Below are positions 1-42,768 of a DNA stretch of 42,768 nucleotides, piece by piece (position 1 is the stretch's first letter; each line of letters opens with the position of its first letter). The stretch covers positions 1 through 42,768 of the forward strand of contig JAQXJH010000016.1 of assembly GCA_029008595.1 (NCBI GenBank), read 5' to 3'. The stretch comes from Bacillota bacterium (GTDB lineage Bacteria; Bacillota; Clostridia; Oscillospirales; Acutalibacteraceae). The notes below the pieces were generated by a model that saw nothing but the letters and a program-made list of their open reading frames with translations, was not told the DNA's origin and did not search any database. Position numbers and translations under genes: made by a program.

Positions 1-1
1 A

Positions 2-58
2 ATCAAACAGGCAGGAGCAAATTACACTGTTCTGAAAACGGAAGTGATACGGGGATGA
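2..58 (+). other. possible C-terminal tail of a gene entering from the left
   Basis: One forward frame is open from the window edge to a TGA at 56-58 and reads as a plausible protein tail (ending TVLKTEVIRG). Another forward frame stays open to 123, so the choice is uncertain. From 59 to 265 I see no supported gene: a leftward frame of 87 codons covers most of it but runs over the ribosome binding site of the next gene and resembles nothing I know. Confidence 0.2.
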
Positions 59-265
59 CCGTCAAAGCTGCACGGAATGCGTTGAATTGCAGCTGCCACT
101 CTCTGCATGCCCTCAACGTCTGATGCAATCAACGGCTGCACCGCCGAAGCTATCAGGACGCGGGACAATGAAATGACAGAGAAAAGACGGTAATTTTTAC
201 TGTGTAATCCCGCTGCCGGCGGCGAAGCAAGAGCGGAAATTTGATGTGCAAGAGGGGGAACAGAC

Positions 266-1048
266 ATGACAAACGAAGAGATCATGCGGATCGCGCTTCA
301 GCAGCAGGCGTATGATATGAACTGCCGTCCGGAGGATTTCAGCGCAGACCACAATATCGTGGTGATCTCGCAGAAAAACAGCCGGGCAAGAAAATACCTT
401 GCGCTGCCGTTTTTCTGCAACCTTTGCAGCTACGGAAACAATGTCGTCGCTTCGGTCGATGAACGCGCGGCCGGTTTTGTGAAACAGTATCTGGAGCGCG
501 AAGAAAAATCGAACGGCACATTTTTTGAAAGCTTCTTAACGCCGAGGCTCCATCTGCTGACGGAGGAGTTTGCAAAATACGGAAAGCTGACCTGCTTCAT
601 GGCGGAATATTTTCTGCCGGATGCCGGTCTTTTGAAGCCTCTGCCGTGCAGCTATGAAATCAGGATCCTGACACAGCCGGATTTTGCAGGACTCTATTTG
701 CCTCAATGGCGGAACGCGCTGTGCGAAGCCCGAAAAGAGCTGGATGTTCTGGGAGCGGCGGCGTTTGACGGGGAAAAGATGATCGGGCTGGCCGGCAGTT
801 CGGCGGACGGAGAAGAAATGTGGCAGATCGGTATCGACGTTCTGCCGGAATACCGCCGCAGGGGCATCGCTTCTGCGTTGACGAGCCGGCTGGCGGCAGA
901 GATTCTGCAGCGCGGAAAAGTCCCCTTTTACTGCTGTGCATGGTCGAATATCCGCTCCGCCCGGAACGCCATAAAAAGCGGATTCCGCCCCGCATGGGTG
1001 GAGCTGACCGCCGTAGATCGGGCACAAGCGGAGCAATACATGAAATAA
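266..1048 (+). CDS. GNAT family N-acetyltransferase
   Basis: A 260-residue protein with a C-terminal GNAT fold. The acetyl-CoA binding motif A is visible around residues 188-215 (IGIDVLPEYRRRGIASAL: beta-strand, then R-R-G-I-A pyrophosphate loop), followed by a strand and a short N-x-x-S-x-x-x-x-x-x-x-G-F segment typical of motif B. The N-terminal 120 residues are longer than in single-domain GNATs and probably form a substrate-binding half domain. The ATG at 266 follows an AGAGGGGGAACAG ribosome site. The substrate cannot be deduced. It lies 55 bases upstream of the DUF3795 gene in the same direction and is probably cotranscribed with it. Confidence 0.85.
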   Translation: MTNEEIMRIALQQQAYDMNCRPEDFSADHNIVVISQKNSRARKYLALPFFCNLCSYGNNVVASVDERAAGFVKQYLEREEKSNGTFFESFLTPRLHLLTEEFAKYGKLTCFMAEYFLPDAGLLKPLPCSYEIRILTQPDFAGLYLPQWRNALCEARKELDVLGAAAFDGEKMIGLAGSSADGEEMWQIGIDVLPEYRRRGIASALTSRLAAEILQRGKVPFYCCAWSNIRSARNAIKSGFRPAWVELTAVDRAQAEQYMK

Positions 1049-1103
1049 GCAGGCAAGCCGCTGTAAACCGGCGCCTGCGGAATCAAGGAAAGGATGAAAC
1101 AGG

Positions 1104-1565
1104 ATGGAACCAACAAAATGCGGTGCGGATTGCACCCAATGCGGATTCAGAGAGTCCTGCGCGGGGTGCGCCGCAACAGACGGATATCCCTTCGGCGGAG
1201 AGTGCATGATCGCTGCGTGCTGCCGTCAAAAAGGGCAGAAACGCTGCAGCGGCTGCGGAGAAGCGTGCTGCCGGTTAAAAGGCGGGCTGATCGCGGAATT
1301 CAATGCGCTCGGCATTGAGGATATGCCGGAGGTAACGGATCTGAATGCGCTGAAAGGCTCGTTTGTCAATCTGGAATATACGCTCCCGGGCGGGCAGAAG
1401 ATCCGGTTTTGGGACGATAACAGAATCTATCTGGGGAATCAGCTCTGCAAAAAGGGCAGCGACCGGTGCTACGGTCTGACGGCCGACGAAAATCATCTTC
1501 TGGTCTGCGAATACGGGGAAGGCGGGTCGGAAGCGGAGATCGTCGTTTTCAAAAGACGGCGCTGA
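1104..1565 (+). CDS. DUF3795 cysteine-rich protein
   Basis: A 153-residue protein that I recognise as a DUF3795 family member of unknown function. The N-terminal 55 residues hold many cysteines in the order C-x3-C-x2-C-x5-C-x2-C, then a C-x4-C-C and C-x2-C-x3-C-C cluster, suggesting zinc or Fe-S binding. The second half (MPEVTDLNALKGSFVNLEYT onward) is the conserved, mostly beta part of the family and ends in a VVFKRR tail. It follows the GNAT gene by 55 bases and ends 30 bases before a strong bidirectional terminator. Family assignment is by recognition of the sequence pattern; no function is inferred. Confidence 0.8.
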   Translation: MEPTKCGADCTQCGFRESCAGCAATDGYPFGGECMIAACCRQKGQKRCSGCGEACCRLKGGLIAEFNALGIEDMPEVTDLNALKGSFVNLEYTLPGGQKIRFWDDNRIYLGNQLCKKGSDRCYGLTADENHLLVCEYGEGGSEAEIVVFKRRR

Positions 1566-1595
1566 AACGATGCCGTATACAAACGGAAGAAAATG

Positions 1596-1637
1596 AAAGA
1601 AGCCCGGAAAAGCTGCGACGCTTTTCCGGGCTTCTTT
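1596..1637. terminator. bidirectional intrinsic terminator
   Basis: A perfect 17-bp stem (AAAGAAGCCCGGAAAAG, 1596-1612, with its complement at 1621-1637) encloses an 8-base loop. A-rich and T-rich arms flank the GC core, so it can stop both the rightward DUF3795 transcript and the leftward nfnAB transcript that converge here. Confidence 0.9.
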
Positions 1638-1691
1638 GTGCAGCGGCCGCAAAACGCGGCTGCCGGTCGTTTCAAAAAACAGAGCAGGAAC

Positions 1692-3113
1692 TTATTTCGC
1701 TTTGGACTGAATGTATTCGTCAATGGCAGCGGCAGCAGTCTTGCCGGCACCCATGGCGGAAATAACGGTTGCAGCGCCGGTAACGGCATCGCCGCCGGCA
1801 AAAACGCCGTCGCGGGTCGTTGCGCCGGTTTCCTCGTTGACGATAAATCCGCCGTGCTTGTTGACCTCCAGACCCTTGGTGGTGGACTTGATCAGCGGGT
1901 TCGGAGAAGTGCCGATTGCGATGACGACCGTATCAACATCGAGCACAAATTCGCTGCCGGGGATCTCCACCGGGCGGCGGCGTCCTTTTTCGTCCGGCTC
2001 ACCAAGCTCCATCCTGATGCAGCGGATACCGGTGACGCAGCCGTTTTTCGGGTCGCGCTTGTCGTCCGGATTATGATAGCCGAGCACCTCGACCGGGTTG
2101 TTCAGCAGAAGGAACTCGACGCCCTCTTCCTGCGCATGCTCCACTTCTTCGCGGCGGGCAGGCAGCTCTTCCATGGAGCGACGGTATACGATGTAGACCT
2201 TTTCGGCGCCGAGGCGCAGAGCGGTACGGGCAGCGTCCATTGCAACGTTGCCGCCGCCGACAACGGCGACCTTTCCGCCCTTGCTGATCGGGGTGACAGG
2301 GTCATCCAGATAAGCTTTCATCAGATTGCTGCGGGTCAGGAATTCGTTGGCGGAATAAACGCCCTTCAGGCTTTCGCCCGGGATGCCCATAAAGCGGGGC
2401 AGACCGGCGCCGGAACCGACGAAGACAGCCTCGTAACCCATCTCGAACAGCTCGTCGATGGAAAGCACCTTGCCGATGACCATGTTGGTTTCGACGTCGA
2501 CGCCCAGCTCGCTGAGCGTGTCAACTTCCTTCTGCACAATGGATTTCGGCAGACGGAATTCCGGAATACCGTAAACCAGCACGCCGCCGGCGGTATGAAG
2601 CGCTTCAAACACGGTGACGGAATAGCCTTTCTTGGCCAGATCGCCGGCACAGGTCAGGCCGGAGGGGCCGGAACCGATCACAGCGACCTTGTGGCCGTTG
2701 GGAGCGGGCTTCTGTACGGCTTCGGTGGCATGCGCATTGTGCCAGTCGGCAACAAAGCGCTCCAGACGGCCGATCGCGACCGGTTCGCCTTTGATGCCGC
2801 GGACGCATTTGTGCTCGCACTGCGTTTCCTGCGGGCAGACACGTCCGCAGACGGCAGGCAGAGAGCTGGACTTGGTGATAATCTGATAAGCGCCTTCAAA
2901 ATCGCGCTCGCGGATCCGGGCGATGAACGCCGGGATATCAATGTTGACCGGGCAGCCGCCCACACAGGGCTTGTTCTTGCAGTTCAGGCAGCGGTTGGCC
3001 TCGTCAACGGCCTGTTCCTCGCTGTAGCCCAGCGCGACCTCCAGAAAATTCTTGTTGCGGACGTCCGCAGCCTGCGAAGGCATCGGATTCTTTTTCAAAG
3101 ACATGTTCGGCAT
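1692..3113 (-). CDS. nfnB: NfnB/GltA-type NAD(P)H-ferredoxin oxidoreductase large subunit
   Basis: A 473-residue flavoprotein of the GltA/NfnB family. Two four-cysteine clusters sit near the N-terminus (Cys42, 45, 50, 54 and Cys89, 93, 99, 103), matching the two [4Fe-4S] centres of the family. A FAD-binding dinucleotide fold follows (VIGSGPSG, about 145-152) and an inserted NADP-binding fold (VVGGGNVAMDAAR). Such proteins are often labelled glutamate synthase small subunit, but no glutamate synthase large subunit is near, and the gene directly follows nfnA with a single base between stop and start. In NfnAB the large subunit binds NADPH and bifurcates electrons to ferredoxin and NAD. The ATG at 3113 has AAGGAGG nine bases upstream; the open frame extends further 5' only as antisense of nfnA. 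Confidence 0.93.
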   Translation of the reverse strand: MPNMSLKKNPMPSQAADVRNKNFLEVALGYSEEQAVDEANRCLNCKNKPCVGGCPVNIDIPAFIARIRERDFEGAYQIITKSSSLPAVCGRVCPQETQCEHKCVRGIKGEPVAIGRLERFVADWHNAHATEAVQKPAPNGHKVAVIGSGPSGLTCAGDLAKKGYSVTVFEALHTAGGVLVYGIPEFRLPKSIVQKEVDTLSELGVDVETNMVIGKVLSIDELFEMGYEAVFVGSGAGLPRFMGIPGESLKGVYSANEFLTRSNLMKAYLDDPVTPISKGGKVAVVGGGNVAMDAARTALRLGAEKVYIVYRRSMEELPARREEVEHAQEEGVEFLLLNNPVEVLGYHNPDDKRDPKNGCVTGIRCIRMELGEPDEKGRRRPVEIPGSEFVLDVDTVVIAIGTSPNPLIKSTTKGLEVNKHGGFIVNEETGATTRDGVFAGGDAVTGAATVISAMGAGKTAAAAIDEYIQSKAK

Positions 3114-3114
3114 C

Positions 3115-3957
3115 TTATTTGACCTCCTTGTTGAGCAGGTTGCAGGTTTCCTCGTAAGCGTGGCGCTCAAAATCGCGGTACATCGAGCCGCGTTCCATTG
3201 CTTCGTCAAAGTCGACCTCATGACCGTCAAAATCGGGGCCGTCCACACAGGCAAACTTGGTCTGGCCGCCAACCGTCAGCCGGCAGCCGCCGCACATACC
3301 GGTGCCGTCGATCATGATCGGGTTCATGCTCACAACCGTCTTGATGCCGTATTCCTTGGTCAGCTGGCAGACAAATTTCATCATGATCAGCGGCCCGATG
3401 GCGATAACCTCGTCATACTGCTCGCCGGAATCGATCAGTTCCTTCAGCGCGTTGGTGACAAGCCCCTTGGAACCGTAGCTGCCATCGTCCGTCATCATGA
3501 CGAGCTTGTCGCTGGCGGCCTTGAATTCGTCTTCCAGAATTACCAGATCCTTGTTGCGGAAACCGACGACGGAATGAACCTCCGCCCCCAGACCATGCAG
3601 CTTCTTTGCGATCGGATATGCGATGGCACAGCCGACACCGCCGCCCACAACAGCGACCTTTTTCAGTCCTTCCACATGAGAAGGCGTGCCGAGCGGGCCG
3701 ACAAAATCGTGCAGGGAATCGCCCTCGTTCAGCGTGTTGAGCTTTTTGGTGGTTGCACCGACGATCTGGAAAATAATTGTGACAGTTCCCTTTTCGCGGT
3801 CAAAATCGGCAACGGTCAGCGGGATCCGCTCGCCGGCTTCATCCACGCGAAGGATGATAAACTGCCCCGGTTCCGCCTTTTTTGCCACCAGCGGCGCTTC
3901 AATATCCATCAGCGTCACGGTCGGGTTCAGCTCTTTTTTCCTCAGAATCCGATACAT
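3115..3957 (-). CDS. nfnA: NfnA-type ferredoxin-NAD(P) reductase small subunit
   Basis: A 280-residue ferredoxin reductase-like protein (PyrK/SudB/NfnA family): FAD-binding barrel, then an NAD-binding fold (VAVVGGGVGCAIAYP, about 101-115), then a C-terminal iron-sulfur loop. The loop reads D217-x4-C222-x2-C225-x11-C237. In dihydroorotate dehydrogenase PyrK the first position is a cysteine; an aspartate there is what is described for NfnA [2Fe-2S] sites, which supports nfnA over pyrK or a sulfide dehydrogenase. The partner nfnB follows immediately. The ATG at 3957 has AGGAGG eight bases upstream. Role: NADH side of electron-bifurcating transhydrogenation in the cytoplasm, balancing NADH, NADPH and ferredoxin in fermentation. 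Confidence 0.92.
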   Translation of the reverse strand: MYRILRKKELNPTVTLMDIEAPLVAKKAEPGQFIILRVDEAGERIPLTVADFDREKGTVTIIFQIVGATTKKLNTLNEGDSLHDFVGPLGTPSHVEGLKKVAVVGGGVGCAIAYPIAKKLHGLGAEVHSVVGFRNKDLVILEDEFKAASDKLVMMTDDGSYGSKGLVTNALKELIDSGEQYDEVIAIGPLIMMKFVCQLTKEYGIKTVVSMNPIMIDGTGMCGGCRLTVGGQTKFACVDGPDFDGHEVDFDEAMERGSMYRDFERHAYEETCNLLNKEVK

Positions 3958-4025
3958 CTTTATTCCTCCTGATCTTGATTGATCTAAAAAATGGCAAAAT
4001 AACGCGCATTTTGATTATCAATACT

Positions 4026-4043
4026 ATTTTACTGATTTAACGA
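4026..4043. promoter_or_regulatory. candidate Rex operator over the nfnAB promoter
   Basis: On the leftward strand TCGTTAA-N4-GTAAAAT covers the spacer and the -10. It matches the Rex consensus TTGTTAA-N4-TTAACAA at 10 of 14 fixed positions, with 6 of 7 in one half. A rex gene lies 1.1 kb upstream. Binding here would block RNA polymerase when NADH/NAD is low. This is a by-eye match and one half is weak. Confidence 0.4.
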
Positions 4044-4054
4044 CAGCTTGTAAA
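4026..4054 (-). promoter_or_regulatory. nfnAB promoter
   Basis: Leftward -35 TTTACA (4054-4049), 17-base spacer, -10 TAAAAT (4031-4026), about 70 bases before the nfnA start. A perfect 11-base palindrome, TTGATAATCAA on the transcribed strand (4021-4011), falls at the expected transcription start and could be an additional operator. Confidence 0.65.
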
Positions 4055-4140
4055 GCATAATTCTTATATGGCAAATATATAAATTATGATATAGCAAATG
4101 CTGCGCGGGGCACACCGTTTGGCCTGTTCTGCGGCGGGGA

Positions 4141-5094
4141 TCACTGCGGCGCGGCCGATTCTCCGTTCCCTCCGGACAATTCCCGCCGCGCATCCGAAAG
4201 ATAAGAGAGAAACAGGCGTTCCTGCGCAGAAAGCCGGTGCCCCTGTGTGTAAATGACCACATCGCGGCAGGTGCGCGGCCGGTCGGAAACCAGACGCCGC
4301 TGCACGAGCTGCCAGCGGCGCAGCGTTTCTTCCGGTACGGGGGAGACCCACATATACGTTTCCGGCAGACTGCTCAGCAGGTCAAACTGGCTGCCGCGCT
4401 CATAAATGCAGATCTTTTTGTGCGGCTGTTCCTGCGGAGTGCGCCGTGCTTCGGCAACGGAGAGAAACGGCACGGAAAAATCCCCGTGTGTCAGTTCAAT
4501 GTACGGCAGCAGATCCTCTTCGCGGATCTGTTCCTGCCTGGCCAGCGGGTGATTCTCCGAGACCAGCAGCAGAGGTTCAAACTCCCAGAGAGTATGGTAC
4601 TGCAGGCTTTTCCCGGTCAGCAGGCTGACAAAATAACGTTCGTAAATGGAGCGGTAGCGGATCACGCCAAGGCTGCATTCGCGGTCGGCCACCAGAGAGA
4701 CGGCCTCGGTGGTGTTTGTTTCCTTGAAATTGATCTCCAGCTCCTTTTCTTCGCGCAGGGAAGCGCACAGGCGGACGAACGCCTGTGTCACATAAGAGGC
4801 GCGCGGCACCACGATGCTCAGCCGCAGCCGCTCGCGTTCGCCGGAATCGTAAAGCGATTCCATTTCCTCAACCTGTGTCAGGATCGACTTTGCGTAACCG
4901 AGGAATTCCTCGCCCTTCTGGGTGGGGATCACACCCTTCGAGGTGCGTTTGAAAATGGTGATGCCAAGGTCGTTTTCCAGCTCCCGGATCGCTTTGCTGA
5001 GGTTGGGCTGCCCCATGTAAAGGTTTTCGGCCGCCTGCGAAATGGAACGCGCTTTTTCTACTTCCACGGCATATTTCAGATGGGAAATATTCAT
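4141..5094 (-). CDS. LysR family transcriptional regulator
   Basis: A 317-residue regulator. The first 60 residues form the LysR winged helix-turn-helix (MNISHLKYAVEVEKARSISQ, then AENLYMGQPNLSKAIRELE). The remaining part is a periplasmic-binding-like effector domain with the usual strand at about residue 90. The open frame continues upstream for 93 codons, but that part overlaps rex and has no family resemblance; the ATG at 5094 begins exactly at the family N-terminus, with AAAGGA about 12 bases upstream. It follows rex by 47 bases and probably shares its transcript. Its targets are unknown; the neighbouring nfnAB promoter or its own operon are the nearest candidates. Confidence 0.9.
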   Translation of the reverse strand: MNISHLKYAVEVEKARSISQAAENLYMGQPNLSKAIRELENDLGITIFKRTSKGVIPTQKGEEFLGYAKSILTQVEEMESLYDSGERERLRLSIVVPRASYVTQAFVRLCASLREEKELEINFKETNTTEAVSLVADRECSLGVIRYRSIYERYFVSLLTGKSLQYHTLWEFEPLLLVSENHPLARQEQIREEDLLPYIELTHGDFSVPFLSVAEARRTPQEQPHKKICIYERGSQFDLLSSLPETYMWVSPVPEETLRRWQLVQRRLVSDRPRTCRDVVIYTQGHRLSAQERLFLSYLSDARRELSGGNGESAAPQ

Positions 5095-5141
5095 ACGGAA
5101 CGACCATTCCTTTCTGACGGCGGAGAGCAATGCCCGAAGGA

Positions 5142-5810
5142 TCAGGAAAGTTCTTCGCCGCTCGCAATCTTCTGGCTGAGGTGTTTGCGCAGCAGCGCCA
5201 GAGAAGCCGCCATATTTTCGTTCTGCACCAGAATGTTTTCGGGCACCTGCAGATGAACCGGCGTAAAATTCCAGATCGCCAGGATCCCCGCTGCGATCAT
5301 TTCGTCGCACACCTGCTGGGCGTGGTCGGCGGGAACGGTCAGGATCCCGATCCGGACGCCGAGCCGGGGACAAAGATCGGCCATTTTGCTGATCGGAAAG
5401 ACGGGCTTGTCGCCGATGTCGCGTCCGACGATCGCCTCGTCGTTGTCAAAGGCGGCGATGATCTGCAGCCCGTAATCGTCAAAGCCGCGGTAGGCAACCA
5501 GTGCCTGGCCGAGCTTTCCGGCCCCGACCAGGATCGCCTGATCGACGTTGTCGTAACCCAGAAAACGCTCGATATCGACGATCAGCTCATCCACGGTAAA
5601 ACCGGTGCGGGGCTTTCCGCCGGTGGTGCTCACCAGCTCCAGGTCTTTCCGGACCTGTACCTCGTGCAGGCGCAGTGCGGCGGCGATGGCCGGAGCGGAA
5701 ACATTTTTTGTTCCGTTCTTCCGCAGAGCGTGCAGGTAGCGCAGATAATACGGCAGGCGCTGCAGCGACTGCTTCGAAATTTGTGTGAATTTATTCTTTT
5801 TTGGCGGCAT
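5142..5810 (-). CDS. rex: redox-sensing transcriptional repressor Rex
   Basis: A 222-residue protein with the two Rex domains. The N-terminal winged helix (about residues 10-80) has the family stretch ending RKDLELVSTTGGKPRTGF. A Rossmann domain follows with AILVGAGKLGQAL for NAD(H) binding, and the C-terminal helix (VQNENMAASLALLRKHL) is of the kind that swaps between subunits. Rex senses the NADH/NAD ratio and releases DNA when NADH rises; it classically controls fermentative and redox genes. The ATG at 5810 has AGGAGG seven bases upstream; an in-frame earlier start lacks one. The gene sits between a GNAT gene (53 bases upstream) and the LysR gene. Confidence 0.97.
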   Translation of the reverse strand: MPPKKNKFTQISKQSLQRLPYYLRYLHALRKNGTKNVSAPAIAAALRLHEVQVRKDLELVSTTGGKPRTGFTVDELIVDIERFLGYDNVDQAILVGAGKLGQALVAYRGFDDYGLQIIAAFDNDEAIVGRDIGDKPVFPISKMADLCPRLGVRIGILTVPADHAQQVCDEMIAAGILAIWNFTPVHLQVPENILVQNENMAASLALLRKHLSQKIASGEELS

Positions 5811-5863
5811 AGTCTCACCTCCTGTTTTTCGGCTTCTGACCATTCATTTATTATACCTTCCTG

Positions 5864-6382
5864 TCATTGGAAAGGCAAGCGGACTTTGGAAAAATAGAGC
5901 ACCAGATCGTCGTCGTTGCGGCAGGGAGCGTTTTCGGCCAGAGGTTCGTCCCGGTACCAGACGCCGGAGCCGTCCGGCACATAGCCGCGCCGGACATACA
6001 TCCTCTGAGCTGCGCCGTAGCCGCTGTGCAGCCCGACGCCGATCGTGATGACATCGCTCTGCGCGAAGGCGATCCGTTCCGCCTCGTCCATCAGCCGCGT
6101 GCCGATCCCCCGGTGCTGAAAAGCTTTCAGAACGTTGAAATCGCTGAGCTCCGGGAATCCTCTCCCGGCAAAAGGGCCCGATTCCCGGCAGGGAAGGACG
6201 GTGATATAGCCAACGGGAGCGCCGTCCAGTTCGGCGACCACCACAGACCGGCGGCCGAACTGCTGTTCCCGCAGATACCGTTCGAACTGACTGCGCGGCT
6301 TGTGCCAGCCCTGCGCGGCAAAAGCCGCTTCAAAAGCGGCGGCGTCTTCGGAGCAGAGCGGGCGGAGCAAAAGGTTTTCCAT
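5864..6382 (-). CDS. GNAT family N-acetyltransferase
   Basis: A 172-residue single-domain GNAT. Motif A is at about 104-125 (FNVLKAFQHRGIGTRLMDEA, with the Q-H-R-G-I-G pyrophosphate loop), followed by a strand and a G-Y-G-A-A-Q-R-M-Y-x-R-R-G-Y segment typical of motif B. The ATG at 6382 follows GGAGGAGG by eight bases, so the 22 open codons upstream are not used. It lies in the leftward run between the nucleoside phosphorylase (34 bases) and rex (53 bases). The substrate is unknown. Confidence 0.88.
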   Translation of the reverse strand: MENLLLRPLCSEDAAAFEAAFAAQGWHKPRSQFERYLREQQFGRRSVVVAELDGAPVGYITVLPCRESGPFAGRGFPELSDFNVLKAFQHRGIGTRLMDEAERIAFAQSDVITIGVGLHSGYGAAQRMYVRRGYVPDGSGVWYRDEPLAENAPCRNDDDLVLYFSKVRLPFQ

Positions 6383-6416
6383 CAACAAAGCCTCCTCCGG
6401 CGGGACAACGGGCGGT

Positions 6417-7178
6417 TTACGCGAGTCTCTGCGCGATCTCCAGTGCAATGCGCAGGTAGCGCTCTTTTTCTTCGGCAGGCAGCCGGCCGAGGATGCGGGG
6501 ATCCCAGCGCGAACCGCTCAGACTGTCTGCCGCATAAAGGAACTGATAGACTTCGGCGCCGCGGAATTGCGCGGCTGCCATCACGGAGGCGCACTCCATC
6601 TCAACGGTCAGGCAGCCCTGCTTCAGGCGCCGCGCCGCGTTCGTTCTTGTTTCGCGGTAGATTGCGTCGGTCGTCCATGTCTTTCCGTACAGATACGGCA
6701 CGCCGATCTCGTCGAGCAGTTCGCCGAGGCGCCCGGCCGTCGGGATATCGACAAAATCTCCGTCCGAGGCGGAAAGATAGTGGTAACTGGTTCCCTCGTC
6801 ACGGAACGCCGCGGTCGGCACCATGACGCGGCCGGCTGTCAGATCCCGATCCAATGCGCCGCAGGAGCCGTAAAACAGCACCTTTTTTGCGCCCTTGGCC
6901 AGAACCTCTTCCAGCAGGCCTGCCGAAGCGGCTCCGCCGATCAGCGACTGATAGACGCCGATGGTCTTTCCGCTGCGGCGGACGGCGATGATTGGCAGCT
7001 CCATTCCGGCGCGCAGGGTGTCGATCTGCACTGCGCCGGGCAGCTGCGTGGCCAGATCGGTCACCGAACGGCTGAATCCGGTAACGAGAACCTCCGGAAA
7101 GCCGTCCGGTTTTGAGACAAGCTGCTCCGGCCGGATGATCTCCTCGCCGGAAGCGTCAAAAGTTTCCAGAATGCTCAT
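6417..7178 (-). CDS. nucleoside phosphorylase (PNP/UDP family)
   Basis: A 253-residue member of the purine/uridine phosphorylase superfamily. Visible family signatures are the phosphate-binding loop region (VLFYGSCGALDRDL), and the substrate-site stretch VEMECASVMAAAQFRG, in which the M-E-C/G segment contacts the ribose. A Y-A-A-D-S-L segment takes the place of the usual S-D segment near the C-terminus. It would split nucleosides with phosphate to give base and ribose-1-phosphate. The exact nucleoside is not clear; it is shorter and more divergent than DeoD or Udp. Its start overlaps the end of the EamA gene by 23 bases, so the two are translationally coupled. Its ribosome site is AAAGGAG. 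Confidence 0.8.
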   Translation of the reverse strand: MSILETFDASGEEIIRPEQLVSKPDGFPEVLVTGFSRSVTDLATQLPGAVQIDTLRAGMELPIIAVRRSGKTIGVYQSLIGGAASAGLLEEVLAKGAKKVLFYGSCGALDRDLTAGRVMVPTAAFRDEGTSYHYLSASDGDFVDIPTAGRLGELLDEIGVPYLYGKTWTTDAIYRETRTNAARRLKQGCLTVEMECASVMAAAQFRGAEVYQFLYAADSLSGSRWDPRILGRLPAEEKERYLRIALEIAQRLA

Positions 7179-8028
7179 GAGCGGAACGCTCCTTTCCCTG
7201 TTTTTTTAATTGCCCCAATAAAGTGGCCCCCAGAATCAGGAGGGCGCCGGCAGCCTGCAGCACGTTCATCGGTTCGCCGAGCAGCAGTGCCGAACAAAGA
7301 ATGGCGGTAACGGGGTCAATATAGCTGCAAAGCGCAACGCTCTGCGCACTGAGCCCCTGCATCGCCGAAAAATAGAGCAGATAAGCCAGGCCGGTGTGCA
7401 CCACGCCGGAAATCAGCAACGGCCAGAACGAAGCGGCAGGAAACGCCGTCGGCAGCTGACCGGTCAGGCAGACATACGGCAGCAGAACCAACGCTGCAGC
7501 GCCGAGCTGGGCCACCGTGGTATCCATCGCGCTGATCTCTTTCAGAAACCGGCTGATGATCATGACGGAGGCATAAAGCGCTGCAGCACCCAGCGCAAGA
7601 GCCGCGCCGCGAAGATCGCCGCCGAAGCCGCCCGGGATCACCTGCGTCACCAGCGCCATCCCCGCGAGCGAAACAGCGGCACAGACAGCGCGCGCAGCCG
7701 TCAGCCGCTCGTGCAGCACGAACGGAGAAAGCAGCATCACGAATACCGGAGCGGTGTAATAGCAGACCGTAGCCGCGGCGATGGTCGTATAGCGGTAGGC
7801 TTCGAACAGCAGGATCCAGTTAAAGCCGATCGCCGCGCCGGAAACCGCCAGCGGCAGCGCATTTTTCCGCAGCGCTGCAAAGGATATTCTTCTGTGCAGA
7901 AGCAGCCCGGCCGCCAGCAGGAACACGGTGCCGATCACGCCGCGAACCAGAGCGATCATGCCGGAGGAAAGATCGATCCGGCGCACGACCGGACCGATGC
8001 TGCCGAAAATCATCATGGACGCGGCCAT
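7156..8028 (-). CDS. EamA/DMT family transporter
   Basis: A roughly 290-residue polytopic membrane protein with ten predicted hydrophobic helices in two EamA repeats, the drug/metabolite transporter fold. Substrate unknown. The start is awkward: the first ATG at 8028 falls inside the first helix (MAASMMIFGSIGPVVRR), and the same frame continues upstream with a family-like charged N-terminus (TENRIRNNRRAVPLLQ) to a GTT codon at 8079-8077, eight bases after GAAAGGAAG, with no ATG, GTG or TTG. The true start may therefore lie at a non-standard codon. It overlaps the following nucleoside phosphorylase gene, which suggests a possible role in moving nucleosides or bases, but this is only context. 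Confidence 0.83.
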   Translation of the reverse strand: MAASMMIFGSIGPVVRRIDLSSGMIALVRGVIGTVFLLAAGLLLHRRISFAALRKNALPLAVSGAAIGFNWILLFEAYRYTTIAAATVCYYTAPVFVMLLSPFVLHERLTAARAVCAAVSLAGMALVTQVIPGGFGGDLRGAALALGAAALYASVMIISRFLKEISAMDTTVAQLGAAALVLLPYVCLTGQLPTAFPAASFWPLLISGVVHTGLAYLLYFSAMQGLSAQSVALCSYIDPVTAILCSALLLGEPMNVLQAAGALLILGATLLGQLKKQGKERSAHEHSGNF

Positions 8029-8127
8029 CTGCAGCAGCGGGACGGCGCGCCGGTTATTCCGGATCCTGTTTTCCGTAACGGTTTCTTCCTTTCAGCAAAG
8101 CGGTGAATGCGGTGCGGAAAACGCGGG

Positions 8128-9156
8128 TCACCGGACCAGGGATTTGTCGGCGAGCACCCGCTTGTAATCCTCATAATTGGCGGCCAGAAGTGCGGGCGTG
8201 TCCAGATGATACGGGCAGCGGCATGCGCAGCGGTTGCAGTGCAGGCACTCCTCGATCTTTTCCATTTTTTTCTGCCAGACGTGCCCAAGCCACTGATCCG
8301 AAGGACTACGGCGCAGCATCAGCGACATCCGTGCGCAGTTGTTGATCTCGATTCCGGCGGGGCAGGGCATGCAGTAGCCGCAGCCGCGGCAGAAGTTTCC
8401 GGCCAGCTCCTTCTGATCCTTTTCGATCACGGCGCGCAGCTCGTCGGTCAGCTGCGGCTCGTTTCTGCCGTAGGAGAGGAATTCGTCCAGTTCACGTTCG
8501 CGCTGGACGCCCCAGATCGGCAGCACATTGTCGTACTGATTCAGCCAGGCGTAGGCGGCGGCCGAATTGGTGATCAGCCCGCCGGAAAGCGCCTTCATGG
8601 CGATAAAACCGATGTTTTTTTCGCGGCAGCTGCGCACCAGGTCAAATTCGACCGGGGCGGAAAGGTAATTGAACGGGAACTGCACCGTGTCGTACAGACC
8701 GGAATCCACCGCTTCCTGTGCGATGCGGACGCTGTGGTTCGTGATGCTGATGAAGCGGATCTTGCCCTCCTGCCGTGCCTGCAGCAGCGCCTCATAAAGC
8801 CCGTCCTCGCCGCCCGGCTTCGGGCAGAACGGCGGGTTGTGCAGCTGGTAAACGTCGATGTAATCGGTTCGGAGCATTTTCAGGCTGGTTTCCAGATCTT
8901 TTTTCAGCGCTTTGGCATCCTTTGCACCGCTTTTTGTGGCGATGTAAATATGGGAACGCACGCCGGAAAGCGCTTTTCCGATTTTTTCTTCACTGTCGGA
9001 GTAAGCGCGCGCAGTATCAAAATAAGTAACGCCGTTTTCATAAGCCCTGCGCAGCAGCTTTGCGGCATCTTCGGCGGAGATCCGCTGGATCGGCAGCGCG
9101 CCGAACCCGTTTTTGTTTGTAACGATCCCGGTGCGGCCAAGGGTAACTTCAGACAT
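8128..9156 (-). CDS. aldo-keto reductase with C-terminal ferredoxin domain
   Basis: A 342-residue fusion. Residues 1-240 form an AKR barrel with the catalytic tetrad visible as Asp47 and Tyr52 (FDTARAY), Lys75 (ATKSG) and His106 (QLHNP). The C-terminal 90 residues carry two ferredoxin-type clusters: Cys256, 259, 262, 265 and Cys304, 307, 310, 314. This architecture is common in anaerobes and links NAD(P)H-dependent carbonyl reduction to iron-sulfur electron transfer, though substrates are rarely known. It is the first gene of the leftward run; a promoter is visible 40 bases upstream. The ATG at 9156 follows AAAGGA. Confidence 0.9.
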   Translation of the reverse strand: MSEVTLGRTGIVTNKNGFGALPIQRISAEDAAKLLRRAYENGVTYFDTARAYSDSEEKIGKALSGVRSHIYIATKSGAKDAKALKKDLETSLKMLRTDYIDVYQLHNPPFCPKPGGEDGLYEALLQARQEGKIRFISITNHSVRIAQEAVDSGLYDTVQFPFNYLSAPVEFDLVRSCREKNIGFIAMKALSGGLITNSAAAYAWLNQYDNVLPIWGVQRERELDEFLSYGRNEPQLTDELRAVIEKDQKELAGNFCRGCGYCMPCPAGIEINNCARMSLMLRRSPSDQWLGHVWQKKMEKIEECLHCNRCACRCPYHLDTPALLAANYEDYKRVLADKSLVR

Positions 9157-9194
9157 GGCAAAGGCATCCTTTCTCTGTTGTGAAATATATTTTT

Positions 9195-9224
9195 ATTGTA
9201 ACACACCCACCGCAGCGTTGTCAC
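9195..9224 (-). promoter_or_regulatory. promoter of the leftward aldo-keto reductase to LysR run
   Basis: Leftward -35 GTGACA (9224-9219), 18-base spacer, -10 TACAAT (9200-9195), 39 bases before the start codon. From 9225 to 9331 I see only AT-rich spacer before the rightward small-protein promoter. Confidence 0.55.
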
Positions 9225-9331
9225 GAAAAACAAGAAAAATCTGTTCTTGCCGCAGGATTCCGATTGGGACGGATGAAATAAGTCTGTAAACATCAAATAA
9301 AAAGACGTTCGATTTTAAATTTTGATATATG

Positions 9332-9359
9332 TTGACAAATTTAAAAGATGTGGTACAAT
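9332..9359 (+). promoter_or_regulatory. strong promoter of the small-protein cassette
   Basis: A perfect -35 TTGACA (9332-9337), 16-base spacer, -10 TACAAT (9354-9359), in an AT-rich stretch. The first downstream gene with a good ribosome site starts at 9457. Confidence 0.75.
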
Positions 9360-9362
9360 TAA

Positions 9363-9383
9363 ATCAGGTAAATAATTCCTGAT
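9363..9383. repeat. inverted repeat at the transcription start of the cassette
   Basis: ATCAGG (9363-9368) and CCTGAT (9378-9383) flank nine AT-rich bases, just after the -10. It could be an operator or an early RNA hairpin; it is followed by CTATTTTT. Confidence 0.4.
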
Positions 9384-9456
9384 CTATTTTTGGCTGATTG
9401 TCAGTTTTGCTCCATGCTTTATGGGCTGAACATAAAAAATTATGGGAGGATTAGTT

Positions 9457-9599
9457 ATGAAAAAGATTCGACAACCTCAGTCACCGAATTAGGATGTATC
9501 TCGTTTTCGTGGGATGTTTATTTGAATTCTGATTTAACTAAGGTTGCTACTGGCGTAAAAAAGTCAATTACAAGACAATATACTGTTTCACGTGCATAA
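9457..9599 (+). pseudogene. small ORF with a frame break at its fourth codon
   Basis: An ATG at 9457 has a very good ribosome site (GGGAGGA, six bases away) but its frame ends after 11 codons (MKKIRQPQSPN, stop 9490-9492). Stepping back one base at the AAAAAG run (9460-9465) gives a 47-residue product that begins MKKDSTTSVTELG, continues through SFSWDVYLNSDLTKVATG and ends at a TAA at 9597-9599. I do not recognise the protein. It may be a decayed or internally deleted secreted-protein gene, a sequencing or assembly slip in an A run, or a product of -1 slippage. It is driven by the promoter at 9332-9359 and lies 16 bases before a membrane protein gene. Confidence 0.45.
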
Positions 9600-9615
9600 A
9601 AAAGGGGGATTTTTC

Positions 9616-9858
9616 ATGACACGGCTGGAAAAGCTGCGGGTTGTCACAGGTGTCCTTTTTGGGTTGTCGGTTTTGACATTTATTATAAGCTTTATGAAAA
9701 ATGGAGAGGTATATTGGTATGAGATTATTGCAGGATGCCCTTCAAGCATCTACATCAGCTTCGTTGAACTGGTTTTTATCCTGAGCCTGGTTTTTTCGAT
9801 TTTTTTCGGGTATGCGTTTTATTTTGTGAACACGCTGTGCAAGGATCAGTGGGATTGA
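9616..9858 (+). CDS. small two-helix membrane protein, unknown
   Basis: An 80-residue protein: a short basic N-terminus (MTRLEKLR), a hydrophobic helix at about 9-26, a polar connector with NGEVYWYE, then a second long hydrophobic helix at about 46-71, and a short charged tail (CKDQWD). The ATG at 9616 follows AAAGGGGGA by six bases. No family recognised. Base composition is clearly more AT-rich than its neighbours. It is the last gene before a terminator and probably shares the upstream promoter with the broken small ORF, an arrangement seen for peptide/immunity or toxin/membrane partner pairs, but nothing in the sequence proves such a role. Confidence 0.65.
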   Translation: MTRLEKLRVVTGVLFGLSVLTFIISFMKNGEVYWYEIIAGCPSSIYISFVELVFILSLVFSIFFGYAFYFVNTLCKDQWD

Positions 9859-9890
9859 CCTTTTGTTTCGGCAGAAGCCTTTTATTTGAG

Positions 9891-9919
9891 CGGCGCGGGG
9901 AAACCTGCGCCGTTTTTTT
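9891..9919 (+). terminator. intrinsic terminator of the small-protein cassette
   Basis: Stem CGGCGCGGG (9891-9899) with CCTGCGCCG (9904-9912) including one G-T pair, GAAA loop, and a run of seven T at 9913-9919. Confidence 0.88.
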
Positions 9920-9938
9920 GTGCAGCAGGCCAAAATGA

Positions 9939-9967
9939 TTGCAATGCGTTTTTTAATATGATATACT
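9939..9967 (+). promoter_or_regulatory. promoter of the DUF362-ferredoxin gene
   Basis: -35 TTGCAA (9939-9944), 17-base spacer, -10 TATACT (9962-9967), leaving a leader of about 85 bases that contains a weak inverted repeat GCTAAA/TTTAGC. Confidence 0.55.
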
Positions 9968-10059
9968 TTTATAACATACTTTTGCTAAAGCGATTTTGCC
10001 GTTTAGCACGGTATTTCGCATTCTGAAAAATTTGTAAATATGAAAGGGACTGAATCATT

Positions 10060-11157
10060 ATGGCGTCACAAGTTCTGTTTGCCCCAATGGCTTATGCCCG
10101 CTATGAAGCAACGCAGACGCTTCCCGCAAAATTTTCGCGCATGCTCAAAAAGAGCGGACTTGCCGAACGGGTAAAGGGAAAAACCGTCGCGATCAAAATG
10201 CATGTCGGCGAAGGCATCACCTATTCCACCATTCCGCCGGTGTTCATTCGCATTCTGGTCGACTTTCTTAAGGAAAACGGCGCGGAATGCTTTATTACCG
10301 ATCATTACGTTTCGGCGCGCCACCCCGAACAGCGCGGTTATACCGAAAGCAATCTCGGCTGCCCGATTTTAGACGACTGCTCTTATTTCGGAAAATACTT
10401 TTACACGAAGGAAGTCGATTACAAAAAGCTGCGTCATATCGATGTGGCAGGGCTGATTTACGATGCGGATTTTCTGATTGATTTTTCGCACGTCAAAGGT
10501 CACGGCAGCTGCGGCTTCGGCGGAGCGTGCAAGAATATTGCAATGGGCTGCGTAACAGACCGCACCCGTCACGAAATCCACTCACTGGAGGGCGGCCTTG
10601 TGTGGGACAAGGAAAAATGCATCCACTGCGGTAAATGTATCCCCGCCTGCAACCATCATGCAAATTCCTTTTCCGAGGGCGGCGCAAAGGGCGAATACAA
10701 AGTGAATTACCACCACTGCACCATGTGCCAGCACTGCCTGAAGGTCTGCCCGGTGCATGCGATCACACTCGATTCGCACGATTATGCCGATTTCCAGATG
10801 GGGATGGCGGTCTGCACCAAGTCTGTGCTGGACACCTTTGAGCCGGGCAATACGTATTTTATCAATGTGCTGACTGCAATCACCGCGCTCTGCGACTGCT
10901 GGGGCATGACAACGCCGTCTCTCGTGCCGGATATCGGCATCATGGCGTCGGACGATATCGTTGCAATCGAACGCGCCAGCATCGATGCGATCAAAATGGA
11001 AGACCTGATCCCCACCGGCGTTCCGGAGGGGATGGAGCTGGGCACGGAAGGCCATCTGTTCCAGCGGCTGCACGGCAAAAACCCCTATATCCAGCTCGAC
11101 TGCCTGCAGAAGGTCGGCCTGGGAACGCAGGATTATGAGCTTGTCACCGTAAAATAA
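10060..11157 (+). CDS. DUF362 protein with inserted 2x[4Fe-4S] ferredoxin domain
   Basis: A 365-residue protein. The N- and C-terminal parts form the DUF362 domain (KMHVGEG, ITDHYVSARHPE, and a late DIGIMASDDIVAIERASIDA). Between them sits a bacterial ferredoxin insert with Cys187, 190, 193, 197 and Cys220, 223, 226, 230, for two [4Fe-4S] clusters. Family members occur widely in anaerobes; a precise reaction is not established, but electron transfer is expected. No signal peptide, so cytoplasmic. It is a single-gene unit with its own promoter and terminator. The start at 10060 follows GAAAGGGA by ten bases. Confidence 0.88.
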   Translation: MASQVLFAPMAYARYEATQTLPAKFSRMLKKSGLAERVKGKTVAIKMHVGEGITYSTIPPVFIRILVDFLKENGAECFITDHYVSARHPEQRGYTESNLGCPILDDCSYFGKYFYTKEVDYKKLRHIDVAGLIYDADFLIDFSHVKGHGSCGFGGACKNIAMGCVTDRTRHEIHSLEGGLVWDKEKCIHCGKCIPACNHHANSFSEGGAKGEYKVNYHHCTMCQHCLKVCPVHAITLDSHDYADFQMGMAVCTKSVLDTFEPGNTYFINVLTAITALCDCWGMTTPSLVPDIGIMASDDIVAIERASIDAIKMEDLIPTGVPEGMELGTEGHLFQRLHGKNPYIQLDCLQKVGLGTQDYELVTVK

Positions 11158-11177
11158 GCTTCCAAACAACAGAACAC

Positions 11178-11226
11178 TCCCGGCGCGGACGCCTGAATGT
11201 TTCAGGATCCCACCGGGAATTTTTTT
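11178..11226 (+). terminator. intrinsic terminator after the DUF362 gene
   Basis: Outer stem TCCCGG (11178-11183) with CCGGGA (11213-11218), an inner perfect hairpin CCTGAA-TGT-TTCAGG (11192-11206), and a run of seven T from 11220. Confidence 0.75.
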
Positions 11227-11291
11227 GCCCTTGCAGGTTTCTGTGGCGCGGACGGACCGTCTTCGTTTGCTGCGCATTCCCTGTCTGAAAG

Positions 11292-11344
11292 AAAAAAGCA
11301 CAGATGGCAGATTGTTTCAGATCAAATGCCTTCTGTGCTTTTCT
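11292..11344 (-). terminator. terminator of the leftward redox operon
   Basis: AAAGCACAGA (11295-11304) pairs with TCTGTGCTTT (11332-11341), extended by A-rich and T-rich arms; an inner GGCA/TGCC pair shortens the loop. In the leftward direction the stem ends in six T, placing it about 45 bases after the hydroxyacid dehydrogenase stop. It may also back up rightward termination. Confidence 0.7.
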
Positions 11345-11387
11345 TTTGTCTGATGCGGGACGGTTTTTCCGTTCACGGCACCGTCCG

Positions 11388-12389
11388 TTATGCCATGTGC
11401 GCAAGCATTTCTTCGGTCACTTCGTAAAGGGGCTTTTCCCCGGAGTGCACCCGGTCAAATTCCTGCAGCATGTAAAGCGACATCCGCTGCACCTCGTCGC
11501 CCTTGCTGCCGGCAATATGCGGCGTCAGAAAAACGTTCGGCATCGAATAAAACGGATGGCCGGGCTGCGGCGGTTCGGGCCAGGTGACGTCCAGCAGCGC
11601 GGTGGCGTCCGGTTTTTCCTGCAGCGCGCGGACAAGGTCTTCCTCCACGACCTGAGCGCCGCGCCCGGTGTTGATAAAGGTGGCGTTGTCCTTCATCCGG
11701 GAGAAGCACGTTTCGTAATTCAGCATCCCGACGGTCTGCGCATTGTTCGCCAGATGGTTGGAGATCGTCTGGCATTCCGCAAAGATCGTTTCGAGCGGCG
11801 CTTTGGTGACCTGCAGTTCGGCCGCGCGCTCGTCCGAAAGAAAGGGATCGAACACCAGAACCTCCAGCCGGTAGGCCTTCAGCATCCGGATCACCAGCGT
11901 GCCGATCTGCCCGGCGCCGAGGATCCCGATACGGCACCCGTAGTTGCCGGGGAACAGGGATCCGTACGGATAAGAATGCTTTGTGTCGCCGCAGCTGTGG
12001 TACCGTGCCGCCTGAAAATATCCGGTATTGGCCAGAATGATCTGCGCGACGGTGAATTCCGCGACCGGAACGGCGTTGGCTGCCCACGCGCTGAATACCC
12101 GCACGCCGCAGTGCAGAAACGGCTTTGCGAACGCCTGTACGGAACCGGCAGCATAATAAACCTCCCGGACATTCGGCAGGTACTGCCGGATCTCCTCCTC
12201 GCTGAAAGCCGGCATGCCCCATGTGGAAAAGATCGCATCCGCTTCGGCCAGCTCGCCGGTATGGGATCTCCAGTTTTCTCCGGTGAACACCTGCTCCGTG
12301 TCCAGCCCGGCCTTTTTCTGCAGCTCCGAGCGGGTCTCCGCCGGATAAACGTTCCGGATGGCATTGCCGCCCATCAAAACGCTTTTCAT
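11388..12389 (-). CDS. D-2-hydroxyacid dehydrogenase family protein
   Basis: A 333-residue NAD-dependent oxidoreductase. The NAD-binding loop is GILGAGQIG (155-163), followed by VLVFDPF whose Asp181 suggests NAD preference. The catalytic residues expected for the family are visible: Arg243 (NTGRG), Glu272 (TWPEPPQP) and His291 (TPHIAGS). It interconverts a 2-oxoacid and a D-2-hydroxyacid; the substrate is unknown. It is the last gene of the five-gene leftward operon, 20 bases after the TIM-barrel gene. The ATG at 12389 follows GAGAGGTG by seven bases; 17 open codons further upstream overlap the previous gene and are not used. Confidence 0.92.
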   Translation of the reverse strand: MKSVLMGGNAIRNVYPAETRSELQKKAGLDTEQVFTGENWRSHTGELAEADAIFSTWGMPAFSEEEIRQYLPNVREVYYAAGSVQAFAKPFLHCGVRVFSAWAANAVPVAEFTVAQIILANTGYFQAARYHSCGDTKHSYPYGSLFPGNYGCRIGILGAGQIGTLVIRMLKAYRLEVLVFDPFLSDERAAELQVTKAPLETIFAECQTISNHLANNAQTVGMLNYETCFSRMKDNATFINTGRGAQVVEEDLVRALQEKPDATALLDVTWPEPPQPGHPFYSMPNVFLTPHIAGSKGDEVQRMSLYMLQEFDRVHSGEKPLYEVTEEMLAHMA

Positions 12390-12409
12390 TGTAATACACC
12401 TCTCAAAAT

Positions 12410-13189
12410 TTAATCGGCAGCGCCGCAGGCCGTTGTCCATTCCAGCAGGGTGGCGGCTGTTTCGGGCAGCGTTTCGATCCTGTCGTCATGCATGAACTCC
12501 AGCAGCAGCGCGTGGTCTCCGCCGCCGAAAATCTGCAGATACTGCTGCCAGCGGTCGCTGTGGTGCCGCAGCGGGAACCGGAGCAGCTCGCCGTGATCCA
12601 TTTCCCACGAGAAAACATGCAGATTCGTGGTGAACGGCGCAAGCAGCTTTGCGGCCTGCAGATTGTATTCCGGTGAGCGGTTCTGGTTCGGCTGCCAGTA
12701 CATCGTCAGAAAAGGGCTGCCGACCGCGCGGAGAAAACGAAGAGAAGCTTCCGCGTCGTCGGTCAGCGTATTCGGGTGGCATTCCAGCGAGAGCCTGACG
12801 CCGCTCTCTTCCGCCATATGGGCCAGCCGGCGCGCCTCGCCGGTCAACCGGTCCAGTGCGGCTCCGTCCAGCTCCGAACTGCCCTGCCGCCCTGCCCAGA
12901 TGCGGATCACAGGCGCATCCAGCCATTGCGCCGTGCGGAGATACGGCGCAAAATCCTTCTCCGGATCGGTCGATTCGCCAAGGCGGTAATAGCTGCCGTA
13001 GGCTGCCGTCTGCAGGCCGTTTGCCTGCATCATCGCCCGAACCTCCAGCGCCTTCTGTTTTTCATCCGGCGGAACGTGTACGTCGCTGCCCCATTCGATC
13101 GACCGAAGCCCGCAGGAACGAACTGCGGCAACGATCTCTTCCGCCGTATTCTTCCGGAATGATATGGATACCAGTCCTGTGCGGAACAT
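12410..13189 (-). CDS. sugar phosphate isomerase/epimerase-like TIM-barrel protein
   Basis: A 259-residue protein of the AP-endonuclease-2/xylose-isomerase-like TIM-barrel superfamily. Conserved strand ends that usually hold the metal are seen: SIEWGSDVHV, LSLECHPNT (Glu and His), MYWQPNQN and LLLEFMHDD. Members isomerise or epimerise sugars, keto-inositols and 3-keto-glycosides, or split them. The specific reaction cannot be read. The ATG at 13189 follows AAAGGAG by nine bases; an ATG three codons earlier abuts the ribosome site and is unlikely. Fourth gene of the operon, 56 bases after the flavoprotein gene. Confidence 0.85.
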   Translation of the reverse strand: MFRTGLVSISFRKNTAEEIVAAVRSCGLRSIEWGSDVHVPPDEKQKALEVRAMMQANGLQTAAYGSYYRLGESTDPEKDFAPYLRTAQWLDAPVIRIWAGRQGSSELDGAALDRLTGEARRLAHMAEESGVRLSLECHPNTLTDDAEASLRFLRAVGSPFLTMYWQPNQNRSPEYNLQAAKLLAPFTTNLHVFSWEMDHGELLRFPLRHHSDRWQQYLQIFGGGDHALLLEFMHDDRIETLPETAATLLEWTTACGAAD

Positions 13190-13245
13190 GAAGATCATCT
13201 CCTTTATCCGGCATTCTGCCGTCCGATCCTCTGCTGCGCGGAGGA

Positions 13246-15198
13246 TCAGTAAACGTTGCCGTCCTCGCGGAAGCGGCGCCATACGTTTTCAAAAAATCCG
13301 CCGCCCTCCGGCAGGGGACGAACCGGGCGAAAGCCGCTTCTGCAGCCCTGCGCGTCGAACGAAACCTCCTGAACCAGAGCGTCCAGCGCTCCGTCGTCCG
13401 GTTCAAAGCGGAATTCCTCCAGCCCTCTGGGCGCAATTCCGGAGTCGGAACGGTAGATCGCCGATCCGCGCGATTTGCCGCCTTTTTTCACATAGTCCTG
13501 CATGGCGGTCAGATACATGATCTGCGAGATCAGAATATCGCGCAGGCGATAGGCGTTTGCCAGACCGCCTTCCGTGGAGGCGCGGACGGTCTCCTTCAAC
13601 CGGCCGAGCTGAAGCCGGTTCTGTTCGATCACGGCGGCAAAACCGTCCGGATCGCGGATCGCGCCGCCGACCCGGCTCATTTCCGCCTGTGCTTTGCGCA
13701 TCAGGGAACCGACGTTTTCCGTTTCCCCGAACACCGCGCGGCAGAACTGAATATTTTCGCTGACACCGGCGTGCACCGCATCGCAGAATTCCCCGGCGGA
13801 AATCGCCGCCGCAGGATGACGCAGAATATATTCCGCAGCGCGTGTGGAGCCGACCTGCCCGGCGTTCAGCGCACTGCCGCCGGGACGGTACACGCCGTGG
13901 CTGCCGACAACCTCGCCCGCGGCAAACAGGCCGGGGATCTCCGTCTGCCACCAGAGATCGGCCGCCGCTCCGCCGTTGTTGTGCTGCGCACAGAGGGCGA
14001 TCTCCAGCCGCTGGGTCTTCAGATCGACGCCCTTGGAACGGTACAGCTCCACCGCAGGCTCATTCATGTGCATCAGCCGCTCGATCGGCGTGCCGAAGCA
14101 CGCTTCGGCGTTTTTCAGATAGTCATATGCTTCAGGCGCAAGCGTCTCAAACGGCAGCGTTTCCAGCCCGAACGGGTTGCGGCGAAAATCGAGAAAAACC
14201 TTTCTGCCGCGCAGAACAGTCTCCCGGTACACCAGAAGATCCACGACGGACGAGCCGTTCCGAGCTTTCCGGCTGTCGAACGGCCACTCGTATCCTTTTT
14301 TGAATACGGCCGAAAGGCAGCTGCTGACGTCCGGGTCGTATTCCGCCAGAAATTCGTGCTCGGTTCCGTCCGGTTCGACCGAAACAAACGTCGGAAGCAC
14401 CTGCATATAAGTGCCGGAAACATTCCAGCGCGGCGCTTTGGAAGCCAGACCGTACTGCCATTCCGTCAGATTTTTTCCTTTTACGCCGGCTTCGAACAGA
14501 ACGCCGCTGCTGCCGAAATGGCCGCAGGGATAAACGGTGTCGGCATAGATCCCGGCAGGCCCGCCCGTTGCAAAGATGATGTTTTCGCAGCGCAGCAGCA
14601 CAAAGCGGTCGGCTTCGCTGCGGCAGCCGTTCAGTCTGAGCGCCAGAAGCCCGCAGACCCTGTCTTTCCATTTTAAAATTTTTACCGCCAGCAGCCGGTC
14701 GAGCACCGTGATCCCCCGCTCTTCTGCGGCGGCCTGCAGGCATTCGGTCATCAGCTTGGAGGTCAGCGGTCCGGCCGAGGTCGCCCGTGTGCGCGGGTCA
14801 TGGTCGGTTTTGTAGCCGACGTATTCGCCGTAGCGGTTGACCGGAAACGGAACGCCCAGCTCCGCCAGATGCAGAAAGCACCGGACGGAAAGCGCGGCTT
14901 CCGCGTAGGCGATGTCGCCGTCCACGCATTTTCCCGCAAACAGGTCTTCGGCCATGGCGTGCGGAGAATCGGGACTGTCTCCGCTCAGGCTGAGCTTATA
15001 ATAGGTTTGTTTGTCGGAACCGGTATTGCGGGAGGTTCCGGCGGTGACCCCTTCGGTCACGATCGCAATATCCTTCATGCCGCCGTCAAAAAGGCGCAGT
15101 GCCGCGTTGTAGCCCGCCGCCCCCGTACCGACGACGACCGTGTCCAGCTTTGCCGCGGGGATCTGAACGCCGTCAAAGTCAAAGGTCTCCCATTTCAC
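13246..15198 (-). CDS. FAD-dependent oxidoreductase, fumarate reductase/succinate dehydrogenase flavoprotein family
   Basis: A 650-residue flavoprotein. The FAD-binding fold is at about 20-36 (VVVGTGAAGYNAALRL), with the family loop TAGTSRNTGSD at about 52-62, an IIFATGGPAGIYADT return strand, and the C-terminal FAD contact region RPGGSALNAGQVGSTRAAE. There is no signal peptide, Tat motif or FMN-binding domain, so it acts in the cytoplasm and not as a periplasmic respiratory reductase. It starts at GTG (15198), nine bases after AAAGGA; an ATG between them is out of frame. Relatives reduce or dehydrogenate C=C or C-O bonds next to activating groups. Third gene of the operon, 29 bases after the dehydrogenase gene. 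Confidence 0.9.
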   Translation of the reverse strand: MKWETFDFDGVQIPAAKLDTVVVGTGAAGYNAALRLFDGGMKDIAIVTEGVTAGTSRNTGSDKQTYYKLSLSGDSPDSPHAMAEDLFAGKCVDGDIAYAEAALSVRCFLHLAELGVPFPVNRYGEYVGYKTDHDPRTRATSAGPLTSKLMTECLQAAAEERGITVLDRLLAVKILKWKDRVCGLLALRLNGCRSEADRFVLLRCENIIFATGGPAGIYADTVYPCGHFGSSGVLFEAGVKGKNLTEWQYGLASKAPRWNVSGTYMQVLPTFVSVEPDGTEHEFLAEYDPDVSSCLSAVFKKGYEWPFDSRKARNGSSVVDLLVYRETVLRGRKVFLDFRRNPFGLETLPFETLAPEAYDYLKNAEACFGTPIERLMHMNEPAVELYRSKGVDLKTQRLEIALCAQHNNGGAAADLWWQTEIPGLFAAGEVVGSHGVYRPGGSALNAGQVGSTRAAEYILRHPAAAISAGEFCDAVHAGVSENIQFCRAVFGETENVGSLMRKAQAEMSRVGGAIRDPDGFAAVIEQNRLQLGRLKETVRASTEGGLANAYRLRDILISQIMYLTAMQDYVKKGGKSRGSAIYRSDSGIAPRGLEEFRFEPDDGALDALVQEVSFDAQGCRSGFRPVRPLPEGGGFFENVWRRFREDGNVY

Positions 15199-15227
15199 GG
15201 GGATCCATCCTTTCTGTCGTGATAAAA

Positions 15228-15983
15228 TTATAATTTACGGATGTGCATGCCGCCGTCCACAAGGATGGACTGGCCCGTGGTGTAGCCGAGCGCGCCGCTG
15301 CACAGGATCTCCACCGCTTTTGCAATGTCCTCCGGTTCTCCCCAGCGTGCGATCGGGATCAGCCCTTCGCTGATCAGGCGGTCGTATTTTTCCTGTACGG
15401 CGGCCGTCATTCCGGTGCGGATCACGCCGGGACAGATCTCGTTCACGGGGATCCCCTCGGCGGCGAGACGGTCGGCAAACAGCATGGTGATCATGGAAAC
15501 GCCCGCCTTCGAAATGCAGTATTCGCCGCGGCTGACCGAGCTGGTGTAGGCCGAGCAGGAAGAAATATTGACGATATAGCCGCGCGCGCCGTCCAGCTTT
15601 TCCTGCCGGATCATCTGGCGGGCGGCAAGCTGCGTCAGAAAGAGCGTTCCCTTGGTGTTGATCCCCATGACGAAATCGTAGCTTTCTTCGGTCATTTCCA
15701 GAAGGTCGCGGCGAACCTTGGGCGCAACGCCGGCCACATTGACCAGAGCGTCCAGCCTGCCGTTCTGTCCGACGACCGTGCGGATCAGGCGTTCACGGTC
15801 TTCGCTGTCGCTCAGGTTTCCCTGAAGATAGCAGCAGTCCGCAAGACCATCAAATTTTTCTGCCGCGCGCTCCGCGGGCAGAACATCCATACCGAAAACA
15901 TACCAGCCTTTTTCCAGCAATTGTTTCACTGTGGCAAAGCCGATCCCGCCGGCGGCGCCGGTAACAAGAGCAGTCTTTTTCAT
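15228..15983 (-). CDS. short-chain dehydrogenase/reductase
   Basis: A 251-residue classical SDR. The cofactor loop is TGAAGGIG (8-15), with N-V-A-G at about 82-85, and the active site Ser142, Tyr155 and Lys159 (GEYCISKAG). Asp33 after the second strand (FGMDV) points to NAD(H). It ends in the family GQSILVDGGMHI segment. It probably interconverts a secondary alcohol and a ketone on the operon's substrate. The ATG at 15983 has AAAGGAG eleven bases upstream; the long open frame beyond overlaps the previous gene antisense-like and is not coding. Second gene of the operon. Confidence 0.93.
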   Translation of the reverse strand: MKKTALVTGAAGGIGFATVKQLLEKGWYVFGMDVLPAERAAEKFDGLADCCYLQGNLSDSEDRERLIRTVVGQNGRLDALVNVAGVAPKVRRDLLEMTEESYDFVMGINTKGTLFLTQLAARQMIRQEKLDGARGYIVNISSCSAYTSSVSRGEYCISKAGVSMITMLFADRLAAEGIPVNEICPGVIRTGMTAAVQEKYDRLISEGLIPIARWGEPEDIAKAVEILCSGALGYTTGQSILVDGGMHIRKL

Positions 15984-16059
15984 GGCAAAGATTCTCCTTT
16001 GATCGTTGTATTTCATCATATTTTTGCAGTCCGCGGATTCCGGCAGGGAACCGGCGGGC

Positions 16060-17376
16060 TTATTTATTCCGGCAGAACTGCCGGTAAAGCGGGAGATAAG
16101 TCCCGCTGTCGCGCACGACGCAGCCCGGGGTACCGCCGGCCCGCATGATCTCGGTGCATTTTCCGCAGGTGATGCAGAGCTTTTTCGGGTCCAGCGCACC
16201 GTTGGTGCAGATATCCTTTGCGGCGTCCGGATAGGCGATGGATTCGCGGCCGTAGCCGGCAAAATCAAACCATCCTTCGTCGATGCACGCCGCCGTAACG
16301 TTCGGGGAAACGGCGCCCAGCCAGCTGATTCCGGAACAGATCAGCGGGATCCCGACGGCCCGGCGGATCTTTGCCGTGCCGGTGAGCATTCTTGCAACGC
16401 CGCAGAGCGGGTGCTCCGGCGGATCGTATGTTCCTGCGGCGAACGGCCGGTTGATGTGCGGATTGAAATACGGATTGCCCATTGTGATGTCGATCATGGG
16501 CATCCCGATCTGTTCCAGAGCCTGCACCAGTGCGATCGCTTCGGAAAGCTCCGGCTCTGTGCCGCCGTCCGGGCTGACGCCAAAGCCGTTCGGATACGCA
16601 AGCCCGTCATAAGCGTTCAGACGGGAGGTGATGATAAAATCGCGGCTGCAGCGCGAAACGGCGTCTGCGGCAGTCTGGCGGAGCATCCGGGTCCGGTTTT
16701 CAAAGCTGCCGCCGTATTTGCCGGGGCGCTGATAGGCCGAAAGCAGCTCGCTGAGCAGGTAGCGGTGGCAGGACTTGATGTCTGCGCCGTCAAAACCGGC
16801 TTTCTGCGCGAGCAGAGCGCCCGCGGCCAGTTTTTCGCTGACGCGGTCCAGCTCATCGTCGCTGATGATGCGCGAATCGTCGACCGGGGCTTTTTCCTCC
16901 AGCACCGGGTTATGATAAGCGATGATCGGTTCCGGTACGCCGTTCGGCTTGCTGTAGCGCCCGGAATGGGTCAGCTGGCAGAAAACGACCGGCTCAAACC
17001 CGTTTTCCTTCAGGCAGGTCTCCTTGATCTCTTCCACAATGTTCCGGAATGCGTCCAGCGTGTTCTCGTTCAGGAACATCTGGCGCGGATTTGCGCGGCC
17101 TTCGTTTACCACCGCGGTCGCTTCAAACCAGATCAGCCCCGCGCCGCCTCCGGCAAAACGGAGATAGCGCCGGCGGGTCAGTTCGCCGGGAACCCCTTCC
17201 GCCGTGCCGTCGCAGCCTTCCATCGCCTGATAAACGATGCGGTTTGCAAACCGCTTGCTGCCAACCTGCAGCGGCTGCGCGAGCGCTTGTGCCGATGCGC
17301 CGAACGGCAGGCTGACGCCGGTCTGTTCGCAGGCGGCCCGAAAGCTTTCCGGATTCATCAGAATGTTTTGTGCCAT
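16060..17376 (-). CDS. NADH:flavin oxidoreductase (Old Yellow Enzyme-like) with Fe-S motif
   Basis: A 438-residue protein consisting of the FMN-binding TIM barrel of the OYE/2,4-dienoyl-CoA reductase family. Visible signatures are FANRIVYQAMEG (43-54), FCQLTHSGR (132-140), the active-site strand KSCHRYLLSELLS (201-213) and KYGGSFENRTR. Near the C-terminus Cys401-x2-Cys404-x2-Cys407-x11-Cys419 matches the [4Fe-4S] site of the dienoyl-CoA reductase branch. The usual C-terminal FAD/NAD(P)H domains of that branch are absent, so the electron donor must be another protein. Such enzymes reduce activated C=C bonds. First gene of the operon; the ATG at 17376 follows AAAGGAAG by seven bases. Confidence 0.9.
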   Translation of the reverse strand: MAQNILMNPESFRAACEQTGVSLPFGASAQALAQPLQVGSKRFANRIVYQAMEGCDGTAEGVPGELTRRRYLRFAGGGAGLIWFEATAVVNEGRANPRQMFLNENTLDAFRNIVEEIKETCLKENGFEPVVFCQLTHSGRYSKPNGVPEPIIAYHNPVLEEKAPVDDSRIISDDELDRVSEKLAAGALLAQKAGFDGADIKSCHRYLLSELLSAYQRPGKYGGSFENRTRMLRQTAADAVSRCSRDFIITSRLNAYDGLAYPNGFGVSPDGGTEPELSEAIALVQALEQIGMPMIDITMGNPYFNPHINRPFAAGTYDPPEHPLCGVARMLTGTAKIRRAVGIPLICSGISWLGAVSPNVTAACIDEGWFDFAGYGRESIAYPDAAKDICTNGALDPKKLCITCGKCTEIMRAGGTPGCVVRDSGTYLPLYRQFCRNK

Positions 17377-17415
17377 GTCCGATCTTCCTTTCGCAATGAT
17401 TTTCTTCCGTAAAAC

Positions 17416-17500
17416 AGGCGAATATTGCTTGTACCCTTTTCCGGCGGACCGTTGGCTGCGAAAACGCTCCCTGACGGGGGAAGGACAAAAATATTCGCCT
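17416..17500. promoter_or_regulatory. pair of oppositely oriented AraC-type sites
   Basis: The element AGGCGAATATT followed by a TTGT block occurs forward at 17416-17435 and inverted at 17482-17500 (AATATTCGCC at 17490-17499 is the exact complement of 17417-17426). The copies lie on either side of the intergenic region, one near the OYE operon start and one directly upstream of the araC -35. AraC-family proteins bind asymmetric sites of this size, so these are likely operators of the adjacent regulator. Confidence 0.6.
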
Positions 17501-17503
17501 TTC

Positions 17504-17531
17504 TTGCAGTTTTTCAAAATTATTATATAAT
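17504..17531 (+). promoter_or_regulatory. promoter of the AraC regulator gene
   Basis: -35 TTGCAG (17504-17509), 16-base spacer, -10 TATAAT (17526-17531). The inverted AGGCGAATATT element ends four bases upstream of the -35. Confidence 0.65.
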
Positions 17532-17601
17532 GAAACGGAGAACGCTTTCTATATTGCTTTTGTTGAAAAATATGCAGATCTTGCTGAAATGAGGGAAAAC
17601 C

Positions 17602-18390
17602 ATGAACTGCATCACCAGCGTGACCTACAGCTCGCTTTCGTCCGGGTTTGCGGCCCATTCCCACGACGAACACGAATTGATCCTTCTCTGTTCCGGAACG
17701 GCGCTGTTCCGGACTTCCGCCGGGGAACAGCTGATCCGGGCGCCGTCGCTCGTTTCGATCGGGCATCTGGAAAAACACGCCGTTACCGCCTGCGGAGAGT
17801 ATGAACGGTATGTTGTAACGCTGCGGCCGGAACAGCTTTCGGCGGGCAGCGAACGCCTGCAGATGTTTTTTGCGCCGCAGTTTCAGACGATCGGCGTGGG
17901 AACGGTCATGGAACCGCTGCAGACGCTGTTCCGGCTGCTGCTGGAGGAATTCCGCCGCGGGGAAGAACCGGCCGACGGCATGGTGTGGCTGCTGGAATCC
18001 GCCCTGCTGCTGCTTTACCGCAGCTTTCCGCAGTATTTTCCGGCAGGAACAGGTGTGGCTCAGACGGTTCGCGCCGCGCAGAATATTCTGGAACGCGATC
18101 TGAGCCGGAAGATTGCGCTGGACGAGCTTGCCGGGCAGCTCCACATCAGCGTCTGGCACCTTTCGCACAGCTTCAAGGCGATCACCGGATACGGCGTTCT
18201 GCAGTACCGTCAGATGGTGCGGCTGGCGGCGGCCTGTGAGCTGCTGGCGCAGACGGACGAGAGCATTTCGGCTGTCTGCGAAAAATCAGGATTTTCGGAC
18301 GCGAGCGGCTTTGCGCGCCAGTTCAGAAAAAGCCTTGGCTGCACCCCGCGGGAATACCGGCGGCAGTTCCGGCGACGGGAGGATTCCTGA
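17602..18390 (+). CDS. AraC family transcriptional regulator (cupin sensor)
   Basis: A 262-residue regulator. The N-terminal part is an AraC-type cupin sensor: HSHDEHELILLCSG and IRAPSLVSIGHLEKHAV are the paired strand motifs that hold a small ligand. The C-terminal 100 residues are the double helix-turn-helix, with IALDELAGQLHISVWHLSHS as the first and ISAVCEKSGFSDASGFARQF as the second, followed by GCTPREYRR. It is divergent from the five-gene redox operon and likely activates it in response to the substrate. The ATG at 17602 has GAGGG seven bases upstream. It converges on the next gene with ten bases between the stops. Confidence 0.94.
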   Translation: MNCITSVTYSSLSSGFAAHSHDEHELILLCSGTALFRTSAGEQLIRAPSLVSIGHLEKHAVTACGEYERYVVTLRPEQLSAGSERLQMFFAPQFQTIGVGTVMEPLQTLFRLLLEEFRRGEEPADGMVWLLESALLLLYRSFPQYFPAGTGVAQTVRAAQNILERDLSRKIALDELAGQLHISVWHLSHSFKAITGYGVLQYRQMVRLAAACELLAQTDESISAVCEKSGFSDASGFARQFRKSLGCTPREYRRQFRRREDS

Positions 18391-18400
18391 AACGGCCGCA

Positions 18401-20686
18401 TTACTGCATCACCTTGCGGTAGCTGCCCGGCGTTACGCCGTAAACCTTTTTGAAGCTCCGGATAAAGACGGCGCTGGAGGTAAAACCGCACTGTTGGGCG
18501 ATCTGTTCCAGAGAATCCGTTGTTTCCGTCAGCTGTTTGCAGGCGTGGCTGACCCGCACCGACGAAATATATTCCGGAATGCTCTGGTTCATCTCCTGCT
18601 TGTAAATTTTGGAGCAGTATGCGGCCGAAAGATCGAACTGTTCTCCGATCTCGTTCACGCCGAGATTGACGTTTGCATAATTCTGATCAATGAACTCCCG
18701 GATGGATCTGCCAAGGCTTTTTACCGTGTGATGTTCCAGATATTCGCGGCTGATCTCGCGGATCCGGCGGACAAAATATTCGCGGAATTCGTCGATGGAC
18801 TGATAGGTTTCAACGTTGAGATCGAATTGATGCTCAGCAAACAGGGAACTGCCCTGTGCATCCAGTTCGTTGAGTACCTCGTTCATCTGCATGCAGAGAT
18901 CGAGCACAAAGCTTCTGGCAGCCTCCGGGGTCTGCGGCAGTTTTCCGCCGAAGGAGGAGGCGTAGATTCTGTCGAAAACCGCGAGCGGATCTTCGTCGCC
19001 GTTTTTGATGCACTGAAGTAATGTGATGCGTGTGGTTCCGCCCGGAATAAAATTATAGGTCACACCTTTTCTTGCCGAAAAACTGCGATAGCTGAGAACG
19101 GTTCCGATACCGAAAATCAGCTTGTATTCTTCGGCGCGCCGTGCCTCGTTGTAAGAAAGGCGGACGTCCTGCAGCGAAGAATAGATGTTGCCGATCCCGA
19201 CCGTGCAGGAGATGCCCATTTTCTCCTCCAAAAAGCCGCGCGCCCGTTCGGCAATGGAGGTAAGATCCGCTTCGGTGGTTTCGTCCGCCGGGTTGATCAG
19301 GCAGACAAAGTGATCCGGATCGGTATTGATGACGAAGCCACGGTTCTTTTCGGCGCAGATCTCCTCGATCACATTCGGGAAGATGATCTGTGCCAGCATG
19401 GGCCTTTCGTCGGCGTAATTCAGGGAAAAAACGGCGTTGTTCCATTCTTCGATGCAGAACAGCATGACAGCAAACCGTTCGGAAAGCAGCGATTCGCCAA
19501 ATTCTGCAAACGTGCTTTCGGCCGGACCGTCCGTGGGGACACTGCCGTGGATCAGGTTCTTCACAAGGTTCCCTCTGCGCATTTGCTGAATATCGGCCAG
19601 ATCGGACAGATACTGCTTCTTTTCCACGATCGCGTTTTCAATAATACTTTCGATGTACTGGAACTCTTCCGGCGCTGGGGCTTCGGCGTGCGCTGCCTGA
19701 TTGCTCAGCGGCGTAATGCTCTGCAGAAGATGGCGGACGGGGCGGTAATTGTATTTTGTCAGGAGGAAGGCGAGCAGAACGCCGAACAGCCCGTAAAGGA
19801 TCATATTGATCATGGCGGAGAACTGAAACAGCGAAAGCGACTGATACATGGAGCTGACGGGGACCAGGGCGACATACCGGCAGGATACAAGGCTGGAAGG
19901 CTGCACAAAGGCGCAGTAGGAGACGCCGTCCAGCGTGATCTCCTGAACGCCATTTTTCAGCGCGACGGAAGAAAGATCGGACGTTTCCCCCGGGGAGGAG
20001 GAAAGAAGCGTCTGCCCGTCCTGGTCAATGATCAGCAGATCCCCCTGAATGCTTTCCTGCAGAGCGCCGATCCGTTTCTGCAGATAACCGGCGTGCAGCA
20101 CGCAGATCACCGGATAGGGCGCAGGGGAAAAGACCGGCATCCGCAGCGCCAGCGTCTGCTGGCCGCTGCCGGTCGTAAGCGGGATCAGCTTGTAGGACGT
20201 ATCGTGTTGAAAAAATAAGCTGCTATCGTAGCTACCGGAATAATAGGTGCCAAAGTAATATTCGGGGGAAAGCGCTGCATTGTAGCCGGATACGATCTTT
20301 TCGCTGCCGGGAAGATAGAGGAACAGGTCGCTCAGGCTGTTGCTGCTGATAGAGCGGAGCTTCAGATAAAGGATATACGTTGCATAATCGGAGGTGATGC
20401 CGTTGCTTTCGTCGTCCAGACACTGCAGAACATCGGAATAATCCCGCTGCAGCTCGTTGATCTTGTCCGCGGCGCCGTTCAGATCCTGTTCGACGACCTC
20501 GTAGAACTGGCGGAAGGCGGCGTAATCCACATCCTTGGACTGATCGATCATTCTGCGGTACGCGAACTGATAGATCATCAGAGAAGAGATCAGCGCGATC
20601 AGAATGAAAATGATGTAAGAAAGCAGGATGTGAGAATAATATTTCCGGTTCGTCTTGCCTTTCCTTCTGCCTGTTTTTTCGCCCAT
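18401..20686 (-). CDS. membrane-anchored AraC family regulator with extracytoplasmic sensor
   Basis: A 761-residue one-component sensor. Basic N-terminus, first membrane helix at about 18-42, an extracellular Cache-like region at about 45-285, second membrane helix at about 288-312, a HAMP-like/linker and central region, then a C-terminal AraC helix-turn-helix pair (LGVNEIGEQFDLSAAYCSKI and LEQIAQQCGFTSSAVFIRSF, then VTPGSYRKV). This type is typically encoded beside LplABC/CUT1 sugar importers and regulates them after sensing an outside glycan or the binding protein. The neighbouring divergent importer fits this. The ATG at 20686 follows GGAGG by nine bases. Confidence 0.92.
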   Translation of the reverse strand: MGEKTGRRKGKTNRKYYSHILLSYIIFILIALISSLMIYQFAYRRMIDQSKDVDYAAFRQFYEVVEQDLNGAADKINELQRDYSDVLQCLDDESNGITSDYATYILYLKLRSISSNSLSDLFLYLPGSEKIVSGYNAALSPEYYFGTYYSGSYDSSLFFQHDTSYKLIPLTTGSGQQTLALRMPVFSPAPYPVICVLHAGYLQKRIGALQESIQGDLLIIDQDGQTLLSSSPGETSDLSSVALKNGVQEITLDGVSYCAFVQPSSLVSCRYVALVPVSSMYQSLSLFQFSAMINMILYGLFGVLLAFLLTKYNYRPVRHLLQSITPLSNQAAHAEAPAPEEFQYIESIIENAIVEKKQYLSDLADIQQMRRGNLVKNLIHGSVPTDGPAESTFAEFGESLLSERFAVMLFCIEEWNNAVFSLNYADERPMLAQIIFPNVIEEICAEKNRGFVINTDPDHFVCLINPADETTEADLTSIAERARGFLEEKMGISCTVGIGNIYSSLQDVRLSYNEARRAEEYKLIFGIGTVLSYRSFSARKGVTYNFIPGGTTRITLLQCIKNGDEDPLAVFDRIYASSFGGKLPQTPEAARSFVLDLCMQMNEVLNELDAQGSSLFAEHQFDLNVETYQSIDEFREYFVRRIREISREYLEHHTVKSLGRSIREFIDQNYANVNLGVNEIGEQFDLSAAYCSKIYKQEMNQSIPEYISSVRVSHACKQLTETTDSLEQIAQQCGFTSSAVFIRSFKKVYGVTPGSYRKVMQ

Positions 20687-20934
20687 TTTTGCGATCCTCC
20701 GTTTGGATTTCTGCCCAACTGCGGCCTGACCTGCCCCTGAAAAAAGCATCGTGTCGTTTGTTTATATTCATTATGCCGAAAACGGAGTGTATTTTCAACA
20801 AAAAACAAGAAAAAACTGATGATTTTTATTTATTATCAATCGAATCAAGTTTTTGCAAACTTTCCGGAAGGGGAAACGGCCGCCGTTCCGGCGGAAAAAT
20901 CACGATACCGTTCATGGATTCCGGTTTTTGAACA

Positions 20935-20964
20935 TTTACAGAACTGTTTCGTCCAAACTATAAT
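20935..20964 (+). promoter_or_regulatory. promoter of the importer operon
   Basis: -35 TTTACA (20935-20940), 18-base spacer, -10 TATAAT (20959-20964). The leader to the lipoprotein start is about 160 bases. The whole divergent region 20687-21131 otherwise holds no gene; CAGGCGAA-N6-TTGT at 20976-20993, near the transcription start, resembles the AraC-type element at 17416. Confidence 0.65.
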
Positions 20965-21131
20965 AAAAGTGCGTTCAGGCGAACGAAAATTGTGAATTGT
21001 GCATTTTCGGGCGATTCAGGCTGTCACTGTCAGGAGTATCAAAGGCAGAAAGCCAAAGACAGAAAGCCGGGAACATGCACCGTTGACCATTGCCGCCTGC
21101 CGCAGATTATATGGAAAGAGGTATGAACCAA

Positions 21132-22763
21132 ATGAAAAAACGTATGCTTTCCCTTGCTCTGGCTGCGTTGATGTGCGTATCCGTCTTTGCGGGATGCTCC
21201 TCCGGCGCCGCTTCCAGCAGTCCGGCTTCTTCCGCGCAGCCGGATTCCGCCAGCTCCGAAGCCGCAAAGGATGAACTCGGCGCCGATTTCGCCGGTTATC
21301 CGATCAAAACCGATGAAACGATCTCTTTGTATATTCTGGATTCGAACAGCTGCTACTCTGCTCCGGACGGCGTCGACCGTCAGGATAACGAATGGGAAAA
21401 AGGACTGACCGAGCGCCTCGGCGTCAATATTGAGTGGCAGTCCATTCCGGCCGGCAGCGACGCAAATCAGGCCTATAACCTGATGATCGCCGGCGACGAC
21501 CTGCCGGACGTCTTCTACGGCTATGGTATGCCGGGCAGAGCCGCTCAGCTGATCGAGGACGGCAAGGCCATCGCGCTGAACGACCAGCTGGCAACCTACG
21601 CTCCGGCGTACTACAATTTCGTCACCTCCGACGATTCGATCGACAAGGCCGTCAAGGACGATAACGGCAACTACTACGGCTTTGCGTTCCTGCGCGAAAG
21701 CCTGAAGCTCGGCACCTATGCCGGCGCGATCGTCCGCGAGGATCTGCTGACGGAACTCAAGCTGGAAGCTCCGCAGACCATCGCCGATTGGGATAATGTT
21801 CTGCACGCCTTCAAGAATGCCGGCGTCAAATATCCGCTCAGCACGCGCGACAAGCTCCGCGGCATTCTGGAGACCTTTGCCCCCGGCTACGGCTTCGGCC
21901 TGTCGGCCGACTACTTTATTGGCGACGACGGCAAAGTCCATTATGCTTATGCCGAAGCGGGTCTGAAGGATCTGCTCGCGCAGGTGAAAGCCTGGTACGA
22001 TGACGGCCTGATCGATCCGGACTTCATGACCAACGATTCCGCTGCGCTGGAAACCAAGATCCTGAACGGTGAAGTCGGCGCCTGCCGCACCACCGGCGGT
22101 ACGGTTGCCGGTTATGTCACCAAGCTGCAGGCCATGAACTCCTCCATTTCCTGGGTCGCTACGGTCAACGCCGTCGAGAACGCCGGCGACAAGCAGACCT
22201 TCATTCAGGGCGAGACCAACAACATCGGTATTGTCGCGATGGTCACCACCTCCTGCAAGAACGTTCCGCTGGCGCTCCGTGTCATGGACTACGGCTACAC
22301 CGAGGACGGCATGATCTACTACAACTACGGCAGCGAAGACAACTACGATATCGTCGACGGCGATCCGATCTTCAAGGATTCCTTCAACAACGATCCCCGC
22401 GGTGTGACCGTTATGATGCGTACCTATACCGCGATGGCCGGCAACGCTGCAACGCTGAACATGCTTTCAACCTTCAAGGGCTTCACCGAGTTCCGCCAGG
22501 CCTGCGTCAACACCTGGTATGAAGAGTCCGCTCTGAAGCACATTATGCCCGGCTCCATCACCCTCTCCACCGAAGAAAGCGATTCGATCGCCAGCGAAGC
22601 CACCGCGATCGGTGCTTATGCCGGTGAGATGGTCGCCAAATTCATTCTCGGCCAGGAATCCCTCGACAACTTCGACGCATATCTCGCTCAGCTCAACAAT
22701 CTGGGTCTGGAGCATGTGCTGGAAGTCAGACAGGCCGGTTATGAGCGTTACCTGAACCGCTGA
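21132..22763 (+). CDS. extracellular solute-binding lipoprotein (LplA/LipO-type, CUT1)
   Basis: A 543-residue lipoprotein. The signal peptide MKKRMLSLALAALMCVSVFA is followed by a lipobox ending in Cys22 (F-A-G-C), then a Ser/Ala/Pro-rich linker and a large family 1 binding domain with the length typical of LplA-like proteins (500-560). It captures an oligosaccharide or glycoside at the outer membrane-proximal surface of the cell membrane for the two permeases downstream. Two ATGs are possible: 21132 has AGAGG ten bases upstream, whereas 21123 is too close to it. Codon use looks optimised, in line with high expression, and a stable hairpin follows the gene. Confidence 0.92.
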   Translation: MKKRMLSLALAALMCVSVFAGCSSGAASSSPASSAQPDSASSEAAKDELGADFAGYPIKTDETISLYILDSNSCYSAPDGVDRQDNEWEKGLTERLGVNIEWQSIPAGSDANQAYNLMIAGDDLPDVFYGYGMPGRAAQLIEDGKAIALNDQLATYAPAYYNFVTSDDSIDKAVKDDNGNYYGFAFLRESLKLGTYAGAIVREDLLTELKLEAPQTIADWDNVLHAFKNAGVKYPLSTRDKLRGILETFAPGYGFGLSADYFIGDDGKVHYAYAEAGLKDLLAQVKAWYDDGLIDPDFMTNDSAALETKILNGEVGACRTTGGTVAGYVTKLQAMNSSISWVATVNAVENAGDKQTFIQGETNNIGIVAMVTTSCKNVPLALRVMDYGYTEDGMIYYNYGSEDNYDIVDGDPIFKDSFNNDPRGVTVMMRTYTAMAGNAATLNMLSTFKGFTEFRQACVNTWYEESALKHIMPGSITLSTEESDSIASEATAIGAYAGEMVAKFILGQESLDNFDAYLAQLNNLGLEHVLEVRQAGYERYLNR

Positions 22764-22819
22764 TCCATATTCGGCAGCCGGTTTTTGAAGCTTTCGTTTC
22801 TTTTATCTCCTTTCAAGGT

Positions 22820-22848
22820 CGGGAAAAGCGGAAACACCGCTTTTCCCG
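22820..22848 (+). terminator. stable hairpin between binding protein and permease genes
   Basis: A perfect 12-bp stem CGGGAAAAGCGG (22820-22831) with its complement at 22837-22848 and loop AAACA. It lacks a long T run, so it more likely attenuates or protects the binding-protein mRNA from 3' decay than stops transcription fully. Confidence 0.6.
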
Positions 22849-22927
22849 CCTTGGTTTGTATTTTGATGGACAGGAAGAGGAAGCTGTAACCCGATAATTT
22901 TCTTCCGGAAAGGTGTGACCGCAAGTT

Positions 22928-23887
22928 ATGACGAAAGAAAAAGTTTTCTGTTCCATCGGCGTTCGGAAAACGAGCCTTACTTTTGGCCAGCGGCTGAAAA
23001 AAGACTGGAAAAGAAATAAGTACAAATACCTGATCATTCTTCCTGTTTTAGTCTTCCTCGCAATTTTTGCGTACAAGCCGATGTACGGGATCGTAATCGC
23101 CTTCAAAGACTACCGCCCCTCGATCAGCATTGCAGAAAGCAAATGGGTCGGGCTGAAATATTTCAAGCAGTTTTTCAACGATCAATACTGTTTCCGCATC
23201 CTGCGCAATACGTTCTTTCTGGGCGGCGGCAGCCTGCTGTTCGGTTTCTGGGTTCCGATCGTTTTTGCGCTGCTGCTCAACGAGATCCGCAACACCCATT
23301 TCAAAAAAATTGTTCAGACAACCACATACCTTCCGCATTTTATTTCTATCGTCGTTCTCTGTTCCATGCTGAAGCTGTTCTGCGCGAACGAAGGCCTGAT
23401 CACCGAACTGGCGGTGGCGTTGGGCGCCAAACGGGAGCCGTTACTGCAGAATCCGAAGTACTTCCGCCCGATCTATTACATTTCGGGCATCTGGCAGAGT
23501 TTCGGCTGGGACTCCATTATTTACCTTGCCGCGCTGACCTCGATCGACAGCGCGCTCTATGAAGCGGCGGATATTGACGGCGCCGGCCGCTGGGCAAAGA
23601 TGTGGCACATTACGCTTCCCGGCATCAAGACGCAGATCGTTCTTCTGCTGATCCTTGCCATGGGCGGCATTCTGGGTGCCAACTTTGAAAAAGTCCTGAA
23701 TCTGTACAACGATCTGACGATGGAAGTGGCGGACGTTATTTCAACATATACGTACCGGATCGGTCTGCAGAACGGAAGCTACAGCTACGGAACGGCGATC
23801 GGTCTGTTCAACACGCTGGTCAACGTTACCTTCGTTATGGCGGCAAACGCGATCGGCAAAAAAGTCGGCGACGTCGGCCTGTTCTGA
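22928..23887 (+). CDS. ABC sugar transporter permease, LplB-type
   Basis: A 319-residue integral membrane permease with six hydrophobic helices, the first at about 36-53 (LIILPVLVFLAIFAY). The coupling loop motif is present (LYEAADIDGAGRWAKMW...LP), which docks the ATPase. N-terminal motif KPMYGIVIAFKDY and length are typical of the LplB/YtcP group. It pairs with the next gene to form the channel for the lipoprotein's ligand. No ATPase gene is nearby; a shared MsmK-type ATPase elsewhere is expected. The ribosome site AAAGGTG is rather far from the ATG at 22928, so the start may be less efficient. Confidence 0.92.
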   Translation: MTKEKVFCSIGVRKTSLTFGQRLKKDWKRNKYKYLIILPVLVFLAIFAYKPMYGIVIAFKDYRPSISIAESKWVGLKYFKQFFNDQYCFRILRNTFFLGGGSLLFGFWVPIVFALLLNEIRNTHFKKIVQTTTYLPHFISIVVLCSMLKLFCANEGLITELAVALGAKREPLLQNPKYFRPIYYISGIWQSFGWDSIIYLAALTSIDSALYEAADIDGAGRWAKMWHITLPGIKTQIVLLLILAMGGILGANFEKVLNLYNDLTMEVADVISTYTYRIGLQNGSYSYGTAIGLFNTLVNVTFVMAANAIGKKVGDVGLF

Positions 23888-23916
23888 TCTGATAACGAAA
23901 GGAAGGAATCGCTTCT

Positions 23917-24807
23917 ATGGCAAAAGAGATAACAGGCAAGCGCAGCAAAATCGGCGTGTTCGACGTTGTAAATACGGTCATTATGCTGTTCCTCGTCTTT
24001 ATTACGCTCTATCCGTTTTACCATATCGTCTGCGCTTCGTTCAGCAACAGTACGCTGCTTGCTGCCCACAAGGGCTTTCTTCTGAAACCGGCAGGCTTTG
24101 ATCTCGGCGCGTACAAGCTGACGTTCAACCACCCGCTGATCTGGAGCGGCTACCGCAATATTCTGATCATTCTTTGCATCGCCCTGCCCTATCAGCTGCT
24201 GATGACGCTGCTGTGCGGCTATTTTATGTCCTGCCAGGGCATGATGTTCAAGAAAATTATCATGGCGCTGATCATGTTCACCATGTTCTTCGGCGGCGGT
24301 CTGATCCCAACGTATCTGAACATCCGTTCGCTCGGCCTGTACAACAGCATCTGGTCGCTGATCCTGCCGAGCGGGCTGAGCGTTTACAATTCGATCGTCG
24401 TCCGTTCCTCCATCGACGGGATCCCGCGCAGCCTGTTCGAGGCGGCCGAGATCGACGGCGCAAACGACATTTACATCCTGTTCCGCATCGTTCCGAGCCT
24501 GATTATGCCGACTCTGGCGGTGATTCTGCTTTGGTGCGGCGTCGGCCACTGGAACGCCTGGTTCAATGCAATGATCTATATCAAGGATAACGATAAGCTG
24601 CCGATTCAGGCGGTACTGCGTGCCGTTCTGATCGCCAACCAGAAGCTGAGCAGCGAGACCACCATGCAGGACGACCAGTTCAACAGCTATGCGGAAACCA
24701 TCAAGTATTCGATCATTGTGATCGGCACGCTGCCGATCCTCTGCGTCTACCCGTTCCTGCAGAAATACTTTGTCAAGGGCGTTATGCTCGGCGCCGTAAA
24801 AGGATAA
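23917..24807 (+). CDS. ABC sugar transporter permease, LplC-type
   Basis: A 296-residue permease with six hydrophobic helices and the second-subunit coupling loop (LFEAAEIDGANDIYILFR). It starts 29 bases after the first permease with an AAGGAAGGA ribosome site and ends with the family segment LPILCVYPFLQKYFVKGVML. Together with the previous permease and the lipoprotein it completes a CUT1 importer lacking its own ATPase. A hairpin with a T run follows the stop, so the next gene may be expressed at a lower level. Confidence 0.93.
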   Translation: MAKEITGKRSKIGVFDVVNTVIMLFLVFITLYPFYHIVCASFSNSTLLAAHKGFLLKPAGFDLGAYKLTFNHPLIWSGYRNILIILCIALPYQLLMTLLCGYFMSCQGMMFKKIIMALIMFTMFFGGGLIPTYLNIRSLGLYNSIWSLILPSGLSVYNSIVVRSSIDGIPRSLFEAAEIDGANDIYILFRIVPSLIMPTLAVILLWCGVGHWNAWFNAMIYIKDNDKLPIQAVLRAVLIANQKLSSETTMQDDQFNSYAETIKYSIIVIGTLPILCVYPFLQKYFVKGVMLGAVKG

Positions 24808-24828
24808 GCGTTTCAGAAAATTTCACAA

Positions 24829-24867
24829 ACTGCGCGGGGAATTCCGGTTTTCTGCGCAGTACTTTTT
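24829..24867 (+). terminator. partial terminator after the permease genes
   Basis: ACTGCGC (24829-24835) pairs with GCGCAGT (24854-24860), followed shortly by five T (24863-24867). The loop is long. Read-through into the Gfo/Idh gene is plausible. Confidence 0.6.
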
Positions 24868-24954
24868 CGCAAAACGCCGGGTTTCCGGCTGACCATACAA
24901 TTCAGCGCGGTTTTCCCGCGGGGAACCGCCGGACAGAACTGGAGGAATCAGATA

Positions 24955-25974
24955 ATGGAACAGAAACTGCTGAACGTTGGCGTGATCGGTCTCAGCATGG
25001 GACGGTTACACGCTGAGGGTATCAAAAAAACAGAGGGCGCCTGCCTTTATGCTCTGTGTGACATCAACCGGGCACGCGCGGAAGAGGTAGCCAGAGAGCT
25101 TTCCGTCGACCGCGTCTTCACCGATTACCGCGACATGATCGCCGACCCGGCGATCGACGCCGTGATCATCGCCAGCCCGGATCAGGATCACCGGCAGATG
25201 ACCCTCGATTCGCTGAACGCCGGCAAGCACGTACTCTGCGAAAAGCCGCTCGCGATCACCCGCGAGGACTGCGAAGCGATCATAGATGCCGTAAAAAAGA
25301 GCGACAGAAAATTCATGGTCGGTCAGATCTGCCGTTATACACCCGGCTTCCGCCAGGCAAAGGAGATCATCGATTCCGGCGCGATCGGCGAGCTGACGTT
25401 CGTGGAATCCGAAAATGCGCATGACTACAGCCATATCTGCGCCGAGTGGCGCCGCGACCCGGCCCGCAACGGCGTTGTTGGCGGCGGCTGCCACGCGGTC
25501 GATCTGCTCCGCTGGATTGCGGGCGATCCCGAAGAGGTGATGGCTTACGGCACGCACAAAACCTTTGCCGACTTAACGCCCTATGACGATACGCACATTG
25601 CGGTGCTTAAGTTTCCGAACGGCGTCATCGGCAAGGTGTTCGTCTCCGTCAGCTGCAAGCGCGATTATACGATGCGCTCGGTGTTTTACGGCACCAACGG
25701 AACGATCATTGTGGACAACACCAGCCCGACGATGACCGTTTTCAAGCAGGATGTTTTCCCGGGCATGGATCGCCACACTATGCCGATCACCGTTCCGGTC
25801 AATATCAACAACCATAACACCGCCGGTGAATTCAAGGAATTCTACGATATCATTGTCAACGACAAGCCCGTTCAGACCACCGTGCTGGAAGGCGCCAATA
25901 CCATCGCTGCCTGCATGGCGATCGTCGATTCCGCCAACAGCGGCAAGCCGGTCAAACCGGAATATTTCCACTGA
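24955..25974 (+). CDS. Gfo/Idh/MocA family oxidoreductase
   Basis: A 339-residue NAD(P)-dependent sugar oxidoreductase. The N-terminal Rossmann fold begins VGVIGLSMGRLHAEGI, with Asp after the second strand (ALCDINRARA) and the family motif CEKPLA near residue 95. The active-site segment GGGCHAVDLLRWIAGDPEEV gives the catalytic His-x3-Asp. Such enzymes oxidise or reduce sugars, inositols or glycosides, often at C3. It lies directly after the importer genes, so it likely acts on the imported sugar. GGAGGA precedes the ATG by nine bases. Confidence 0.93.
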   Translation: MEQKLLNVGVIGLSMGRLHAEGIKKTEGACLYALCDINRARAEEVARELSVDRVFTDYRDMIADPAIDAVIIASPDQDHRQMTLDSLNAGKHVLCEKPLAITREDCEAIIDAVKKSDRKFMVGQICRYTPGFRQAKEIIDSGAIGELTFVESENAHDYSHICAEWRRDPARNGVVGGGCHAVDLLRWIAGDPEEVMAYGTHKTFADLTPYDDTHIAVLKFPNGVIGKVFVSVSCKRDYTMRSVFYGTNGTIIVDNTSPTMTVFKQDVFPGMDRHTMPITVPVNINNHNTAGEFKEFYDIIVNDKPVQTTVLEGANTIAACMAIVDSANSGKPVKPEYFH

Positions 25975-26016
25975 AACCGGTTTTCCGGAAATCCGTGCCG
26001 CCGGTGCTGCGCCCGG

Positions 26017-26045
26017 TATACATCTGCGGAAATTTGTATTATAAT
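26017..26045 (+). promoter_or_regulatory. promoter of the YkvA-domain gene
   Basis: -35 TATACA (26017-26022), 17-base spacer, -10 TATAAT (26040-26045), about 100 bases before the start codon. Confidence 0.5.
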
Positions 26046-26148
26046 ATCGTTGCCGGATGCAGAAAGCTGCCGCAATATGAGACGGCTGATGCAGAACGGA
26101 AAAAAGACGGATTCTTGATCAGAGAACCGGATAGAGGCGGAAGCGACG

Positions 26149-26517
26149 ATGAGCCTGAAGGAACGTGCCGTAAAACTGAAAAGCGATGTGCCGGCTGTTT
26201 TTCTGGCGCTGAAGGATCGGGATACTCCGTTCTGCGCCCGGCTTCTGGCCGGCATCACGGTCGCCTATGCTCTTTCGCCGGTGGATCTGATCCCGGATTT
26301 CATTCCGGTGCTGGGTCATTTGGACGATGTTCTTCTGCTTCCGGCGCTGATCGCGCTGACGATCCGGCTGATCCCCAAAGATGTGTGGGAAAAATGCCGC
26401 AAAGCGTCCGAAAATATGTGGGAGGGCGGAAGACCGAAAAAATGGTACTGCGCGATCCCCATCGTGCTGATCTGGCTCCTTGTTTTCGCCCTGATCGCAG
26501 GAGCGGTCTTCCGTTGA
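26149..26517 (+). CDS. YkvA family (DUF1232) membrane protein
   Basis: A 122-residue protein. Residues 25-65 are the DUF1232/YkvA core, recognised by AYALSPVDLIPDFIPVLGHL followed by DDVLLLPALIAL. A basic stretch (RPKKW) precedes a C-terminal hydrophobic helix at about 100-121, so the protein is probably membrane-bound at both parts. The family function is unknown. Its ribosome site (GAGGCGGAAG) is weak. It is a single-gene unit with a promoter and a strong terminator. Confidence 0.85.
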   Translation: MSLKERAVKLKSDVPAVFLALKDRDTPFCARLLAGITVAYALSPVDLIPDFIPVLGHLDDVLLLPALIALTIRLIPKDVWEKCRKASENMWEGGRPKKWYCAIPIVLIWLLVFALIAGAVFR

Positions 26518-26570
26518 AGGAGAAAGAAAACAACGGCACGAAAACCGGAGAAAATCCGGAAAACGGCATG

Positions 26571-26609
26571 AAAAAACCGCTGCGGCCCTACGGGCTGCAG
26601 CGGTTTTTT
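26571..26609. terminator. bidirectional intrinsic terminator
   Basis: An 18-bp stem (26571-26588 with 26592-26609, one G-T pair), 3-base loop, six A on one side and six T on the other. It ends both the rightward YkvA transcript and the leftward glycolytic operon. Confidence 0.93.
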
Positions 26610-26620
26610 GAAAGATGAGG

Positions 26621-28135
26621 TTACAGAATAATGCTGGTGCCGGTCATTTCGGCGGGCTGCTCCATGCCGAGGATCTTCAGCATCGTGGGGGCAATATCGG
26701 CCAGGCGACCGCCCTCGCGCAGCTTGCACGGATAATTGACCACGCAGAACGGAACCGGATTGGTGGTGTGCGCGGTGAACGGCGAGCCGTCATCCTCGTA
26801 CATCTGATCGGCGTTTCCGTGGTCGGCGGTGATCAGCGCCACGCCGCCCATTCTTGTAACGGCGTCCACCACGCGGCCGACACAGCTGTCGACGGCTTCC
26901 ACGGCCGCCTTTGCAGCGTCGAACACACCGGTGTGGCCCACCATGTCGCAGTTGGCAAAGTTGAGAATGATCACATCGTATTTGCCGCTTTCAATGCGTT
27001 CCACAACGTTGTCTGTCACCTGATATGCGCTCATTTCAGGCTGCAGGTCGTACGTTGCGACCTTCGGGGAGGGAACGAGGCAGCGGTCCTCGCCGGGATA
27101 GGTTTTTTCCACGCCGCCGTTGAAGAAGAACGTCACATGGGCGTACTTTTCCGTTTCGGCAATGCGCAGCTGGGTCATGCCCTTGTCGGAGATATATTCG
27201 CCGAAGGTGTTCTTGAGCGTCTGCGGGCGGAACGCCACCTGCACGTTCGGCATCGTGGCGTCGTACTGCGTCATACAGACGTAGCACAGCGGGAAGCAGC
27301 CGTTTCTGCGCTCAAAGCCGGTAAAATCGGGGTCAACGAACGTGCGGGTGATCTCGCGGGCGCGGTCCGGGCGGAAGTTGAAGAAAACAACGGAGTCGTT
27401 TGCTTTCACCTTGCCGTCAGCCGTGCAGACCGTCGGAACAACGAATTCGTCCGTCACGTCGTTCTCATACGATTCGGCAACAGCGGCGACCGGGTCGCTG
27501 TTCTGCACGCCTTCGCCGTACACCATTGCGTCATATGCTTTGCCGACGCGTTCCCAGCGGTTATCACGATCCATCGCGTAATAACGTCCCATCACGGTCG
27601 CAATTCTGCCGACGCCGATCTCCTGCATCTTTGCGGCAAGCTCCGCGACGTAATCCTTGCCGGAGGAAGGCGGAACGTCGCGTCCGTCCAAAAAGCAGTG
27701 GACATAAACATCCTTCAGACCGGAGCGTTTTGCAAGTTCCAGCAGCGCGTAAAGATGAGAATTGTGGCTGTGTACGCCGCCGTCGGAAAGCAGCCCCATC
27801 AGGTGCAGCGCGGAGCCGTTCTTTTTGCAGTTATCCATCGCGGCAAGAAATGCCTCGTTGGTGAAAAAGTCGCCGTCAGAAATGGATTTTGTGATGCGGG
27901 TCAGCTCCTGATACACAACGCGGCCTGCGCCGATGTTGGTATGCCCCACCTCACTGTTGCCCATCTGCCCGTCCGGCAGGCCGACGTCCATGCCGGAAGC
28001 GCCGATCTGCGTGACCGGGTTGGAGGAGAAGATCTGGTCAATATTCGGTTTTTTGGCGGCCTTGATTGCGTTGCCGGAATAATCGCGGCCGCAGCCAAAC
28101 CCGTCGAGGATCATCAGGATCAACGGTTTTTTCAT
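26621..28135 (-). CDS. gpmI: 2,3-bisphosphoglycerate-independent phosphoglycerate mutase
   Basis: A 504-residue enzyme of normal length for the family. It opens with [11 protein letters not shown], where the Asp binds Mn, and the nucleophile serine lies in [14 protein letters not shown]. Further metal and substrate motifs are [35 protein letters not shown] and [11 protein letters not shown]. It converts 3-phosphoglycerate to 2-phosphoglycerate in the cytoplasm. The ATG at 28135 follows AAAGGA; upstream open codons overlap the repeat element and are not used. Last gene of the leftward pgk-tpiA-gpmI operon. Confidence 0.97.
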
Positions 28136-28156
28136 AAAGGGTAACGTCCTTTCCCA

Positions 28157-28271
28157 AAGTGCGCTTCGCGCACTTGTCGGAATTCGCCGTCGCAGCTCAG
28201 GCTGCTCCGCAAATTCCGCGTTCAGAATGAAAGTCTTCCGCAAAACGCGCTTCGCGCACTTTTTTGCGCAC
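28157..28271. repeat. structured intergenic element with GTGCGC palindromes
   Basis: Between tpiA and gpmI lies a nested set of inverted repeats: AAGTGCGC-TTC-GCGCACTT (28157-28175), CGGAATT/AATTCCG (28178-28184 and 28212-28218) enclosing GCAGC-TCAG-GCTGC (28192-28205), then a second CGCGC-TTC-GCGCAC copy (28246-28259) and a third GCGCAC (28266-28271). In RNA from the leftward strand it can fold into several hairpins, one ending in TTTT. It may be a REP/MITE-like unit or an mRNA processing site. Confidence 0.65.
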
Positions 28272-28273
28272 TT

Positions 28274-29041
28274 TTATTTGCTGGCAGCTTCTACGATCGC
28301 AGCAAAATCGGCCGGCTTCAGCGAAGCACCGCCGATCAGGCCGCCGTCAACGTCCGGCTGAGCGAGCAGCTCGGCGGCGTTTTTCGCGTTCATGGAACCG
28401 CCGTACTGGATCGTCAGCGCGTCGGCGTCTGCCTGGGAATAAAGCTTGGCGACAACGGCGCGGATAGCGGCGCAGACTTCGTTTGCCTGTTCTGCCGTGG
28501 CGGTGCGTCCGGTGCCGATGGCCCAGACAGGCTCATAAGCGATAATGATGCGGGAAAGCTCTTCCGCGGAAACGCCGCCCAGAGCGATTTTGGTCTGCAT
28601 GGCGACCAGCTCGTCCGTGATGCCCTGTTCGCGCTGCTCCAGCGTTTCGCCCACGCAGAGGATGACGGAAAGGCCGGCATCCAGCGCTGCGCGCACGCGC
28701 TTGTTTACGGTCACGTCGGTCTCGCCGAAATAGGTGCGGCGCTCGCTGTGGCCGATGATGACGTATTTCACGTTCATCGAAGCCAGCATTTCGGCAGAGA
28801 TCTCGCCGGTGAATGCGCCGGATTTTTCCCAGTGGCAGTTTTCGGCGCCGATTTCAATGTTGGTGCCGGCGGTGGTTTCCAGTGCGGTAAAAAGATCAAC
28901 AAACGGCACACAGGCGATCACGCTGCAGCCCGCATCTTTGACCAGCGGAGCGATGGCGGAAAGAAGTTCCTTCGCTTCGGCAGGGGTCTTGTTCATTTTC
29001 CAGTTGCCCGCGATCACGGCGCGGCGAAGAGCTTTGTTCAT
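28274..29041 (-). CDS. tpiA: triose-phosphate isomerase
   Basis: A 255-residue enzyme of usual length with all catalytic landmarks: the lysine in AGNWKMN, the histidine in IIGHSERR, the base glutamate in AYEPVWAIGTG, and the phosphate-binding GGSMN and GLIGGASL loops. It interconverts dihydroxyacetone phosphate and glyceraldehyde-3-phosphate. The ATG at 29041 lies nine bases after GAAAGGA; another ATG at 29050 abuts that site and is unlikely. Middle gene of the operon, 89 bases after pgk, with a hairpin between them. Confidence 0.97.
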   Translation of the reverse strand: MNKALRRAVIAGNWKMNKTPAEAKELLSAIAPLVKDAGCSVIACVPFVDLFTALETTAGTNIEIGAENCHWEKSGAFTGEISAEMLASMNVKYVIIGHSERRTYFGETDVTVNKRVRAALDAGLSVILCVGETLEQREQGITDELVAMQTKIALGGVSAEELSRIIIAYEPVWAIGTGRTATAEQANEVCAAIRAVVAKLYSQADADALTIQYGGSMNAKNAAELLAQPDVDGGLIGGASLKPADFAAIVEAASK

Positions 29042-29088
29042 AACAAACATTCCTTTCAGGCTTGAAAAAATTCTCTGAAACATACAAT

Positions 29089-29113
29089 GCGGCACGGCAG
29101 ACCGCCGTGCCGC
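29089..29113 (-). other. hairpin between pgk and tpiA
   Basis: A perfect 10-bp GC-rich stem GCGGCACGGC (29089-29098) with its complement at 29104-29113. No T run follows in the leftward direction, so it likely acts in mRNA stability or partial attenuation and not as a full terminator. Confidence 0.6.
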
Positions 29114-29130
29114 TGTCAGGCTTGATCCAA

Positions 29131-30327
29131 TCAGTCTTTGTCGTTCAGGCAGGCAATGCCGGGCAGAACCTTGCCCTCCAGAAACTCGAGGGAAGCGCCG
29201 CCGCCGGTGGAGATATGGGTCATCTTATCGGCAAAGCCGAGCTTCTCAACGGCTGCCGCAGAGTCGCCGCCGCCGATGATGGAGATCGCGCCGCTTTCGG
29301 CAACCGCCTTGGCAACGGCAATGGTGCCGCCGGCAAAGTGATCCCATTCCGAAACGCCCATCGGGCCGTTCCAGACAACGGTGCCGCTGCCGATCAGGGT
29401 CTTTGCGAACAGTTCCTGCGTGGTCGGCCCGATGTCGAGTCCCATCCAGCCGTCCGGGATCGCATCGGAATAAATGCGCATGAACGGCGTGTCGCTCTTG
29501 TATTCGCGGCCGACGATGTTGTCCACCGGAATGATGAAGTTGACGCCCTTTTCGCGCGCCTTCTGCATCAGATCGCGGGCGAGGTCGAGCTTGTCTTCTT
29601 CACAGATGGAGGTGCCGGTCGAATTGCCGATGGCGCGCATGAAGGTGTATGCCATGCCGCCGCCGATGATGAGGGTGTCGACCTTGTCGATCAGGTTGTT
29701 GATGACGCCGATCTTGTCGGAAACCTTTGCGCCGCCGAGGATCGCAACGAACGGACGCTTCGGATCCTCCAGCGCGCCGCCCATGATGGTGATTTCCTTC
29801 TGGATCAGGTAGCCGCACACAGCCGGCAGATAATCGGCAACGCCTGCGGTGGAAGCGTGGGCGCGGTGAGCGGTGCCGAACGCATCGTTGACATAGATCT
29901 CGGCAAGAGAGGCAAGCTTCTTTGCAAAGTCGGGATCGTTCTTTTCCTCTTCCTTGTGGAAACGGACGTTCTCGATCAGCATCGCTTCGCCGTCCTTCAG
30001 AGAAGCGGCAAGGGACTGAGCGCTTTCGCCGACAACGTCAGCGGCCATTTTGACCTCCTGGCCGAGCGCCTTGCTCAGGTAAGCGGCAACGGGAGCCAGA
30101 GAATACTTCATGTTGAATTCGCCCTTCGGACGGCCCAGGTGGGAGCAGAGGATGACGCGGGCGTTCTGCGACAGCAGGTATTTGATGGTTTTCAGCGCTT
30201 CATCAATACGCTTGGGGTCGCTGATGTTGCCTTCTGCATCGAACGGAACGTTGAAGTCGCAGCGCACCAGAACGCGCTTGCCCGTTACGTTGATGTCTTC
30301 CACGGTTTTCTTGTTCAGATAATTCAT
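29131..30327 (-). CDS. pgk: phosphoglycerate kinase
   Basis: A 398-residue enzyme with the signature [13 protein letters not shown] near the N-terminus and the conserved C-terminal [15 protein letters not shown] nucleotide-site segment. It makes ATP from 1,3-bisphosphoglycerate in glycolysis. The ATG at 30327 follows GAGGTG by nine bases; a GTG four codons earlier falls inside that ribosome site and is rejected. First gene of the leftward glycolytic operon with its own strong promoter. The usual neighbour gap (glyceraldehyde-3-phosphate dehydrogenase) is not present here. Confidence 0.97.
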
Positions 30328-30376
30328 TTCAGATGACACCTCGTCTTTGTTAAAAATATGTCAGTAACTGCCTTTT

Positions 30377-30405
30377 ATTATATGCGAAAAAAACGTTTTT
30401 TTCAA
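30377..30405 (-). promoter_or_regulatory. promoter of the glycolytic operon
   Basis: Leftward -35 TTGAAA (30405-30400), 17-base spacer, -10 TATAAT (30382-30377). The leader to pgk is about 45 bases. Confidence 0.78.
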
Positions 30406-30515
30406 GCGTTTCCGGAACAAAAGCGCACAAAATAGTAATGTTTTTAATTTATTCAAAATCGGAAGCGGATTTTCGCCGCTTTCTGCACAAATCCGCGGAA
30501 AAGTACCCCCATGAA

Positions 30516-30544
30516 TTGACTTACAACCGGCGGGATGGTATAAT
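30516..30544 (+). promoter_or_regulatory. promoter of the surface-glycan genes
   Basis: -35 TTGACT (30516-30521), 17-base spacer, -10 TATAAT (30539-30544). It faces away from the pgk promoter; no gene lies between pgk and 30702. Confidence 0.8.
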
Positions 30545-30591
30545 TATCAGCAATGATTCACAAACAAATGCGGTGGAAACTCATCATAGTT

Positions 30592-30657
30592 CCGTTTTTC
30601 CGGCGGGCAGCCGGGCCTGTTTCTGCTTTTGTGCCGGGGATCGAACCCGTAAAACGG
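30592..30657 (+). other. structured leader of the dehydratase gene
   Basis: CCGTTTT (30592-30598) can pair with AAAACGG (30651-30657), closing a GC-rich interior with further CCGG-rich pairings. The leader is about 150 bases long. I cannot match it to a known riboswitch class. Confidence 0.3.
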
Positions 30658-30701
30658 CCGCAGGCAGGTTAAAAAATAAAGAAAAGCAAAGGAAGCTTCA
30701 T

Positions 30702-32663
30702 ATGTTTTTTAAAAAATATTCCAAGGAGAAAACCGTTCGGGTGCTCTGCCTGTTCCTCAGCGATGTGGTATGCATCAATCTGGCGTCGTTTCTGGCGCTT
30801 TTCCTGCGCTATGAATTTAATTTTGATGCGGTCCGGCAGCAGTTCCTGATGAATTTTCTGCAGTACATTCCGATCAATACCGTGCTTACCGTTATTATTT
30901 TTGCGCTGTTCCGGCTTTACAACAGCCTTTGGCAGTACGCAAGCTTTGAAGAAGCGTATTCCGTCGTTTTTGCCTGTGCGGTTTCGTCGGTGGTGTATTT
31001 TGTCGGCAGCACGCTGGCAAAATTGCCTGTCCCACGAAGCTGCTATGTGATCTCCGGTTTTATTCTGATCCTGCTCACCATCGGCACGCGTTTTTTCTAC
31101 CGTGCAGCCCGAAGACTGCAGGACAGCCAGCCGGCAGAGGATGACGGCGGCAAGGCGAAGCATCAGCGCCGGATCCTGATCATCGGCGCGGGAGAAGCGG
31201 CCGACGTGCTGATCCGGGAGATCACCACCAGCAGCTACCTCAACAACTGCAGCGTTGTTGCCGTGATCGACGATTCCCCGGCAAAAATCGGCCAGTATAT
31301 TCACGGAATCCGCATTTTCGGCGGACGCGACACCATCAAGCAGGCCGCGATGGAAACGGACGCGAACGAGATCATTTTTGCTATTCCGACCGCCTCGCTG
31401 GAAGACCGTGCGGCGATCCTGAACATCTGCAAGGAAACGGAATGCAAGCTGGAAACACTGCCCGGCGTCTACCAGATGATCAACGGGGAAGTCAAGATCG
31501 GCTCGGTGCGTGACGTCGAGATCGAGGATCTCCTCGGGCGCGAACCGGTCAGAGTGGATCTTTCCAACGTCATGAATTACGTACACGGAAAAACCGTTCT
31601 GGTCACCGGCGGCGGCGGTTCCATCGGCAGCGAGCTTTGCCGGCAGATCGCGCAGTACGGCCCGAAGCAGCTGATTATTTTCGATGTTTACGAAAACAAC
31701 GCCTACGATATTCAGAACGAACTGCTGCGCAATTTCCCGGATCTGAATCTGGTCGCGCTGATCGGTTCCGTGCGCGACACCAAGCGGATCAATTCCGTGA
31801 TGGAAACCTACCGGCCCGATATCGTGTATCATGCGGCGGCACACAAGCATGTTCCGCTGATGGAGGTCAGCCCGAACGAGGCGATCAAAAACAATGTTTT
31901 CGGCACGCTGAAAACCGTTCAGGCGGCCGACCGCTGGGGCGTAAAGCGGTTTGTGATGATCTCCACCGACAAGGCCGTCAACCCCACCAACGTGATGGGC
32001 GCGACCAAACGAATGTGCGAAATGATCATCCAGATGTACAACGGCCGCTCCAAAACGGATTACGTTGCGGTGCGCTTCGGCAATGTGCTCGGCAGCAACG
32101 GCAGCGTGATCCCGCTATTCAAGAGGCAGATCGAAAAGGGCGGCCCGGTCACGGTGACCGACCCGAATATTATCCGCTATTTCATGACGATCCCCGAGGC
32201 GGTCTCGCTGGTGCTGGAAGCCGGCGCGCTGGCAAAGGGCGGCGAGATCTTCGTGCTGGACATGGGCAAGCCGGTCCGCATCCTCGACCTTGCCGAAAAC
32301 CTGATCCGCCTTTCCGGCCATATGCCGTATGTGGATATCGACATTGAATTCACAGGGCTGCGCCCGGGTGAAAAGCTGTACGAAGAACTGCTGATGGACG
32401 AAGAGGGAATGTCCACCACGCCGAACAAGCTGATCTATATCGGCCATCCGATCGATTTCAACGAAGCGGAATTTGAGGCCGGTCTGGAGCACCTGCGCTC
32501 GGTGATGATGGACGACACGGTGGATATCCGCGCCGAGATCAGCAGACTGGTGCCGACCTTCCACGCGCCGGAGGAAGTCAACGCCCGCCGCGAGGAAGAG
32601 CTGCGGGAAAAGGCAGAGGAAGAGGCCCGGACGGAAAACGAAGAGGATACCGACGAGGGCTGA
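30702..32663 (+). CDS. membrane nucleotide-sugar 4,6-dehydratase (CapD/WbpM/PglF type)
   Basis: A 653-residue protein. Four N-terminal membrane helices lie between about 12 and 135, followed by a CoA-binding-like Rossmann domain (RILIIGAGEAADVL, about 157-170) and the dehydratase domain from about 295, with TGGGGSIGSELCRQI for NAD. The active site reads STDKAVNPTNVMGATKRM, where Met replaces the usual catalytic Tyr, as in UDP-GlcNAc 4,6-dehydratases of the WbpM/PglF group. It makes a 4-keto-6-deoxy sugar for surface glycans. The last 25 residues are strongly charged and may form a helix. The ATG at 30702 follows AAAGGAAG; the open frame upstream crosses the promoter. Confidence 0.93.
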   Translation: MFFKKYSKEKTVRVLCLFLSDVVCINLASFLALFLRYEFNFDAVRQQFLMNFLQYIPINTVLTVIIFALFRLYNSLWQYASFEEAYSVVFACAVSSVVYFVGSTLAKLPVPRSCYVISGFILILLTIGTRFFYRAARRLQDSQPAEDDGGKAKHQRRILIIGAGEAADVLIREITTSSYLNNCSVVAVIDDSPAKIGQYIHGIRIFGGRDTIKQAAMETDANEIIFAIPTASLEDRAAILNICKETECKLETLPGVYQMINGEVKIGSVRDVEIEDLLGREPVRVDLSNVMNYVHGKTVLVTGGGGSIGSELCRQIAQYGPKQLIIFDVYENNAYDIQNELLRNFPDLNLVALIGSVRDTKRINSVMETYRPDIVYHAAAHKHVPLMEVSPNEAIKNNVFGTLKTVQAADRWGVKRFVMISTDKAVNPTNVMGATKRMCEMIIQMYNGRSKTDYVAVRFGNVLGSNGSVIPLFKRQIEKGGPVTVTDPNIIRYFMTIPEAVSLVLEAGALAKGGEIFVLDMGKPVRILDLAENLIRLSGHMPYVDIDIEFTGLRPGEKLYEELLMDEEGMSTTPNKLIYIGHPIDFNEAEFEAGLEHLRSVMMDDTVDIRAEISRLVPTFHAPEEVNARREEELREKAEEEARTENEEDTDEG

Positions 32664-32737
32664 CCCTGTTTTTGGCCGTCCGCAGCAGCGGGACGGCAGA
32701 TCAAAAGCCGAATAACCAGAAGAACGGAGAGAATACT

Positions 32738-33385
32738 GTGTATCAGAACGGGATCAAACGTATTTTGGATTTTATTCTTGCCCTGCTGGGGCTGATTCTT
32801 CTTTCGCCGCTGTTTCTGATCCTGATCGCCGCGATCAGGATCGATTCCCGCGGGCCTGTGCTGTTCCGGCAGAAGCGTGTCGGTATTCATAAAAAATATT
32901 TTTCGATCCTGAAGTTTCGCACCATGCGCATTGACACGCCGCATGATATGCCGACGCACCTGCTGGAAAATCCGGATCAGTATATTACCCGCGTCGGCCG
33001 GTTTCTGCGCAAAACCTCGCTGGATGAGCTGCCGCAGATCCTGAACATCCTTGCGGGGCAGATGGCGGTCATCGGTCCGCGGCCTGCTTTATGGAATCAG
33101 GAGGATCTGATCGCGGAACGCGAAAAATACGGCGCGAACGACGTTCGTCCGGGCCTGACCGGCTGGGCGCAGATCAACGGCCGCGACGAGCTGCCGATTG
33201 AGGAAAAAGCAAAGCTGGACGGAGAATACGTGCAGCGGATGAGCTTTGCCTTTGACGTCAGGTGCTTTTTCGGAACCATCGGCGCGGTGCTGCATCACAA
33301 GGGTGTTGTGGAGGGCGGTACCGGAGAACTGGAGCGCGAGGCAGCCGCAAAGCAGGCCGTTGAAGCGGAAGAATCAAAAAAATGA
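32738..33385 (+). CDS. initiating sugar-phosphate transferase (WcaJ/PglC type)
   Basis: A 215-residue bacterial sugar transferase: one N-terminal membrane-inserted hairpin ([18 protein letters not shown], about 12-29), then the catalytic domain with [29 protein letters not shown] and [14 protein letters not shown]. It transfers a sugar-1-phosphate from its UDP form to undecaprenyl phosphate at the inner face of the membrane, the first step of glycan assembly, and probably uses the sugar made by the previous gene's product. It starts at GTG (32738), eight bases after GGAG; an earlier TTG has no ribosome site. The Ala/Glu-rich tail is unusual. Confidence 0.92.
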
Positions 33386-33393
33386 TCAGCAGT

Positions 33394-33421
33394 ACGGAGC
33401 CGGAATGCTGGCTCCGTTTTT
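33394..33421 (+). terminator. intrinsic terminator after the sugar transferase gene
   Basis: Perfect 8-bp stem ACGGAGCC (33394-33401) with GGCTCCGT (33410-33417) and five T to 33421. Confidence 0.88.
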
Positions 33422-33482
33422 CTAATTGCGGCGGCGTTTGCCGTTCCGCCGGATGAATTCCGCTGGAAAAGGAGAGATTTTC

Positions 33483-34376
33483 ATGAAGCTTTCGGAAATT
33501 GACAGCGCGCGGAAAACCGTATTTTCTCTGGAGGTTTTTCCGCCAAAAAAAACCAGCCCGTTGGAATCCGTCACAGGCATTCTCGGCGAAATGCGGCCGT
33601 TTGAACCGGATTTCATCAGCGTCACCTTCGGCGCGGGCGGCAGTCTGGCGGATAATTCCACCTGCAGGATCGCGTCAATGATCAAACATCAGTACGGGAT
33701 CGAACCGCTGGCGCATCTTTCCTGCGTCAACCTCAGCCGCGGCGAGGTGCTCGGCGTTCTGAAGCAGCTGGAGGAGGCCGGCGTGGAAAACGTGCTGGCG
33801 CTGCGCGGCGACCGGGTCCCTTCCTGCACGCCGAAGGAGGATTTTCATTATGCGTGTGAACTGATCGAGCTGATCCGGAAAAACAGCAGCATGGAGATCG
33901 CCGCGGCGTGCTACCCCGAAACGCATCCGGAGGCGCTTTCGCCCGAAGAAGATCTGCGCCATCTGAAGGAAAAGGTGGATGCCGGCGCAACGCACCTGAT
34001 CTCTCAGCTGTTTTTTGACAATCACGATTTTATCGATTTTCTTTATCGTGTGCGTTCCGCGGGGATCGAAGTCCCGGTGGAGGCGGGAATCATGCCGGTC
34101 GTGAACAAGAAGCAGATCGAGCGGATGGTCTCGCTCTGCGGCGCCAGCCTGCCGAAGAAATTCACCAAAATGATGAACCGGTACGGCGACGATCCCGAAG
34201 CCATGTACGACGCGGGCATCGCCTACGCCAGCGAACAGATCATCGATCTGGTTTCCAGCGGCGTACAGGGGATCCACCTGTATACGATGAACAATCCGGA
34301 GGTCGCGTCGCGCATCTGCCGCAATGTCCGTTCCATCATCCGCTGCGTGAACCGCGTGCCCGGCGCGCAGAACTGA
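33483..34376 (+). CDS. metF: methylenetetrahydrofolate reductase
   Basis: A 297-residue TIM-barrel flavoprotein. It opens with the family segment VFSLEVFPPKK, has ALRGDRVP for folate/FAD contact, AACYPETHPEA, and GATHLISQLFFDN and GIMPVVNKKQI later on. It reduces 5,10-methylene-THF to 5-methyl-THF, the methyl donor used by the methionine synthase encoded 700 bases downstream. The ATG at 33483 has AAAGGAG nine bases upstream. The order metF, reactivation gene, metH suggests one methionine operon; the gap to the next gene is 13 bases. Confidence 0.96.
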   Translation: MKLSEIDSARKTVFSLEVFPPKKTSPLESVTGILGEMRPFEPDFISVTFGAGGSLADNSTCRIASMIKHQYGIEPLAHLSCVNLSRGEVLGVLKQLEEAGVENVLALRGDRVPSCTPKEDFHYACELIELIRKNSSMEIAAACYPETHPEALSPEEDLRHLKEKVDAGATHLISQLFFDNHDFIDFLYRVRSAGIEVPVEAGIMPVVNKKQIERMVSLCGASLPKKFTKMMNRYGDDPEAMYDAGIAYASEQIIDLVSSGVQGIHLYTMNNPEVASRICRNVRSIIRCVNRVPGAQN

Positions 34377-34389
34377 TGTGGGGAAGGCC

Positions 34390-35085
34390 ATGAACGAAGA
34401 ATATGAGATCGACCGCGCGGAGGTGCTGCGCTATCTGCACTGCGGGGCGGAGGACGGCCCCACCCGCGCGCTGATAGACCGCTGTCTGGCGGAGGTCAGG
34501 CAGGCGGCCAGACCGCGTACGGTTTACCGGGTGTTCGAGCTGGAATCCATCGGTCCGGAATTTGTCTCGTTTGCCGGCGCGGAGCTGAAGATTCCCGGCA
34601 GCGATCTGCAGCGCCATCTGAAGGGCTGCCGGCGGGCGGTGCTGCTTGCGGCAACGCTCGGCGAAGGGGTGGATCGCGCAATCCGCACGGCGCAGGTGGT
34701 CGACATGGCGCGCGCGGTGGTGCTGGATTGCTGTGCAAGCGCCATGGTGGAATCGGTCTGTGATGCGGAAGAAGGCCGTCTGCGCGGCGAAGCGGTTTTG
34801 CGCGGTGAGTTTCTGACCCCGCGTTTTTCGCCGGGCTACGGGGACGTGCCGCTTGCTGTGCAGAAGAGCTTTTTGTCGGTGCTGGAAGCCGGAAAACGGA
34901 TCGGCCTTTCCGCTTCCGCGGAAAATCTGTTGGTTCCGCGCAAATCGGTTACTGCGGTGCTCGGTATCGCCGACCATCCGGTAACGGGGGCTTTGGCGGG
35001 CTGCAGAACCTGCGCGCTGCGGGGAAAATGCGAATTCCGCCGCCGGGGTACAACGTGTTTTACGGAAGAAATTCAGAATCGTTGA
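34390..35085 (+). CDS. stand-alone methionine synthase reactivation domain protein
   Basis: A 231-residue protein matching the C-terminal AdoMet-binding activation domain of MetH, here on its own. The AdoMet-site segment is TPRFSPGYGDVPL (143-155), and a small-residue helix with CCASAMVESV lies before it. In organisms where MetH lacks this domain (for example Thermotoga maritima) a separate protein performs reductive methylation of oxidised cobalamin. The C-terminus adds Cys205-x2-Cys208-x5-Cys214-x8-Cys223, not found in fused E. coli-type domains. It lies between metF and metH. The ATG at 34390 is used with GGGG six bases upstream; a GTG at 34378 is an alternative. Confidence 0.88.
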   Translation: MNEEYEIDRAEVLRYLHCGAEDGPTRALIDRCLAEVRQAARPRTVYRVFELESIGPEFVSFAGAELKIPGSDLQRHLKGCRRAVLLAATLGEGVDRAIRTAQVVDMARAVVLDCCASAMVESVCDAEEGRLRGEAVLRGEFLTPRFSPGYGDVPLAVQKSFLSVLEAGKRIGLSASAENLLVPRKSVTAVLGIADHPVTGALAGCRTCALRGKCEFRRRGTTCFTEEIQNR

Positions 35086-35102
35086 TTTGAGAGTGTGATA
35101 CC

Positions 35103-37490
35103 ATGAAAAATGTTCGGGAATTACTGCAGGGCAGCGTAGTGCTGCTGGACGGTGCGATGGGAACGATGCTGCAGAGAGGCGGTCTGCCGGCCGGGGAACG
35201 CCCCGAGCTGCTGAACCTTTCGCACCCGGAGCAGATCACGGCGATCCACCGCGCGTATGTGGAGCAGGGCGCGCAGATCATTTATACCAACACCTTCGGT
35301 GCAAACGAACGCAAGCTGGCGGGAACGGGCGCTTCCGTGGAACAGGTGATCACGGCCGGCGTAAAGGCCGCCAGGGCTGCTGCGGGAGAAAACGCCTTTA
35401 CCGCGCTCGACGTCGGCCCGCTCGGCGAACTGCTGGAACCTGCGGGAAGCCTGAGCTTTGAGGAAGCCTATGCGCTTTTTGCCCGGCAGATGACCGCGGG
35501 AGAGCGGGCAGGCGCCGATCTGATCGTGGTGGAGACCATGACGGATCTCTATGAGGTAAAAGCCGCTTTGCTGGCGGCAAAGGAGAACACAAAGCTCCCG
35601 GTTTTTGTGACGATGACGTTTGAGGAAAACGGCAGAACCTTTACCGGGTGTTCGGTTCCGGCCATGGCGCTCGTCTGCGAAGGACTCGGCGCGGACGCCA
35701 TCGGCTTCAACTGCTCGCTGGGGCCGGACGAGCTTTTCCCGATCGCAGAGGAGCTTTCGCACTGGACGTCGCTGCCCATGATCATCAAGGCGAATGCCGG
35801 CCTGCCCGATCCAGCCACAAATGAGTATCAGATCGATGCGGCGCATTTTGCGGCTTCCATGGAAAGGTTCCTGTCGCTCGGTGTTTCGCTGCTGGGCGGC
35901 TGCTGCGGTACGGCCCCGGAATATCTTGCTGCGCTGCGCAGTGCGGTGGAGGGGAAAGTTCCGTGCCCGCGCGATTATGTGCCGCGCGCCGCGCTCTGCA
36001 GCCCGACCAGAACCGTGGAGATCGACGGTGTGCGAATCATCGGCGAACGCATCAATCCCACCGGCAAAAAGCGCTTCAAGCAGGCGCTGCTGGAAAAGGA
36101 TATGGATTATATTCTGGCGCAGGGCATTGCGCAGGCGGAAGCCGGCGCCGAGATCCTCGACGTCAACGTTGGTCTGCCGGAGATCGATGAGCCTGAAATG
36201 ATGCGGGAAACGGTGCGCAGGCTGCAGTCTGTGCTGGAGCTGCCGCTTCAGCTGGATTCCAGCGACACCAAAGCGCTGGAGGCAGGTCTGCGCGCGTACA
36301 ATGGCAAGCCGATCGTCAATTCGGTCAACGGAGAGGAAAAATCGCTGCGCACCGTGCTGCCGCTCGTCAAAAAATACGGCGCTGCGGTCGTCGGGCTGAC
36401 GCTGGACGGAAACGGGATCCCGCTGAAGGCGGAGCAGCGTTTTGCCATCGCGGAAAAGATCCTCCGCGCAGCGCTTTCTTACGGGATCCGCCGGGAGGAT
36501 GTTTATATCGACTGCCTGACGCTGACCGCATCGGTGCAGCAGGCGGAGGTTTACGAGACGCTCCGGGCCGTGCGGATGGTGAAGGAAAGGCTTGGCCTGC
36601 ATACGGTGCTCGGCGTTTCCAATATTTCTTTCGGGCTGCCGAACCGGGAGCTGATCAACCGCTCGTTTTTGCTGCTCGCGATGGATGCGGGGCTTGATCT
36701 GCCGATCATCAATCCGAACATTTCCGCCATGACCGATACGGTCGCGGCGTTCAACGTGCTGGCAAACCGCGATCGCGGCGCGGTGCGGTTTGTGGAAAAA
36801 TATTCTCTTCCGGCGGAGGAGGCTGCCGCGCCGAAGACCGTGCAGCCGGGTTTGGAAGACCCCGCGCAGGCGCTCGGCAGCGCAGTCCGCAGGGGGATGC
36901 GCAGCGAGGCGGCCGCTTTGACCAAAGAACTGCTCAAAACGCGGGAGCCGATGCAGATCGTGGACGGGATCCTGATCCCGGCGCTCGACGAGGTCGGCAG
37001 AAAATTTGAGACCGGTGTGCTGTTTCTGCCGCAGCTGCTGCAGGCGGCGCAGGCTTCGCAGGAGGCGTTTTCCTGCATCAGGGATGCGATCGCTGCAGCG
37101 GGAGCTTCCGGCGAAGACAAGGGCAGGATCATTGTCGCCACCGTCAAGGGAGATATTCACGATATCGGCAAGAATATTGTCAAGACCCTGCTCGAGAATT
37201 ACGGCTTCCGTGTGATCGATCTGGGACGCGATGTGCCTCCGGAGACGGTTCTCCGCGCGGCGCAGGAGCAGAAGGTGCGGCTGATCGGCCTCAGCGCGCT
37301 GATGACGACGACGCTGAAAAGTATGGAGGAAACGATCACGCTGCTCAAACGGGAAATTCCCGATTGCCGCGTGATGGTCGGCGGTGCGGTGGTGACGGAG
37401 GATTATGCCGCAAGGATCGGCGCCGATTACTATGCGCAGGATGCCCGCCGCTCCGTTGCGATCGCACAGGAGTTCTTTGAAAACACATGA
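35103..37490 (+). CDS. metH: B12-dependent methionine synthase (core domains)
   Basis: A 795-residue enzyme with three of the four MetH modules. Residues 1-290 form the homocysteine domain with zinc ligands Cys204, Cys267 and Cys268 (NCSLG and GGCCGT). Residues about 305-570 form the pterin-binding domain (IIGERINPTGKKRFK, then VNSVNGEEKS). Residues about 590-795 are the cobalamin cap and binding domain with the cobalt ligand His686 in GDIHDIGKNIV. The C-terminal activation domain is absent and is supplied by the preceding gene, 17 bases upstream. Methylates homocysteine with 5-methyl-THF. A terminator follows. Confidence 0.97.
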   Translation: MKNVRELLQGSVVLLDGAMGTMLQRGGLPAGERPELLNLSHPEQITAIHRAYVEQGAQIIYTNTFGANERKLAGTGASVEQVITAGVKAARAAAGENAFTALDVGPLGELLEPAGSLSFEEAYALFARQMTAGERAGADLIVVETMTDLYEVKAALLAAKENTKLPVFVTMTFEENGRTFTGCSVPAMALVCEGLGADAIGFNCSLGPDELFPIAEELSHWTSLPMIIKANAGLPDPATNEYQIDAAHFAASMERFLSLGVSLLGGCCGTAPEYLAALRSAVEGKVPCPRDYVPRAALCSPTRTVEIDGVRIIGERINPTGKKRFKQALLEKDMDYILAQGIAQAEAGAEILDVNVGLPEIDEPEMMRETVRRLQSVLELPLQLDSSDTKALEAGLRAYNGKPIVNSVNGEEKSLRTVLPLVKKYGAAVVGLTLDGNGIPLKAEQRFAIAEKILRAALSYGIRREDVYIDCLTLTASVQQAEVYETLRAVRMVKERLGLHTVLGVSNISFGLPNRELINRSFLLLAMDAGLDLPIINPNISAMTDTVAAFNVLANRDRGAVRFVEKYSLPAEEAAAPKTVQPGLEDPAQALGSAVRRGMRSEAAALTKELLKTREPMQIVDGILIPALDEVGRKFETGVLFLPQLLQAAQASQEAFSCIRDAIAAAGASGEDKGRIIVATVKGDIHDIGKNIVKTLLENYGFRVIDLGRDVPPETVLRAAQEQKVRLIGLSALMTTTLKSMEETITLLKREIPDCRVMVGGAVVTEDYAARIGADYYAQDARRSVAIAQEFFENT

Positions 37491-37506
37491 CCTTTGCTTC
37501 TTTACG

Positions 37507-37538
37507 ACAGTCTCCTTTGCGGAGACTGTTGTTTTTTT
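37507..37538 (+). terminator. intrinsic terminator after metH
   Basis: Perfect 9-bp stem ACAGTCTCC (37507-37515) with GGAGACTGT (37521-37529) and seven T at 37532-37538. Confidence 0.92.
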
Positions 37539-37554
37539 ATTCACAATTTTTCGG

Positions 37555-37584
37555 TTGAAACAAAAGAAACGGGTGTGCTACAAT
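37555..37584 (+). promoter_or_regulatory. promoter of the activase/dehydratase-like gene pair
   Basis: -35 TTGAAA (37555-37560), 18-base spacer, -10 TACAAT (37579-37584), right after the metH terminator. Confidence 0.7.
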
Positions 37585-37636
37585 ATTACACAAAACGGTT
37601 CGGCGGCGCCGGAAAACGAAAGGAACGGTCTTGGAA

Positions 37637-40573
37637 ATGGCGGTCACTCTGGGGATCGACGTTGGCTCCACCACGGCAAAAATCGTTGTGTTGCGGGACG
37701 GAAAGGTTGAATATGAGCGGTATGAGCGCCACTTTTCTCAGGTGCGCCAGAAAACGCTGGAATTGGTGCAGGGCGCGGAGCAATTTCTGCGCGGAGAGGT
37801 CATTTTTCCGGCGATCTCCGGTTCGGCGGGTCTGGGAGAAGCGCGCGCTGCGGGGATCCCGTTTGTGCAGGAGGTTTTTGCAACGGGAGAGGCGGTGCGC
37901 CGTTTTGCGCCGCAGACCGACGTTGTGATCGAGCTGGGCGGCGAGGACGCGAAAATCATCTTTTTCCGCGGCGGGATGGATGAACGCATGAACGGCAGCT
38001 GCGCCGGCGGAACCGGCGCTTTCATCGACCAGATGGCGACGCTGCTGAGCGTAACGCCCGGCGAACTGGATGAACTGAGCCTCGGCAGCGAACGCATTTA
38101 CCCGATCGCGTCGCGCTGCGGTGTGTTTGCAAAATCCGATCTTCAGCCGCTGCTCAACCAGGGCGCGCGCAAGGAGGATATTGCCGCGAGCATTTATCAA
38201 GCGGTCGTCAACCAGACGATCACCGGACTGGCGCAGGGCAGACGGATCGAAGGCAACGTCATGTTTCTTGGCGGCCCGCTGTATTATTGCCGCGGCCTGC
38301 GGGAACGTTTTGTCAGAACGCTCGGGCTGAAGGACGGGCAGGCGCTCTTCCCGGAATACGGAAGGTTTGCCGTTGCGCTCGGCGCGGCGATCTACGCCGG
38401 AAAGGCACAGCAGACCATGACCTATGACGGGCTGATCGCAGGGCTGACGCGCGCGCTGCAGGAAAAGCCGGCAGCGCGAACGCTTGCCCCTCTGTTCCGG
38501 GATCAGGAGGAATATGATGAATTCTGCGCCCGTCACGCCAGAGCGTCGGTGCCGTCTGCCGATCCTGCCGTTTATTCCGGGGATGCCTATCTCGGCATCG
38601 ACTGCGGAAGCACGACGACAAAGCTGTGCCTGATCAGCGCCGACGGCAGGCTGCTGGACAGCTTTTACAGCTCCAATCACGGCGAGCCGGTCGAGATCGT
38701 GCTCGGTCAGCTGATCCGTCTGCGCCGTCTCTGCGGCGACCGGATCCGTATCCGCTCTTCCGCTGTCACAGGCTACGGGGAAGAGCTGATCCGCGCAGCG
38801 TTCCATCTGGACGGCGGGCTGGTGGAAACGATGGCGCACTTCCGCGCTGCGCGTCACTTCAATCCGAATGTGGAATTCATTCTTGATATCGGCGGGCAGG
38901 ACATCAAATGCTTCCGTGTGCGCAAGGAATCCATTGACAGCATCATGCTCAACGAGGCGTGCTCTTCGGGCTGCGGCTCGTTTCTGGAGACCTTTGCAAA
39001 GGCGCTGGGATATACGGCGGAGGAATTTGCAAAGCTCGGCCTGTTTGCAAAGCACCCCGTCGATCTCGGTTCCCGATGCACCGTGTTCATGAACTCGTCG
39101 GTCAAGCAGGCGCAGAAGGATGGTGCCGGTGTAAGCGATATTTCGGCCGGCCTTTCGATGAGCGTGGTGCGAAATGCGCTGTACAAGGTCATCCGCGCGA
39201 CCTCGGCCGATGAACTGGGGCGCGAGATCGTGGTACAGGGCGGAACGTTCCTGAACGATGCGGTGCTCCGCAGCTTTGAACGGGAGATCGGCAGAGAGGT
39301 GATCCGGCCGACGATTGCAGGGCTGATGGGCGCGTTCGGTGCGGCGCTTTACGCCGGAACGATCCCGACAGAGCAGTCTTCGCTGCTCTCGCTGGACGAA
39401 CTGGAGCATTTTACCCACACGTCCAAAGCGGTCACCTGCGGAGGGTGCACAAATCACTGCCCGCTGACGGTGAACACCTTTCGCGGCAGCGAACGGCTGA
39501 TCTCGGGCAACAAGTGTGAAAAGGGTGCGGGCGGCGTTCAGAAGAGCGGGCTGCCCAATCTGTATGAATTCAAGCAGAAGCGGCTGAATTCGCTCAAACC
39601 GGTTCCCGGGCCGCGCGGAACCATCGGTCTGCCGCAGGCGCTCGGAATGATCGAACAGGCGCCGTTCTGGTATACCGTTTTTACCGAGCTGGGCTTTGCG
39701 GTCAGGCTTTCGGGCGATTCGTCGCGCGCACTTTACGCAAAAGGACAGTATACCATCCCGTCTGACACAGTCTGCTATCCGGCCAAGCTGATGCACGGCC
39801 ATATCCAGACGCTGCTGGAACAGCAGGTGGACGCGATCTTTTACCCGTGCCTGACGTATAATTTTGATGAAAAGGAAAGCGACAACCATTACAACTGCCC
39901 GGTCGTCGCCTATTATTCCGAACTGCTGCGCGCCAATGATGAAGATCTTCAGAAGGCGAAGTTTCTTTATCCGTATCTGAACATCAACAATGAAAAGCAG
40001 CTGACCCGGGAGCTGTTCCGGATGCTGCAGGAGGAGTTCGGCGGCTTTACCCCGAAGCAGGTTCGCGCGGCGGTTCGGGCAGGATACGAAAAATACAGCG
40101 AATGGCAGCAGGAGATCGTGCAGCGTGGCCGCGAGGCACTGGATTACGCGGCAAGGAACCACAAGCGCGTGATCGTTCTGGCGGGCCGCCCGTATCACAT
40201 CGATCCCGAGATCAATCACGGGATCGACAAGCTGATCTCTTCACTGGGGCTGGTCGTCGTGACGGAGGACAGCGTCAGCCCGCTGGCGCATACGCCGAAG
40301 GTCGGTGTGCTGAATCAATGGACGTACCATTCAAGGCTTTACCGTGCGGCGGAGTTTGTTGCCGGACACGAAAACTGCGAACTGGTGCAGCTGGTTTCGT
40401 TCGGCTGCGGCGTGGATGCGATCACGACCGACGAAGTGCGTGCGATCCTGGAAAAGCACGACCGGCTGTATACACAGATCAAAATCGACGAGATCACAAA
40501 CCTCGGTGCGGTCAAGATCCGCATCCGCAGCCTGTTGGAGGCGCTCGATGAAAGAAGGAGTTCCAATGGATGA
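37637..40573 (+). CDS. acyl-CoA dehydratase activase-related protein, tandem activase plus DUF2229
   Basis: A 978-residue protein with two BadF/HgdC-type ATPase domains in tandem and a C-terminal DUF2229-like region. Domain 1 (1-255) starts LGIDVGSTTAK and carries Cys122 (SCAGGTGAF) and Cys161 (SRCGVFAKSD). Domain 2 (318-575) starts LGIDCGSTTTK and carries Cys442 (ACSSGCGSF) and Cys481 (SRCTVF). In HgdC a homodimer holds one [4Fe-4S] cluster by the equivalent two cysteines of each subunit. A further Cys601-x2-Cys604-x3-Cys608 and Cys627 follow. HgdC-type activases drive ATP-dependent low-potential electron transfer. Start: ATG 37637, or TTG 37631, which has better ribosome-site spacing. Confidence 0.93.
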   Translation: MAVTLGIDVGSTTAKIVVLRDGKVEYERYERHFSQVRQKTLELVQGAEQFLRGEVIFPAISGSAGLGEARAAGIPFVQEVFATGEAVRRFAPQTDVVIELGGEDAKIIFFRGGMDERMNGSCAGGTGAFIDQMATLLSVTPGELDELSLGSERIYPIASRCGVFAKSDLQPLLNQGARKEDIAASIYQAVVNQTITGLAQGRRIEGNVMFLGGPLYYCRGLRERFVRTLGLKDGQALFPEYGRFAVALGAAIYAGKAQQTMTYDGLIAGLTRALQEKPAARTLAPLFRDQEEYDEFCARHARASVPSADPAVYSGDAYLGIDCGSTTTKLCLISADGRLLDSFYSSNHGEPVEIVLGQLIRLRRLCGDRIRIRSSAVTGYGEELIRAAFHLDGGLVETMAHFRAARHFNPNVEFILDIGGQDIKCFRVRKESIDSIMLNEACSSGCGSFLETFAKALGYTAEEFAKLGLFAKHPVDLGSRCTVFMNSSVKQAQKDGAGVSDISAGLSMSVVRNALYKVIRATSADELGREIVVQGGTFLNDAVLRSFEREIGREVIRPTIAGLMGAFGAALYAGTIPTEQSSLLSLDELEHFTHTSKAVTCGGCTNHCPLTVNTFRGSERLISGNKCEKGAGGVQKSGLPNLYEFKQKRLNSLKPVPGPRGTIGLPQALGMIEQAPFWYTVFTELGFAVRLSGDSSRALYAKGQYTIPSDTVCYPAKLMHGHIQTLLEQQVDAIFYPCLTYNFDEKESDNHYNCPVVAYYSELLRANDEDLQKAKFLYPYLNINNEKQLTRELFRMLQEEFGGFTPKQVRAAVRAGYEKYSEWQQEIVQRGREALDYAARNHKRVIVLAGRPYHIDPEINHGIDKLISSLGLVVVTEDSVSPLAHTPKVGVLNQWTYHSRLYRAAEFVAGHENCELVQLVSFGCGVDAITTDEVRAILEKHDRLYTQIKIDEITNLGAVKIRIRSLLEALDERRSSNG

Positions 40574-41879
40574 AGAATCCCGCGTGATCTTTACAAAAGA
40601 GATGAGAAAAGAATACACGATTCTGGTGCCGACGATGCTGCCGACGCACTTTAAAATGATCGAGGGGATCTTTCGTTCCTACGGGCTGAACACCGTCTTG
40701 CTGGGAAATTCCGGTCAGCCGGTGATCGACTGCGGGCTGCGTTATGTACATAACGATACCTGTTACCCGGCGCTTCTTGTGATCGGGCAGATGATCAACG
40801 CGATCGAGACCGGAGGTTACGACCCGCACAAAATCGCGCTGATGATCACGCAGACCGGCGGCGGATGCCGTGCGTCCAATTATATTTTTCTGCTGCGCAA
40901 GGCGCTCAGAAAGGCGGGCTACGGTTTTGTTCCGGTCATTTCGCTGAATTTCAATCATCTGGAAAAGAATCCGGGATTTCAGCTGTCGCTTTCCATGCTG
41001 GACCGGATGGTTTATGCGGTGCTGTACGGCGATCTGCTGATGCTGCTGCAGAACCAGTGCCGCCCGTATGAGGTTCTGCCCGGTTCCGCGGAGAAGCTGG
41101 CCGGCGAATGGACCGCGCGGCTGGTGGAACAGATGAAAGGGCGCGGTATGGTGCAGTACCGGCAGGTGAAGGAAAATTACCGCGCGATCCTGCGCGATTT
41201 TGCCGCGCTGCCCCGCAGGAACGAAGAAAAGCTGCGCGTTGGGATCGTGGGCGAAATTTTCGTCAAGTTTTCGCCGCTGGGGAACAACAATCTGGAGCAG
41301 TTCCTGCTCTCCGAAGGCTGCGAGCCGGTGGTGCCCGGTCTGCTCGATTTTTGCCTTTACTGCGTGTATAATTCCATTGCCGATCATCAGCTTTACGGAA
41401 CCGGCGCGCTCAAGGCGAAGGTGGTGGAGGCGGCCTATCGTTTTCTGCTGAAAAAGCAGCAGGATATCATCGATCTGATCGAGGAGCAGGGCGTTTTCCG
41501 CCCGATGACCCCGTTTGAGGTCACGCGGAACCTGACGCAGGGTTATGTCGGTATCGGCGCCAAAATGGGAGAAGGCTGGCTGCTGACCGCCGAAATGCTG
41601 GAGCTTGCGCATGAGAATGTGAAGAACATTGTCTGCACCCAGCCGTTTGGCTGCCTGCCGAACCATATCGTCGGCAAAGGCATGATGAAACAGATCAAAG
41701 AAAAAAATCCCGGCGTCAACATTGTTGCCGTCGATTATGATGCCGGTGCAACGAAGATCAATCAGGAAAACCGCATCAAGCTGATGCTGGCAAACGCGCG
41801 GCAGAACGAGCAGGCGGCAGAGCCTGCGGCCGTTCCGGAACCGGCGGAAAAGCTGCCCGCGGCCGCTGCGGAGCAATAG
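40566..41879 (+). CDS. 2-hydroxyacyl-CoA dehydratase-like (HgdB-related) protein
   Basis: A 437-residue protein related to the BcrB/HgdB dehydratase subunits and the C-terminal part of DUF2229 proteins. Cysteines that could hold Fe-S clusters are in HNDTCYPALLV, TGGGCRASNY, LLDFCLYCVYN and VCTQPFGCLPNHI. It overlaps the activase gene by 8 bases (stop at 40571-40573, start ATG 40566, AAGGAG five bases upstream), so the two are coupled and probably form one complex. No second dehydratase subunit, CoA transferase or acyl-CoA dehydrogenase is near, so a classic 2-hydroxyacyl-CoA pathway is not supported. The Ala/Glu/Pro-rich tail of about 25 residues looks disordered. Confidence 0.87.
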   Translation: MDEESRVIFTKEMRKEYTILVPTMLPTHFKMIEGIFRSYGLNTVLLGNSGQPVIDCGLRYVHNDTCYPALLVIGQMINAIETGGYDPHKIALMITQTGGGCRASNYIFLLRKALRKAGYGFVPVISLNFNHLEKNPGFQLSLSMLDRMVYAVLYGDLLMLLQNQCRPYEVLPGSAEKLAGEWTARLVEQMKGRGMVQYRQVKENYRAILRDFAALPRRNEEKLRVGIVGEIFVKFSPLGNNNLEQFLLSEGCEPVVPGLLDFCLYCVYNSIADHQLYGTGALKAKVVEAAYRFLLKKQQDIIDLIEEQGVFRPMTPFEVTRNLTQGYVGIGAKMGEGWLLTAEMLELAHENVKNIVCTQPFGCLPNHIVGKGMMKQIKEKNPGVNIVAVDYDAGATKINQENRIKLMLANARQNEQAAEPAAVPEPAEKLPAAAAEQ

Positions 41880-41910
41880 CGCCTGCCGCTGCCCGGCAGC
41901 AGAAAAAAAC

Positions 41911-41947
41911 AAACCCGTGCGGAGGCGGCCTGCCCCCACACGGGTTT
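41911..41947. terminator. terminator between converging genes
   Basis: AAACCCGTG (41911-41919) pairs perfectly with CACGGGTTT (41939-41947); the arms end in A and T runs, so it can serve both the dehydratase-like gene and the leftward lipoprotein gene. Confidence 0.75.
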
Positions 41948-41966
41948 CATCATTGATTGACGTATT

Positions 41967-42608
41967 TCACGAAAGCTTCTTTTTCAGCTCCCGGCGGAAA
42001 GCGTCGATATTCCAGCCGGTGCAATTATCGATTGCAGGGTGGACACGCTGCATCGCAAGCAAGACGTTCTGGTTCGTCAGATAAAAGCTTTTGGAGGAAG
42101 AGGTGTCATAGGCCGATTCCAGGCTGGCTTCGACCGTGTCCGGATCCGGAACGGAAATTTTCATGACAAATTTGCTGTTTTTCTTGAATGGGGAGAGATC
42201 ATACCCTTCCGCCGCGCCGCTGATGCAGAGAAGAATATCGCTTTCTCCGGCGAAGCAGTCGGTCTCGTACAGGACGGAATCCACATGCGCCGGGATCGTG
42301 TAGTTGATGATGGTGGTCGCCGGAAGCCCCGACGCAGGAGAAAGCGAGAGGGAGATCCGTTCCGGTTCCCCGGTAAGCGTTACCTCCACAAAACCGGCAA
42401 ACCGCTCATCTCTCTGGAATTCTTTCAGATCTTCGACGCCCATGACAGAAGCGAACGGATTCCCTTCCACATACGGGTATTCCGCACGCAGCGCTTCCAG
42501 CTCGCTGCCCGTTACCGGCTCGGGCGGCTGGCTGCAGGCGGAACAGAACACGCCGAGCATCAGCGCGGCAAGAACGGCGCAGAAACGTTTCCACTGAAAA
42601 GTTTTCAT
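41967..42608 (-). CDS. predicted lipoprotein, unknown function
   Basis: A 213-residue secreted protein. The N-terminus has a basic start (MKTFQWKR), a hydrophobic core and a lipobox-like end with Cys25 (FCSAC-S), so it is likely lipid-anchored on the outer face of the membrane. The mature part has no family I recognise; it is mixed alpha/beta with a conserved-looking C-terminus (NCTGWNIDAFRRELKKKLS). The ATG at 42608 follows AAAGGGGA; a TTG two codons earlier has a worse position. A near-identical 3' end of a second copy lies immediately upstream on the same strand, so the gene is part of a tandem family. Confidence 0.8.
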   Translation of the reverse strand: MKTFQWKRFCAVLAALMLGVFCSACSQPPEPVTGSELEALRAEYPYVEGNPFASVMGVEDLKEFQRDERFAGFVEVTLTGEPERISLSLSPASGLPATTIINYTIPAHVDSVLYETDCFAGESDILLCISGAAEGYDLSPFKKNSKFVMKISVPDPDTVEASLESAYDTSSSKSFYLTNQNVLLAMQRVHPAIDNCTGWNIDAFRRELKKKLS

Positions 42609-42709
42609 GCTCAATTTCCCCTTTCACAAATAAAGAATAAGAATAGTGTAAGATGTCACAAAGAACAGATTCTTGCAGTTTTAGAAGGATTGCGGCAGGA
42701 CAAAGATTT

Positions 42710-42768
42710 TCACGAAAGCTTCTTTTTCAGTTCCCGGCGGAAAGCGTCAATATTCCAGCCGGTGTAAT
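42710..42768 (-). CDS. 3' end of a tandem paralogue of the lipoprotein gene (partial)
   Basis: The window ends inside this gene. The visible C-terminus reads YTGWNIDAFRRELKKKLS and differs from the complete copy by a single Cys to Tyr change. At the DNA level 42708-42768 and 41966-42026 differ at about three positions in 61. The two genes are in the same orientation, about 100 bases apart. Confidence 0.85.
   Translation of the reverse strand, partial: YTGWNIDAFRRELKKKLS

Follow-up and report, generated by a model that had tools for sequence, protein, structure and literature searches.

A five-gene redox operon with a recurrent OYE–SDR–flavoprotein core in a Bacillota bacterium, possibly a route for an unusual sugar acid

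The window, a 42,768 nt stretch of contig JAQXJH010000016.1, carries a real five-gene operon on its minus strand (11388–17376). Its core is formed by an OYE-type protein, an SDR, and a flavoprotein of FrdA fold, and the TIM barrel and D-2-hydroxyacid dehydrogenase that complete it are optional. The operon could represent a breakdown route for an unusual sugar acid, predicted to lead from a delta-4,5-unsaturated hexuronate to 2-keto-3-deoxygluconate (KDG), with a probability of about 0.37. No function of the triad was named by any search in this analysis, and no account of the triad, of a link between uronates and OYE, of cyclitol, demethylation, or quinate routes, or of the E. coli island described below was found in the open-licence literature.

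Operon layout and encoded proteins

The five genes are closely spaced, with gaps of 76, 29, 56, and 20 bp in the order from OYE to dehydrogenase, and the span given in the preliminary description is correct to the base. The divergent AraC-family regulator and the one terminator hairpin named there were both found. The regulator (17602–18390, plus strand) has 262 aa (Pfam HTH_18 86.4 bits, AraC_binding 29.4 bits), and a relative of it lies up to 8 kb from the flavoprotein gene in 26 of the 121 loci defined below. A promoter-like site 5' of the OYE gene (17522–17551, minus strand; TAGAAA-18-TATAAT, 10/12) is a consensus match only. The terminator was predicted in a fold of 117 bases 3' of the last gene as a long stem-loop with a T-run closing the 3' arm (11346–11288, minus strand), and is absent from the output of a simple terminator scan. 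All five proteins are above the cut-offs of their Pfam families.

The OYE-type protein (17376–16060, minus strand) has 438 aa. It had been described as OYE-like FMN/Fe-S; the FMN barrel is borne out by Pfam, where it is the sole domain (Oxidored_FMN, 83.2 bits), and the Fe-S side consists of a four-cysteine, Fe-S-like motif without a Pfam domain (C401, C404, C407, and C419, spaced C-x2-C-x2-C-x11-C). The cysteines and KSCHRY at 201 are invariant among 25 aligned relatives, with K201 and R205 in 25/25. As no domain for NAD(P)H could be recognised in the sequence, electrons are predicted to pass via the Fe-S-like motif. Its scores are below the NCBIfam cut-offs for mycofactocin OYE (94.8 bits, cut-off 793.15), bilirubin reductase (86.4 bits, cut-off 750), and BaiCD (57.3 bits, cut-off 825). 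The SDR (15983–15228, minus strand; 251 aa, YCISK at 155; adh_short_C2 167.8 bits) alone among the five passes an NCBIfam cut-off, that of NF009386 (288.6 bits vs. 250), whose model name is 3-ketoacyl-ACP reductase. It resembles KduD of hexuronate-to-KDG catabolism, but with 147.4 bits against a cut-off of 338.85 (TIGR01832) it is not KduD by the model.

The flavoprotein (15198–13246, minus strand; 650 aa, GTG start, FAD_binding_2) matches the FrdA fold over its full length. Identity to the FrdA/L-aspartate oxidase family is 18–20%, and the protein falls far below all NCBIfam cut-offs shown, namely those of L-aspartate oxidase (84.1 bits, cut-off 452.75), SdhA/FrdA (57.6 bits, cut-off 567.3), and flavocytochrome c (35.8 bits, cut-off 285.45). 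HGxxR is invariant in 24/24 flavoproteins; by analogy with FrdA and OYE chemistry, this motif and K201/R205 of the OYE-type protein would suit an anionic substrate. The last gene codes for the D-2-hydroxyacid dehydrogenase (12389–11388, minus strand; 333 aa), in which the NAD-binding domain was found at 145.4 bits (2-Hacid_dh_C, PF02826, cut-off 25.1) together with GAGQIG, NTGRG, and TPH motifs.

The xylose-isomerase-like TIM barrel (13189–12410, minus strand; 259 aa, AP_endonuc_2) has 3-dehydroshikimate dehydratase AsbF (PDB 3dx5) as its best and closest solved relative by profile, Foldseek, and VIA. Identity is 19%, and Art22 is tied with AsbF in Z (26.9 vs. 27.6). Fold matches of this sort are common in the superfamily. 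Y67, R96, E136, H138, H191, and E231 of the barrel are conserved in 12/12 sequences, the position of E231 being set by eye. Six of the nine compared AsbF active-site residues are retained; D172, H175, and K200 of AsbF are all replaced. An excerpt of PMC9324987 gives Glu142, Asp172, and Glu253 as the metal ligands of AsbF, and by that excerpt the window barrel lacks the full set, with E136 and E231 kept and Q166 in place of D172 in 12/12.

Recurrence of the triad and its sugar-acid neighbours

Relatives of the flavoprotein are numerous, with at least 7,997 in one protein search. Loci for comparison came from one scan that confirmed 566 relatives, of which the best 80 were taken, and further included L115, L120–L122, 26 of 27 out-of-family matches, and 13 further in-family regions. 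The flavoprotein was held by 123 loci, of which two near-identical ones were dropped; the resulting sample of 121 is weighted to close relatives, and 68 of its loci have 6 kb on each side. For the neighbour alignment, 99 proteins were used; 96 came from a list of 197, and L072 supplied three more.

The grouping of the triad is beyond chance, because OYE and SDR genes lie on the same strand as the flavoprotein gene in 88/121 loci. The complete set of five genes was found in 31/121. The barrel gene is present in 36/121 and the hydroxyacid dehydrogenase gene in 40/121 loci; the preliminary description drew on both, but they are optional additions to the core of three genes. Its view of a multi-step redox operon holds; the operon is conserved among relatives, and no close characterised pathway was found for it. 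The triad was seen in Clostridia, Spirochaetes, and Halanaerobium and is shared by many gut bacteria; cultured relatives that have it include Faecalispora jeddahensis and Gemmiger formicilis. On an E. coli island flanked by ytfB and rplI, a flavoprotein 35.8% identical to that of the window over 99% shares an operon with an SDR (35.8%) and a gene annotated as AP_endonuc-type, but no OYE is listed there, and a crotonase-like protein, a CoA transferase, and an MFS transporter are present instead.

Sugar-acid genes recur by the triad. The KDPG-aldolase marker also matches short proteins (e.g., at L045), and therefore pairs were counted only when kinase and aldolase markers were both present; a KDG kinase and KDPG aldolase pair was found near the flavoprotein gene in 7/121 loci, and in L128 it is inside the operon, between OYE and SDR. 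Within 10 kb of the flavoprotein gene, Uxa/Uxu genes were found in 7/121 and IlvD-type dehydratases in 11/121 loci, where the names UxaA, UxuB, and some IlvD and transporter markers come from sequence reading and marker similarity rather than a family search. Family membership was confirmed for the neighbours UxaE, glucuronate isomerase, tagaturonate reductase, and mannonate dehydratase. At least one of the three groups (kinase and aldolase pair, Uxa/Uxu, IlvD-type) is nearby in 23/121 loci and none in 98/121. Heparinase-II/III-like proteins (e.g., L033:12712–14403) are encoded in 23/121 loci, including 18 of the 31 five-gene loci. Pfam recognised neither KDG kinase nor KDPG aldolase among the scanned genes of the window, and no lyase gene within the operon.

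Co-occurrence was computed over 300 genomes. Of the 61 genomes that match the flavoprotein strongly, 58 have UxaC, compared with 110 of the 239 others; UxaC is also present in the window's genome (G000 C35:10523-11890). The control RhaA is likewise enriched (48/61 vs. 80/239), and among RhaA-positive genomes the UxaC signal is weak (45/48 vs. 65/80, p 0.066, by statistics that ignore kinship). KduI (PF04962) is enriched with the flavoprotein as well (39/61 vs. 66/239 genomes), with no match in the window's own genome; since it is enriched and not depleted, the operon as a plain substitute for KduI was ruled out. Two further candidates were rejected after scans that included a set of 80 genomes, of which 40 were taken from the 61 with the flavoprotein and 40 from the 110 that are UxaC-positive without a strong match to it. 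Unsaturated-uronyl hydrolases as a partner were above the cut-off in 25/80 genomes (15/40 with and 10/40 without flavoprotein). Xylan glucuronidases as the bacterium's own source of methylated uronates were rare (GH67 in 4/300 genomes, GH115 in 5/80).

Substrate of the operon

Among the substrates offered in the preliminary description, the oxidised sugar fits best, because genes for the KDG kinase/KDPG aldolase pair and for Uxa/Uxu, IlvD-type, and heparinase-like proteins are found repeatedly by the triad; a cyclitol or cyclitol acid is a less probable alternative. The sugar-acid neighbours and the AsbF and shikimate-dehydrogenase clues would be reconciled if the substrate were a delta-4,5-unsaturated hexuronate, shikimate's ring-oxygen isostere. 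In the textbook hexuronate-to-KDG route, two flavoproteins have no role. We infer the following substrate and order of reactions. A lyase would free the unsaturated acid, which would be imported. The SDR may turn the allylic C3 hydroxyl into a ketone, in the manner of shikimate dehydrogenase acting on the isosteric carbocycle, with an AroE-like or Zn-dependent dehydrogenase as a putative additional partner in other loci. The barrel, predicted to be metal-dependent, would catalyse elimination beta to the C3 ketone or isomerisation of the product. The two flavoproteins would then reduce the conjugated C=C bonds, with R438 of the FrdA-type one predicted to hold the carboxylate. Remaining keto groups would be set by the SDR and the D-2-hydroxyacid dehydrogenase, and the KDG would pass to KDG kinase and then KDPG aldolase. 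The higher frequency of UxaC in flavoprotein-positive genomes favours this reading. Counting against it are the 98 loci that lack KDG-route genes in their surroundings, the enrichment of the control RhaA and of KduI, the small contrast in unsaturated-uronyl hydrolases, the three altered AsbF active-site residues with a metal ligand among them, the lack of a recognised lyase gene in the operon, and the SDR score below the KduD cut-off.

Quinate or shikimate as the substrate is unlikely. A dehydrogenase would yield 3-dehydroshikimate, and the barrel and both flavoproteins would act on the enone acid to give reduced cyclohexane acids. The AsbF likeness of the barrel points to it, as do an accessory shikimate-dehydrogenase-like gene in L073, L098, and L120 and the TRAP genes close to these loci; the respective genomes have two, two, and four shikimate-dehydrogenase-like genes. 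However, a close AroE relative occurs in only these 3/121 loci (hits at L133 and L076, 28%, were left out of the count) and misses the NCBIfam cut-offs shown (e.g., 191.2 bits vs. 200.2), the window's genome has a single Shikimate_dh_N gene, which is outside the window, and a carbocyclic acid leaves the internal KDG kinase/KDPG aldolase of L128 and the heparinase-like neighbours unaccounted for. A hexuronate with a different modification, for example 4-O-methylated or in glycosidic linkage, is similarly improbable; oxidation beside the carboxylate by a flavoprotein and elimination of 3-keto type would free the substituent and leave a plain uronate for UxaC. The rarity of own xylan glucuronidases (GH115 in 4/40 genomes with flavoprotein vs. 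1/40 without, and GH67 as above) speaks against it, and so does the wide occurrence of such fold matches in the superfamily.

Quite improbable as the substrate is an inositol-type cyclitol, which would join the hexuronate route after oxidation and cleavage. An IolM-like Zn-dehydrogenase at 13/121 loci and a Rhizobium relative near LacI, two Gfo/Idh, an ABC substrate-binding protein, a sugar kinase, and an aldolase are consistent with it, but the IolM cut-off is missed (226.5 bits vs. 450) and the heparinase-like genes are left unexplained. Least probable of all, and very much so, is equol-type reduction of a plant phenolic. An excerpt of PMC4381290 describes three contiguous genes for daidzein-to-equol conversion, of NADH:flavin oxidoreductase, SDR, and succinate-dehydrogenase-like families, and by that definition the window's OYE-, SDR-, and SDH-like genes are contiguous in the same way. 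The likeness to DZNR, DDR, and THDR claimed earlier stands at family level only. The window differs by its added barrel and hydroxyacid dehydrogenase, the triad's relatives lie among sugar-acid genes, and the OYE-type protein and flavoprotein are below the cut-off of every characterised NCBIfam family. The surroundings of the triad's relatives indicate sugar acids instead of a plant phenolic.

Returning to the unsaturated hexuronate, a broader and rather doubtful proposal is that gut Clostridia use shikimate-type chemistry on unsaturated sugar acids, in which shikimate-dehydrogenase-like and dehydroshikimate-dehydratase-like enzymes would act before the triad reduces a pyranone-type enone, as equol enzymes do on the pyranone ring of daidzein, to give KDG. 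If true, unsaturated uronates would have one more way to KDG, built around two flavoproteins. If unsaturated or modified uronates are handled by the operon, it would supply a missing step in the use of acidic plant polysaccharides by herbivore and human gut bacteria and link common sugar-acid metabolism with the enzymatic principle behind equol formation.

A possible partner of the operon is a set of ABC transporter genes with a Gfo/Idh dehydrogenase on the plus strand (21132–25974). It consists of a putative lipoprotein called by eye (21132–22763), without Pfam or NCBIfam match, two permeases (22928–23887 and 23917–24807), and the dehydrogenase recognised by Pfam (24955–25974). Relatives of the permeases, 29–49% identical, are encoded at 3/121 flavoprotein loci (L067, L071, and L079).

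Operon layout and protein families

The operon is formed by five minus-strand genes from 17376 down to 11388, the span given to the exact base in the preliminary description, with intergenic gaps of 76, 29, 56 and 20 bp in gene order. A stem-loop ending in a T-run (11346-11288) lies beyond the last gene, and an AraC gene (17602-18390) is divergent from the operon. The products belong to Pfam families Oxidored_FMN (OYE-type protein), adh_short_C2 (SDR), FAD_binding_2 (flavoprotein), AP_endonuc_2 (TIM barrel) and 2-Hacid_dh_C (hydroxyacid dehydrogenase). In the NCBIfam profile search, the SDR alone passed a cut-off (NF009386, named 3-ketoacyl-ACP reductase; 288.6 bits, cut-off 250), and the other four proteins reached none. 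The OYE-type protein missed those of mycofactocin OYE2 (94.8 bits, cut-off 793.15), bilirubin reductase (86.4 bits, cut-off 750) and BaiCD (57.3 bits, cut-off 825), and the flavoprotein missed that of L-aspartate oxidase (84.1 bits, cut-off 452.75).

A large regulator of AraC type, which also has a GGDEF_2 domain by Pfam, is encoded on the minus strand (18401-20749) between the AraC gene and the ABC genes. Just past the operon's end, a DUF362 protein with two ferredoxin-type clusters is encoded on the plus strand (10060-11157, Pfam); it is a possible electron partner of the operon.

Conservation of the three-gene module

The protein search found at least 7,997 relatives of the flavoprotein. 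A scan of genome contigs confirmed 566, of which the best 80 were kept; their hosts are gut and digester Clostridia, Spirochaetes, Halanaerobium, one Bifidobacterium and others. Further regions brought the flavoprotein loci to 123, and 121 were left after removal of two near-identical ones. On the flavoprotein's strand, an SDR was present within 3 kb in 101/121 loci and an OYE within 6 kb in 88, the same number as had OYE and SDR together. A hydroxyacid dehydrogenase lies within 8 kb in 40 loci and a TIM barrel nearby in 36, and all five genes occur together in 31. These co-occurrence counts make the triad of OYE, SDR and flavoprotein the unit, to which part of the family adds the other two genes. 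The redox module is real and widespread, and no described function for it was found in the literature and database searches made.

Genomic setting and candidate substrate

Sugar-acid catabolism feeding 2-keto-3-deoxygluconate (KDG) is the best-supported setting for the module. KDG kinase with KDPG aldolase was found in 7/121 loci (L046, L049, L058, L070, L092, L128, and L152), Uxa/Uxu genes within 10 kb in seven (L043, L051, L072, L091, L100, L108, and L109), and an IlvD-type dehydratase near the flavoprotein in 11. At least one of these markers is present in 23 loci, and all are missing from 98. L128 has, in this order and on a single strand, genes for OYE, aldolase, kinase, SDR, flavoprotein, and hydroxyacid dehydrogenase; a BadF/GlcNAc-kinase-type ATPase, assigned by eye, follows on the same strand (L128:6760-7668). 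An IolM-like Zn-dehydrogenase lies near the flavoprotein in 13 loci, TTT, TRAP, GPH or Liv transporter markers occur in 25, and heparinase-II/III-like proteins in 23, 18 of which are among the 31 five-gene loci. In a scan of 99 neighbours, the Pfam families that came up most often were Gfo/Idh (10) and AP_endonuc_2 (9).

A second FMN/Fe-S protein (DHO_dh and Fer4; L071:16189-17412, L079:3654-4883, and L053:3908-5134) recurs alongside heparinase-like genes, and two of these three loci also carry relatives of the window's ABC permeases. Near the triad, L084:211-1218 and L088:5680-6696 encode amidohydrolases by eye, 43% identical; the latter has no NCBIfam match at 1e-15.

Among 300 genomes of the family, 61 were flavoprotein-positive (E < 1e-50) and 239 were not. 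UxaC was present in 58/61 against 110/239 (p 8.6e-14), KduI in 39/61 against 66/239 (p 3.3e-7), and the control RhaA in 48/61 against 80/239 (p 2.3e-10), all uncorrected for kinship. Genomes negative for RhaA had UxaC in 13/13 with the flavoprotein and 45/159 without it; in RhaA-positive genomes the figures were 45/48 and 65/80 (p 0.066). The enrichment of the control and this weak difference mean that the UxaC association is in part a signal of a general plant-sugar lifestyle. UxaC and RhaA are both present in the window's genome; KduI, GH67, GH115 and GH88 gave no match there.

In L073, L098 and L120, a shikimate-dehydrogenase-like gene lies within 8 kb of the flavoprotein and in the same orientation. 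It is an extra copy, since these genomes hold 2, 2 and 4 Shikimate_dh_N genes, respectively. The proteins of L073 and L098 are 55.7% and 56.9% identical to that of L120, and the best scores of this accessory gene, 205.2 of 252 and 191.2 of 200.2 bits, missed the cut-offs. L073 and L098 also have TRAP and glycyl-radical-enzyme genes. Together with the barrel, whose closest solved relative is the 3-dehydroshikimate dehydratase AsbF, the accessory gene suggests a shikimate-like ring as substrate.

Chemical reasoning would bring these shikimate clues, seemingly at odds with the uronate/KDG ones, to one substrate class with them. A delta-4,5-unsaturated hexuronate can be regarded, stereochemistry left aside, as shikimate with a ring oxygen for the C6 methylene; both would share a six-membered ring with an allylic hydroxyl and a C=C in conjugation with the carboxylate. 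In the proposed mechanism, the allylic C3 would be oxidized by the SDR or a partner dehydrogenase, the barrel would catalyze elimination or isomerisation, both flavoproteins, the OYE-type and the FAD-binding one, would reduce conjugated double bonds, and the SDR and hydroxyacid dehydrogenase would adjust the keto groups to give KDG.

The glycyl radical enzymes (L073:7885-13759 and L098:15482-17884) stand beside the AroE-SDR-flavoprotein-TRAP set, and the broad PFL2-3 model is the only one that the first of L073 passes (742.8 bits, cut-off 678.2). In L149:1-13214 (genome G278), two shikimate-dehydrogenase-like genes flank a 3-dehydroquinate dehydratase (by eye), with an OYE-like gene and, by eye, an acyl-CoA dehydrogenase, MFS transporter and CoA ligase nearby; this is possibly a quinate/shikimate reduction locus.

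Distant relatives outside Clostridia

An E. coli flavoprotein is 35.8% identical to that of the window over 99% of the query. Its operon (L112:10069-18345 and L116:4070-12348) is annotated as SDR, sugar phosphate isomerase/epimerase, enoyl-CoA hydratase-like, CoA transferase, FAD-binding protein and MFS transporter, with a divergent TetR gene, and the whole set lies between ytfB and rplI. It looks like an uncharacterised acid operon. Of the 10.7 kb stretch that was searched, at least 80% is covered in 1,037 of 5,426 complete genomes. The relative in Rhizobium sp. CCGE532 (39.2% identical) has LacI, Gfo/Idh, CoA transferase, enoyl-CoA hydratase-like, aldehyde dehydrogenase, ABC, sugar kinase and aldolase genes nearby, and clostridial locus L082 has a FadX-like CoA transferase close to its flavoprotein. 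Given these neighbourhoods, the flavoprotein may have been co-opted for more than one acid.
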